From Gemmatimonadota bacterium (GTDB lineage Bacteria; Gemmatimonadota; Gemmatimonadetes; Longimicrobiales; RSA9): a stretch of DNA of 49,989 nt. The stretch spans positions 1 through 49,989 of the forward strand of contig JBDLIA010000014.1 of the NCBI GenBank assembly GCA_039715185.1, written 5' to 3'. Position numbers and translations under genes: made by a program. The notes under the pieces are model-generated. The model was not told where the DNA came from, made no database searches, and saw only the letters and a program-made list of their open reading frames with translations. Positions 1 through 49,989 of the stretch are shown here, one piece after another. Each line of letters opens with the position of its first letter. The first letter of the stretch is position 1.

Positions 1-1446
1 GACCTCGGCCGCCGCTTGCGCGGGGTCGAAGCCGAGCTCCACCTCCACCGCCAACTCACGGAATCGCTCGGTGAGGTCCACGTGGACCATGCGCGCCCGT
101 TCCTCGGGGCTGTAGTCGTTGCTGTACTGCCAGGCATACATGCCCAGCTTGGCGCTGGTGAGGTTCATCCCTTGCGGAGGCCGCTCGGTCAGGGAGACGC
201 CGCCGCAGAGGTTGTGGATGGAAATGGCGGCCTGGTGCCCGTGCTCGACCGCCCAGATGATGTTCTCCGGCCCCCAGGCGGCGTCCCCGCCGAAGAAGAC
301 CCCCTCGCGCGTGCATTGGAACGTGGTGCGATCGACCTCCGGCATGTCCCAGTCGTTGAACTCGATGCCGATGTCGCGCTCGATCCAGGGGAAGGCGGTC
401 TCCTGCCCGATGGCCAGAATCACGTCGTCGCACGGGATCGTGACCGTATCGTGCACGGTGGCTACGAGGCGCCCGTTCTCCCCGGGGCTCCAGCTCACGA
501 TCTCGAACTCCATTCCGACCAGGCGACCGTCCTCGATGAGAAACCGCTTGGGCGAGTGGTTCTCCATGATCTCGACGAGTTCCTCTTCGGCGTCCTCCAG
601 CTCCCATGACGAGGCCTTGAAGTACTCCCGTGATTTGCGCGCCATCACCCTTATGTCGGTGCCGCCCAGCCGCTTCGATGTCCGGCAGCAGTCCATGGCG
701 GTGTTGCCGACGCCGATGACCAGGACGCGCTCGCCGATCTCCGTCACGTGCTCGAAATGCACCGCTTCCAGCCACTCGATGCCGATGTAGATGTTGGCCG
801 CCCCCTCCTGGCGCCCGGGCAGGCTGAGCTCCTTGCCCTTGGGGGCCCCGGAGCCGACGAACACCGCGTCGAAATCCTGGTCCAGCAGCCAGCTCATGCT
901 GTCGACGGGCGTGCTGTAGCGCACCTCCACGCCGGCGTCGAGGACCATGTCGATTTCCTCGTCCAGCACTTCGGGTGGTAGCCGGAAAGCCGGAATGTTG
1001 GTCCGCATCAGGCCGCCGGGCCGGTCCAATCTCTCGAAGATCACGCACTCGTAGCCCAGCGGGATCAGGTCGTTGCACACGGTGAGCGAGGCGGGCCCCG
1101 CGCCGACCAGCGCCACGCGCTTGCCGTTGGGCACGGTGGGCGCCTGGGGCAGGTGCTCGGAGATGTCGTCGCGCAGGTCCGCGGCGACCCTCTTCAACCG
1201 GCAGATCGCGACCGGCTCTCCGTCGATGCGCGTCCTGCGGCAGGCCGGCTCGCACGGTCGATCGCAGGTGCGGCCCAGAATACCGGGGAAGACGTTGGAG
1301 GCGCGGTTGACCAGGTAGGACTCGGTGTATCGCCCCTGGGCGATCAGGCGGATGTACTCCGGCACATCGGTGTGCGCCGGGCATCCCCACTGACAGTCGA
1401 CCACCCGGTGGTAGTAGTCTGGGTTCGATACATCCGTGGGTTTCAT
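1..1446 (-). CDS. GltD-like NAD(P)/FAD-dependent oxidoreductase, cut by the left edge
   Basis: The reading frame is open from an ATG at 1446 down to base 1, giving 482 residues without a stop, so the 3' end lies outside the window. Near the N-terminus a Cys-rich segment (CDRPCEPACRR) matches the 4Fe-4S binding domain of the glutamate synthase small subunit family. A dinucleotide-binding motif follows (VALVGAGPASLTVCNDL), then a second one (VLVIGVGNTAMDCCR) and a late FAD motif (GVFFGGDAAWGPENIIWAVEHG). The family passes electrons between NAD(P)H, flavin and Fe-S clusters. The visible C-terminus (FDPAQAAAEV) is where relatives begin a Cys-rich stretch, so one may follow off the edge. No large glutamate synthase subunit is visible, so a stand-alone oxidoreductase is as likely as true GltD. 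Confidence 0.85.
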   Translation of the reverse strand, partial: MKPTDVSNPDYYHRVVDCQWGCPAHTDVPEYIRLIAQGRYTESYLVNRASNVFPGILGRTCDRPCEPACRRTRIDGEPVAICRLKRVAADLRDDISEHLPQAPTVPNGKRVALVGAGPASLTVCNDLIPLGYECVIFERLDRPGGLMRTNIPAFRLPPEVLDEEIDMVLDAGVEVRYSTPVDSMSWLLDQDFDAVFVGSGAPKGKELSLPGRQEGAANIYIGIEWLEAVHFEHVTEIGERVLVIGVGNTAMDCCRTSKRLGGTDIRVMARKSREYFKASSWELEDAEEELVEIMENHSPKRFLIEDGRLVGMEFEIVSWSPGENGRLVATVHDTVTIPCDDVILAIGQETAFPWIERDIGIEFNDWDMPEVDRTTFQCTREGVFFGGDAAWGPENIIWAVEHGHQAAISIHNLCGGVSLTERPPQGMNLTSAKLGMYAWQYSNDYSPEERARMVHVDLTERFRELAVEVELGFDPAQAAAEV

Positions 1447-1617
1447 CGCGCCTCCGACCTCCGCTTTGCGCCAACCGAACGCGCACCAGCGCCGCAGTCT
1501 ATGGCGCTCGGCGGAGGGACGCGAGGGTGGGGCCGGCGCGGGCACCCGACCCGCGCGACCCCAGGCGCGTTCTTGGGGTGCCCCGGGTGCCGCCCGGAGC
1601 GCCCGGCGCTGGGACGA

Positions 1618-3087
1618 TCAGCACCAGCGTACGCGCACCCGGTACTCCACGATCTCGGTTCCCCGAGGCGCCACGTCGACGTGGAAACGGAACGTGTGCG
1701 CGTCCAGCCGCTCCGGCTCGTGGCTGGAGGACAGGATATCCCAATCGCCGCCGACCGGTTCGACTACCCGAATCTCCTCGGCGCTGTCCTTGTGGTTGCG
1801 GAGCTCGATGCGCCAGGTGCTCTCCGAGACACAGTGGCTGATCACGGTATAGTCCATCTGGCGTCGGTCCCCGCGCACATCGAACGCGTCGCCCATGCGA
1901 ATGCGCACCAGCTCGTCGCGCGGTGTGTGGTCGATGCGGTCCTCGCCGATGAACTGCTGGGCGCCGCTTCCGTCCTCCTTGTAGACGCGGACCACGCCGG
2001 CCGGGAGCGGCATGCCGAGCCGATTGCGGGCGGAGTTCTTGAACTCCAGGAAGACGTCCAGCTTCTGATTCGACACCACCTCGCCCACGGAGCCGCGGTA
2101 GTAGTGGGCGGCGCCGTAGAAGACCAGTCGTTTGCGCAGGGCGAAGCCCGTGGCGTCGAGCAGCGCGACCTGCTTCTGCTCGTTGTTCTTGAGCGTCGTG
2201 GGGCGACCCAGCGTGTAGAGGTGATACTCGAAGAAGGACTGTTCGGAAAACGTCGCGTCGGCCACCTCGGAGCGCGCTTGCGCCAGGATTCCGTCCAGCT
2301 CAAAACGACGCTCTCCCACCCGCTGCACGTCGCCGGCCACCAGCTTGAGCTCCGCGTTCTCGAAGGTCGCGCCGCTGCCGTTGGTCAGGGTCACCCAGCC
2401 GTTCAGGTCCCCGCCGGCGTCGTCCTCGTCGACGACCATCACGTAGTCCGCCTTCCAGTTGAGACCGCGGGTCAGGTAGGTCGCCTCTATCCGTTGGCGC
2501 TCGGCGCCTCCCTCCAGCAGCCACAGCAGAGTGGGTTTCGCGATCAGGTCGCGGGGCACTTCGGGAAACGCGATGCGCCCGGGCGCGTTGAAGGTGATCT
2601 CGTCACCGATGCGCAGGACGGTGCCACCGTTGACGGACAGCACCTCCGCCGCCAGCGCGTCCTCGCGCTCGGTCTCGCGGTTCCACCGGTACACCGTGAC
2701 CGTACGGCCGACGTACTTCTCCAGCAGCTTCTGCGGGCTGAGGAGGTCGTACAGGTAGTTCTGCTCGAGCACCCGGAAGGTACCGCCGCCCAGGGGTCGG
2801 ACGCGCACCGTCTCCGTCTGCACGGCGGACGGTACGCCGGCGAACTCCAGCTGGATCCGTCCGCGACCCATGTCCACTGTGCGGACCTCGCGTACCAGGC
2901 CGAAGTTCTGGTTGTAGACCGTGATCGCCACTGCGTCGCGGTCGGCGGCCGTGGACCGATGGGTGGTCGGCGCCTGCGCGCCCGGTGCTTGCGAGTATGC
3001 AGCGCCGGCAGCCGGCGACGTGCCGACAGCGAGGGCCGCGGCGAGCGCCGCCGCCGGCAGACGCCGCGAGTGTGTGGTCGGGTTCAT
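1618..3087 (-). CDS. DUF4139 domain-containing exported protein
   Basis: A 489-residue protein from the ATG at 3087, chosen because GGAGG lies just upstream and the first 30 or so residues then form a signal peptide (RRLPAAALAAALAVG, then small residues). The frame is open further upstream, but that part is rich in charged residues and looks untranslated. After the signal peptide, conserved-looking segments (AVAITVYNQNFGLVREVR; LNWKADYVMVVDEDD; GWVTLTNGSGATFENAELKLVAGDVQ) and the C-terminal beta-rich part (EYRVRVRW) resemble DUF4139 proteins, whose biochemical role is unknown. It is probably periplasmic or surface-exposed. It is divergent from the helical protein gene at 3282. Confidence 0.75.
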   Translation of the reverse strand: MNPTTHSRRLPAAALAAALAVGTSPAAGAAYSQAPGAQAPTTHRSTAADRDAVAITVYNQNFGLVREVRTVDMGRGRIQLEFAGVPSAVQTETVRVRPLGGGTFRVLEQNYLYDLLSPQKLLEKYVGRTVTVYRWNRETEREDALAAEVLSVNGGTVLRIGDEITFNAPGRIAFPEVPRDLIAKPTLLWLLEGGAERQRIEATYLTRGLNWKADYVMVVDEDDAGGDLNGWVTLTNGSGATFENAELKLVAGDVQRVGERRFELDGILAQARSEVADATFSEQSFFEYHLYTLGRPTTLKNNEQKQVALLDATGFALRKRLVFYGAAHYYRGSVGEVVSNQKLDVFLEFKNSARNRLGMPLPAGVVRVYKEDGSGAQQFIGEDRIDHTPRDELVRIRMGDAFDVRGDRRQMDYTVISHCVSESTWRIELRNHKDSAEEIRVVEPVGGDWDILSSSHEPERLDAHTFRFHVDVAPRGTEIVEYRVRVRWC

Positions 3088-3281
3088 CGTCCTATCCTCC
3101 ATGTCCGGTTGGCGCGAGCGCGTCGAGTCAGCGATTGACGAGACCGAGCCGCGCGGAAGGGGGGACGTCTCGAGCGTCGGCGCTTGCACAGCTCTCTTGC
3201 CACGAATCGGGTCGGGGGCCGACATTCGGCGTATTCTCCCAACACCGTCTCGCTCTGCTATGGACATCACGGAGGATCGGA

Positions 3282-3827
3282 ATGCTCAACGTGGCCGCCC
3301 TGACTCGCACCCTGGACGAGACCATCGAGGCCGCCAGCCGCTGTCTGAGCGCGGACAGCGTTGGTTACTGCGAGGGATTGGGTGAGCGCCTCCACACGCT
3401 GACCGAGGTGTCGCGCGAGAGCTTCCTGGCCCTGCTGGCGGAGGATTTCCTGCGCATCGCGCTCAAGCTCGAGCACGGCGCAGATCTGACGGAGGAGGAA
3501 GCGGCCGCTCTGGAAATGCTGCTGGTCGGTGACGCGGAAATGTACCTGAAGATGGAACGCGACGCGGACGTCTGGAGGGCAGAGCTGCGGCGTATCATCG
3601 GGGAATTGAGGGATGTTCGGGACTCCGGTTTCGGCGATCCCCGGGCGCTCCTCCGCCTGCGCGCGCTGTGCAGCGAGGCCAATCGCGTACAGCCCGACCT
3701 GTCGTTCTATCTGCAGGAAAGGGAGCGGATCGAGCGGTTCCGCGAGAGCATGGAGACGCTGGGAACGAGTCAGCGCTTGCTGCTGGCCCGGCTGATCAGG
3801 GAGAAGCTGGCGCCGCCTCGGATCTGA
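3282..3827 (+). CDS. Hypothetical all-helical protein
   Basis: A 181-residue protein starting at the ATG at 3282, chosen because GGAGG stands 7 bases before it; the frame extends further upstream but that part is Arg/Pro-rich and not protein-like. The product looks entirely alpha-helical and charged (LEHGADLTEEEAAALEMLL; REDLS-type helices; SFYLQERERIERFRESMET), with no signal peptide or membrane segment. I do not recognise a family. It converges with the minus-strand gene ending at 3837, leaving only 9 bases between the stops. Confidence 0.6.
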   Translation: MLNVAALTRTLDETIEAASRCLSADSVGYCEGLGERLHTLTEVSRESFLALLAEDFLRIALKLEHGADLTEEEAAALEMLLVGDAEMYLKMERDADVWRAELRRIIGELRDVRDSGFGDPRALLRLRALCSEANRVQPDLSFYLQERERIERFRESMETLGTSQRLLLARLIREKLAPPRI

Positions 3828-3836
3828 TCCCCGTCC

Positions 3837-4496
3837 TCAGTCGCCGACGGCCTTGAAGCGCGGCTCGACCTCCGTCTTCGCGGCGGCGCTGCCGCCGCCG
3901 GCCTTCCTCTTCCGAGGGGACTCGGAGGGCCCAAAGTCGATTTCGTCGCCCGCGCGCGCCGAGTCGTCCAGCCGGGCCAGCGCAGCCAGGTAGACGTTGT
4001 CCCGCATCGCCCCGCTCAACCCCCGTCCCTCGGCGTACCAATCCACCGCGTCGGCGACCGAGGATCCGCCGGCGACGGCCCGCAGCACGCGCGCGATGGC
4101 GTCCACGTGTACCTCGACCAGGTCACGGTCCGTGCGCCCCTTGTGAAACTCCACCCAGCGACGCAGCTCGGCGTCTCGCCTGCCCCTTAGTCTGCGTCGG
4201 ATGCGCGCCAGAGGTCCATTACGGCGACCGGTCTCGGCCGAGTCGTCCGGCCGCAGGTCGGCCTGGCCGAGGGCCGCCAGGACCCGCTTTCGCAACGCCC
4301 GGGCGGCCTCAGCGGGAAGTCCGTGGATGCGTTCGTGGATCGCCAGGGAGCGTTCGAAAGGGACCCGTCCGTGCGCGTGCGTCAGCAACTCCAGCGCTTG
4401 ACGCACGTGGACGTCCTCGGCGCGTTGGGTAGAGACGGCGAGCGCGATCTCGAGCTTGCGTCGAGTATCCGGGTCCAGCGAGGCGAAGCGTGCCAT
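3837..4496 (-). CDS. Hypothetical helical protein with a basic, low-complexity tail
   Basis: A 219-residue protein if translation begins at the ATG at 4496. The frame runs up to 4709, but the extra N-terminus is Arg/Pro-rich and no good ribosome site supports it. The N-terminal half looks helical (LDPDTRRKLEIALAVSTQR; VRQALELLTHAHG), followed by an Arg-rich linker, a second helical part (EVHVDAIARVLRAVAGG) and a Lys/Gly/Ala-rich C-terminus. No catalytic motif is recognised. Its coding potential is supported mainly by amino-acid composition compared with the shadow frames, so confidence is moderate. Confidence 0.5.
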   Translation of the reverse strand: MARFASLDPDTRRKLEIALAVSTQRAEDVHVRQALELLTHAHGRVPFERSLAIHERIHGLPAEAARALRKRVLAALGQADLRPDDSAETGRRNGPLARIRRRLRGRRDAELRRWVEFHKGRTDRDLVEVHVDAIARVLRAVAGGSSVADAVDWYAEGRGLSGAMRDNVYLAALARLDDSARAGDEIDFGPSESPRKRKAGGGSAAAKTEVEPRFKAVGD

Positions 4497-4728
4497 GCGC
4501 CCCGAGAAGGGGCAACGCGCGTACCCGAGATACGGAAGTAGCCGCCTACGCAGTGCGGACCGACGGATGGGCCTGTGCGGCGGGGCATGGGCGGCGATTC
4601 GCCCGAGGCCGGCGACGCGGTCCGGGTCGCCCCTCCGGGGCCGATGTCGTTCAATTTTTTCCGGGCATCGGTAGATGGTGCCGTCGCCCGCCGAATACGG
4701 GCCCGCCACGCGGCGCGCTAGCGCTTGG

Positions 4729-6504
4729 CTAGACGTCCGCGGCGTCGCCCCCCGCCTCCTGGCTCCGCGCGGGCAACCAGAAGTGAATTGTCGTGCCCTC
4801 GCCCACGTTGCTCTCGGCCCACACGCGGCCGGCGTGAGCGGCCACGATGGCCTTCACGATGGACAGGCCCAGGCCGGCGCCCCTCTCATCGGCTGCATCG
4901 GCTTGCCAGAAGCGAGTGAAGAGCCGGTCCAGATGTTCGGTCGCGATCCCGCTCCCGGTATCCGCCACGAAGAAGCGAACGCCGCCATCTTCCTCCGCGG
5001 CGCCCAGCGTGATCCGCCCGCCGGGAGGGGTGAACTTCAGCGCGTTTCCGACCAGATTCCCGAACACCCGAAGGAGCCGCTCCCGGTCTGCCTGAAGCTG
5101 CGGAGGGTCGCCGGTGACGGCCAAGGTCAGCTTCACGTCCCGCTCCCCGGCCAGCGGCCTCTGGGCGTCGCGCACCTCGCCGATCAGGCCGGTGACGTCC
5201 AGCGGCCCCCGAACCAACTCGTACTGACCCGCCTCCAGGCGGGCCACTTCGAGCAGGTCGGCCACGAGCACCACGGCCGAGTCGGCAGCCCGGCGAATCA
5301 TGCCCAGGTACTTGTCCAGGTCCTCCTCGGAGGTTCGGCCCAGGCCGCCCTGGAGTAGCTGCACCGCCATGTTGATTACGCCGAGCGGGTTGCGCAGGTC
5401 GTGCGACACGACCGACAACATGTCGTCGCGTGCCCTGACGGCTGCCTGCGCGCTCGCGAAGAGCCGCGCGTTCTCCGTGGCCAGACCCACGAGCCGCGCC
5501 ACCTCGTCGGCGAGGTGGGCGTCCACCTCCGTGTAGAAACGCGCGGGGTCCGACGCGCCCAGCAACAGCGCGCCGGCCGTTTTTCCGGCGAACGCCACCG
5601 GGACCACCAGGGCGCTGTGAATCCCGAGCTCGCGCGCGAACTCGCCCATGCGGGCGCTTCGACCCGACTCGCCGATCACGAGAGAGGCTCCGCCATGGAG
5701 CGCGTCGGGTGTGGCTTCGTCGAGCAGCGCGCGCAGCAGGTCGAGCCGTTCCGACGGTTCCGCCATCAAGGTGGTCACGCCCCCGGCCGCGAGCTTGAGG
5801 GCGGCGCAGTCGGCCAGCTGGTCCACGGCGAGCCCGACCACCCGCGCCGCGAGTTCCGCCAGATCCAGCGAGGACGCCGCCGCGCCTCCCACCTCGGCCA
5901 GGAACCGCTGCTCCCGGTGCAACTCCTCGAGCTGGGAGGCCGCCGCCCTGATACGAATCTCGCTCGCGGCCGCGGCGGCTATTTCTTCGAGTACGGCAAT
6001 CTGCGCGTCACTCCAGGGGCGGCTGCGCCGGTCCATCACGCACAGCGTGCCGAGCACCTCGCCGCTCTCGTGCTCCACGATCGGAACGCCCAGGTAGGCG
6101 CTCACCTCGTCCGACATGAGCGACGGGTGCGCGAGCGTCACCGGGTGCGTAGACGTGTCCTCTATGGCCAGCGTCTCGCCAGCCTTGGCCACGTGGTCGC
6201 AGAGCGTCTCGGAGATCGGCAGCGCGCCGCGCTGGCGGACGCTCGCGGCCAGGCCCCGGGCGCCCCTGAAGAATCTGCTCTCCTCGTCGACCAGGCTCAC
6301 GTAGGCGATCGGGGCGTCGAGGAGTGAGGCCGCGAAACTGGAAAGGCGCCGGAAGCGCGTGTCGACGACGGCGTCCAGCGCTCCGCTGGAGCGCAGCGCC
6401 GCCAGCCGGTCGTCGTCGGCGAGCCTGCCAGGCGGTCGGCGCCGCTCGACGGCCACGAATTCGCCAGGGGCGTCCGAAGAGCTGGAAGAATGCCGGTCGG
6501 CCAT
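4729..6504 (-). CDS. Sensor histidine kinase with two GAF domains
   Basis: A 591-residue soluble kinase without membrane segments. Two GAF-like sensor domains are seen at about residues 45-185 (FAASLLDAPIAYVSLVDEES; YLGVPIVEHESGEVLGTLCV) and 205-350 (SALVVPVAFAGKTAGALLLG). The HisKA phospho-acceptor is His368 in VVSHDLRNPL. The HATPase domain has an N box (NLVGNALKF), a G1 box (VADTGSGI) and a G2 box (GAGLGLSI). It would autophosphorylate on His368 in response to a cytosolic signal such as a small ligand or redox state. No response regulator is adjacent, so it is an orphan kinase. It is divergent from the sigma/anti-sigma pair, with about 150 bases between. Confidence 0.9.
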   Translation of the reverse strand: MADRHSSSSSDAPGEFVAVERRRPPGRLADDDRLAALRSSGALDAVVDTRFRRLSSFAASLLDAPIAYVSLVDEESRFFRGARGLAASVRQRGALPISETLCDHVAKAGETLAIEDTSTHPVTLAHPSLMSDEVSAYLGVPIVEHESGEVLGTLCVMDRRSRPWSDAQIAVLEEIAAAAASEIRIRAAASQLEELHREQRFLAEVGGAAASSLDLAELAARVVGLAVDQLADCAALKLAAGGVTTLMAEPSERLDLLRALLDEATPDALHGGASLVIGESGRSARMGEFARELGIHSALVVPVAFAGKTAGALLLGASDPARFYTEVDAHLADEVARLVGLATENARLFASAQAAVRARDDMLSVVSHDLRNPLGVINMAVQLLQGGLGRTSEEDLDKYLGMIRRAADSAVVLVADLLEVARLEAGQYELVRGPLDVTGLIGEVRDAQRPLAGERDVKLTLAVTGDPPQLQADRERLLRVFGNLVGNALKFTPPGGRITLGAAEEDGGVRFFVADTGSGIATEHLDRLFTRFWQADAADERGAGLGLSIVKAIVAAHAGRVWAESNVGEGTTIHFWLPARSQEAGGDAADV

Positions 6505-6655
6505 GACGAAAAGTGTCTCTAGTGCGGGAGGCGGACAAGGACGCGACGCGGCGCGTTCGCGCGCCCGTCGGGGAGGCGAACCATCCTGCGTCCGATGGGG
6601 TTTCCATGGGCGTGGGCCTCGACAAACTCCCAGTCTCAGGGACGAGTAGAAAAGC

Positions 6656-7186
6656 GTGACCTTCGAAGAACTGGTTTCCGGCGAATTGAATCGCCTTTAC
6701 GGCGGCGCGCTGTTCTTGGCGGCGGGGAACGAAGCGGCGGCTTCGGACCTCGTCGTGGAAACGGTGACGGATGCGCGTGCGGGCAGGTTCTCGGCCCCGG
6801 TCGAGTCGAGCGCCGCTACGCGCTGGCTGGAGGCCGCCCTGGCCCGGACCTACGCCCGCTCGACGGCCGAGCCCCATTCTCGGCGGGAGCCGCCGGCGTC
6901 TGCGGGGCAGCGCCCCGGGGCGCGGTGGGGTGCCAACGACCCCGAAGCATTCCGGGCCTTGGGCGCGGCCGACCTGAACGCGGCGGCGGCGCGTGTGCGC
7001 CCGGCTGCCAGAGCCGCGCTCTGGTTGGTCACGCTGCGACGCTGGAACCACGCCGACGCCGCCGACGTTCTCAGTATTGAAGTGGATGCGCTGCGCGAAC
7101 TGCTGGCGGGCCGGGAGGATCTGCTGAGCGGATTGGTCGGGCGCGTCGGACCGCGCGCTCGCAAAGCAGGGCACACGCCGGAGTAA
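6656..7186 (+). CDS. Degenerate ECF-like RNA polymerase sigma factor
   Basis: A 176-residue protein starting at a GTG. The N-terminal segment (LNRLYGGALFLAAGNEAAASDLVVETVTDA) lines up with the sigma-70 region 2 helices of ECF factors. The C-terminal segment (ARAALWLVTLRRWNHADAADVLSIEVDALRELL) resembles region 4, with the helix-turn-helix that reads the -35 element. The acidic and aromatic residues usual in region 2.4 are poorly conserved, hence 'degenerate'. The identification leans on the next gene, which starts 11 bases downstream and encodes a typical membrane anti-sigma factor. Confidence 0.6.
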   Translation: MTFEELVSGELNRLYGGALFLAAGNEAAASDLVVETVTDARAGRFSAPVESSAATRWLEAALARTYARSTAEPHSRREPPASAGQRPGARWGANDPEAFRALGAADLNAAAARVRPAARAALWLVTLRRWNHADAADVLSIEVDALRELLAGREDLLSGLVGRVGPRARKAGHTPE

Positions 7187-7196
7187 CGATCGCAAG

Positions 7197-7952
7197 ATGA
7201 AGCCCGAACTCGCTACGGAATGCGCACAGGCCCGCCAGGGCCTGTGGCCGCCGGAACGCCCCCGCCTCCACGGAGACGGCGTTGCCGCGGCCGAGCGCCA
7301 CGTGCGTTCGTGTGCTGCTTGTCAGGCGTATTTCACCCAGGAGCGAGCGCTCCTCGAGCTCTACGATCGTGCGCGCACGCAAAAGGCTCCCAGGGCGGTT
7401 CGCGAACGAGTCTTCGACGCGCTTGCCTGGGAACGGGCCCGAATGACGCGCGACGCGCGCGGCTCCCGCCTGCGGGGCGCGGGGCTGACGGCGGCGGTCC
7501 TGTTCGGAGTGTTGATGGCCGGTCTCGCGCTGCGGATGCCCGCCGCCGGACCGGGCCCGGGGGGAGAGGGCTTCGTCGAGGACTACATCCGGCGTGCGGT
7601 CACCGGGCGGGCGCTGGACACCGCCGATCCCGGGCGCGTCGCCGCTTTCCTACGCGAAGAGTTGGGGATCGGCGTCGGCCCCCTGTCCGGGCCGGACGTG
7701 GTGATCGAGGGCGTGGAGATCTGCCTGGTCGAGGGCCGGCGCGGGGCCATGGTGTTGTACCGCGTGCAGGGACGTGAAGTCAGCCACTACCTGATTCCGC
7801 GGGCGGGGACGGCGGCGCGGAGCGCCTCGGTCCAGACCGGCCTTGAGGGGGCTCCGTCGCTGGTGACGTGGTCGGAACCCTCGCTCGAGCAGGCGCTCGT
7901 GGGGGACGTGGACCCCGGCCGGCTCGTCACCCTCTCGAAGGCCGGTACCTGA
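7197..7952 (+). CDS. Membrane anti-sigma factor with zinc-binding domain
   Basis: A 251-residue protein. The N-terminal zinc anti-sigma motif is His35-x3-Cys39-x2-Cys42 (HVRSCAAC), the domain that clamps ECF sigma factors. One transmembrane helix lies at about 96-113 (AGLTAAVLFGVLMAGLAL). The extracytoplasmic domain (DPGRVAAFLREELGIGVG; VEICLVEGRRGAMVLYRV) resembles the sensory domains of transmembrane anti-sigma factors of the DUF3379/RsiW kind. It lies 11 bases after the sigma-factor gene and is almost certainly co-transcribed with it. By family knowledge it would hold the sigma factor at the membrane until a signal releases it. It converges with ahcY. Confidence 0.8.
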   Translation: MKPELATECAQARQGLWPPERPRLHGDGVAAAERHVRSCAACQAYFTQERALLELYDRARTQKAPRAVRERVFDALAWERARMTRDARGSRLRGAGLTAAVLFGVLMAGLALRMPAAGPGPGGEGFVEDYIRRAVTGRALDTADPGRVAAFLREELGIGVGPLSGPDVVIEGVEICLVEGRRGAMVLYRVQGREVSHYLIPRAGTAARSASVQTGLEGAPSLVTWSEPSLEQALVGDVDPGRLVTLSKAGT

Positions 7953-7971
7953 GGCCTTCGCCCGGCTCTGC

Positions 7972-9453
<1,482 letters not shown>

Positions 9454-9532
9454 ATCACGTTGCTCCGATTCTATCGATAACGTCGTGCCGGGAAGCGCGG
9501 AGCCGCGAAGACTGCGGCGCGCCGCGTCTGCA

Positions 9533-9554
9533 GGGCCCGCTCTAAGCGGGGCCC
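9533..9554 (-). terminator. GC-rich hairpin after rpsU (weak terminator candidate)
   Basis: GGGCCCGCT at 9533-9541 pairs with AGCGGGGCCC at 9545-9554 around a 3-nt loop, with one bulged base. It begins a few bases beyond the rpsU stop and precedes ahcY. There is no T tract, so it may attenuate or protect an RNA end rather than terminate. Confidence 0.4.
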
Positions 9555-9559
9555 CCGTT

Positions 9560-9760
9560 TCAGGTCCTGCGGGCCCGTCGGCGGGCTCTGGCGTTACGCC
9601 TGCGAGCCGCGGCCGCCTTGCGCTTGCGCGCCTCGCTGGGCTTCTCGTAGAAACGACGCTTCTTCAGCTCCTTGAAGAGGCCCGAGCGAATCACCTTGCG
9701 CCGGAACTGCTTGAGCGCCCAATCGAGGCGATCGTTCTCACTGAGGATGACTTCTACCAT
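9560..9760 (-). CDS. rpsU: 30S ribosomal protein S21
   Basis: A 66-residue basic protein starting [19 protein letters not shown], followed by [30 protein letters not shown], the characteristic S21 core. It is part of the small ribosomal subunit near the mRNA exit region. The frame is open to 9838, but homologues start at this MVEV, and GGTGGAAGC precedes it. The C-terminal tail is an Arg/Ala-rich extension ([10 protein letters not shown]), common in high-GC organisms. It lies just upstream of ahcY on the same strand. Confidence 0.96.
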
Positions 9761-9841
9761 GCTTCCACCATTCGGGATTGCGCGCGCGAACGCGATCGTG
9801 GCCACCGCGCTACACGCGGGGCTCGCATAGAGCCTCAAAAG

Positions 9842-10969
9842 CTAACTTGAAGGACCGATGTCGTCCAGATCGCGTTTCATCTCGCGCTCAACCGCCTCCA
9901 CAACGCCCGCGGAGATCAGCTCGGCCTCGGCGAGGCCGCGCGCCAGAGCCAGTGTATCGGCGCCCGCGACCGCCGCCGCGCCGCCGGCCGCGATGTCGGC
10001 CAGGCTTCGATCCAGCCCGTCACGCTGGCGTGCGACACGGCGGATGCACACGGCCCGGACTCTTCCGGGACGCTCACGGACCGCAGCCGCGTACACGTCC
10101 GCGTCGTGCTGCCCGCTGTCCCCCATGAGCACGAAACGCAGGCCGGGGTGGGCGTCCAGGATGGCCAGAACGTGGGCGAGCTTGTGCTTCGTGTGATCGG
10201 CCGCGATGAGGTGGTCGCTGGTGAGGCCGTAGTCCTTCAGCAGCAGGGTGCCGCGCGGGATGTGGTTCAGCTCCAGGAATCTGACGAGCAGATCGAACAG
10301 GTTCCAGGGGCTGCTGGACACGTAGAAGAACGGTCGCGAAAGCGACTCCGCGTCGCCCCGGAGGCCGCGGTAGAGGGCGCCGACTCCGGGGAACGCCTGG
10401 CGCGTGTGGGCGTTGCCGAAAAAGGTATGGCGCGCCATGCGCAGAAGGCTCGTCGCCTCCGTGCGCAGCACCGTGTCGTCCAGGTCGCTGATGATCCCGG
10501 CGGCGACGCCGGGCGCGGGCACCTGATACTGTCCAGACGCCCGCGCGCCCGCGCGAAAAGGAGCGGGAGCGGCCAGGACGGATGCCTCCACCCGGCGCCA
10601 AAGGCCGCTTCCGGTGGGCGTGGTCAGGGTGGCTTCGAAGTAGCCCTCATCGTCGCTCTCCACCTCCGCGCTTGCGCCGCCGGAGACGAGCCGGATCCGC
10701 GCCCCTCCTACCTCCGTGCTGTCCAGACGAGCGATGGCTCGCGCCAGGTTGCGCAGCGCCGAGTCGTCGGGACCGGCGGGCCGCAGCGGTCGCGCCTCGA
10801 GGACGCGCCCCCTCAGCACCGTCCGCCGCTCGTTACCGTGACCGCCGTACAAGTGAATGTCCAGCTCGGACGCTCGTCCGCCGGCGCGGCGGACCGCCCC
10901 CCGGAACCCGTCGATGCGGGCTTCGGCCTCCGCGAGCAGGGCGTGGAGGGCGCGACGCACTCCGCTCAC
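9842..10969 (-). CDS. App1-type phosphatase (phosphatidate phosphatase App1 / DUF2183 family)
   Basis: A 375-residue protein with a GTG start. The C-terminal half carries the HAD-like catalytic motif DxDxT (SDLDDTVLRT, Asp162 and Asp164), then FFYVSSSPWNLFDLL and FVLMGDSGQHDADVY, which are diagnostic of the App1 family. Yeast App1 dephosphorylates phosphatidate; the bacterial substrate is not established. The N-terminal half has a beta-rich segment (LYGGHGNERRTVLRGRVLEARPL) typical of bacterial family members. It is divergent from the pilin 1 gene across a 173-base intergenic region. Confidence 0.85.
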   Translation of the reverse strand: MSGVRRALHALLAEAEARIDGFRGAVRRAGGRASELDIHLYGGHGNERRTVLRGRVLEARPLRPAGPDDSALRNLARAIARLDSTEVGGARIRLVSGGASAEVESDDEGYFEATLTTPTGSGLWRRVEASVLAAPAPFRAGARASGQYQVPAPGVAAGIISDLDDTVLRTEATSLLRMARHTFFGNAHTRQAFPGVGALYRGLRGDAESLSRPFFYVSSSPWNLFDLLVRFLELNHIPRGTLLLKDYGLTSDHLIAADHTKHKLAHVLAILDAHPGLRFVLMGDSGQHDADVYAAAVRERPGRVRAVCIRRVARQRDGLDRSLADIAAGGAAAVAGADTLALARGLAEAELISAGVVEAVEREMKRDLDDIGPSS

Positions 10970-10995
10970 GGGGCGCGATCCACGGGAGTCCGGCC

Positions 10996-11014
10996 ACGTC
11001 GCCGGCCGCGACGT
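10996..11014. promoter_or_regulatory. Inverted repeat upstream of the pilin 1 promoter (possible activator site)
   Basis: ACGTCGC and GCGACGT form 7-bp arms around a 5-nt centre, about 50 bases upstream of the -24 element of pilin 1. The position suits an enhancer site for a sigma-54 activator, but dyads of this size arise by chance in GC-rich DNA. Confidence 0.25.
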
Positions 11015-11064
11015 CTTCCTCGCGCCGGCCCGGCGGCGTTCATAGTTTCGCAGGTTCGGTGGCC

Positions 11065-11080
11065 GGGTACGCGCCTTGCA
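11065..11080 (+). promoter_or_regulatory. Sigma-54 promoter for pilin 1
   Basis: GGGTACG-CGCC-TTGCA matches the sigma-54 consensus TGGCACG-N4-TTGCA, with GG (11066-11067) and GC (11078-11079) separated by the required 10 bases. The predicted start near 11091 lies about 50 bases before the pilin ATG. The adjacent PilS/PilR-like genes supply a plausible activator. Confidence 0.7.
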
Positions 11081-11142
11081 TGACCGGCGCCGCGGCTCTC
11101 CCCCGGAATCGCAGTCGCTGGAACCGAGACTGAGGGGGGAGA

Positions 11143-11562
11143 ATGTACGTGCTCGGACGCAGGGGCTTCACGCTCATAGAGCTACTCATCGTCGTCGTGA
11201 TCCTGGGAATCCTGGCGGCGCTGGCCATTCCCAAGTTCACCGGGACCCGGGCGCGGGCGCAGATCACCGCCATGATGGCGGATCTGCGCAACCTATCCAT
11301 CGCCCAGGATATCCACCACGAGGATCCGGACAACGCGTTCACGTACGCGGCGAACGTCGCGGATCTGGCCGACTTCGGCACGTCCGACGGCATCTCCGTC
11401 GCTGTCCTCGAGGCGTCCACCACGGGGTGGAGCGGGCGCGCTACCCACCCCGGCCTTCCGGACCACGAGTGCGTGGTCTACTACGGCGACGCGGCCCCCA
11501 TCTCGACCACCGCCGGAATCGCGCCCTCCGCCGACGGGGTGATCGCCTGCGACCAGTTCTGA
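11143..11562 (+). CDS. Type IV pilin (pilin 1)
   Basis: A 139-residue prepilin. A 7-residue basic leader ending in Gly is followed by FTLIELLIVVVILGILAALAIP, the class III signal and N-terminal helix with Glu5, which prepilin peptidase cuts and methylates. A Ca-rich-looking acidic middle (DPDNAFTYAANVADLADF) and a C-terminal Cys pair (HECVVYYG...IACDQF) suggest a D-region disulfide loop. AGGGGGGAGA immediately upstream is a strong ribosome site. It is led by a sigma-54 promoter and followed by the PilS-like kinase gene. Likely a structural pilin; whether this or pilin 2 is the major subunit cannot be told. Confidence 0.9.
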   Translation: MYVLGRRGFTLIELLIVVVILGILAALAIPKFTGTRARAQITAMMADLRNLSIAQDIHHEDPDNAFTYAANVADLADFGTSDGISVAVLEASTTGWSGRATHPGLPDHECVVYYGDAAPISTTAGIAPSADGVIACDQF

Positions 11563-11581
11563 TCGCCAGGATCGAGGCGAT
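11562..11581 (+). other. Small hairpin after pilin 1
   Basis: ATCGCC (11562-11567) and GGCGAT (11576-11581) flank an 8-nt loop directly after the pilin 1 stop. It has no T tract. It could partly block read-through into pilS or stabilise pilin mRNA. Confidence 0.3.
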
Positions 11582-13264
11582 GTGCCAGGCGCGAATATTG
11601 CAGATTGCAAGCGCTTCGCCGATGTTCGACCCGTCTCCCACTGCACAGAACGGCATTTGATCAATCCGTACGCGCTCTTGCGCTGGGTCTTCCTGGCTCG
11701 AATCGGGGTGGCGGCTGGAATCTTCCTGGCGATCCTGATCGTCTGGCAGAACGCCGCCCCCGCGGATACGCTGGTCGCGACGCTGCTCTTTCTCATGGCC
11801 GCCGCGGTCACCGGCGCCGGCGTCTGGCACGCCCTGGTTCGTGCCGCTCCGCTGGGCAGGAACTTTCTCTACGGGCAGGTGCTCTTCGACGTCTTCATGG
11901 TCGCCGGCATCGTGCACATCACCGGCGGTCCGGACAGCAGCTTCGCGCCCCTGTTCATCCTGGTGATCGCCACCGGTTCGGTGCTGCTGCCCATCCCGGG
12001 CGGCATCCTGATCGGAGCGCTGGCGAGCTTGTTGTATTTCACCGACATCCTGTGGTGGTACACGGCCGCCCCGCCGGCGGGAGCGTTGCTCCAAATAGCG
12101 CTCTTCGCGGTGATGGCCCTGGCGACGGGCTTTCTCGGAGACCGACTGCGGCGGACAGGACGCACGCTGTCGATGGTCCAGTCGGAGCTGCGCCAGTTGC
12201 GACTGGAGACCGATGAGATCATGGGCGAGGTCGACACCGGCGTGTTCACGCTGGACGGGCACGGACGACTCGCATACGCCAACCCCGCCGCCGAAGCCAT
12301 GCTGGACATCAGGGCGGCGGAATGGCTGAACGAGCCGGTCATCGATCTGCTCGACGCTCGCGTCGACGGGCTCGGCGGTGCCCTGCGTCGCTCGACCAAG
12401 CGGGGCGCTCCGGTGCGCTGGTTCGAGGCGCGGTCCCGGCGAGGCACCTGGCTCGGCGTGCGCACGACTACTGTGGAGCGGGATGGCGAGCCCTGGATCA
12501 CCGCCGTGCTGCAGGACATCAGCGACGGCAAGCGGGCCGAAGAGCTTCACGTGCGCGCGGAGCGCCTGGGCGCGGTCGCGGCGCTGTCGGCGTCGATGGC
12601 CCACGAGATCAAGAATCCGCTGGCGTCCATCCGAAGCGCGGTGGAACAGCTGACGGGCGACGGCCTCGCGGCCGCCGACCGCGGGACCTTGCGAACCCTC
12701 GTCCTGGACGAGTCCGATCGGCTGAGTCGCCTGCTTTCGCAGTTCATCGAATACAGTCGCGTCGAGGTCCGCGAGCGCGTGGAGGTGGAAATGGGGCGCC
12801 TGTGCGCAGAGGCGATCGAGTTGAGTCGCAGCCACCCCGCGTCCGAATCGGTCGAGCACGAACTGCGCGGCTCCGACCAGCCGCTGCCGGTGCTCGGCGA
12901 CGTCGACCTCCTGCACCGCGCCGTATTCAACCTGATCCTGAACGCTTTCCAGTACGCCGGATCCGGCGGGCGCGTCCGCATCGCCGCGCGGCGCGCCGAG
13001 TCCGCCGAGATACCGCCGGGCTTCGAGTTGGAAGAGGCGGTGCGTGTCACCGTCGAGGACTCCGGGCCCGGCATCTCGCACGACGAGCTGCACAGGGTGT
13101 TCGACCCCTTCTACACGAGGCGTGAGGGTGGTTCGGGACTGGGCCTGGCCGTCGTGTATCGCGCGGTGGAAGCGCACGACGGGATGATTCTGGTGGGACG
13201 AAGCGAACTGGGTGGGGCGGAGTTCTCCGTCTTCCTGCCGACTACGGACGGGAGCGAAGCGTGA
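11582..13264 (+). CDS. pilS: PilS-like membrane sensor histidine kinase
   Basis: A 560-residue kinase if it starts at the GTG at 11582 (GAGG 4 bases upstream). A TTG at 11657 would give MINPYALLRWVFLARIGVA, closer to usual PilS starts, and would fall after the sigma-54 element inside this frame. About six hydrophobic helices occupy residues 32-190, a PAS domain roughly 208-320 (TGVFTLDGHGRLAYANPAAEAML), then HisKA with His341 (SMAHEIKNPL) and HATPase (NLILNAFQYA; VEDSGPGIS; GGSGLGLAVV). In proteobacteria PilS senses pilin in the membrane and phosphorylates PilR. The stop overlaps the start of the PilR-like gene, so the two are coupled. Confidence 0.88.
   Translation: MPGANIADCKRFADVRPVSHCTERHLINPYALLRWVFLARIGVAAGIFLAILIVWQNAAPADTLVATLLFLMAAAVTGAGVWHALVRAAPLGRNFLYGQVLFDVFMVAGIVHITGGPDSSFAPLFILVIATGSVLLPIPGGILIGALASLLYFTDILWWYTAAPPAGALLQIALFAVMALATGFLGDRLRRTGRTLSMVQSELRQLRLETDEIMGEVDTGVFTLDGHGRLAYANPAAEAMLDIRAAEWLNEPVIDLLDARVDGLGGALRRSTKRGAPVRWFEARSRRGTWLGVRTTTVERDGEPWITAVLQDISDGKRAEELHVRAERLGAVAALSASMAHEIKNPLASIRSAVEQLTGDGLAAADRGTLRTLVLDESDRLSRLLSQFIEYSRVEVRERVEVEMGRLCAEAIELSRSHPASESVEHELRGSDQPLPVLGDVDLLHRAVFNLILNAFQYAGSGGRVRIAARRAESAEIPPGFELEEAVRVTVEDSGPGISHDELHRVFDPFYTRREGGSGLGLAVVYRAVEAHDGMILVGRSELGGAEFSVFLPTTDGSEA
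11587..11602 (+). promoter_or_regulatory. Sigma-54 promoter candidate at the start of pilS
   Basis: AGGCGCG-AATA-TTGCA fits TGGCACG-N4-TTGCA with two mismatches, and GG (11588-11589) to GC (11600-11601) spacing is exactly 10. It lies within the longest reading of pilS. If active, the kinase must start downstream, for example at the TTG at 11657. Confidence 0.5.
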
Positions 13265-14622
13265 AGCCGAAGATTCTGGTCGTCGACGACGAATCGTCGA
13301 TCCTGAACACGCTGCAGATACTGCTCAAGGGAGAGGGCTTCGAGGTGCATACCGCGTCGACCGCCGGCGCCGCCCTGGAGCTGCTGGATGACCTGACTCC
13401 GGACCTCGTGCTCAGCGACATACGCATGCCGGGCAAGTCGGGGCTCGAACTGCTGGACGACGTTCGGAACCGCGACGCTGAGATGCCGGTGGTCCTGATG
13501 ACCGCCCAGGCGTCCCTGCAATCGGCCGTCCAAGCGGTCAACCAGGGGGCCTTCTACTACCTGCAAAAGCCGTTCAGCAACGACGAGCTGGTGGCGCTCT
13601 GCAGGCGCGCCGTCGAGACCCGGGAGCTGAAGCGCGAGAACACCGCCCTCAAGAAGGAAATCCGGCGTCGCGACGGCAGGGCGGCCGAGCGTCCCGTGGG
13701 CAAGAACCGGACGTTCGCCGAGGTGTTGAAGCTCTCCGAAACGGTGGCGCCCACCGACTCGACCGTGTTGATCACCGGGGAGAGCGGAACGGGGAAGGAA
13801 ATCATCGCTCGGTACGTGCACGCTCTGTCGGATCGCGCCGAGGGGCCCTTCGTGTCCGTGAACTGCGCGGCGCTGCCGGAGAATCTCCTGGAGTCGGAGC
13901 TCTTCGGGCACGTGAAGGGGTCTTTCACCGGGGCGGTGCGGGACAAGGACGGACTGCTGGTTGCAGCCAAAGGGGGCACCTTCTTCCTGGACGAGATCGG
14001 TGAGATGTCGCCGCAGCTTCAGGTGAAGCTCCTGCGCGCGCTCCAGGAACGTGAGGTGGTACCCGTGGGCGCGACGGCGCCGCTGGACATCGACGTCCGC
14101 ATCATCGCCGCCACGAACCGCGATCTGGAGCAGGAAATCCGCTCGGGCGGGTTCCGCAGCGACCTCTACTACCGTCTGAACGTGATCTCCATGCACCTCC
14201 CGTCCCTGCGCGATCGACGCGACGATATCCCGTTGCTCGTGGAGCACTTCCTGAAGGAGATGGGCGAGGGGGCCGAAACGGCGCCCGCCCGCGTGACCGA
14301 GCGCGGTCTGGATTTGCTGGCGGCCTACGACTGGCCGGGCAACGTGCGAGAACTGGAAAACGCCCTGGAGCGCGCCTTCGTCCTGACCAGGGGCGATGCG
14401 ATCGATGCCGGCGCGCTGCCCGATCGTATCCAGACGCCCCCGGCGGCACCTATTGTCTCCGAGAAGCCGGCTGCCAACCCGACCCTGGAAACGATAGAAA
14501 AGGCCTATATCCTCTGGGTGCTGCAGGCCGAAGACGGCAACAAGGCCAAGGCCGCGGAAGTGCTCGGTATCGATCCCTCGACGCTCTATCGGAAGCTCAA
14601 TCGCTACGGCATGGACAGCTGA
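13261..14622 (+). CDS. pilR: PilR-like sigma-54 response regulator
   Basis: A 453-residue NtrC-family regulator overlapping the pilS stop by 4 bases. Receiver domain at 1-120 with phospho-acceptor Asp53 (LVLSDIRMPG) and Lys in LQKPF. AAA+ domain from about 140 with Walker A (TGESGTGKE) and Walker B (FFLDEIGE), and C-terminal Fis-type helix-turn-helix (NKAKAAEVLGIDPSTLYRKL). The sigma-54 contact loop is GSFTGA (Gly220-Ser221) instead of the usual GAFTGA. It would activate sigma-54 RNA polymerase at the pilin promoters found on both sides. Confidence 0.9.
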   Translation: MKPKILVVDDESSILNTLQILLKGEGFEVHTASTAGAALELLDDLTPDLVLSDIRMPGKSGLELLDDVRNRDAEMPVVLMTAQASLQSAVQAVNQGAFYYLQKPFSNDELVALCRRAVETRELKRENTALKKEIRRRDGRAAERPVGKNRTFAEVLKLSETVAPTDSTVLITGESGTGKEIIARYVHALSDRAEGPFVSVNCAALPENLLESELFGHVKGSFTGAVRDKDGLLVAAKGGTFFLDEIGEMSPQLQVKLLRALQEREVVPVGATAPLDIDVRIIAATNRDLEQEIRSGGFRSDLYYRLNVISMHLPSLRDRRDDIPLLVEHFLKEMGEGAETAPARVTERGLDLLAAYDWPGNVRELENALERAFVLTRGDAIDAGALPDRIQTPPAAPIVSEKPAANPTLETIEKAYILWVLQAEDGNKAKAAEVLGIDPSTLYRKLNRYGMDS

Positions 14623-14636
14623 AGAAATGTGCGCCG

Positions 14637-14663
14637 GCAATGTGCGAGGCGATTGCACATTGC
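14637..14663. promoter_or_regulatory. Perfect 9-bp inverted repeat upstream of pilin 2 (candidate activator site)
   Basis: GCAATGTGC (14637-14645) and GCACATTGC (14655-14663) are exact reverse complements around a 9-nt centre. It lies about 95 bases upstream of the -24 element of pilin 2, the usual distance for an NtrC-type enhancer site. It also sits 15 bases after the pilR stop, but no T tract follows, which argues against a terminator. Confidence 0.5.
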
Positions 14664-14756
14664 GAGAAAACAGGTGCGGTTTCAGCTACCGTCGGCGCGC
14701 TGTGGAAAACTCGTAATTGACTGTCGTTTAAGCACTTCATAACCTAAGCGCCACCA

Positions 14757-14772
14757 GGGAACGGGGCTTGCC
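14757..14772 (+). promoter_or_regulatory. Sigma-54 promoter for pilin 2
   Basis: GGGAACG-GGGC-TTGCC matches TGGCACG-N4-TTGCA, with GG (14758-14759) and GC (14770-14771) 10 bases apart. Transcription would begin near 14783, about 40 bases before the pilin 2 ATG. Confidence 0.65.
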
Positions 14773-14824
14773 CTTCCGCTTGTCGTCCGTTTTCGTACCA
14801 ATACACAACAGTGAGGATCGTGCA

Positions 14825-15280
14825 ATGTCGCTCACGGACCGGAAGGGCTTCACCCTGATCGAGCTGCTCATCGTAGTCGTGATCATCGGCATCCTGGCCG
14901 CGATCGCGATTCCGAAGTTCAGCGCGACTCGCGAGAAGGCGTATGTGGCCAGCATGAAGGCCGACCTGCGCAACCTCGCCACCGCCGAGGACCTGTTCTA
15001 TGCGTCTGACAACGACGCCGACGGGACCCCGGATTACACCTACACCGCTCTGACCGCTGACCTGGACGACTTCGCTTTGAGCGAGGGCGTGGTCATCGCG
15101 ATCAACGGCGCCGACCAGCAGGGCTGGAACGCGACATCGACGCACGGCGCGCTGGGCACCGGCGAAGGCTGCGTGGTCTACTACGGTTCGGGTCCCAATG
15201 GCGACGCCTCTGGCGTGATGACTCCGGTGGACGGCACTGCGCCGGCCGGCTCGGGCTCGATCGTCTGCGACAACGTCTAA
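14825..15280 (+). CDS. Type IV pilin (pilin 2)
   Basis: A 151-residue prepilin from the ATG at 14825, preceded by GAGGATC; the frame is open upstream to a TTG at 14768, but that would overlap the promoter. Leader MSLTDRKG, cleavage before FTLIELLIVVVIIGILAAIAIP, Glu5 present. The globular part resembles pilin 1 (ADLRNLATAEDLFYASDNDADG; LTADLDDFALSEGVVIAI) and again has a C-terminal Cys pair (GEGCVVYYG...IVCDNV). The best terminator in the window follows, and a sigma-54 promoter precedes, so it is a single-gene transcript. That layout is common for a highly expressed major pilin. Confidence 0.92.
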   Translation: MSLTDRKGFTLIELLIVVVIIGILAAIAIPKFSATREKAYVASMKADLRNLATAEDLFYASDNDADGTPDYTYTALTADLDDFALSEGVVIAINGADQQGWNATSTHGALGTGEGCVVYYGSGPNGDASGVMTPVDGTAPAGSGSIVCDNV

Positions 15281-15309
15281 GGTCTGACGAAGTTCGCACG
15301 ACCTCGCTG

Positions 15310-15343
15310 GCGCGGGGCGGGAGAAATCCCGCTCCGCGCTTTC
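15310..15343 (+). terminator. Terminator hairpin after pilin 2
   Basis: A 13-bp stem (15310-15322 with 15327-15339, one G-T pair) closes a GAAA loop and is followed by TTTC. It lies 30 bases after the pilin 2 stop. Confidence 0.75.
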
Positions 15344-15450
15344 GCGCATCTGGGCCCGGCGCCGACACCCCCGATCGCTTTCCCATCCTTGGTCCTTGCC
15401 CCATCTTCGGCTCGACCAACGATTCCCCCACAGACCTGGAATGACACGCC

Positions 15451-15864
15451 ATGATGGCTTTCTCCGGCGAGGAGTCAGCCTCGTGCCCGGCCCCGACCGG
15501 GTACTCGCTGATCGAGCTGCTCACCGTGATCGTCGTGTTGGCCGTGCTGGCCGCGATCGCGATTCCGCGGCTGTGGGGAGCGGGCGAAGAGGCGCTGCGA
15601 TCCACGGTCCGGCACGACCTGCGCAATCTCGCCGTCCAGCAGGAGATACATTTCAACGAAGCGAACCAGTACGCGGCCGACCTCGCGACGTTGGAAGTGA
15701 TCCCCAGCGACGGCGTGACCCTCGCGATCCTGGAGGCCACGGGAAGCGGCTGGTCATCGACGGCCAGGCACCCTCGGTTGGCGCCGTCGGGGTGCGCGGT
15801 CTTCTTCGGCGACGCCGCGGCGGTGCCGCCCGCGACCGTGGCCGGACAGCCGGCTTGCGACTGA
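15451..15864 (+). CDS. Type IV pilin-like protein (pilin 3)
   Basis: A 137-residue prepilin with a longer 17-residue leader ending PAPTG, cleaved before YSLIELLTVIVVLAVLAAIAIP; Tyr replaces Phe at position 1 and Glu5 is kept. The globular part follows the same plan as pilins 1 and 2 (HDLRNLAVQQEIHFNEANQYA; GVTLAILEATGSGW; SGCAVFFG...PACD) but is shorter. No sigma-54 element was found upstream, and it lies after the pilin 2 terminator. It is followed closely by the second kinase gene, so it may be co-transcribed with it. Confidence 0.85.
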   Translation: MMAFSGEESASCPAPTGYSLIELLTVIVVLAVLAAIAIPRLWGAGEEALRSTVRHDLRNLAVQQEIHFNEANQYAADLATLEVIPSDGVTLAILEATGSGWSSTARHPRLAPSGCAVFFGDAAAVPPATVAGQPACD

Positions 15865-15904
15865 CCGGTTGTCCCCGGGCGGGCCAACGTGGCATCCTCC
15901 GCTG

Positions 15905-17206
15905 GTGAACCCTCGACGATCTCTTCGCCAGGAACTGATCACCGCGTTCACGCTCGTGTTCGCGGGGGCGCTGCTCGTGGCGGTTGTGGGCGTGCGGCTG
16001 ATCTCCACCGCGACGAGCGATCCGAACGTGGCGCTGACCTACGTGGTCGCATTGATCGTGGCCGACCTGATAATCTTTTTGATGTTCGGCCGGAGGCTCA
16101 TCCGCGAGCGGGTTCTGGAGCCGATCGACGAAGTGGTAGGGGGCGTGGAGGCGATCGCGGGTGGGACCTACGAAGAGCGTGTGCCGACCGACGGGCCCGA
16201 GGAACTATCGCGGCTTGCCGGTTCCGTGAACGAGATGGCCGAGCGCCTCATCAGCCACCAGATGGACCTGGCCGAGAATGTCCGCTCCCTGGAGGACACC
16301 AACCGCGAGTTGACCATGGCGCGCAACGAGCTCATCCAGTCGGAGAAGATGGCGTCGGTCGGTCGATTGTCGGCCGGCATCGCGCACGAGGTCGGCAATC
16401 CGCTGGGCGCCATCATGGGATACCTGGGAGTCGTCAGGAAGCGTAGCGACGCCGAGACGCGGCAGCTTCTCGAGTCCGCCGAGGGCGAAGCTCGCCGCAT
16501 CGACCGGATCATGCGGGGACTCCTCGACTACGGCAGGCCTCGCGAAGTCACCCCCCAGACCCTGGACGTGCGTCCCGTGGTCGCCGACGCTGTCGACCTG
16601 ATCCGCGCCCAGGGCAAGTTCGAGGATATCGATGTGGAGACCGTGCTCGCCGACGATGCTCCCGCCGTGCGGGCTGATCCCTACCGGCTCCAGCAGGTGC
16701 TCGTGAACCTGCTCCTGAACGCGGTGCACGCGCTGCAGGCGCGCCCCCGGAGGTCGCTGCGCGTGGTGGTGGAAGAGGAGGTTCTGGCGCATCCCGAGCA
16801 CAAGCCCTTTCGCAGGCACGATGACCTGCCGGGGATCGACTACTCTCACAGGCGGCGGTTCCACGAGCGTCCCAGGGTGCCCGCGGAAAGGGACTTTCCG
16901 GAGGACAGGGTCGTGCGCATAGACGTGGAGGACACCGGATCCGGGATTGCCCCGGAGCTCGTCGACACCATCTTCGAGCCGTTCACGACGACCAAGGAGC
17001 CGGGCGAGGGCACGGGCCTCGGGCTGGCGGTCGCGGCGCGGCTGATCGATGCGATGGAGGGCACCATCCGGGTGCACAGCACGCTCGGCGAGGGTACGCG
17101 GTTTACGATCCTGTTGCCGGAAGCGTTGGACAGCGACGAGGGCGGCATGACCGCCGCCGATGACGACGAGGCGCGCGCCGCGCGTGTGGAGGGGGAGCGA
17201 TCGTGA
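15905..17206 (+). CDS. Membrane sensor histidine kinase (HAMP type), partner of the next gene
   Basis: A 433-residue kinase from the GTG at 15905; a TTG at 15869 is also open but adds a Pro-rich stretch. Two transmembrane helices (LITAFTLVFAGALLVAVVGV; LTYVVALIVADLIIFLMFG) flank almost no periplasmic loop. A HAMP domain follows (LEPIDEVVGGVEAIAGGTYE), then HisKA with His161 (GIAHEVGNPLGA) and HATPase (NLLLNAVHAL; VEDTGSGIA; GTGLGLAVAA). An Arg/His-rich insert of about 40 residues sits between the N and G1 boxes. Its stop overlaps the start of the sigma-54 regulator gene (GTGA). Confidence 0.88.
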   Translation: MNPRRSLRQELITAFTLVFAGALLVAVVGVRLISTATSDPNVALTYVVALIVADLIIFLMFGRRLIRERVLEPIDEVVGGVEAIAGGTYEERVPTDGPEELSRLAGSVNEMAERLISHQMDLAENVRSLEDTNRELTMARNELIQSEKMASVGRLSAGIAHEVGNPLGAIMGYLGVVRKRSDAETRQLLESAEGEARRIDRIMRGLLDYGRPREVTPQTLDVRPVVADAVDLIRAQGKFEDIDVETVLADDAPAVRADPYRLQQVLVNLLLNAVHALQARPRRSLRVVVEEEVLAHPEHKPFRRHDDLPGIDYSHRRRFHERPRVPAERDFPEDRVVRIDVEDTGSGIAPELVDTIFEPFTTTKEPGEGTGLGLAVAARLIDAMEGTIRVHSTLGEGTRFTILLPEALDSDEGGMTAADDDEARAARVEGERS

Positions 17207-18561
17207 AGATCCTGGTCATAGACGACGAGCCGGGGCTGCGCCAGACGGTGTCGCTCGTATTGAGCGAAGAGGGATATCAGGTCAACGCTGCCTCGGACGG
17301 CGAAGAGGGCCTCGTGCGGGCCGAAGAGCTCGAGCCGGACATCATCCTGTGTGATGTCCGCATGCCCAGGCTTCCCGGGATCGAGTTCCTGGAGCGTTAC
17401 CGGGCTTCAGGGGGCACCGCCCTCGTAATCGTCATGACCGCCTACGGGAGCACCGAGCTGGCAATCGAGGCGATGAAGAAGGGCGCCTACGACTACCTGC
17501 CGAAGCCGTTCGCGGCCGACCAACTGGTCCTGACTCTCAAGAAGGCTCAGGAGCGGGAGTCGCTCAGAAAAGAGGTGCGTCGCCTGCGCAAGGAAGTGCG
17601 CGCCGAGCGGCAGTTCGGTGAGATCATCGCGCGCTCGCCGGCGATGACCCGGGCGCTCGCCACGGCGGCCAAGGTTGCGAGGCATCCTTCGCCGGTGTTG
17701 GTGACCGGCGAGACCGGTACCGGCAAGGAGCTGGTCGCCCGGCTGATCCACACGGAGAGCGAGCGCGCCGACGCTCCGTTCCTGGCGATCAACTGCGGCG
17801 CGATCCCGGAGAACCTGTTGGAGTCCGAGCTCTACGGTCACGTCAAGGGCGCCTTCACCGGCGCCGACCGCGACAAGGTGGGGTTATTCGAGGAGGCCGA
17901 CGGAGGCACCGTTTTCCTGGACGAGATCGGCGACATGCCGCTCTCGCTTCAGGTCAAGCTCCTGCGCACGCTGCAGGAGGGGGAGGTCCGCCGCGTTGGT
18001 GACGCGCGCACGCGCACGGTCGACGTGCGCGTCGTGTCTGCGACGAACAAGAACCTCGAGAAGGAGATCAAGGAAGAGGCCTTTCGTAGGGATCTCTTCT
18101 ATCGGCTGGCGGTCGTGGTCATCCACCTCGCGCCGCTGCGTCAGCGCAAGGAGGAGATTCCCCTGCTGATCAAGCACTTCGTCGAACGGTATTCGGACAA
18201 GCTGAGTGTCGACGTCGACGGAGTCGACGGGCAGGCGATGGAGCTGCTGCAGGCCTATACCTGGCCCGGTAACGTGCGCGAGCTGGAGAACTCGGTCGAG
18301 CGCGCGCTCGTCTTGACGGAGGGGCCGAAAATCTCCGCCGAGGATCTGCCTGAGCAGATTCGATCGCCGGTGAGGGCGTTCGACGAGCCGGACCTGCTCG
18401 AGGACGAGCTGTCCGTCAAGAAGCACGGCGCCGCGCTGGAGCGCCGGCTGATCAAGAAGGCGTTGGAGCGCACGGGCGGCAACAAGACCCGCGCCGCCGA
18501 GCTGCTGGAATTGAGCTCTCGGGCCCTCCTGTACAAGATCCGCGACTACGGGTTGAACTGA
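17203..18561 (+). CDS. Sigma-54 dependent response regulator (second of the pilus locus)
   Basis: A 452-residue NtrC-family protein: receiver with Asp51 ([13 protein letters not shown]) and Lys in LPKPF; AAA+ domain with Walker A (TGETGTGKE), a standard GAFTGA loop and Walker B (VFLDEIGD); Fis-type helix-turn-helix at the C-terminus ([20 protein letters not shown]). Translation is coupled to the kinase before it. The minor-pseudopilin operon starts 53 bases after its stop, which suggests a pilus-related target, but no -24/-12 element was seen in that gap. Confidence 0.92.
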
Positions 18562-18614
18562 CCCGACCCAGGTAGCCATGTCATGGCCCCGGGGCGCGTC
18601 GCAGCGTCCCGGGT

Positions 18615-19082
18615 ATGAACGTCAATCTCAAGCACCGTTCCGGTTTCACCCTCATCGAGGTGCTGGCCACCCTCGCCGTGCTGCTCGTGCTCACGGGCAT
18701 CGCCGGAGGCGGCGCGCGCGGCCTCTCGGAACGCGCCCGCGTGCGGGGGGCGCGCGACGCCACCGCGGCGCTGATCAGCCTGGCCCGGGCCGAGGCACCG
18801 GCGCGCAGCGGGGCGCACGTCGAGGTGGACCTCGGTACCGGTCGCGTCGTCGTTCGCGCCGGTAGGCCACCGCCCGCCGCCGGACCGGACATCGCCGCGC
18901 TCGACCTGCGAGAGCGCTTCGGGGTCAGCCTCGACAGTCGCGGCCGCGCGGAGGGCGCCGTCTACCTGATCTTCGACCCATACGGGATCGGCCGGGTGGC
19001 GAGTCGCACCCTGCGCTTCACGCGCGGCGCGTACAGCGCGGGCCTGACCGTGTCGTCGTACGGCAGGGTGGTACGATGGTGA
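18615..19082 (+). CDS. GspH/FimT-like minor pseudopilin (operon A, first gene)
   Basis: A 155-residue prepilin: leader MNVNLKHRSG, then FTLIEVLATLAVLLVLTGIAGG with Glu5. The C-terminal part (RTLRFTRGAYSAGLTVSSYGRV) matches the closing strands of GspH/FimT proteins. Minor pseudopilins of this type form part of the complex that starts pilus assembly. It overlaps the next gene by 7 bases. Confidence 0.85.
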   Translation: MNVNLKHRSGFTLIEVLATLAVLLVLTGIAGGGARGLSERARVRGARDATAALISLARAEAPARSGAHVEVDLGTGRVVVRAGRPPPAAGPDIAALDLRERFGVSLDSRGRAEGAVYLIFDPYGIGRVASRTLRFTRGAYSAGLTVSSYGRVVRW

Positions 19083-19435
19083 CGTCGCGCCACGGGTTTA
19101 CCCTCGCCGAGGTGCTGGTCGCGCTTCTGCTCATTTCTTTCGGGGCGCTCGGCCTCGCCGCGATGGCGGCGCAGGTGACGCGCTCCACCCGGCGGTCGCT
19201 CGAGATCGAGCGCGCGGTGGCGCGAGCGTCGTGGGTCATGGACTCTCTGCTCTCGGTCCCGCCCGTCAGCGCGGGCTCGGACCGTGCCGGGGACCTCCGC
19301 ATCGAGTGGTCTCCGGCCGCGACGGGCGTGCTGCTCACGAGGGTCCTCGACCGAACCGACAACCCGCTCGTCTCCCTCTACGCCCGCGAAGGCTTGCCCC
19401 TGCCCGACCCGCCCGTCGGGGCTGGCCCCCGATGA
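19076..19435 (+). CDS. PilV-like minor pseudopilin (operon A)
   Basis: A 119-residue prepilin, short for the family. Leader MVTSRHG, then FTLAEVLVALLLISFGALGLAAMAA, the PilV/GspI pattern with Glu at position 5. The soluble domain is small (SLEIERAVARASWVMDSLL; IEWSPAATGVLLTRV). The stop overlaps the following start (ATGA), so the genes are translationally coupled. Confidence 0.82.
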   Translation: MVTSRHGFTLAEVLVALLLISFGALGLAAMAAQVTRSTRRSLEIERAVARASWVMDSLLSVPPVSAGSDRAGDLRIEWSPAATGVLLTRVLDRTDNPLVSLYAREGLPLPDPPVGAGPR

Positions 19436-20154
19436 ATGGCGCTCGCTGCGGCGCGCGACCACCTCCGGGCTTCGCCCTTACCGAGCTGCTGGTCGCGGCG
19501 ACCCTGGGAGGCGCGCTGCTGACCGCCGCCTTCGCTCTGCTCGGTTCTCAAGCTCGCCTCAGTCGGCTTCAGCACGCGGTCGTGCGGGCAGCCGAGGTCG
19601 TGCGCATCTCCGGGCTCGCGATTCCGGGAGAAACGAGGTTCGCCTTGCCCGCCGACATCGACGTGGCCGGCGACTCCATGGTCATCAGGGCGGTGCGTGG
19701 CGTGGGGATCGTGTGCGCCTCGGCCGGAAGCGACGTGCTGGTCCGTTTCCGCGGGATGCGCAGCCCCGACCCAGCCAAGGATTCGGTGCTTCTCTCCGGC
19801 GCGGCGGTCGAACGCGCCATGGACCTGCAAGCGGACGCCGCCGACCCCGGGGGATGCGCGGCGGCGGAGGGCGAGGAAATTCGGCGCTGGCAGACGGCCG
19901 CGGGAGCCCTGGACCCCGGGTCGGTCCTGCACCTGTTCGAGCGCGGCTCCTACCACGTGTCGGGAGGCGCCCTCCGCTATCGGCGCGGGCGGGGCGGCCG
20001 CCAGCCGCTGACGGATGAAGCCTTGGCCCCGGGCGGCGGTTTCGCCGTCGAGGGCCCCCCCGCGGCGCTGGTGCTCGACCTGGTGGTCTCGCTGCCCGAC
20101 GGCGGAGACCCTCAGGCGTGGCGAGTCGCCGCGCGGCTGTGGAACTGGCCGTGA
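19432..20154 (+). CDS. PilW-like minor pseudopilin (operon A)
   Basis: A 240-residue prepilin from the ATG at 19432 within ATGA. Leader MNGARCGARPPPG, then FALTELLVAATLGGALLTAAFALL; Glu5 kept. The soluble domain has Cys residues at GIVCASAGS and ADPGGCAAAEG that could pair. The order after PilV and the larger size suggest the PilW/GspJ group. It overlaps the next gene by 4 bases. Confidence 0.78.
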   Translation: MNGARCGARPPPGFALTELLVAATLGGALLTAAFALLGSQARLSRLQHAVVRAAEVVRISGLAIPGETRFALPADIDVAGDSMVIRAVRGVGIVCASAGSDVLVRFRGMRSPDPAKDSVLLSGAAVERAMDLQADAADPGGCAAAEGEEIRRWQTAAGALDPGSVLHLFERGSYHVSGGALRYRRGRGGRQPLTDEALAPGGGFAVEGPPAALVLDLVVSLPDGGDPQAWRVAARLWNWP

Positions 20155-21197
20155 GAGGATCCGGGCGGCGGGACGGCTTCGTTTTGCTGGGCGTCCTCGC
20201 GACGCTCCTGGTTCTGGGCATCGCGGCGGTGGCTTCGGCGGCCGTCGCGTCGGCCGTGGCGCGCGTACAGGAGTCCCGTTTGCAGGCGGAGCGGGCCCGC
20301 CTGGCGGCGGTCAGCGGGGTCCACGCCGCGATCGACGACTGGCCAGCCGATAGCGTGGCGTCGCTGGCGCCGGGCGAGCGGTTTCTGCTCGCGCCCGGCG
20401 GCGTCACCGGAGGCGGTCGCTACCAGGTGACCGTAGAGCGACTGGCCGTTGGCCGCGCGCTGGTTCGCTCCCGCGGCTGGGTCGAGGAGAGCGGCTCCCC
20501 GAGGGCGGAGTTGAGCATAGGAAGAGCGGTGACGTTGCTGTGCGGCTGCGACCTCGGCGACTCGATAGACGCCGCGGTGGAGGTGGCCGGGTCCGTCGCC
20601 GTGCCGGCGGGCGGCAAGGTGGAGGCGTTTGGGGTCGCCGCCATACGGGTCGACTCCGGTGTCGTGCCGGAGAGCCTCGCCGGGACCGTATCCGGCGACC
20701 CTCCCCTGGATGCGTCGGGCTTCACGCCCCTCGGCGCCGCCGCGGCGTGGTCTGCTCTCGCCGACCACGAAGCGGCCGGCACCCTCGCGCCGTCGCCGAC
20801 GCTGCTCGCGGACGGCTCCTGCGACAAGTCGGTGGCTTCGAACTGGGGCGACCCGTCGTCATCGGCCAGCGCGTGCTCCGGGTACGCGCCCGTGATCCGC
20901 GCCCCCTCGAGCCTGCGCCTGGACGGCGGGCTCGGGCAGGGCATCCTGATCGCCGAGCAGGAACTCGTGCTGGCCGCCGGGAGTCGCTACGACGGGCTGG
21001 TGCTCGCGTTCGGGCCGGTCCGCGTGGAGGCGGGCGCGTCGCTGTTCGGGGCGATAGTCGCCGCGTCGCCGGCGGCCCGCGTAGAGGTGGCCGGCGAGGT
21101 GATCCTCGACCCGGCCGCCCTCGTCGCGGCGCTATCCAGCGCGCTCGAAGGCAGGCCCTTCGAGGCGAGTGGGAGGAGGTGGACGGCGCTCTTCTGA
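20151..21197 (+). CDS. PilX-like minor pseudopilin, large (operon A)
   Basis: A 348-residue protein starting at the GTG at 20151 inside GTGA. Basic leader VRGSGRRDG, then FVLLGVLATLLVLGIAAVASA, the loose PilX-type helix lacking Glu5. A long soluble domain has a C-terminal module with Cys224, Asn-Trp-Gly at 231-233, Cys242 and GQGIL at 262-266, then short beta repeats (GLVLAFGPVRVEAGASLFGAIVA shape). The same module at the same spacing occurs in the PilX-like gene of operon B. It ends the first pseudopilin operon; 213 bases without a clear gene follow. Confidence 0.75.
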   Translation: MRGSGRRDGFVLLGVLATLLVLGIAAVASAAVASAVARVQESRLQAERARLAAVSGVHAAIDDWPADSVASLAPGERFLLAPGGVTGGGRYQVTVERLAVGRALVRSRGWVEESGSPRAELSIGRAVTLLCGCDLGDSIDAAVEVAGSVAVPAGGKVEAFGVAAIRVDSGVVPESLAGTVSGDPPLDASGFTPLGAAAAWSALADHEAAGTLAPSPTLLADGSCDKSVASNWGDPSSSASACSGYAPVIRAPSSLRLDGGLGQGILIAEQELVLAAGSRYDGLVLAFGPVRVEAGASLFGAIVAASPAARVEVAGEVILDPAALVAALSSALEGRPFEASGRRWTALF

Positions 21198-21410
21198 GTG
21201 GCCCGGTGGGGGCGCCTGAATCGCGAGATCCGTTGCAGCGGGGGGACAAACCTCGGCCGAGCCGTCGCGCAACATGTTTCCGTGCCTCCAAGTTTTTTCC
21301 CCGCAAAGGCACCGGAGGAAACTCGCAAGTCGCTGTTTTACAATGAGTTAGATCCAGGCATAGATCGTGGTGATATGATCGCGCGCAAACGCGAGAGTAT
21401 CGGGATAACC

Positions 21411-21857
21411 ATGATGAGAAATCGAACGGGCTTCACGGTGATCGAACTGCTGATCACGATGGTCATCGGTAGCGTGCTGGCCACCATCGTTTCGCAGGGC
21501 GTGGGCTCTTACATGCGGCGCCGATCGCTGGACGACAGCCGCGCGGCGGTCATCCACATGGCGGCCCGTGCCCGTTCGTTGGCCATGGAGCGAGGCTCCG
21601 CTTCGCTGAGCATCGATCCCGACCTGGACACAGTCACGCTCGTGCAGGGCACCGACACCGTCGATGTCCTGCTGATCGAGACGGACTACGGCGCGGACCT
21701 CACGGCCGCGCAGCCGCTCACGGTGTGCTATTCGCCCCGTGGCTTCGCGCTGGCCGCGTGCACGAATTTCACGGCCAACCAGACGCTGCAGCTGACCTTC
21801 CACAACGAGTCGGCGAATCTTCTGCTACGTCCGCTTGGTCAAGTGGAGGTGATGTGA
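21411..21857 (+). CDS. GspH/FimT-like minor pseudopilin (operon B, first gene)
   Basis: A 148-residue prepilin from the ATG at 21411; an ATG at 21375 (GTGGTGAT before it) is also open and would give a 19-residue leader. Leader MMRNRTG, then FTVIELLITMVIGSVLATIVSQG with Glu5. The C-terminal part (NQTLQLTFHNESANLLLRPLGQV) ends in the GspH/FimT pattern. Two Cys (LTVCYSPRG; LAACTNF) may pair. It overlaps the next gene by 4 bases. Confidence 0.83.
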   Translation: MMRNRTGFTVIELLITMVIGSVLATIVSQGVGSYMRRRSLDDSRAAVIHMAARARSLAMERGSASLSIDPDLDTVTLVQGTDTVDVLLIETDYGADLTAAQPLTVCYSPRGFALAACTNFTANQTLQLTFHNESANLLLRPLGQVEVM

Positions 21858-22246
21858 ACGCGCCTCGTCCGAGCCGCGACGGCTTCACGATAATCGAGCT
21901 GGTCATCGCGCTGGCCGTTCTCTCGATCGGCCTTCTCGCGATGGCTTCCGTGATGGGCACGCTGGTCATGCAGACCCGCGCCTCGGACATACGCACGGAG
22001 CGCGCGTTCGCGGTCCAGCAGACCGTGGAGAGGCTGCGAGCGGTGTCGTTGTCGACCATCGACGACCGGGCCGAGGCCGACGCCATGTCGGTGGGGAGCT
22101 ACGCCGTCTGGTGGAGCACCGCGGACGCCACCTCGCTCAAGCGTCAGATGGAGATTTTCACGAAGGGTCCGGGCTTCGTGCCGGGCGACGGCTTCATGGA
22201 CGCCAAGCTGGACACCTTTCGGGTCACCCTCGCTCGGATCGACTGA
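21854..22246 (+). CDS. PilV-like minor pseudopilin (operon B)
   Basis: A 130-residue prepilin starting at the GTG at 21854 (GTGA overlap) with GGAGGT just upstream. Leader VNAPRPSRDG, then FTIIELVIALAVLSIGLLAMASV, the PilV-type helix with Glu5. The soluble domain (ERAFAVQQTVERLRAVSL; YAVWWSTADATSLKRQM) fits PilV. The next gene starts 3 bases after its stop. Confidence 0.83.
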   Translation: MNAPRPSRDGFTIIELVIALAVLSIGLLAMASVMGTLVMQTRASDIRTERAFAVQQTVERLRAVSLSTIDDRAEADAMSVGSYAVWWSTADATSLKRQMEIFTKGPGFVPGDGFMDAKLDTFRVTLARID

Positions 22247-22249
22247 ATC

Positions 22250-23200
22250 ATGACTTCCAAGCTGCGACGGGTCCTGAGGGGCGCCTGGGTGAAGCGCGCG
22301 CAAGCCGCCGATGGTCGTGCGGGGTTCACGGTGGTGGAGTTGCTGGTGGTGAGCGTCCTCGGCGCGGTGGTCCTCGGCGCCGTCTTCCAGACGCTGTCGA
22401 TCCAGAACCGGACGTTTCAGCGGCAGAGCGCCACCATAGCCGCCCAGGAGGCGTCGCGCACGACGCTGGCCGTGCTCTCCGGCGAGCTGCGCGAGGTCAG
22501 CAGCACGGGCCAGGACCTGGTGGCCGCAACCTCCAACATCGTGATCATGCGGGTGCTCCGGAAATTCGGATTCGTGTGCAACGCGGGGCCCGCGGGCACC
22601 GTCTCCGTCTGGGAGCTGGGACAGCCGTACGCGGTGGGAGACAGCGTCTTCGTGTTCTCGCAGGGTGCGGACCTGGTCGATCCGGACGACGACGCCTGGC
22701 TGGCCGGGGAGGTTACGTCGGTCATAAACGGTGTCGGTCCGACGGGCTGCGGCATCACTTGGCCCAAGGAGACGCTGAGCGGCATGCCCGACGGGGATTA
22801 CGACATAGCGACCATCAGCGTCAGTTCGGCGGTCCCGTTGTCGAACGTGGGGCGCGGCGCGCCGGTGAGAAGCTTCGAGCGAGTGGTCTACTTCCGCTGG
22901 GAGCTCGGCGGTGAGGCCGTGCTGGCTCGCTGGACGCCGGCCGACGGAGTGATCCCCCTCGTGGGCCCGCTCGCGCCCGGAGGGGCCGGCCTGAAATTCG
23001 AGTACTTCGACACGGATGGCGCACAACTGGGCAGCGGCGGTGGGGCGCTGGCGGCGGCCGAGCTGGAGGAGGTGTCCTTCTTCACCATTTCGGTCCAGGG
23101 CCGGCAGGCCGCGGGCAGCATCGAGGCCGACGGGTTCTACGAGGACTCGCTCACGGTTTCGGTCTTCCTGCGCAACAACGATCAAAGCGCCCTGAACTAG
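22250..23200 (+). CDS. PilW-like minor pseudopilin (operon B)
   Basis: A 316-residue prepilin with a long 25-residue leader (ending DGRAG), then FTVVELLVVSVLGAVVLGAVFQTL, Glu5 present. The soluble domain is consistent with PilW/GspJ (TLAVLSGELREVSSTGQDLV; FERVVYFRWELGGEAVL; GLKFEYFDTDG). Single Cys at FVCNAG and TGCGI could pair. It is followed after 8 bases by the PilX-like gene. Confidence 0.85.
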   Translation: MTSKLRRVLRGAWVKRAQAADGRAGFTVVELLVVSVLGAVVLGAVFQTLSIQNRTFQRQSATIAAQEASRTTLAVLSGELREVSSTGQDLVAATSNIVIMRVLRKFGFVCNAGPAGTVSVWELGQPYAVGDSVFVFSQGADLVDPDDDAWLAGEVTSVINGVGPTGCGITWPKETLSGMPDGDYDIATISVSSAVPLSNVGRGAPVRSFERVVYFRWELGGEAVLARWTPADGVIPLVGPLAPGGAGLKFEYFDTDGAQLGSGGGALAAAELEEVSFFTISVQGRQAAGSIEADGFYEDSLTVSVFLRNNDQSALN

Positions 23201-23208
23201 AGGCTGAT

Positions 23209-24402
23209 ATGCAGCACGCAACAAACGACGAACGGGGATTCGCGCTGGCCGCCGCGGTGTTCGCGCTGGTGATTGTCGGCGCGCTGGTCACTGCGGGGTT
23301 CTTCGCCGCGTCGCAGGAGAGCCGCATCGGCTACAGCACCCAGTACGCGGCCGACGCGTTCTTCGCGGCCGAGCGCGGGCTGAACGAGCTGGTGGGCAGC
23401 AAGACCAAGGCGTTCTACAACGACTCGGTGGCCGACGACGCCATCGTCGAGCCGGCCGGATTCCAGGTGGTCCAGGTAGTCTCGGACGGCGTCGTGAGCG
23501 AGTTCTCCGTATCCGTGCGCGGTCTCGGCGACCAGCTCTTCTACGTGGAATCGACCGGTCGGGTCACCGGCGGTGGATCCTTCGGCGGCGCCGCGCGCCG
23601 CACCGGGATGGTCGTGCGCACCTTCGACCTGGACTTCGACGCCGACGCGGCGCTGATGAGCTTCGGTGGCGTGCGTACGCAGGGCGCGACCAACATCAGC
23701 GGGCTGGACGAGGCGCCGGCCGGCTGGGCGGGTTGCCCGGTGGGCAGCGACGGTCCTGGCGTGATCGCCAAGGACAGCTCTTCGGTAGACCCGGGCAACC
23801 AGACCACGCTCGACGGCGACCCGCCGGTCGATCAGGACACGACCATGACCGAGGACGATTTCCTGAAGTACGGCGGCCTGGACTACGATCGCCTCGCGGC
23901 CATGGCCGACGCCCAGTACCAGTACCGCGACGCCGAGGTGCTCAACAACATGGCGCCGTCGTACCTGTCCGGCGGCGCGTGCAACACCTTCGACGGCAAC
24001 AACTGGGGCGCGCCGCTCGACCAGACCGACGCCTGCGCGGGCCACTTCCCGCTCATGCACGCCAACGGCAACCTGACGGTGAACTCCGCGGCGTCGGGCC
24101 AGGGGATCCTGCTGGTGGACGGCGACCTCCGACTCACGGGCGGTTTCCAGTTCCACGGCGTGGTGATCGTGAAGGGCAAGCTGGTCATCGGCTCGGGCGG
24201 CGCCGATCTGCACGGCTCCGTGATGATTTTCAACGACGGAAACGACGTCCAGACCAACAATCTGGCGGGCGCTCCGACGTTCCAGTTTTCGAGCTGCGCG
24301 GTGGAGCGGGCGGTGGATTTGAACGCCGTGGCCAACAGGGCGTTTCCGCTCGGCGATCGCAGCTGGGTGGACCTGACGGCCACTGGTACATTAAGCTATT
24401 AG
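23209..24402 (+). CDS. PilX-like minor pseudopilin, large (operon B)
   Basis: A 397-residue protein: leader MQHATNDERG, then FALAAAVFALVIVGALVTAGFFA, lacking Glu5 as usual for PilX. Residues 40-60 (YAADAFFAAERGLNELV) match PilX N-terminal helices. The C-terminal module holds Cys258, Asn-Trp-Gly at 265-267, Cys276 and GQGIL at 297-301, then beta repeats (LRLTGGFQFHGVVIVKGKL). It is a clear paralogue of the operon A gene at 20151. A 255-base gap before pilM contains only a spurious-looking ORF. Confidence 0.83.
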   Translation: MQHATNDERGFALAAAVFALVIVGALVTAGFFAASQESRIGYSTQYAADAFFAAERGLNELVGSKTKAFYNDSVADDAIVEPAGFQVVQVVSDGVVSEFSVSVRGLGDQLFYVESTGRVTGGGSFGGAARRTGMVVRTFDLDFDADAALMSFGGVRTQGATNISGLDEAPAGWAGCPVGSDGPGVIAKDSSSVDPGNQTTLDGDPPVDQDTTMTEDDFLKYGGLDYDRLAAMADAQYQYRDAEVLNNMAPSYLSGGACNTFDGNNWGAPLDQTDACAGHFPLMHANGNLTVNSAASGQGILLVDGDLRLTGGFQFHGVVIVKGKLVIGSGGADLHGSVMIFNDGNDVQTNNLAGAPTFQFSSCAVERAVDLNAVANRAFPLGDRSWVDLTATGTLSY

Positions 24403-24657
24403 AGGCCCGGTACGATGACCGAGCGTTTTGGAATGGTCGCCGGACTCGGGCCGGCAGGATCGGCGGGAGCGTCGCTGCGGCGAAAGTCGCGACTCGCTTG
24501 CGCCTGGGATGAGGGAGATGAGGAGGCGGGGAGGACGACGACGAGGCGGCAGCCGATGGGCGCCACCCAAAGCAAGCGCGCGTGCGCGCTGGCGGCGGAG
24601 GCCCCGGTGAGCCGGCCCTCACCGATCCCCGGGTGCACACCCTGAACGGACAGTGCA

Positions 24658-25698
24658 ATGGCGATGTTCGGTCGTAACCGGATGTCCGCTGGCCTCGATA
24701 TAGGCAGCGGATTCATCAAGCTTGTCGTCCTGGATCACTCGGGTGATGAGCCGGAGGTCGTGCGTCTGACCACGAGCCCGCTCGTGCCCGACGCGATCGT
24801 CGAGGGCGAGATCATGGATCCCATCCTCGTGACCGAAACGCTGCGCTCCGTGCTCGACGGCGCGGACCTCAAGAAGACCGACGTGGTCGCCGCGGTCGGC
24901 GGCCACGACGTGATCATCAAGAGGATCCAGATGGACCGCATGAGCGAGCCGGACGCGCGCGACGTGATCCGCTGGGAGGCGGAGCAGCACGTGCCCTTCG
25001 ACATGGAGAGCGTGCAGCTCGATTTCCAGATCCTCGACCCGGACGGCAACGGCGCCCAGATGGACGTGCTGCTGGTGGCTGCCAAGCGTGAGCTGATCGA
25101 GAACCGGATGGGGCTGCTCGCCGACGCCGATGTAGCCGCCAAGATCGTCGACATCGACGCGTTCGCGCTGCACAACGCGTTCGCGTTGAACTATCCGGAC
25201 GGAACTGCGGGCCTGATCGCGCTGCTGAACATCGGCCACGAGACCACCAACATCAACCTGCTCCAGGACGGCGTCCCGGTCCTCGTCCGTGACATCCCCT
25301 TCGGCTCGCGCCGGTTGCGTGAGGCGCTGCAGCGCGAACGGGGCATGACCGCCGAAGCCGCCGAGGAGGCAATCCAGGGCCACGACGGCGGCGTCGACCT
25401 GGACGCCTTCGTCAGGGCGCGCTCGGAGGAGCTGGCGATCGGCGTCGAGCGCGCCACCGCCTTCGTCGGCGCGCAGTCGGGTGGTGGGCAACTGGGACGC
25501 GTTTTCATGTGCGGGGGCGGAGCCCGCGTGCCGGGCATCGTCGACGCAATGGGAGAGCGACTGAGCGTTCGCACCGAGATCGCCAACCCGCTGCAACGCT
25601 TGGCGATTCGACCGGAAATCCTGCAGTCCACGAACATCGAGGAGCTAGCGCCGATGCTGATGCTCCCGGTGGGCCTGGCACTGCGCAAGGCAGCGTGA
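24658..25698 (+). CDS. pilM: Type IV pilus assembly protein PilM
   Basis: A 346-residue cytosolic actin-like ATPase. The nucleotide-binding phosphate loop is GLDIGSGFIKLVVL; other segments typical of PilM include RDVIRWEAEQHVPFDM, LLNIGHETTNINLL and the adenosine motif MCGGGARVPGI. PilM binds the PilN N-terminus and links the inner-membrane alignment complex to the motor. It is the first of pilMNOPQ and is followed after 13 bases by pilN. Confidence 0.95.
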   Translation: MAMFGRNRMSAGLDIGSGFIKLVVLDHSGDEPEVVRLTTSPLVPDAIVEGEIMDPILVTETLRSVLDGADLKKTDVVAAVGGHDVIIKRIQMDRMSEPDARDVIRWEAEQHVPFDMESVQLDFQILDPDGNGAQMDVLLVAAKRELIENRMGLLADADVAAKIVDIDAFALHNAFALNYPDGTAGLIALLNIGHETTNINLLQDGVPVLVRDIPFGSRRLREALQRERGMTAEAAEEAIQGHDGGVDLDAFVRARSEELAIGVERATAFVGAQSGGGQLGRVFMCGGGARVPGIVDAMGERLSVRTEIANPLQRLAIRPEILQSTNIEELAPMLMLPVGLALRKAA

Positions 25699-25711
25699 GA
25701 GGGGGGCGGCC

Positions 25712-26419
25712 GTGATCGAGATCAACCTTGCTCCAGGCGCACGTCGGAAGCGGCGCAGCCGCAAGGTAGCGTTTTCGCTACCGCGCGGGCGGTCCTCGGA
25801 TGGGGGTCCGGACCGGTGGAACGTGGCGGTCGCGGCCGCCTGGATCGTCGCTCCGCTGATGCTCGGCTGGATGTTCTTCGGAGCCCGCGGGCAGAGGGCG
25901 GACCTGGGGGTGGCCATCGAAGAGGCCCGCCAGGACAGCGCGCGGTTCGCGCAGGTCATTGAGTCGAACGCCACGCTGAAGGCCAGGCAGGACAGCATCG
26001 CCGAGAAGCTGGAAATCATCCAGCAAATCGACGCCGGGCGTTACGTGTGGCCGCACGTGCTCGATGAGGTCGCGCGCGCGCTGCCCGAGTACACGTGGCT
26101 GACCGATGTCACGCAGACCGCGGGGGGGCCGCTACCGACGTTCCGGTTGGAGGGTCGAACGGGCACCACCTTCGCGCTCACCAGCTTCCTGCAGTCGCTC
26201 GAAGGGTCGCCGTTCGTTCGGGATGTCCGCTTCGAGTCGACCGAGCAGGTGTTCGAAGACGAGCGGCGACTCTACGAGTTCACGATCGCCGCCAGGTACG
26301 AAGAGCCGGCGAGTGACCTGATCGAGACGGTGCCGGTCTTCAGCGGCGAGGACGACGTGGAACCGGCGTTGGTGGTGGCGGACGAAAGGTCCGTCGCCGG
26401 CGCCGCGGGGGGGAGGTAG
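25712..26419 (+). CDS. pilN: Type IV pilus assembly protein PilN
   Basis: A 235-residue bitopic membrane protein starting with MIEINLAPGARR, the conserved PilM-binding peptide of PilN. One transmembrane helix (VAVAAAWIVAPLMLGWMFFG) is followed by a coiled coil (ESNATLKARQDSIAEKLEII) and an alpha/beta domain (LPEYTWLTDVTQ; LEGRTGTTFALTSFLQSLE). It forms the inner-membrane alignment complex with PilM, PilO and PilP. pilO starts 2 bases after its stop. Confidence 0.93.
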   Translation: MIEINLAPGARRKRRSRKVAFSLPRGRSSDGGPDRWNVAVAAAWIVAPLMLGWMFFGARGQRADLGVAIEEARQDSARFAQVIESNATLKARQDSIAEKLEIIQQIDAGRYVWPHVLDEVARALPEYTWLTDVTQTAGGPLPTFRLEGRTGTTFALTSFLQSLEGSPFVRDVRFESTEQVFEDERRLYEFTIAARYEEPASDLIETVPVFSGEDDVEPALVVADERSVAGAAGGR

Positions 26420-26421
26420 GG

Positions 26422-27036
26422 ATGCCATTGCTGCCGCAGGATCCGGCCAAACAGAAGAAGCTGCTCGCCATCATGGCGCCGCTCCTGGCGATGGGTGGGT
26501 ACTGGTACTTCGTCCACGGCAAGGCGGCCGAAGAGATCGACACGATGTCGCAGCGCCTGGAGACCATGCAGGCGCAGAACCAGTCCGCGCGCACGCTGGC
26601 CAGCAGCGGTGGCGCGGAGCTGGAGCGTCGTCTTGAGATCTACGAGCAGTACACGGGGCGTCTGGAGCGGCTCATTCCGAACCGCGACGAGGTGCCACAA
26701 CTCCTCTCTGACATCTCCGCACGGGCCCAGCAGGTCGGGGTAGACCTCGCGCTGGTGAGGCCCGAGACGGAGTCGAGAGGCCCGTACTACACGCGCCAGA
26801 CGTACGAAATGGGCGTGACGGGCAAGTATCACGATGTAGGACTGTTCCTGAGCGAGATAGGATCGCTGCCGCGGATTATCACGCCGATCGACCTCGAGGT
26901 GTCCGCGCTGCGTGCGGGGCCCGAGGAGGGCGCCGACCAGGTGGTGGAGGCGTCTTTCAGGATCGAGACGTACGTGTTGCCGCGGCCAGGGGAGGTTGCG
27001 GATTCGACGGGGGGTGGGGGCGATGGACGCACGTAG
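26422..27036 (+). CDS. pilO: Type IV pilus assembly protein PilO
   Basis: A 204-residue bitopic membrane protein: a short cytoplasmic N-terminus, one transmembrane helix (KLLAIMAPLLAMGGYWYFV), a coiled coil, and a ferredoxin-like periplasmic domain (LISDISARAQ-type helix; YEMGVTGKYHDVGLFLSEI). It partners PilN in the alignment complex. GGGAGG precedes the start. It overlaps pilP by 14 bases. Confidence 0.93.
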   Translation: MPLLPQDPAKQKKLLAIMAPLLAMGGYWYFVHGKAAEEIDTMSQRLETMQAQNQSARTLASSGGAELERRLEIYEQYTGRLERLIPNRDEVPQLLSDISARAQQVGVDLALVRPETESRGPYYTRQTYEMGVTGKYHDVGLFLSEIGSLPRIITPIDLEVSALRAGPEEGADQVVEASFRIETYVLPRPGEVADSTGGGGDGRT

Positions 27037-27454
27037 CTTCTTCGTAGCGACTCTGGCGCTCCTGGCGAGCGTGGGCGTCGCCAGCGCTCAAACGACGATG
27101 CCGCCGAAGAAGGCGCCGGTCGTCGAATTGGAATATGAGCGCGAGGTTTTTCGCTACCCGGTGGCGGGCCGGCGGGACCCGTTCTCCGCGCTGTCCAAGC
27201 GTGGAGACCTGGGCCCCCGTTTCGACGAGCTGACGCTGCACGGGATCATCTTCTCCGAGCGCGCCGGTAGCAGCGTAGCCGTTCTTTCGGACGGCTCCGG
27301 CAAGCGCCATCGCGTCCGCAGAGGTGACGTGGTGGGCGACGCTCAGGTGCTGGACATCGGCCAGACCCGGGTGGTGTTCAGCGTCGAGAACTTCGGGATT
27401 CGACGCCAGGAGGTACTCGAGCTCGGCGGCGAGAGGCCGGGGGTGGCACCATGA
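27023..27454 (+). CDS. pilP: Type IV pilus assembly protein PilP
   Basis: A 143-residue protein from the ATG at 27023, inside the end of pilO, with a GGGGGTGGGGG stretch upstream. A signal peptide (FFVATLALLASVGVASA) is followed by the PilP core (YPVAGRRDPFSAL; LTLHGIIFSERAGSSVAVL; RHRVRRGDVVGDAQVLDI). PilP normally is a lipoprotein, but no Cys is present at the cleavage site, so this one appears to be a soluble periplasmic form. It would link PilN/PilO to PilQ. It overlaps pilQ by 4 bases (ATGA). Confidence 0.9.
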   Translation: MDARSFFVATLALLASVGVASAQTTMPPKKAPVVELEYEREVFRYPVAGRRDPFSALSKRGDLGPRFDELTLHGIIFSERAGSSVAVLSDGSGKRHRVRRGDVVGDAQVLDIGQTRVVFSVENFGIRRQEVLELGGERPGVAP

Positions 27455-29232
27455 ACGCGGCCATCTCGCTTTTGCTGGCGCTGACGGCGGTCGCTTCGGC
27501 GCCGCTGATGGCGCACGAGTTACCGGTATCGCACGAAGCCGCGGTGGATGTGCGGGGCCTGCGGATCCTGTCCGCGGGGGACCGCACCGTCGTGGAGATC
27601 GACGTTGATGGACCCGCCGATCCCGCCGACTATCTGCTGCACGGCCCGGCCCGTTTGGTCGTCGATGTGCCTGGAGCTCGCCACGCTCTGCCCGCGTACC
27701 GGTTCCCCGGAATCGATAGGGGCGGCGTGCTGGGCGTGCGCACGAGCCAGTTCAAGCCGGACGTCGTGCGCGTAGTCATCGAGCTGCAGGCCGCCGTCGA
27801 GTACGCGGTCGAGCGCAGGGAAGGCCTGATTCGCCTGAGCTTCGCGAACCCCGGCGCCGAGTTCGACGCCTGGGAGGTCGGGGCCGTGGGCGAGCCGTCG
27901 GCCGGCGAGCGCATTGGGCGTCCCGGCCCCCGCGTCGAGACGGCGGCGGTGGCCGAGCCGGTGATCCCGCGCGCTCAGCAGGAGCCGCGCATCACCGTGA
28001 TATTCGAGGACGAGCCCATCCGGAGCGTCATCGCGACCTTCTCGGCGTTCTCGGGTCGGAGCATCGTGGTCGGCTCGCAGGTCGACGGGACCGTCGACGC
28101 CAGCATCAACGATCAGCCCTGGGACGTGGCACTGCAGGCGATCCTGCGCACGCACGGACTCGAAGCCCGCGAGACCGAGAGCGGCATCATCCGGGTCGAC
28201 AAGCTCGAGGAGCTGCGCAGGGTCGAAACCCTCGAGGAGACGGTCACGCGCCAGTTCCGCATCAAGTACGCGAGCGTGGACTCGATCGCCCCGTCGATCG
28301 AGCCGCTGCTTTCCGATAGCGGGCGCATCTCCAAGAGCGGCAACACCAACTCGCTCATCGTGACTGATCGCTCGAGCGTGGTGGAGCGGATAGCGCCGAT
28401 CATTGAGCAACTAGACGTCCGGACTCCGCAGGTCACCGTGGCGGCCAAGATCATCTTCGTCGACCGGACGGCCATCGAGGAGCTGGGCATCGTCTACGAC
28501 ATCAAGGATTCCCAGGGCAATCAGCTCAACCAGGTGACCCCGGGCTTCCTCGACTCCGACGGCGACGGGGTGCTGGAGCAGAACGAGCAGACCAACGACG
28601 ATGTAGTGCTGCTCGGTGGGTCCTCGATCGCCGCGCTGGCCAACGCGAACAACCGCGTAACGTCGCCGGCGCTGCAGATCCTCACCTCGCTCGTGCTGGG
28701 TCGACACACGCTGGTGGGCTTCCTCGAGGCGCTGCAACAGCTGAACCTGACCGACATCCAGGCCGTTCCCTCCATCCGGACGATGGACAACCGTACCGCC
28801 CGCGTGCAGGTCGGCGAGCGCACGCCCATCCGGGTGCTGGACGCCCAGGCGCAAGGCGGCGACGGTGGTCCGCGGGCGACGGTCAATCTGGAAGAGACCG
28901 GCGTCATCCTCGAGATCACGCCCCACGTGACCGGCAATCAGGTGCTGCTGGAGATTCACGCGGAGCGCAGCAACATAGCGCTGGCGCCGTCCGACATCGG
29001 CGTCACGTTCCAGACGCAGGAAGCCGACACGCAAGTCCTCCTGGAGGACGGCGAGACGGCTGTGATCAGCGGCCTGACGCTGATCGAGAAGACGCAAGTG
29101 CGCACGGGCATCCCGCTTCTCATGGACCTCCCCGTCCTGGGTGCGCTGTTCCGGACCACGCAGGAGCGCGAGAACAAGCGCGATCTGCTGATCATGGTCA
29201 CGCCCTATATCGAACAAGCGAATGCTCTATGA
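27451..29232 (+). CDS. pilQ: Type IV pilus secretin PilQ
   Basis: A 593-residue outer-membrane channel precursor. Signal peptide at 1-25. A single AMIN domain at about 30-130 (GPARLVVDVPGA; VVRVVIEL) binds peptidoglycan. A secretin STN domain follows at about 180-235 (EPIRSVIATFSAFSGRSIVV), then one N1 domain (RQFRIKYASVDSIAPSIEPLL), and the secretin pore from about 330 to the end (VQVGERTPIRV; GVILEITPHVTGNQVLLEI; PVLGALFRTTQERENKRDLL). Proteobacterial PilQ often has two AMIN domains; here there is one. It overlaps the lipoprotein gene downstream (ATGA). Confidence 0.95.
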   Translation: MNAAISLLLALTAVASAPLMAHELPVSHEAAVDVRGLRILSAGDRTVVEIDVDGPADPADYLLHGPARLVVDVPGARHALPAYRFPGIDRGGVLGVRTSQFKPDVVRVVIELQAAVEYAVERREGLIRLSFANPGAEFDAWEVGAVGEPSAGERIGRPGPRVETAAVAEPVIPRAQQEPRITVIFEDEPIRSVIATFSAFSGRSIVVGSQVDGTVDASINDQPWDVALQAILRTHGLEARETESGIIRVDKLEELRRVETLEETVTRQFRIKYASVDSIAPSIEPLLSDSGRISKSGNTNSLIVTDRSSVVERIAPIIEQLDVRTPQVTVAAKIIFVDRTAIEELGIVYDIKDSQGNQLNQVTPGFLDSDGDGVLEQNEQTNDDVVLLGGSSIAALANANNRVTSPALQILTSLVLGRHTLVGFLEALQQLNLTDIQAVPSIRTMDNRTARVQVGERTPIRVLDAQAQGGDGGPRATVNLEETGVILEITPHVTGNQVLLEIHAERSNIALAPSDIGVTFQTQEADTQVLLEDGETAVISGLTLIEKTQVRTGIPLLMDLPVLGALFRTTQERENKRDLLIMVTPYIEQANAL

Positions 29233-31787
29233 TGCACTCCACCCGGCGAGTGGCGCCGCGATCCAGGTGGATCGCGGCGGCCGCCGCCGTCGGGCTGCTC
29301 ACCGCGGCCTGCGACGGCGGTAACGCCTTTTCGAACAACCCCGGCGACGCACTGCCGCAGATCCTGAGCATCGACGGCCCGACATCGATTCGGTCCGGCG
29401 ACACGCTCATCGTGACCGTGGACGCGCGGGCGACCAGGGGCGTCAGCGAGATCGCGGTCGGCCTGAGCGGGGCCGCGACCGCGGACACGGCGATCGCCAT
29501 CGATCCCGCGAGCACGCAGACCAGCGCGCAGGCGCGGTTCGTCCTGCCGGACTCGCTGAGCTCGGACCAGATCATGGTCGAGGCGCGTGCGAAGGACGTG
29601 GAGAACAACGAGAGCAGCGCCGCCGTGCTGGCCGTGGCCGTGCTCCAGGGACCGCGATTCACGTTCCTGAACCCCGCCCAGGGGCAGCAGCTACAGGCGG
29701 GACTCGCGCTCGGGATTCGCCTGGAGGGAGATGACCCCGCCGGTATCCGGCGCGTGCAGATCATCCTCGGCAACCTGCTCGTCGATACCATGACCTTCGA
29801 CTTCGATCCGGCGCTCGACAGCGTCATGATCGACACCGCCGTTGTCATCCCGGCCGGCCTCGAGGGCGTGCTGGAGTTGAGCGCCGAGGGGAGCAACACG
29901 CTGGACGAAGCAGGCGCGGCGGACGTCCTGTTCTTGCCGGTGTCGACGAGCGGCGGCACGGACACCGAGGCGCCCTTCGTAAGCGTGGACGTGGTGGCCG
30001 CGCAGCGGCTGGAGGTCACGGACGGGCTGGAGGTCACGGTGACCGCGCGGGACGCCCCGGGCGGCATCGGCCTGGAACGGGTGGGCATCGCCGTGATCGG
30101 CGTCAACGGCCCGGACACGCTGGCCCTGCGTCCGCGCGAGGCGGCCGACTTCTCGCCGGCTCGTACGGGCACCGTGGTGCGCGTCTTCCGGTTTACGCCG
30201 GAACAGTTCGTGGACACGCTGGCCCTGCCGGATACGGTCGTGTTCCGGATCCACGCGTTCGCGGTGGACGCCTCGGACAACTGCGCGGCCGCGGTCAGCG
30301 CGGTCGAGCAACGGCTGACGTGCGACGGCACGTCGCTGCCCGGTGACACTCTAGCGAGCGGCTCCGCCGGCCTGCGGGCCGAGGTCCTGGTGGTCGACGG
30401 CCGCACCATCACGCTCGTGGACGGCGGCAGGATCGCCGACGCGCGCGTGGACGTGACACGCCGGCGCCTGTACCTGTCCAACATCGACCAGAACCAGGTC
30501 GAGCTTCTCGACTTCGACGTGCTGACCTTCCAGGATCCGATCAAGGTGGGTTCGGAGCCCTTCGGTCTGTTCCTGAACATGGCCGAGGATACGCTCATCG
30601 TCGCCAACTCCGGCGGCACGAATCTGTCATTCGTGTCGCTCGACGGCACTCCCGTGGAAGACGGCCAACGGCGTCTCTTCACGCCCAACGACGTGCTGTT
30701 CGAGCTGACCGAGCAGATCGTTTCCGGTGTGATCCGCTACACCGGAGAGTTCTTCGACTTCAGCGACCGGCCCATGTTCGTTGCGCAGGATTCGCGCGGC
30801 CGGCTGCTGTATTCGACGCGTCCGACGGGTACTGCGCCCGACGGATCGATTCGCAGGGTGGATGAGGACCCGGATCCGGGCAGCACGGCGGACGTACCCG
30901 AGGTGACGTTCCTGTTCGTCGGCAACGCCGTCGACGATACCGACACCAAGGTTTCGATCGCGCGCGTGGACAGCATGTTCATCGTGCCGGGCGGAGACAG
31001 CCCGAGCGACGCGGTGCGCATCTTCGATCACGTGCCCGGGTTCCCGCAGAACGTCCTCGACAGCGGAGTGCAGCCTCTCGGCGACGCGCTGACGACTTTG
31101 CGCGCGGCGGGCTCGGACGTGTTCTCCGCGCGGGGAGCGTGGGTGCTCGACGAAGTCGGCCTGAGCGACACGACGTTCATGGCCGCCTCGGGGAATCGCC
31201 GCCACATCGCGTTCGGCGAAGGCGCGGCCGACCCAACCGGCCGGATCATCATCTGGAACGCCGAGGGAGGGGGCGGGTTCGGCTCGTTGTCCGCGCCCAC
31301 GGAGGTGGCGGATATCCTGAGCAACGCCTCCGAAGTGGTGAACGGCATCGGCCTCAACGCGGACGGCTCGTTGGGCGTCGCGCGGGGCAAGCTGGGCGCC
31401 TACTTCTTCACCGGCGGCAACGATCCGGTCGGGGATCTGCGGCTCCAGGGCATCTTCCAGGAGGGCCTGCAGGACGGCGGTGCGGGCGCGACGTTCCATC
31501 CGCTGCACGACACCGCGCGTGAGTCCAACCCGACGACCATCGCCTTCGTGGGCACCACGAGGCAGACCATCAAGGCCGTCGACACCTTCCACTTCTTCGA
31601 GCTCGGCGAGCTGTTCATCCGCGACAACATCGCGGGTCCGCTCCGAGCCTCGCTCCCGTTCTCCACGGACAACGCCGGGCGAACCTGTCCGGGTGATCCG
31701 CAGTGCGTGGTGCTGAAGCTGTTCGGCGTCACCGGGGCGGGAGGTGTGGTGGTGGTCAACGTGCGCGCGGAGGACCTGGCCGGTTGA
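29229..31787 (+). CDS. Large putative lipoprotein with Ig-like domains and a beta-propeller
   Basis: An 852-residue protein beginning inside the pilQ stop (ATGA), so it is translationally coupled to pilQ. The N-terminus has a signal peptide and a possible lipobox Cys28 (LLTAAC). Residues 40-340 look like three Ig-like beta domains (PTSIRSGDTLIVTVDARAT; DGLEVTVTARDAPGGIGL; VFRIHAFAVDASDN). Residues about 385-800 contain propeller-like strands (RRRLYLSNIDQNQVELLDF; LFLNMAEDTLIVANSGGTN). No family name is recognised. Its place in the operon suggests an outer-membrane or surface pilus component. A good terminator lies 66 bases after its stop. Confidence 0.75.
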   Translation: MMHSTRRVAPRSRWIAAAAAVGLLTAACDGGNAFSNNPGDALPQILSIDGPTSIRSGDTLIVTVDARATRGVSEIAVGLSGAATADTAIAIDPASTQTSAQARFVLPDSLSSDQIMVEARAKDVENNESSAAVLAVAVLQGPRFTFLNPAQGQQLQAGLALGIRLEGDDPAGIRRVQIILGNLLVDTMTFDFDPALDSVMIDTAVVIPAGLEGVLELSAEGSNTLDEAGAADVLFLPVSTSGGTDTEAPFVSVDVVAAQRLEVTDGLEVTVTARDAPGGIGLERVGIAVIGVNGPDTLALRPREAADFSPARTGTVVRVFRFTPEQFVDTLALPDTVVFRIHAFAVDASDNCAAAVSAVEQRLTCDGTSLPGDTLASGSAGLRAEVLVVDGRTITLVDGGRIADARVDVTRRRLYLSNIDQNQVELLDFDVLTFQDPIKVGSEPFGLFLNMAEDTLIVANSGGTNLSFVSLDGTPVEDGQRRLFTPNDVLFELTEQIVSGVIRYTGEFFDFSDRPMFVAQDSRGRLLYSTRPTGTAPDGSIRRVDEDPDPGSTADVPEVTFLFVGNAVDDTDTKVSIARVDSMFIVPGGDSPSDAVRIFDHVPGFPQNVLDSGVQPLGDALTTLRAAGSDVFSARGAWVLDEVGLSDTTFMAASGNRRHIAFGEGAADPTGRIIIWNAEGGGGFGSLSAPTEVADILSNASEVVNGIGLNADGSLGVARGKLGAYFFTGGNDPVGDLRLQGIFQEGLQDGGAGATFHPLHDTARESNPTTIAFVGTTRQTIKAVDTFHFFELGELFIRDNIAGPLRASLPFSTDNAGRTCPGDPQCVVLKLFGVTGAGGVVVVNVRAEDLAG

Positions 31788-31852
31788 TGTCAGCGGGCTC
31801 GCACGGCGTCACGGCGTCGTTGCGTGCGGACTCTCGCGAACCGACAATGAAG

Positions 31853-31879
31853 GAGCCCGGCCCGCGGCCGGGCTCTTTC
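31853..31879 (+). terminator. Terminator after the pilus operon
   Basis: A perfect 10-bp stem (GAGCCCGGCC at 31853-31862 with its complement at 31866-31875) around a 3-nt loop, followed by TTT. It separates the pil operon from aroC. Confidence 0.8.
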
Positions 31880-31922
31880 GCATCCGCCCGGCCCGGGCGG
31901 AGAGCAGCGGACGGCGGAGTCG

Positions 31923-33197
31923 ATGAGTTTCACGTACAGGACAGCCGGGGAGTCGCACGGGCGAGCCCTGGTTACGGTTGTCGAGGGCGTCCCCGCCGGA
32001 CTGGCGGTCGACGCGACGCGCGACCTAGACCCCGAACTCGCGCGGCGTCAGGGCGGGTACGGGCGGGGAGCGCGCATGAAGATCGAGCGGGACCGGATCG
32101 AGGTGCTGTCCGGGATCCGGCTCGGCGAGACCGTGGGCGCCCCCATCGCGCTCCTGCTCCGGAATCGCGACTGGGAGAACTGGCGCACCGCCATGGCCTC
32201 GGAGGCCCCGGGTGCGGACGCGGACCCCTCGGAGCTGCGCCGCGTTCACCTGCCGCGGCCGGGCCACGCGGACCTCGTGGGGGTGCTCAAGTACGAGCGC
32301 GAAGACGCGCGCGACGTGCTGGAGCGCTCCTCGGCTCGAGAGACCGCGATGCGCGTCGCGGCCGGAGCGATCGCCAAGCGGCTGCTCGCGGACCTGGGCG
32401 TATCGGTAGGCAGCCACGTGGTGTCGCTAGGCGGCGTGGACGTAGCCGCCCCGGCCGAATGGCCGGACGACATCAACGCCGCCAGCGACGCGTCCGCCGT
32501 GCGCGTTCTCGATCCGGAGGCCGAGGCCCGTATCATCGAGGCCATCGACTCGGCGGCGGCGGAAGGCGATACCCTCGGGGGCGTGTTCGAGGTGGTGGTG
32601 CGCGGCTTGCCGGTCGGTCTCGGTAGCTACGTGGCCGCGGACCGGCGCCTGGACGGTCGGCTGGCGGGTGCGCTGATGTCCATCCAGGCGATGAAGGGTG
32701 TCGAGATCGGCATGGGCTTTTCCGCCGCGCGGATGAAGGGGTCCGCCGTGCACGACGCCATCGAGGCGGCGCCGGAGGCCCGGCGGACGGGCGGATACCG
32801 GCGCCTGGGCAACAACGCCGGCGGCCTGGAGGGCGGCGTCACGACCGGGGAGCCGATCGTCGCTCGCGTCGCGATGAAGCCGCTGTCCACGTTGATGAAG
32901 CCCCTGCGGAGCCTCGATATTCGCACGAACCGTGGCGCGGATGCGATACGCGAGCGCAGCGACGTGGTGGCCCTCGCGGCCGCCGGGGTGGTGGGGGAGG
33001 CGGTGGCCGCCGCGGTGTTGGCAGACGCCATGCTGGAGAAGTTCGGCGGGGACTCCATGCCGGAGACGCGGCGGAACCTTGAGGGGTATCTGGATCAGCT
33101 GGAACGACGCGCAGCGGGCCTGCGCGCCGCCGCCGAGGCGGACCCTGAGGGTGGAAGGGGATACGAGTCGGGCATGGACCCCGGCGCTCAGGGGTGA
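31923..33197 (+). CDS. aroC: Chorismate synthase
   Basis: A 424-residue FMN-dependent enzyme that converts 5-enolpyruvylshikimate-3-phosphate to chorismate, the last shared step of aromatic biosynthesis. Signature segments: TAGESHGRALVTVVEG, RRQGGYGRGARMKIERD, SSARETAMRVAAGA and LGNNAGGLEGGVTTGEPI. It is somewhat longer than typical at the C-terminus. GGAG precedes the start. The stop overlaps the aroK start (GTGA), so the two shikimate-pathway genes are coupled. Confidence 0.97.
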   Translation: MSFTYRTAGESHGRALVTVVEGVPAGLAVDATRDLDPELARRQGGYGRGARMKIERDRIEVLSGIRLGETVGAPIALLLRNRDWENWRTAMASEAPGADADPSELRRVHLPRPGHADLVGVLKYEREDARDVLERSSARETAMRVAAGAIAKRLLADLGVSVGSHVVSLGGVDVAAPAEWPDDINAASDASAVRVLDPEAEARIIEAIDSAAAEGDTLGGVFEVVVRGLPVGLGSYVAADRRLDGRLAGALMSIQAMKGVEIGMGFSAARMKGSAVHDAIEAAPEARRTGGYRRLGNNAGGLEGGVTTGEPIVARVAMKPLSTLMKPLRSLDIRTNRGADAIRERSDVVALAAAGVVGEAVAAAVLADAMLEKFGGDSMPETRRNLEGYLDQLERRAAGLRAAAEADPEGGRGYESGMDPGAQG

Positions 33198-33802
33198 ACG
33201 AACCCCGGCGGCCGGAGAGCGTCGACCGTACCGGCCGCGCGGCCGTTCGGCGGGTGCTGCTGGTGGGTTTCATGGCGGCCGGAAAATCGGCCGTCGGGGA
33301 GCGGTTGGCGGAGCGGCTGGGCTGGGACTTTGTGGACGTGGACGGCGAGATCGCCGCCGGAGAAGGTCGCTCCGTCGCGCAGATCTTCGCCCGGGACGGC
33401 GAGGACGGATTTCGGATGCTGGAGGCGGAAGCCACGAGGCGTGCACTGCGCCGAGACGGCGTGGTGATCGCCACGGGCGGCGGCTGGCCCGCGGCTGACC
33501 CTGCCGCTTGGCGCGCCCTGCCGCAGGGCACCATGAGCGTGTGGCTGGTGGTTTCGGTTGCCGAGGCCCTGCGGAGGGCCGACGCGGAGGGATCCGAGCG
33601 CCGACCTCTTCTGGCGCGGACCGACGCCCGAGCGGCGGCAGCGGAGCTGCTGGAGGCACGCTCCGGGGCGTATCGGGTGGCGACGCTCCACGTCGACACC
33701 GAGGGCAGGAGCGTTGAGGAGCTGGTCGACCAGATCACGGTCGCCGTGGCGCCACCGCGGGAGCCGAGCGGTCACCGCGACGGGGGAACCAACGGCTCCT
33801 AA
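33194..33802 (+). CDS. aroK: Shikimate kinase
   Basis: A 202-residue protein starting at the GTG at 33194, overlapping aroC by 4 bases. The ATP-binding P-loop is GFMAAGKS (about residues 25-32), followed by the shikimate-binding region FVDVDGEI, GFRMLEAEA and the GGG motif (ATGGGWP). The lid has RRPLLARTD. It phosphorylates shikimate with ATP. The first 20 residues are an extra basic extension. aroB, often next to aroK, is not present here; topA follows instead. Confidence 0.95.
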   Translation: MNEPRRPESVDRTGRAAVRRVLLVGFMAAGKSAVGERLAERLGWDFVDVDGEIAAGEGRSVAQIFARDGEDGFRMLEAEATRRALRRDGVVIATGGGWPAADPAAWRALPQGTMSVWLVVSVAEALRRADAEGSERRPLLARTDARAAAAELLEARSGAYRVATLHVDTEGRSVEELVDQITVAVAPPREPSGHRDGGTNGS

Positions 33803-33873
33803 GCGCGTAGGCGGGGCCCGGGACGGTCGGTTCGCGGCATGCCCGCCCCGATTACTTCATACACCTGGAGAGC

Positions 33874-36180
33874 ATGTCGAAAGCAGCTACGAAGCTGGTG
33901 GTGGTCGAATCCCCGGCCAAGGCGCGGACCATAGGCCGCTACCTGGGGGATGCCTACGACGTGAAGGCATCGGTGGGGCACATTCGCGATCTCCCGCAGC
34001 GCGAACTGGGCGTGGACGTGGACGACGGCTTCGAGCCCAAGTACGTGACCATTCGCGGGAAGGGTAGGGTCATACAGGATCTGAAGCGCGCGGCGCAGTC
34101 GGCCGACGAGATCATCCTGGCGACCGACCCGGACCGCGAAGGTGAAGCGATCGCCTACCACGTCGCGGAGCAACTCGGCTGGGGGACCAGCGACAGCCGG
34201 AGCTTCCGGCGTGCGCGCATCTTCGAGATCACCAAGGACGCCGTAGGGCAGGCGCTCGAGGACAGCGGCCAGCTCGACATGCGCAAGGTGGACGCGCAGC
34301 AGGCGCGGCGCATTCTGGATCGGTTGGTCGGCTACCAGGTCAGCCCGCTGCTGTGGAAGCCCATTCGCCCGGGGTTGTCGGCCGGACGCGTGCAGACGGT
34401 GGCGCTACGGCTGATCGCGGAACGGGAGAAGGAAATCCGCGCGTTCGTCGCCGAGGAGTACTGGAGCATAACGGCTCGGCTGTCGGCGCACGGCGAGGCA
34501 TTCGAGGCCAAGCTCCACCACGTCGACGGGGAGACGTTCCGGATCGCCGACCAGGCGGGAGCGGACGGCGTCCTGGGTGCCATCGCCGGGCTGCCTTTCG
34601 AGGTGGCGGAGATTCGGCGGCGCGAGCGGCGCAAGAACCCTCCGGCGCCGTTCACGACCTCCACGCTCCAACAGGAGGCCGCCAAACGCCTCGGTTTTTC
34701 GGCCCGCAAGACGATGCGGACGGCGCAGTCGCTCTACGAGGGGGTGGAGTTGGGCGCGGAAGGCGCCGTGGGGCTCATTACCTACATGCGCACGGACTCT
34801 ACTCGCGTGTCCGCGGCGGCCGCCGAGTCCGCGCGGGGCTGGGTCCGGTCCTCCATCGGCAAGGAGTACGTGCCCGCCAAGCCACGGGTGTGGGGCGGCA
34901 AGCAGCAGAAGGGGGCGCAGGAGGCGCACGAAGCCATTCGGCCGACCGGTCCGGCGCGCCATCCCGACCAGGTGCGGCGTCACCTGAGCAAGGACCAGAC
35001 GCGACTCTACGAGCTCATCTGGCTGCGCTTCGTCGCCGCGCAGATGGAGCCCGCGGTGTTCGACACCACCAGCGTCGACTTTCCGCTTCCAGCGGCCGAC
35101 GGCAAGACCTATCTGTTCCGCGCGAATGGCTCGGTGATGAAGTTCGATGGCTTCACGCGACTCTACCGGGAGGCGCGCGAAGAGGGCGACCACCAGGCGC
35201 TGGACGATCTGGATCCGCTGCCTGCGCTCCACGAGGGAGAGGTCTGCGACCTGCGCGAGCTGGTGCCCGCTCAGCACTTTACCCAGCCGCCTCCGCGCTA
35301 CAGCGAGGCGAGCCTGGTCAAGCAGCTGGAAAAGCTCGGGATCGGACGGCCCTCGACCTACGCGTCCATCCTTTCGACCATTCGCGACCGCGGCTACGCG
35401 GAGATGGAGAAGCGCCGGTTCCACCCCACGGCTCTCGGCGAGACGGTGGCAGACGTGCTGGTGGAGCTGTTCCCCAGGCTGTTCGCCGTCGATTTCACCA
35501 GCCGACTGGAGGCCGAGCTCGACCGCATCGAGGACGGCGAGCTGGACTGGCGAGGCGTGCTGGGGGAGTTCTACGGGCCGTTTGCACAGGCGCTGCAGTC
35601 GGGCGAGGTGCGCGCGGAGGACGTCGTCCGGGAGGTGGTCGCGGGCGACGCCAAGGACTGCGAGGTGTGCGGCCGCGAAATGGTCGTTCGCTGGAATCGA
35701 TTCGGGCGTTTCCTGGGCTGTTCGGGATACCCCGATTGCAGCCACACCGAGTCGTTGGACGGCGAACGATCCGAGCCGCAGCCGACGGGCGAGCAGTGTC
35801 CCGAGTGCGGCAGCGACCTGGTGGAGCGCCAGGGCCGCATGGGTGCGTTCATCGGCTGCTCCAACTATCCCACGTGCAAGTACACCAAGCCGCGCACGAT
35901 TCCGGGGCTCACGTGCCCCAAGTGCGGAGAGGGAGATGTCGCCGAGAAGCGTACGCGCCGCGGTAAGTCGTTCTGGGGCTGCGCGCGCTATCCGGAGTGC
36001 GACTGGTCGACGTGGGACAAACCCGTCCCGGGCCCGTGTACGGTGTGCGGACACGCGCTGGTGAACGAGAAGACCACGAAGGCCAAGGGGACGTTCATCC
36101 ATTGCCCGCAGTGCAAGTCCGAAATGGACCCCGCTCAGTTCGAGGCCGAGCGCGCGGAGGCGGCTACCGCCGAGGGATGA
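33874..36180 (+). CDS. topA: DNA topoisomerase I (type IA)
   Basis: A 768-residue enzyme that relaxes negative supercoils. Toprim domain at the N-terminus ([32 protein letters not shown] with the metal-binding acidic residues). The catalytic Tyr304 lies in [13 protein letters not shown]. The C-terminal part has zinc-ribbon-like Cys4 modules (CEVCGREM...[15 protein letters not shown]...[15 protein letters not shown]...[15 protein letters not shown]...CPQC). It is the first gene of the block topA-trmFO-xerC-hslV-hslU, an arrangement also known in Firmicutes. Confidence 0.97.
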
Positions 36181-36196
36181 GCGCGCGCGGATCATC

Positions 36197-37570
36197 GTGA
36201 GCTCGATCCGAGTTCTCGGTGGCGGTCTCGCGGGCTGCGAGGCTGCCTGGAGGTTGGCGCGGTCCGGGCACGATGTGGAGTTGTGGGAGATGCGTCCGGT
36301 GCGGGCCACCCCGGCGCACCGCAGCGACGCGCTCGCCGAGTTGGTGTGCACGAACTCGTTCAAAAGCACCGACACGACCAACGCGCACGGGCTGCTCAAG
36401 GCCGAAATGCGCGTGCTCGGGTCGATCCTGCTCGACGCCGCCGAGGAGTCCAGGGTACCGGCCGGGACCGCGCTGGCGGTCGATCGGGGGTTGTTCGCCG
36501 CGGCCATGACGCGGCGCATCGAAGGCCACGGGCGTATCGAGATCGTACGTAAGGAGGCCACCGAGGTGCCGCCCGGACCCACGATCGTAGCCACCGGGCC
36601 GCTCACCTCCGATGCGCTGTCGGCGTCGATCGTGCGGCTGCTCGGGGACGAGGGGCTGGCCTTCTACGACTCCATCGCGCCGATCGTGGCGCAAGACTCC
36701 ATCGATCTGAGCGTCGCCTTCTACGGGTCCCGGTGGGGCAAGGGCGATGGCGACGACTACCTCAACTGTCCGCTGGACCGGGATCGGTACGAGCGGCTCA
36801 TCGACGCCATCGCCGAGGCGGACACGTACGCCGGCCACGACTGGGAAAACGTGCCCTTCTTCGAGGGCTGCCTGCCGGTGGAGGAGATGGTGCGGCGCGG
36901 CGCCGACACGCTCCGTTTCGGTCCCATGAAGCCGGTGGGACTGCCGGACCCGCGCACGGGCCGGCGCGCGCATGCCGTCGTACAGTTGCGCCGCGAGGAC
37001 CGCGCGGGGCAGATGTGGAACATGGTGGGCTTCCAGACCCGGCTGCGCACGGGCGAGCAGCGTCGGGTCTTTCGCCTGATCCCGGGGCTGGAGAACGCAG
37101 AATTCCTGCGCACCGGCTCGATCCACCGCAACACCTACCTCAACTTCCCGGAGCGCCTCACCGCTTACGGGGCTCCGCGTGGCCGGCCGGACGTGATCAT
37201 CGCCGGACAGCTCACGGGCGTGGAGGGCTACACCGAGTCGGCGGCCAGCGGCATTCTCGCGGGCATCAACATGGATCGCGTGGCGCGCGGCCTCGCTCCG
37301 ACCGTGCCACCGGCGACCACCATGCTCGGCGGCCTTTATCGCTTTCTGGCGCAGGCGAGCCCGAAGGAGTTCCAGCCGATGAACTCCAACTTCGGTCTGC
37401 TGGAGCCGCTCCAGGAGCGCATCCGCGACAAGAAGGCCCGCCGGGCGCGCCTCGCCGAGCGCGCGCTGGCCGACATGGTCGCCTGGGCGCAGGAGATCGG
37501 CGTCGACGTCCGCTCGGGCGACGCTTCGGGCTCGACGATTCTGCCCCGCACCGCAGGCGCGGGGTCGTGA
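36197..37570 (+). CDS. trmFO: Methylenetetrahydrofolate-tRNA-(uracil-5-)-methyltransferase TrmFO
   Basis: A 457-residue flavoprotein with a GTG start that makes m5U54 in tRNA using methylene-THF and FADH2. The FAD-binding motif is RVLGGGLAGCEAAWRLA at the N-terminus. The two conserved catalytic Cys appear as Cys51 (CTNSFKS) and Cys225 (FFEGCLPVEEM). The late segments GQLTGVEGYTESAASG and PMNSNFGLL are typical. It starts 17 bases after topA and its stop overlaps the xerC start. Confidence 0.97.
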   Translation: MSSIRVLGGGLAGCEAAWRLARSGHDVELWEMRPVRATPAHRSDALAELVCTNSFKSTDTTNAHGLLKAEMRVLGSILLDAAEESRVPAGTALAVDRGLFAAAMTRRIEGHGRIEIVRKEATEVPPGPTIVATGPLTSDALSASIVRLLGDEGLAFYDSIAPIVAQDSIDLSVAFYGSRWGKGDGDDYLNCPLDRDRYERLIDAIAEADTYAGHDWENVPFFEGCLPVEEMVRRGADTLRFGPMKPVGLPDPRTGRRAHAVVQLRREDRAGQMWNMVGFQTRLRTGEQRRVFRLIPGLENAEFLRTGSIHRNTYLNFPERLTAYGAPRGRPDVIIAGQLTGVEGYTESAASGILAGINMDRVARGLAPTVPPATTMLGGLYRFLAQASPKEFQPMNSNFGLLEPLQERIRDKKARRARLAERALADMVAWAQEIGVDVRSGDASGSTILPRTAGAGS

Positions 37571-38505
37571 GCGGGACCGGGCCCGATCCGGCGCGCTCGC
37601 CGCACGTCCAGCGTTACCTGCGGTACCTGGAGGATGGCCGGCAGCTGAGCCCCCACACCGTGGCCGCGTACAGGCGCGACCTGGATGAGCTGGTCGCTTT
37701 TCTGTCCGGCCACCTGGCGTCCGGCTGGTCGTGGCGCGACGTGGGCAGGAACGACCTGCGCGCCTTCACCGCGGAGCTGTCCAGGCGGGGCCTCGCCCGG
37801 CGCACCATCGCGCGCAAGCTGTCGTCCGCGCGGGCCTTCTTCCGGCACCTGCACAGGGAGGGCCTGCTGGACGTGAATCCCGCGCGCTCGGTGCGGGCGC
37901 CCAAGGTGGAGAAGACCCTCCCGGCCTGGCTCGGGCGGTCCGACGTGCAGCGGCTGTTCGCCGTGGTGGAGGCTCGCGGCGCGGAGGGGGGCTTCAACGC
38001 CACGCGGGATCACGCCATGGTCGAGGTGCTATACTCGAGCGGGTTGCGGCTGGCCGAGCTGAGGGGGCTGGATGTGGGGGCGGTGGACCTCCTGGCCGAC
38101 CAGGTGCGGGTGCTCGGGAAGGGTCGCAAGGAGCGCATTGTTCCGCTGGGCGGGGCCGCCGTCCGGGCGCTCCGGCGTTACGAGGCCCGGTGGAACGAGG
38201 TCATGTCCGTGTGCCCCGAAGGCGACCGGGACGCGCTGTTCGTCTCCGGGAACGGCCGCCGGCTTTCGGCTCGCCGCATACAACAGATCGTGCGGGCCTT
38301 TCTGGACCAGGTCGCTGAGGGCTCGGGCCTCACGACGCACTCGCTTCGGCACAGCTTCGCGACTCACCTGCTCGACGCGGGAGCCGATCTGATGGCGGTC
38401 AAGGAACTGCTCGGACACGCCTCCCTCTCCACCACGCGCATCTACACGCACACGTCCACCGAGCGCCTCAAGCGAGTCTACGACGACGCGCATCCCCGCG
38501 CCTGA
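37567..38505 (+). CDS. xerC: Tyrosine recombinase XerC
   Basis: A 312-residue recombinase from the GTG at 37567, coupled to trmFO by GTGA. The N-terminal SAM-like domain (YLRYLEDGRQLSPHTVAAYRRDL) precedes the catalytic domain with Arg161 (SSGLRLAEL), Lys185 (LGKGRKERIVPL), His258 and Arg261 (HSLRHSFATHLL), His284 (LLGHASLSTT) and nucleophile Tyr293. It resolves chromosome dimers at dif with XerD. The genomic context is housekeeping, with no sign of an integrated element. Confidence 0.95.
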   Translation: MSGTGPDPARSPHVQRYLRYLEDGRQLSPHTVAAYRRDLDELVAFLSGHLASGWSWRDVGRNDLRAFTAELSRRGLARRTIARKLSSARAFFRHLHREGLLDVNPARSVRAPKVEKTLPAWLGRSDVQRLFAVVEARGAEGGFNATRDHAMVEVLYSSGLRLAELRGLDVGAVDLLADQVRVLGKGRKERIVPLGGAAVRALRRYEARWNEVMSVCPEGDRDALFVSGNGRRLSARRIQQIVRAFLDQVAEGSGLTTHSLRHSFATHLLDAGADLMAVKELLGHASLSTTRIYTHTSTERLKRVYDDAHPRA

Positions 38506-38641
38506 AACCAGGTCTGTCCGGAGCAGGGCAACGAGGGCGCCGTCCCCGGTGCACTCCTGGGGCGCAGCGGGGTAGGGGGGCGAACGGATTTTCCCAGCGC
38601 GGCGGCACGATCGGTCGCGCGCCGGATGACGACGAGCCGAC

Positions 38642-39181
38642 ATGAACACGAGCATACACGCGACGACCGTGGTCGCCGCCCGAAGAGACGGCCGACTCGC
38701 GCTGGGTGGCGACGGACAGGTGACGCTGGGCGACACCGTGCTGAAGGGCTCCGCGCAGAAGGTGAGGCGTTTGCGCGACGGCAGGATCCTGGCCGGGTTC
38801 GCGGGGTCGGTGGCCGACGCCTTCACCCTGTTCGAGAAGTTCGAGGAAAAACTGGAGCGCTATCCGGCGAACCTGCCCAAGGCCGCGGTCGAGCTGGCCA
38901 AGGACTGGCGCACGGACCGGTACCTGCGCCGGCTGGAGGCTCTCCTGATCGTGGCCGACGCCAAGCACATGTTCGTGATCGGGGGCGACGGCAACGTGAT
39001 CGAGCCCGACGACGACGTGGTCGCCATCGGTAGCGGCGGAGCCTACGCGCTGGCCGCGGCGCGAGCGCTGCAGTCGCACTCCGACCTGGCCGCCGCCGGC
39101 ATCGTGCATCGATCGCTCGAAATCGCCGCCGACATCTGCATCTACACGAACCAGCAGATCACCGTGCTGGAGTTGGAATAG
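38642..39181 (+). CDS. hslV: HslV, proteolytic subunit of the HslUV protease
   Basis: A 179-residue N-terminal-nucleophile peptidase. The active site is probably Thr8 ([12 protein letters not shown]) after removal of a short propeptide of the kind seen in Bacillus. Further conserved segments: [28 protein letters not shown] and [15 protein letters not shown]. It forms a dodecamer capped by HslU. hslU begins 2 bases downstream. Confidence 0.97.
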
Positions 39182-39183
39182 AG

Positions 39184-40758
39184 ATGGACCCCAAGGATTC
39201 GATCGACATCGAAGGCGGCGGCGTCGGGGTAGAGGCGCAGTCCGCCGACGGCGGAGCCCAGACGGCCGCCCCCCCCGAGCTGCCCTGGCTCGATGAGCTC
39301 AGCCCGCGCCAGATAGTCGCGGAGCTGGACAAGTACATCGTGGGACAGGACGCGGCCAAGAAGGCCGTGGCCATCGCGCTCCGCAACCGCTGGCGGCGCC
39401 AGCAGGTCGAACAGGAGCTACGCGGCGAAATAGCGCCCAACAACATCATCATGATCGGGCCGACGGGCGTGGGGAAGACCGAAATCGCCAGGCGGCTCGC
39501 GCGCCTCGCCGGAGCTCCTTTCGTGAAGGTGGAGGCTTCCAAGTTCACCGAAGTGGGCTACGTGGGGCGCGACGTCGAGTCCATCGTGCGCGACCTCGTC
39601 GACGTGGGCGTCAATCTGGTGCGCGACGAGCGCGAGGCGGAGGTGGAGGAGCTGGCCGCCAATCGCGTCGAGGAACGCGTCCTCGACCTGCTCCTGCCTC
39701 CGACGCCGCCTGTCCCGGCCCACGAGGCCGCCGCCGAGGCGGACGTCCAGGAGCCGCTGCCGGACGCGACCGCCGGTGAGCGCCCGGCGACTCCCTTCAT
39801 CGTCAACTCTACGGGTGCCATCCGGCGCCGCGATTTGGACGGACAGGCGGGGCCGGAGGATCCCAACCTGGAGCGGCGCAAACGGACCCGCGAGAAACTG
39901 CGCGGCCTGCTCCGGGACGGGAAGCTGGAGGAGCGCTACCTGGATCTCGAAGTTCAGCAGTCGCTGCCGATCGACAACATGATGATCCCGATGGGCGGCG
40001 TCGAAGGCATGGACTTCAACTTCACCGAAATGCTGCAGGACATGCTGCCCAGAAAGAAGAAGCGGCGCAGCGTGACGGTGGCCGAGGCGCGGCGCATCGT
40101 GATGCAGGAAGAGCTCGACAAGCTCGTCGACATGGACGAGGTGGTGAACGAAGCTCTGCTGCGCGTGGAGGAAATGGGCATCGTCTTCATCGACGAGATA
40201 GACAAGGTCGCCGGCGAGCGCGGCGGGCACGGGCCGGACGTGAGCAGGGAAGGGGTGCAGCGAGACCTGCTGCCCATCGTCGAGGGCAGCACGGTCGGTA
40301 CCAAGTACGGCCTCGTGCGCACCGACCACATCCTGTTCATCGCGGCCGGCGCTTTCCACGTGGCCAAGCCCAGCGACATGATTCCGGAGTTGCAGGGACG
40401 CTTCCCCATTCGGGTCGAATTGTCGGCGCTCGGCGAGGAGGACTTCGTGAGAATCCTCTCCGAGCCGCGCAACGCGTTGTTGCGCCAGTACGAAGCGCTC
40501 GCCGGCACGGAGGGCGCCAAGCTGGAGTTTACCGAGGACGGCGTGAACGAAATCGCGCGCGTGGCCGCCGACGTGAACGAGCGCATGGAGAACATCGGCG
40601 CGCGCCGTCTGCACACCGTGCTCACGACGCTCTTGGAGGACCTCCTGTTCGATCTGCCCGAGGTGGAGCACGATCGCCTCAGGATCGACGCGGAAACGGT
40701 GCGCGACCGGCTCAAGGCGATCGTCGAGGACGACGATCTGCGACGCTACATTCTGTAG
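39184..40758 (+). CDS. hslU: HslU, ATPase subunit of the HslUV protease
   Basis: A 524-residue AAA+ unfoldase, longer than the usual 440 or so residues. The extra length is an acidic N-terminal tail of about 35 residues and a long I-domain insert (Pro/Ala/Glu-rich, about 175-230). Conserved motifs: [20 protein letters not shown], Walker A (GPTGVGKTE, near residue 92), Walker B ([10 protein letters not shown]) and the C-terminal [15 protein letters not shown], ending DLRRYIL, the tail that docks into HslV. It is co-transcribed with hslV. Confidence 0.97.
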
Positions 40759-40803
40759 TCCAACTCGGGGTTCGAAGCGGCTTGCCGCCACCCGGCCCCA
40801 GGT

Positions 40804-40901
40804 CTAGTGTACCATTGCAGAAGTCCCGTAGGCGTTCCGCCTTGCCCCGCGGGCGCATCACGCGCCTCGGTGCACACGGGACTTCCGCGCCGGCACACTA
40901 G
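40804..40901 (+). repeat. 98-nt inverted repeat, possible three-way-junction RNA leader of argF
   Basis: CTAGTGT (40804-40810) pairs with ACACTAG (40895-40901), and GAAGTCCCGT (40820-40829) pairs with ACGGGACTTC (40876-40885), with equal 9-nt segments between. Inside are two small hairpins: AGGCG/CGCCT (40830-40842) and a 6-bp stem of 40851-40856 with 40862-40867. It ends 37 bases before the argF ATG. It could be a structured 5' leader, an attenuator, or a small repeated element. Confidence 0.6.
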
Positions 40902-40938
40902 GTTGCGCGCTGCGCGCGAACGCCTCCAACCGGTCGAT

Positions 40939-41913
40939 ATGCACGCTACTCGGCATTTTCTCGCCGTACCGGACCTGACGCGGGAAGAGCTGTACGACGT
41001 CCTCGCGCTGGCGCACGATTTGAAGGCCGGCCACCGCAGGGACAGGCCCCTGGCCGGTCGTACCCTCGGCATGATCTTCACCAAGAGCTCTACCCGGACG
41101 CGGGTGTCGTTCGAGGCCGGCATGTTCCAACTCGGCGGCCACGCGCTGTTCCTGTCCGCGCGCGATATCCAGCTTGGGCGCGGCGAGCCCATCCGGGACA
41201 CCGCTCGTGTGCTGTCGCGATACCTGGACGGGATCATGATCCGTACGTTCGATCACGAGGACGTGCGCGAGCTCGCGAAGTACGCGTCCGTCCCAGTGGT
41301 GAACGGGCTCTCCGACCTGCTGCACCCCTGCCAGCTCCTGGCGGACTTGATGACCATGCAGGAGCAACTGGGACAGGATCTCGCCGGCAAGCGTGTGGCG
41401 TGGATCGGCGACGGCAACAACATGGCCAATTCCTGGCTGAACACCGCGGCACGGCTCGGCTTCGAGCTGCGCATCGCGTGCCCTCAGGGATACGAGCCCG
41501 ACGCGATCGTGCTGCAGCGCGCGCGCGCGGCCACGTCGGTCAAGTTGACGGGCGACCCGCTGGAAGCGGCGGCCGGAGCGCACGTGATTACGACCGACGT
41601 GTGGGCGTCGATGGGCAGGGAGGAGGAAGTCGCCGAGCGCGCCGGGGCGTTCGCCGGTTTCCGGGTGGACGAGGAGTTGATGCTGAAAGCGGATGCCGAA
41701 GCGATCTTCCTGCACTGCCTACCCGCCCACCGCGGAGAAGAGGTGACCGAGGGCGTGTTCGAGGGCCCGCAGTCGTTCGTCTTCGACGAAGCCGAGAACC
41801 GGTTGCACGCGCAAAAAGCACTGCTGATCAGGCTCATGGGAGACGAGGGAGACCGCCTGTCCCCAAGCGCCGCCAGGGAAGCGACCTCGGCCATGACGAG
41901 CGGAGCCCGGTGA
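40939..41913 (+). CDS. argF: Ornithine carbamoyltransferase
   Basis: A 324-residue enzyme of arginine biosynthesis making citrulline from ornithine and carbamoyl phosphate. The start is the ATG at 40939 because homologues begin with an equivalent of HATRHFLAVPDLT; the frame continues upstream through the inverted repeat but is not protein-like. The carbamoyl-phosphate motif is SSTRTR (Ser50-Arg55), with HPCQLLADL after it. The ornithine-binding Cys motif is HCLPAHRG (from His259). Its stop overlaps the gcvT start (TGATG). Confidence 0.95.
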   Translation: MHATRHFLAVPDLTREELYDVLALAHDLKAGHRRDRPLAGRTLGMIFTKSSTRTRVSFEAGMFQLGGHALFLSARDIQLGRGEPIRDTARVLSRYLDGIMIRTFDHEDVRELAKYASVPVVNGLSDLLHPCQLLADLMTMQEQLGQDLAGKRVAWIGDGNNMANSWLNTAARLGFELRIACPQGYEPDAIVLQRARAATSVKLTGDPLEAAAGAHVITTDVWASMGREEEVAERAGAFAGFRVDEELMLKADAEAIFLHCLPAHRGEEVTEGVFEGPQSFVFDEAENRLHAQKALLIRLMGDEGDRLSPSAAREATSAMTSGAR

Positions 41914-43031
41914 TGCAGACCGCGGACCAGGGCCTGCGCGCGACACCGCTCGACGCCGAGCACGCCCGCCTGGGGGCGAAGATGGTGCCGTTCGCGGGCT
42001 ACTCGATGCCTGTGCACTACTCCACCGGGATCGTCGCCGAGCACAACGCGGTGCGGACCGCGGCCGGGCTGTTCGACGTCTCGCACATGGGGGAGTTGTA
42101 CGTGAGCGGGCCCGGCGCCCTGGCGTTGATCCAGTACGTGTCGACCAACGATGCCAGCGCGCTGGACGTGGGCCAGGCGCAGTACACGGCGCTGTGCCGG
42201 GAAGACGGGGGGGTGCTGGACGACTGCCTCGTGTACAGGCTCTCCGACGCCTATCTGATCGTCGTCAACGCCTCCAACCTGGACAAGGACCGCGAGTGGA
42301 TCCGGGGGCACGCGGCGGCCTTCGAGGTGGCCATCGACGACCGGTCGGAGCGCACGGCGCTGCTCGCCCTGCAGGGTCCCAGGGCGGCGGAGATCCTGGC
42401 TTCCATCACGACGGTCGATCTGGACGCGGTGGGATACTACCGCTTCGCCGAGGGGGCGGTGGGCGGACGGCCGGCGCTGGTCGCCCGGACCGGCTATACC
42501 GGCGAGGATGGCTTCGAGCTGTACGTGGCCAACGAAGACGCTGCCGCGGTCTGGCGCGCGTTGCTCGAGAAGGGCTCGGCGGCCGGGTTGCTACCCGCCG
42601 GCCTCGGAGCGCGCGATTCGCTACGCCTGGAAGTCGGCTACGCGCTGTACGGCAACGACCTGGACGAAGAGCACACGGCCATCGAGTCGGGCTTGGGCTG
42701 GGTCGTGAAGCCGGACAAAGGCGATTTCGTCGGCCGAGACGCGCTGGTGAGGGAGAAAGCGGAGGGAGCCGTGCGCCGGCTGGTCGGCTTTCGCCTGAGC
42801 GAACGGGGCATACCGCGGCCGGGCTACCCCCTTCAAGTGGGCGAAGAGGTGGTCGGCCGGGTCACGAGCGGCGTACACTCGCCGTCCCTCGGCTGCGGCG
42901 TTGGGTTGGGGTACGTGGCGCGCGAGCACGCCGCGAAGGGAGCCCTGATCGACGTGATCATTCGCGGCAAGCCGGTGCCCGCCGAAATCGAGCGGCCGCC
43001 GTTCTACAAGGACGGGTCCATCAGGCGGTGA
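41913..43031 (+). CDS. gcvT: Aminomethyltransferase (glycine cleavage T protein)
   Basis: A 372-residue folate-dependent enzyme of glycine cleavage that moves the methylene group from the H protein to tetrahydrofolate. The start ATG at 41913 overlaps the argF stop. Typical segments: MVPFAGYSMPVHYSTGIVAEH, GLFDVSHMGEL, DDCLVYRL, ALQGPRAAEIL, ARTGYTGEDGFELYV and RDSLRLEVGYALYGNDLDE. gcvH and gcvP are not in the window. The stop overlaps the next gene (GTGA). Confidence 0.95.
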   Translation: MQTADQGLRATPLDAEHARLGAKMVPFAGYSMPVHYSTGIVAEHNAVRTAAGLFDVSHMGELYVSGPGALALIQYVSTNDASALDVGQAQYTALCREDGGVLDDCLVYRLSDAYLIVVNASNLDKDREWIRGHAAAFEVAIDDRSERTALLALQGPRAAEILASITTVDLDAVGYYRFAEGAVGGRPALVARTGYTGEDGFELYVANEDAAAVWRALLEKGSAAGLLPAGLGARDSLRLEVGYALYGNDLDEEHTAIESGLGWVVKPDKGDFVGRDALVREKAEGAVRRLVGFRLSERGIPRPGYPLQVGEEVVGRVTSGVHSPSLGCGVGLGYVAREHAAKGALIDVIIRGKPVPAEIERPPFYKDGSIRR

Positions 43032-43561
43032 CCGCGGACCGGGAAGGCCCCAGGCACGCCGAACCGCGCGGGGCCGTACGCGTCGCGGCGCTGACCGTGT
43101 CGGACGGGGTCGTCAGCGGACACCGCGAGGACCTCAGCGGCAGGGCGATCGCGGAGTGGGCGGACGCGCGCGGCCACGCGCTGGTCGATCGAAACGCCGT
43201 CGCCGACGAGGTGGATCGGATCCGTGCGGTGCTCGAGTCGTGGACCGCCTCCGGCTCGGTCGATCTCATCCTGACCACGGGGGGAACGGGCTTCACCGCC
43301 CGGGATGTGACGCCCGAGGCCACCGCGCCGCTGATCGAGCGAGACGCGCCGGGCCTGGCCGACGCCATCCGGCGACTCGGCGCGAAGAACACCCCCTACG
43401 CGATCCTGTCGCGTGGCCTGGCCGGGATCCGCGGCCGCACCCTGATCGTGAATCTCCCGGGAGGCACTGGAGGCGTGCGCGACGGCCTCGCGGTGCTGGA
43501 CGAGGTGCTCCATCACGCCGTGGACCTCCTCAGGGGAGAGCGCACCGACCACACCGCTTAA
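43028..43561 (+). CDS. MoaB/MogA family molybdopterin biosynthesis protein
   Basis: A 177-residue protein starting at the GTG at 43028, inside the gcvT stop. After a 20-residue basic extension comes the MoCF-binding fold: AALTVSDGVVSG, LILTTGGTGFTARDVTPEAT and LIVNLPGGTGGVRDGLAVL, the MPT-binding motifs of the MoaB/MogA family. It likely adenylates molybdopterin during cofactor synthesis. MoaB and MogA are not separable by eye. It ends the plus-strand run. Confidence 0.88.
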   Translation: MTADREGPRHAEPRGAVRVAALTVSDGVVSGHREDLSGRAIAEWADARGHALVDRNAVADEVDRIRAVLESWTASGSVDLILTTGGTGFTARDVTPEATAPLIERDAPGLADAIRRLGAKNTPYAILSRGLAGIRGRTLIVNLPGGTGGVRDGLAVLDEVLHHAVDLLRGERTDHTA

Positions 43562-43604
43562 GCCCTGCTCGCTACTGGCGCTAAGTTACTACCGTCGTTG
43601 TGAC

Positions 43605-44222
43605 TTACGCTGTTCCGAGACCCTTGAACAACAGGTCCAGACGCGCCGTAACGCGTCCCTCCAGGTCCAGCGTCGAGTCGCCGCCCCAGCGGATGACGTT
43701 GAAGAAGAACATCTCCTGAAGCATGAGCGATGCCGTCCGAGGGTCGACATCGACGCGCACGTCTCCCCGCCTTTTGCCGGCCTCGATCCAGCCGTCGTAG
43801 ATGCGGAACAGGCGCTCCATGACGTCGCGATTGTCCACCAGGAGCGCCGGCTTGGTCAGCAGCTCGGCCACCAAGATGCGGTGCAGGCGAGCGTCCTCGG
43901 CGGTGATGTCCCGGACGGACCACAGGAACTGCTCGCGGAATCGGTTGAGGGTGGTTCTGGCGGTGACCCGGCCCGCGTGCCGGATGGCTCTCTCGTTCCA
44001 CTCCCGGTGGAAGTCGGCCAGGACGGCCTCCTTCGCGGGGAAGTAGTTGAAGAACGTGCCGACGGCCACGTCGACACGCTCCGTGATGTCCTCCACCCTG
44101 GTACCTTCGTAGCCGCGCTCGCGGAACAGCGTCATGGCCGCCTCCACCAGGCGGTGACGCGTCTCCAGCTTGCGGCGCTCGCGGCGCGACAACTCCTGCC
44201 TGGGCGGTGGCCTCGTCGTCAT
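43605..44222 (-). CDS. TetR family transcriptional regulator
   Basis: A 205-residue regulator. The N-terminal helix-turn-helix is seen at about residues 20-65 (RHRLVEAAMTLFRERGYEGT; VAVGTFFNYFPAKEAVLADF). The C-terminal all-helical part would bind a ligand and dimerise. It lies 41 bases downstream of the MBL-amidohydrolase gene on the same strand, so it may be its co-transcribed regulator; the ligand is unknown. Confidence 0.92.
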   Translation of the reverse strand: MTTRPPPRQELSRRERRKLETRHRLVEAAMTLFRERGYEGTRVEDITERVDVAVGTFFNYFPAKEAVLADFHREWNERAIRHAGRVTARTTLNRFREQFLWSVRDITAEDARLHRILVAELLTKPALLVDNRDVMERLFRIYDGWIEAGKRRGDVRVDVDPRTASLMLQEMFFFNVIRWGGDSTLDLEGRVTARLDLLFKGLGTA

Positions 44223-44263
44223 TCTTCCGCAAATGTGGGGCTGCGCTCGGCTTTCGTCTTCGC

Positions 44264-46354
44264 CTACCGCAGCACGATACCGTTCTTGACCCTCAGCCGG
44301 ATGTCGCGGATGGCGCTCAACTCGCTCAGGGGATCCGCTCCCAGCACGACGAAGCTGGCTTCGTAGCCGTCCCGCAGGAAGCCGATTCGTCGCTCGGGGA
44401 ATATGAGCCGCGGCGTTTGCACCGCCAGAAGTGTAAAGATCTGGGCGTCCGTGAGCGCATCGAAAGTGGCGAGATGCAGGGCCTCCGCCACCGAGGTGCC
44501 GACGAAGAGGTCACTGCCGACCGCGAGCGGCGCGCCGGCCTGCGCCAGCGTGGCCAGGTTGTGCGCGTGAACGGTGCGGAACGCCTCCGCCCGCGGGTCG
44601 TCCGGCGTGCCCAGGGAAAGCGTGGTCACCACCGGGACACCGGCTCGTCGCGCGGCGAACGCATCCTGCGGGGTGAGCCGCCACGCGGCGGGATCATCGA
44701 CCCCCGTTCCCTCGCCGATCTGCCATGACGCGGGCATGTGCGCGATCCAGTCGACGCCCGCCTCCAGCGCCACCCTGAAGTCGGCGGCCGTCTCGATGTG
44801 CGCCGACACCGCGAGGCCGTCGCGGTGGGCGAGCTCGACCAGCCGGCTCAAGACCTCCGGCGTCACTCCCGGGCGCGCCGAGTAGCGGGGAGGAGCTGCG
44901 CCAAACGCCTCCGGATCGTCGCGCCTTCTCTCGATGTCGTCGGAGAAAGCCACGATCACCTTCACGAAGCGATCGTTCCGAGCCCGGATCGCCGGCCATT
45001 TGCCGTCGAGCGTGGCAGGATCATCCACGACGAAGTACAGGCTGCCTTCCAGTTCCGGGCCCTTCACGCCGGCGCCGTAGCGTCCGGTGCTCGCCATCGC
45101 CGCGTAGAAGCGCGGCATGACGCCCCAGGACGGTGTCACGACACCCTGGGTGTAGGAGACATCCACGAGCGCGGGGTCCTCCGCGCGCGACCTGTGCGCC
45201 TCCGTCACCGCCGTCGCCGCATCCTGTACCGCGGCGTAGAACACCCCATCGGCCAGGAATCGCTGGTGCTCCGCGTCCAGCGTGCGCGCGTCGGACAACC
45301 GGTGCGTGTGCGCCTCGGCGAACGGGGGAACCACCCAGCCGCCGCCCAGGTCGATCGTGCGGTCCACGCGCGGCGGCCTGGTCGTGGTCAGCACACCGCC
45401 CACGGCGTACATGGTGGTGGGGGTGAACCCGCCGTCGTCGAACCAGCGCCCGTTCTCGAACGCGAGCGACGGCGCGCCGGGGTTGGTGCGGGCGCGCGCC
45501 ACGGATCGGTAGATGCTCTCCAGGAAGAATTCTTGACGTACGCCGCTGCCCTCCCACGCCGCGAGCTCGGCGGGGAGGCCGAGAAGCTGCGTTTGCAGGA
45601 GCGAGAGGCCCCTGTCCATGCGCGCCCGCACCGTGTCGACCGCCGCGGCCACCAGATCCCGGAGCCCCCGGACATCTTCCAAGGTGGCGGTGTGATCGTG
45701 CCCGGGCACGACGATCACGTCGTCAGGCACCGCGGCCAGGATTCGGTCCAGGCCGTCCAGCAGCCCGTCGACGTCGGCGCCGGCGTCCAGGCTTATCCAC
45801 GGCTGATGAGGCACGAACGCGTCCCCGGTGGCCAGCACGTTGGAGCCCTGGAACCAGACGGCTACGTCGCCCGCCGTGTGCGCGCGCGGCAAGTGGAACA
45901 GGGTGATGCGCTCACCGTTGAACCGGAGAGTCAACGAGTCCCGGAACGTCTCGGTAGGCCGGGCCCCGTCCGGAAACGGCGTAAGCACGACGCCCGCCAT
46001 GAGGGCGGTCCGCTCCATTCGCTCGGCGGTAGCCTGGTGGGCTATCAGGCGGGTGCTTCCGTCCGCGTAGAGATGGTTCGCGAAGCCGTGGTGCTGATGG
46101 GTGTTGAGCAGTATGTCCGGCTCGGACTTGCCGGCCAGCTCGGCAAGGCGAGCCCGCACGCCCGCCACGGCGAACGGGTATCCGGTATCGACCATGAGCA
46201 GGCCGTCCGGGCCGACGGAAACGACGATGTTGTCGACGGCTCCATCGATCCGGTACAACGACCCGGCCAGAGGCGTAACGGCTATCGGCTGCTGACCCGC
46301 GCCCTGGTTCGGGGCGAGCAGGGCAAGCAGGACGACAAGAACCTGCGCACGCAT
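44264..46354 (-). CDS. Exported fusion of a metallo-beta-lactamase fold and an amidohydrolase
   Basis: A 696-residue protein with a signal peptide (MRAQVLVVLLALLAPNQGAG). Residues about 25-250 have the metallo-beta-lactamase fold: NTHQHHGFANH, HLPRAHTAGDVAVWF, LATGDAFV and VPGHDHTA. In the usual HxHxDH motif the Asp and last His are replaced by Gly90 and Phe91. Residues about 340-696 are an amidohydrolase: AEAHTHRL (HxH), VSAHIE, WIAHMPAS and AVGSDLFV, the usual metal ligands. GAGGAACG precedes the ATG. The substrate is unknown. It follows doxX and the MarR gene on the same strand. Confidence 0.85.
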   Translation of the reverse strand: MRAQVLVVLLALLAPNQGAGQQPIAVTPLAGSLYRIDGAVDNIVVSVGPDGLLMVDTGYPFAVAGVRARLAELAGKSEPDILLNTHQHHGFANHLYADGSTRLIAHQATAERMERTALMAGVVLTPFPDGARPTETFRDSLTLRFNGERITLFHLPRAHTAGDVAVWFQGSNVLATGDAFVPHQPWISLDAGADVDGLLDGLDRILAAVPDDVIVVPGHDHTATLEDVRGLRDLVAAAVDTVRARMDRGLSLLQTQLLGLPAELAAWEGSGVRQEFFLESIYRSVARARTNPGAPSLAFENGRWFDDGGFTPTTMYAVGGVLTTTRPPRVDRTIDLGGGWVVPPFAEAHTHRLSDARTLDAEHQRFLADGVFYAAVQDAATAVTEAHRSRAEDPALVDVSYTQGVVTPSWGVMPRFYAAMASTGRYGAGVKGPELEGSLYFVVDDPATLDGKWPAIRARNDRFVKVIVAFSDDIERRRDDPEAFGAAPPRYSARPGVTPEVLSRLVELAHRDGLAVSAHIETAADFRVALEAGVDWIAHMPASWQIGEGTGVDDPAAWRLTPQDAFAARRAGVPVVTTLSLGTPDDPRAEAFRTVHAHNLATLAQAGAPLAVGSDLFVGTSVAEALHLATFDALTDAQIFTLLAVQTPRLIFPERRIGFLRDGYEASFVVLGADPLSELSAIRDIRLRVKNGIVLR

Positions 46355-46418
46355 TGGAGACGTTCCTCGCTAGGGGGAGCCCTCGCGGCGCACCGCGCCG
46401 GCCTGATATGAATACATT

Positions 46419-46441
46419 CAAAGATGAATTAATTCACTTTG
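46419..46441. promoter_or_regulatory. AT-rich palindrome upstream of the MBL-amidohydrolase gene
   Basis: A perfect 12-bp palindrome, TGAATTAATTCA (46425-46436), is flanked by CAAAG and CTTTG arms, with one extra A. It stands out in GC-rich DNA and lies 65-90 bases before the start codon. A likely operator for the neighbouring MarR or TetR protein. Confidence 0.55.
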
Positions 46442-46444
46442 ATG

Positions 46445-46915
46445 TCAACCCCGAGGCCTACGTCGGGCCAGCGCGAGGTCCACCGAGGCGCGCCCGCCGC
46501 CCAGCAGCAGCAGCGTCACGGCGATCGACACCACCAGCAGATGGAGCTCAACGCCCTCACCCGCCTGGGAGCCGGACCAGTTCATGAAGAAGCCGTTGTC
46601 CAGGTGGCCTCCCACGGTCACCGCGCCCACCATGATCGCGACGATGCCAACGGCCCAGGCGCGCGTCAGGAAGCCCGCCGCGAGCGCCGGGGAGCCCAGC
46701 ACCTCGATCAGGATGGTGCCCAGGCCCAGCGCGTACGGCATCCCGAGCGTGTCGGTGAAGTAGCCCATGGTGCCGTCGAAGCCGAAGCCGCCGAACCACC
46801 CGAACGCCTTCTGGGCGCCGTGCGCGAACATGACGGCGGCGAGGGGCACGCGGAGCAGGGCCGGTGCGGGAGAGTCCGTGGTCACCAGAAAGCGACGTAG
46901 CAGCGTGGAATTCAT
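46445..46915 (-). CDS. DoxX family membrane protein
   Basis: A 156-residue integral membrane protein with four hydrophobic helices (ALLRVPLAAVMFAHGAQKAF; LGLGTILIEVLGSPALAAGF; AVGIVAIMVGAVTVGG; LLVVSIAVTLLLLGGG). RVPLAAVMFAHGAQKAFGWF with the HG-QK pattern is diagnostic of DoxX. The role of most DoxX proteins is unclear; some act in redox stress. GGAGGAAG precedes the ATG. It lies between the MarR gene and the MBL fusion gene. Confidence 0.9.
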   Translation of the reverse strand: MNSTLLRRFLVTTDSPAPALLRVPLAAVMFAHGAQKAFGWFGGFGFDGTMGYFTDTLGMPYALGLGTILIEVLGSPALAAGFLTRAWAVGIVAIMVGAVTVGGHLDNGFFMNWSGSQAGEGVELHLLVVSIAVTLLLLGGGRASVDLALARRRPRG

Positions 46916-46946
46916 GGGCTTCCTCCGATCATCGTTAGGTCAAAAA

Positions 46947-46958
46947 TTGATAGATCAA
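46947..46958. promoter_or_regulatory. Palindromic operator candidate upstream of doxX
   Basis: TTGATAGATCAA is an inverted repeat (TTGAT and ATCAA around AG), 32 bases before the doxX ATG. It resembles the TTGATTAGTCAA element at the MarR gene promoter, so the MarR protein probably binds both. Confidence 0.55.
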
Positions 46959-46998
46959 CTAAATACCTACGAAAACACCCATTCGCTTCGCCGCGGGG

Positions 46999-47475
46999 CT
47001 AGGGGGAACGGAGTCCGGCGCGCACCGAATCGAGGGCCCCGATCAGCGCGCGCACTTCTTCGTCCGCGAGCGACGCGAAGCAACCGTCGTCGAACTCGTC
47101 CATGGTTGCGTCCAGCCGGTCCACGACGGCGCGGCCCTCTTCGGTGAGTTCGCAGAGCACTCTGCGCCTATCCTCGGGGCAGCGGCTTCGCTCGACGAGC
47201 CCCTTCGCCTCGATGCGATCGAGCAGGCGCGTGGGTCCCGGAGCCGGCTCCAACAGGCGATCCGCGATTTCCATCGTCGGCAGGGGAGTTCCCGCCCCGC
47301 GCAGAATCCTGAGGACGTTGTACTGCTGACCGGTCAGGCCCTCGTGCTGGACCGCCGCGTCGAACCGGTTGCGCAGCAACGCCGCGCTGCGCAGCAGCGC
47401 CACGACAGCCTCCTGGGAAGCCGACCGAAACGGTCGGGACTGCTTGATCTCTTCTCGTACCGAGGTCGCTCGCAT
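46999..47475 (-). CDS. MarR family transcriptional regulator
   Basis: A 158-residue winged-helix regulator: LTGQQYNVLRILRGAG, PTMEIADRLLEPAPGPTRLLDRIEAKGLVERSRCPEDRR (wing with the DRR motif; quoted in parts) and a C-terminal dimerisation helix. Members are usually repressors released by phenolic or oxidising ligands. A promoter and a palindrome lie directly upstream of its own start, implying self-control. doxX follows on the same strand after 83 bases. Confidence 0.92.
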   Translation of the reverse strand: MRATSVREEIKQSRPFRSASQEAVVALLRSAALLRNRFDAAVQHEGLTGQQYNVLRILRGAGTPLPTMEIADRLLEPAPGPTRLLDRIEAKGLVERSRCPEDRRRVLCELTEEGRAVVDRLDATMDEFDDGCFASLADEEVRALIGALDSVRAGLRSP

Positions 47476-47510
47476 GTCGATACCTTACACTTCATTGATT
47501 GATTAGTCAA
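47476..47510 (-). promoter_or_regulatory. Promoter and operator of the MarR gene, possibly leaderless
   Basis: On the minus strand TTGACT (47510-47505), a 17-base spacer and TAAGGT (47487-47482) form a sigma-70-like promoter; the expected start falls on or next to the ATG, with 6 bases between -10 and start codon. The palindrome TTGATTAGTCAA (47499-47510) covers the -35 box. Confidence 0.55.
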
Positions 47511-47653
47511 GTACTGTTGAAGAGCAAACCGGGGCGCCGGTTCGAACCAGCGCGCGCGAACCGGGCGGTAGCGCGAAACGGCTCTTTCCAACAGCTTTCA
47601 CGCTTCCCGGAACTCAAGGGGGGAGAGTCATCCCGGACCAACCCGAAGCGGTC

Positions 47654-49246
<1,593 letters not shown>

Positions 49247-49250
49247 TGGA

Positions 49251-49877
49251 CTAGGAGTCTCCCTCCGCGTCGGCCTGCGATCGCACCCGGGCGCGTTCCT
49301 CCTGCAGTTCCACGATTATCTCAGCCCAGGCATCGCTGGTTACCCCTTCGTACTCCAGCGAGAGCGGGATTTCGAGGTCGATATCCTCGTCGTAGGCATA
49401 GACGGCGAACTGAAAGTCCTGCTGCTGAAGCCGCTGCCGACCCCACTCCGGGGTGACCGGAATGATGGCGAGCGGCTGCATCAGGCGGCCCTGCTGGAAC
49501 AGCCAGACCTCTTCGGGCTGGTACGTAACGTCCTTGTCGTAGCTGAAGAAAGACACGAAGAACAAAGTGGGGTCGCTTTCGCGCGACTCGCGCGCGGCCT
49601 GCTCACGCCGGGCTTCGGCGAGGCCGTGCAGCCGATCGTACGTATCGGGAGCGGTCAGCCTGATGACCGACTCGTCCATCGGTGTAACCTTCAGAAGGAG
49701 CGCCCCGGTGCGGATCTGGATGGTGGCCTCATCCTGCTTCAGTCGCCCGTATCCCGCCGGTACCAGCCCCCCTTCTTCGCCTTGTGCTTCCGCTTCCGGG
49801 GTCGGTCTCTGGGCTTCAGCGCCGCCTCCACACGCGGTCGCCAGCGCGAGCGTCAGCGTGACAATGGCTCGTTTCAC
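49251..49877 (-). CDS. Hypothetical lipoprotein
   Basis: A 208-residue protein from the GTG at 49877, chosen because GGAGGAG lies upstream and the first residues then form a lipoprotein signal (VKRAIVTLTLALATAC, Cys16). An open frame extends to 49937 but is not signal-like. A Glu/Gln-rich linker follows, then an alpha/beta domain (IQIRTGALLLKVTPMDESVIRL; LFFVSFFSYDKDVTYQPEEV; FAVYAYDEDIDLEIPLSLEYEG). No family is recognised. Its stop is 4 bases from that of the sigma-54 activator (convergent). Confidence 0.75.
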   Translation of the reverse strand: MKRAIVTLTLALATACGGGAEAQRPTPEAEAQGEEGGLVPAGYGRLKQDEATIQIRTGALLLKVTPMDESVIRLTAPDTYDRLHGLAEARREQAARESRESDPTLFFVSFFSYDKDVTYQPEEVWLFQQGRLMQPLAIIPVTPEWGRQRLQQQDFQFAVYAYDEDIDLEIPLSLEYEGVTSDAWAEIIVELQEERARVRSQADAEGDS

Positions 49878-49989
49878 GAGTGCTCCTCCTCTAGCAGGTC
49901 GCTGAAAAAGGGTAGCGAGCCGCGTTGGGAGCGCCACGGGGTCGGCTGCGAGGCGGCGCGACGACGCGATACCGTTGCGTATCGGGGAG

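Follow-up and report, generated by a model that had tools for sequence, protein, structure and literature searches.

It is still an open question how a single pilus machine can take part in DNA uptake as well as in attachment and movement, and a locus from the Gemmatimonadota, whose pili are to our knowledge almost unstudied, offers a paired comparison, with two full tip sets that differ at residues that bind DNA elsewhere. The window, i.e. the whole stretch of 49,989 nucleotides that was analysed, carries set A at 18615-21197 and set B at 21411-24402, both 5' of pilMNOPQ, and each set encodes four prepilins in the order H-V-W-X (GspH/FimT-, PilV-, PilW- and PilX-like, here A1-A4 and B1-B4; Table 1). 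The earlier note had described two adjacent minor-pilin operons with the same gene order and overlapping or nearly touching genes, and we found order and frames as it had claimed and refined the gene coordinates. The junctions range from -7 to +8 bp (-7, -4 and -4 bp in set A; -4, +3 and +8 bp in set B), the spacing from A to B is 213 bp and that from B4 to pilM 255 bp. Open reading frames are intact in 8/8 genes, and a gene caller based on codon use, for which the pil genes of the loci themselves served as training set, chose all eight frames with positive scores. In loci L057 and L061 a gene of about 1020 residues with N-terminal hydrophobic stretches lies between sets A and B.

Table 1 Features of the minor-pilin locus and its surroundings, with positions in the window
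Feature	Position	Strand	Basis and remarks
Pilin, 5' of pilS-pilR	11143..11562	+	Pfam N_methyl
Pilin, GspG/PilA-like	14825..15280	+	Pfam and NCBIfam prepilin domains
Pilin, GspG/PilA-like	15451..15864	+	NCBIfam prepilin domain
HAMP histidine kinase, partner of the NtrC-type regulator	15869..17206	+	Pfam
NtrC-type response regulator, just 5' of set A	17203..18561	+	Pfam
A1, GspH/FimT-like prepilin	18615..19082	+	155 aa; N_methyl E 6e-7; GspH E 0.0019, below cut-off
FimT-type arginine motif GRVVR, A1 C-terminus (tail YGRVVRW)	19062..19076	+	relaxed motif match
A2, PilV/GspI-like prepilin	19076..19435	+	119 aa; TIGR02523 PilV E 5e-9, below cut-off; prepilin domain above cut-off
A3, PilW/GspJ-like prepilin	19432..20154	+	240 aa; prepilin motif; PilW-tree clade A
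A4, PilX/GspK-like tip pilin, predicted beta-solenoid	20151..21197	+	348 aa, GTG start
B1, GspH/FimU-like prepilin	21411..21857	+	148 aa; N_methyl E 7e-8; A1 is best match in window
GQ at place of arginine motif in B1 (tail PLGQVEVM)	21837..21842	+	GQ in 17 of 20 second-set H proteins
B2, PilV/GspI-like prepilin	21854..22246	+	130 aa, GTG start; TIGR02523 PilV E 2e-10, below cut-off
B3, PilW/GspJ-like prepilin	22250..23200	+	316 aa; N_methyl above cut-off; PilW-tree clade B
B4, PilX/GspK-like tip pilin, predicted beta-solenoid	23209..24402	+	397 aa
pilM, pilN, pilO, pilP, pilQ, single machine core	24658..29232	+	Pfam PilM, PilN, PilO and Secretin above cut-off; PilP below

The gene order, the class III prepilin signal and the linkage to pilMNOPQ place both sets among type IVa minor-pilin sets, with the A3 prepilin domain and the PilV model below cut-off. 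The signal with Glu5 is present in six of the eight proteins, and both PilX-like proteins lack Glu5 (FVLLG and FALAA). Prepilin models matched A1, A2, B1, B2 and B3 above cut-off and A3 below it. For A4 and B4 the Pfam search returned no family up to E 1 beyond one chance-level match, neither PilX (PF14341) nor the GspK domain (PF21687/PF03934).

The machine itself appears only once, pilM having one match in the whole genome; PilB/PilT/PilC-like genes are located on contig C5, and ComEC is present. An NtrC-type regulator adjoins the minor-pilin genes in families f1, f2 and f3 as well. Sigma-54-like promoters are enriched before pilins and B1, mostly in family f2 (11/20 B1 upstream regions vs. 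a Markov mean of 1.4), and were considered as a switch between A and B, but none of the strength seen in f2 precedes B1 of the window and there are hardly any at A1, so no such switch is proposed for the window. Searches for sigma-70 promoters, terminators and Rfam families gave nothing useful.

Sets A and B are ancient paralogues, both intact. The best match of every protein is its namesake in the opposite set, and the sets are therefore a duplicated operon and not a chance resemblance. Identity is 26-40% over the aligned parts (A1/B1, 26% over 157 aa; A2/B2, 40% over 47 aa; A3/B3, 30% over 139 aa), in agreement with the strong divergence noted earlier. The PilX-like pair, which had been taken for a conserved exception, is the best-scoring one (E 2e-16) and yet shows 28% identity over 218 aa. 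In PilW and PilX trees every protein belongs to either clade A or clade B (support 97-100%), and the same division is obtained with outgroups. In the two closest genome pairs set A has evolved faster than set B, with pN/pS at 0.35-0.63 as against 0.23-0.41, and both ranges point to constraint.

B-type sets are found phylum-wide, in 171 of 298 Gemmatimonadota genomes and often several per genome, and A-type sets, surveyed by A-type PilW, are confined to two families of the window's order. In the window's family both sets occur in each of the 11 genomes with pilM, side by side in 10 of them, and the sets are open in the relatives that carry them; the survey of relatives proposed in the earlier note thus speaks for co-conservation without decay. 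Many genomes, among them those of genera g12 and g17, have no set other than A, and B is the sole set in family f3 and in other orders. Since some genomes have A alone or B alone, the A/B split is not obligatory. Several relatives lack set B at pilM, and it is then often intact elsewhere in the genome; the A-only loci contain no convincing set-B remnants between A4 and pilM.

One difference between the sets concerns the C-terminus of the H subunit, where a GRxR motif of FimT binds DNA (PMC8897410). With a relaxed motif, defined as G[RK]x(1-2)[RK] within 14 residues of the C-terminal end, 38/38 A-type H proteins match, compared to 35/1623 other proteins (2% background). Strict GRxR is found in 20 of the 38, and A1 of the window has one extra residue. 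Among H proteins of a second set beside A the motif occurs in 0/20 and GQ in 17, and B1 of the window likewise reads GQ and has no C-terminal GRxR. The B-only lineages mostly retain the motif (9/9 in the B-only family f3), and the locus L191 is a B-type exception that carries LGRVTK. In families f1 and f2 the loss of the motif in B can be counted as roughly two events, one basal to B and the other within B', so the tie of the motif to set A depends on few events. Charge differs as well, A being above B in paired genomes for H in 15/17 and for W in 20/20. Net charge of the ComZ-like subunit was tried as a sign of DNA binding and dropped as uninformative, both window copies being acidic.

ComZ of Thermus is a tip pilin of the K/X type whose beta-solenoid resembles that of the ice-binding protein FfIBP, and has been proposed to be the tip DNA receptor (PMC6561018). 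The PilX-like subunits of both sets are predicted to bear an ice-binding-type beta-solenoid resembling that of ComZ. In Foldseek searches with the AlphaFold models of A4 (pLDDT 89.3) and B4 (pLDDT 84.5) the best solved match was ComZ (6qvi) for both, with E 1e-3 and E 2e-6, respectively, followed for B4 by ice-binding proteins. The predicted models combine a pilin fold with a beta-solenoid, as ComZ does. TM-scores against ComZ in Foldseek were low, at 0.2-0.3, so the likeness is one of parts and composition. Profile searches of PDB sequences gave antifreeze proteins for A4 (E 1.9e-6) and nothing for B4, and ComZ was not matched by sequence. PilY1 (PF05567) was found in 0/61 relatives and, weakly, in 1/298 genomes of the phylum, with 14 control genomes also giving no match, so that the sensitivity of the PilY1 search is poorly established. 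PilY1-free beta-solenoid tips are suggested to be common across the whole phylum.

We consider it probable that sets A and B form two functional alternative minor-pilin (priming and tip) complexes on one type IVa machine. Given two diverged sets and one PilMNOPQ, the earlier proposal of two tip complexes is retained as the best reading, the complexes differing in their properties. Each set has tip parts of the GspH-I-J-K type, namely an H adaptor, V, W and a K/X subunit without Glu5, and would start a pilus and remain at its tip, solenoid outward, replacing PilY1. The choice of tip may be set by relative expression or by competition for the machine. A division between DNA and other ligands is put forward more tentatively: set A, whose H subunit retains the FimT-type arginine tail, may be a DNA-binding (competence) tip, and set B, with the tail lost and the H and W subunits more acidic, an attachment or movement tip. 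The direct prediction is that A1 binds DNA and B1 does not. It is likewise conceivable, at a similarly modest level of confidence, that interchangeable tips split an ancestral double role, in which A, an innovation found in only a part of a single Gemmatimonadota order, became responsible for capturing DNA via its FimT-like tail, while the older B, its tail lost (Arg to Gln), turned to a different ligand, both with ComZ-like solenoids replacing PilY1 and with the pilM-side slot refilled with different B-type cassettes.

Two functional sets could also exist without division of labour, both priming the same pilus, either redundantly or under different conditions, and the occurrence of each type as sole set in some lineages fits this, as does the redundancy shown for motility with clusters 1 and 3 of Myxococcus (PMC7541494). 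We regard this as rather unlikely in view of the long joint retention of the sets in the window's family, the consistent differences in H tail and charge and the deep divergence of all four pairs. It is more improbable still that each set primes a major pilin of its own to give two different filaments. Three GspG/PilA-like pilins are encoded upstream (at 11143, 14825 and 15451), and Thermus makes a wide and a narrow pilus form with one machine (PMC7203116), but the number of pilins beside the locus showed no relation to the presence of set B, and genomes with only A at pilM also have two pilins. The earlier suggestion that one set might work with PilMNOPQ as part of a type II secretion-like system is very improbable and was found to be unsupported. 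The genes are ordered much as in GspH-I-J-K, and absence of Glu5 is shared by the PilX-like proteins and GspK, but the genome has its own GspD/GspE on contig C125, and contig C46 carries a separate GspF-H-I-J-K operon whose K subunit contains a true GspK domain, not matched in A4 or B4. That one set is a decaying duplicate is hardly credible despite the faster evolution of A and the absence of B at pilM in several relatives, given the open frames in the window and in relatives, A as sole set in many genomes and B often intact elsewhere.

The preferred reading, two alternative tips on one machine, has precedents, and to call the locus a candidate for an undescribed system, as the earlier note did, is too strong; several minor-pilin sets are already known from Myxococcus and Xylella, and Gemmatimonadota genomes commonly contain more than one set. 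Myxococcus xanthus has three minor-pilin clusters, of which either 1 or 3 is enough by itself for pili and motility (PMC7541494), and resembles the present case in that more than one FimU-PilV-PilW-PilX set goes with a single type IVa machine. Its clusters each include PilY1 and lie apart, however, whereas the sets described here are in tandem beside pilM, lack PilY1 and have an X subunit with a predicted beta-solenoid. The PilA1-PilA2-PilA3-ComZ set of Thermus thermophilus is similar in that, among solved structures, A4 and B4 match ComZ best, but it is a single set, its solenoid is longer and ComZ has no sequence match here; in ComZ two lysines bind DNA. Xylella has FimT1-3 and two pilEVWX sets, and its paralogue sets have mostly opposing phenotypes (PMC9956873). 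As with FimT and FimU of gammaproteobacteria, H-type pilins occur as paralogues of which one kind has the DNA-binding C-terminal GRxR and others do not (PMC8897410), but unlike in FimT/FimU and Xylella the difference here falls between two complete tandem operons, and the lost position reads GQ.

The genome carrying the window's contig is 3.66 Mb in size and 96% complete, and a co-directional block at 11 to 29 kb of the window holds pilus genes in the order pilin, pilS-pilR, two pilins, a second kinase/NtrC-type regulator pair, set A, set B and pilM-N-O-P-Q. As an earlier note had described, both sets have the order H-V-W-X; genes within each overlap by 4-7 bp or are 3-8 bp apart, and 213 bp separate A from B. 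The best match of each of the eight proteins is its counterpart in the other set, and A and B are therefore one four-gene unit, duplicated. The deep divergence claimed for the pairs is evident (26-40% identity across the aligned parts in all four), without the exception made for the PilX-like pair (A4/B4), which is exceptional in score and length only. The gene immediately after pilQ encodes an 852-aa protein with a lipoprotein-like start and no Pfam match; a 560-1300 aa gene is often found at this position in relatives (L109, L121, L126), and it may be part of the pilus locus.

Coordinates of the sets and of other features mentioned in the text
Feature	Sequence	Position
Set A: GspH/FimT-like (H), PilV-like (V), PilW-like (W), PilX-like (X) genes	window	18615-21197
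Set B: GspH/FimT-like (H), PilV-like (V), PilW-like (W), PilX-like (X) genes	window	21411-24402
Gene after pilQ	window	29229-31787
Differently ordered set	L052 (G108)	7284-10969
RHS-repeat gene	L039 (C46)	3038-7789

The best explanation is that A and B form alternative tip/priming complexes for one type IVa pilus machine. The genome has a single PilM, with PilB-, PilT- and PilC-like genes clustered on contig C5, and three secretins: PilQ, a copy on C22 near a CpaF-like (Tad-type) ATPase and a copy on C125 adjoining GspE. The GspF-H-I-J-K genes of the type II system, including a genuine GspK domain, are on C46. Since the genome thus has its own type II secretin, GspE and GspF-H-I-J-K, the earlier suggestion that one of the sets serves a type II secretion-like system is unlikely. 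An RHS-repeat protein, 1583 aa long in its C46 copy, begins almost identically on C46, C125 (L101) and C13 (L103); its gene lies directly after gspE on C125 and before gspF on C46, with a transposase-like fragment in between. The type II operon may be split by a mobile or repeated element, or the assembly may break at the RHS-repeat gene.

All eight A and B genes were recovered by a codon-based gene caller. In a survey of 60 pilM loci from relatives plus genome-wide searches, A was accompanied by a second set in all 11 genomes with pilM from f1, the family of the window, and adjoined it in ten, three of which (L046, L048, L049) have a distinct B lineage, B', as second set; the eleventh, G009, has an intact B on a different contig. 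For the two closest pairs having both sets (L053/L060 and L057/L061), pN/pS ranged over 0.35-0.63 in A, 0.23-0.41 in B and 0.09-0.33 in pilM-N-O-Q, rough values with synonymous change near saturation; A evolves faster than B in these pairs, remoter ones being too diverged to judge. Decay of one set, which the earlier note had named as the refuting case, is rejected on the recovered genes, the retention across f1 and the pN/pS values.

Maximum-likelihood trees of PilW and PilX place every protein in either an A or a B clade, a split also found with outgroups. A-type PilW (at least 137 bits) occurs in 57 of the phylum's 298 genomes, all from f1 and f2 of the window's order (next best genome 88 bits), and B-type PilW in 171/298, in multiple copies in 71 of these among the matches listed (maximum seven); other orders also have B-type sets adjoining pilM. 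B is therefore phylum-wide and A confined to the window's order, although the trees give the split no date. Both sets are retained in f1 and many f2 genera, while A-only lineages (genera g12, g17 and some others) gave no strong B match in genome-wide searches. B may also be distant from pilM (L188, L189, L190, L194) or doubled (L043 with L195), and B', where it occupies the pilM slot, groups with the dispersed set L193 in the tree with outgroups. Family f3 has a B-type set and no other type, and other lineages have their own tandem sets at pilM (L151, L153, L157). In L052 the pilM-adjacent slot holds a differently ordered set that matches A or B only weakly: a 579-aa GFALEA... protein comes first, and prepilins resembling H, V and W follow it. 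Some f2 genomes have a ~1000-1050-aa opposite-strand gene between A and B (L057, L061, L115, L117 and L189 listed); at L189 its relative adjoins the relocated B set.

The H subunits of A and B differ at the extreme C-terminus, where A-type tails are YGRVRRW-like (in the window, YGRVVRW in A1 and PLGQVEVM in B1). A relaxed motif, G[RK]x(1-2)[RK] within the final 14 residues, is present in 38/38 A-type H proteins (strict GRxR in 20/38), in 9/9 H proteins of the B-only f3 and in none of the 20 second-set H proteins adjoining A, 17 of which have GQ at that place; the background is 2% of 1623 other proteins, and V, W and X subunits nearly lack the motif. Counted less strictly, anywhere in the C-terminal half, the motif is present in 12/13 pilM-linked sets from other orders. 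The type II GspH of the same genome has LGQ too. In paired genomes A is more basic than B for H (15/17) and W (20/20). Motif state requires 11 changes on the PilW tree vs. ~39 with shuffled labels and is therefore strongly inherited; its loss in f1 and f2 seems to amount to roughly a single event each in B and B', and few events therefore support the association with A. One exception, L191, has a B-type H with LGRVTK in a genome that also has A. GRxR at this position is the DNA-binding motif of FimT and is partial in FimU (PMC8897410), and in Xylella FimT3 is the only DNA-binding paralogue and is required for transformation alone (PMC9956873).

Sigma-54-like sites (TGGCAC-N5-TTGC type) lie 57-145 bp 5' of B1 in f2 genomes (L050, L053, L055, L057, L058, L060, L061, L066, L069, L072) and 5' of many pilin genes (in the window, 78 bp before 11143 and 68 bp before 14825). 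None was found before A1, and A and B may be under separate regulation in those f2 genomes.

PilY1, the usual tip adhesin, had no match in 297/298 genomes of the phylum, in a search whose sensitivity is known only from one weak match. Family-model searches gave no family match for A4 or B4. Their AlphaFold models from alignments of relatives (mean pLDDT 89.3 and 84.5, respectively) run from a long pilin helix through a short sheet and a beta-rich domain, interpreted as a solenoid, to a last helix. The best solved match of both is the Thermus tip pilin ComZ (6qvi; E 2e-6 for B4, 1e-3 for A4), with ice-binding proteins next, and the A4 profile matches antifreeze proteins in sequence (residues 264-317, E 2e-6). 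Global TM-scores to ComZ are low (0.2-0.3), and the predicted likeness is therefore one of parts and composition, to the exclusion of whole shape. Three other Gemmatimonadota loci (L156, L164, L133) have two or three consecutive PilX/ComZ-like genes, as if the tip subunit had multiplied.

In Myxococcus, H-V-W-X complexes with PilY1 prime pilus assembly and stay at the tip (PMC7541494). We infer that an H-V-W-X complex, by analogy the counterpart of GspK-I-J-H, would likewise prime the pilus and stay as its tip, the X subunit outermost with its solenoid exposed, and that with one machine and two full sets each pilus would begin on A or on B. The A tip would capture DNA through the H tail, perhaps also the solenoid, and pass it to ComEC, which is present in the genome; B would bind some other ligand.

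Multiple minor-pilin sets per machine are already known: Xylella has two, with mostly opposing phenotypes (PMC9956873), and Myxococcus three (PMC7541494). Neither tandem PilY1-free, ComZ-like sets in Gemmatimonadota nor a motif split between whole operons was found in the literature searched, the coverage of which is incomplete. Whereas every Myxococcus set includes PilY1, the Gemmatimonadota tandem sets are PilY1-free. Their X subunits would have the same composition, pilin plus predicted solenoid, as Thermus ComZ, a GspK-like pilin with a solenoid that superposes on FfIBP, for which a tip location has been argued and DNA binding demonstrated (PMC6561018).
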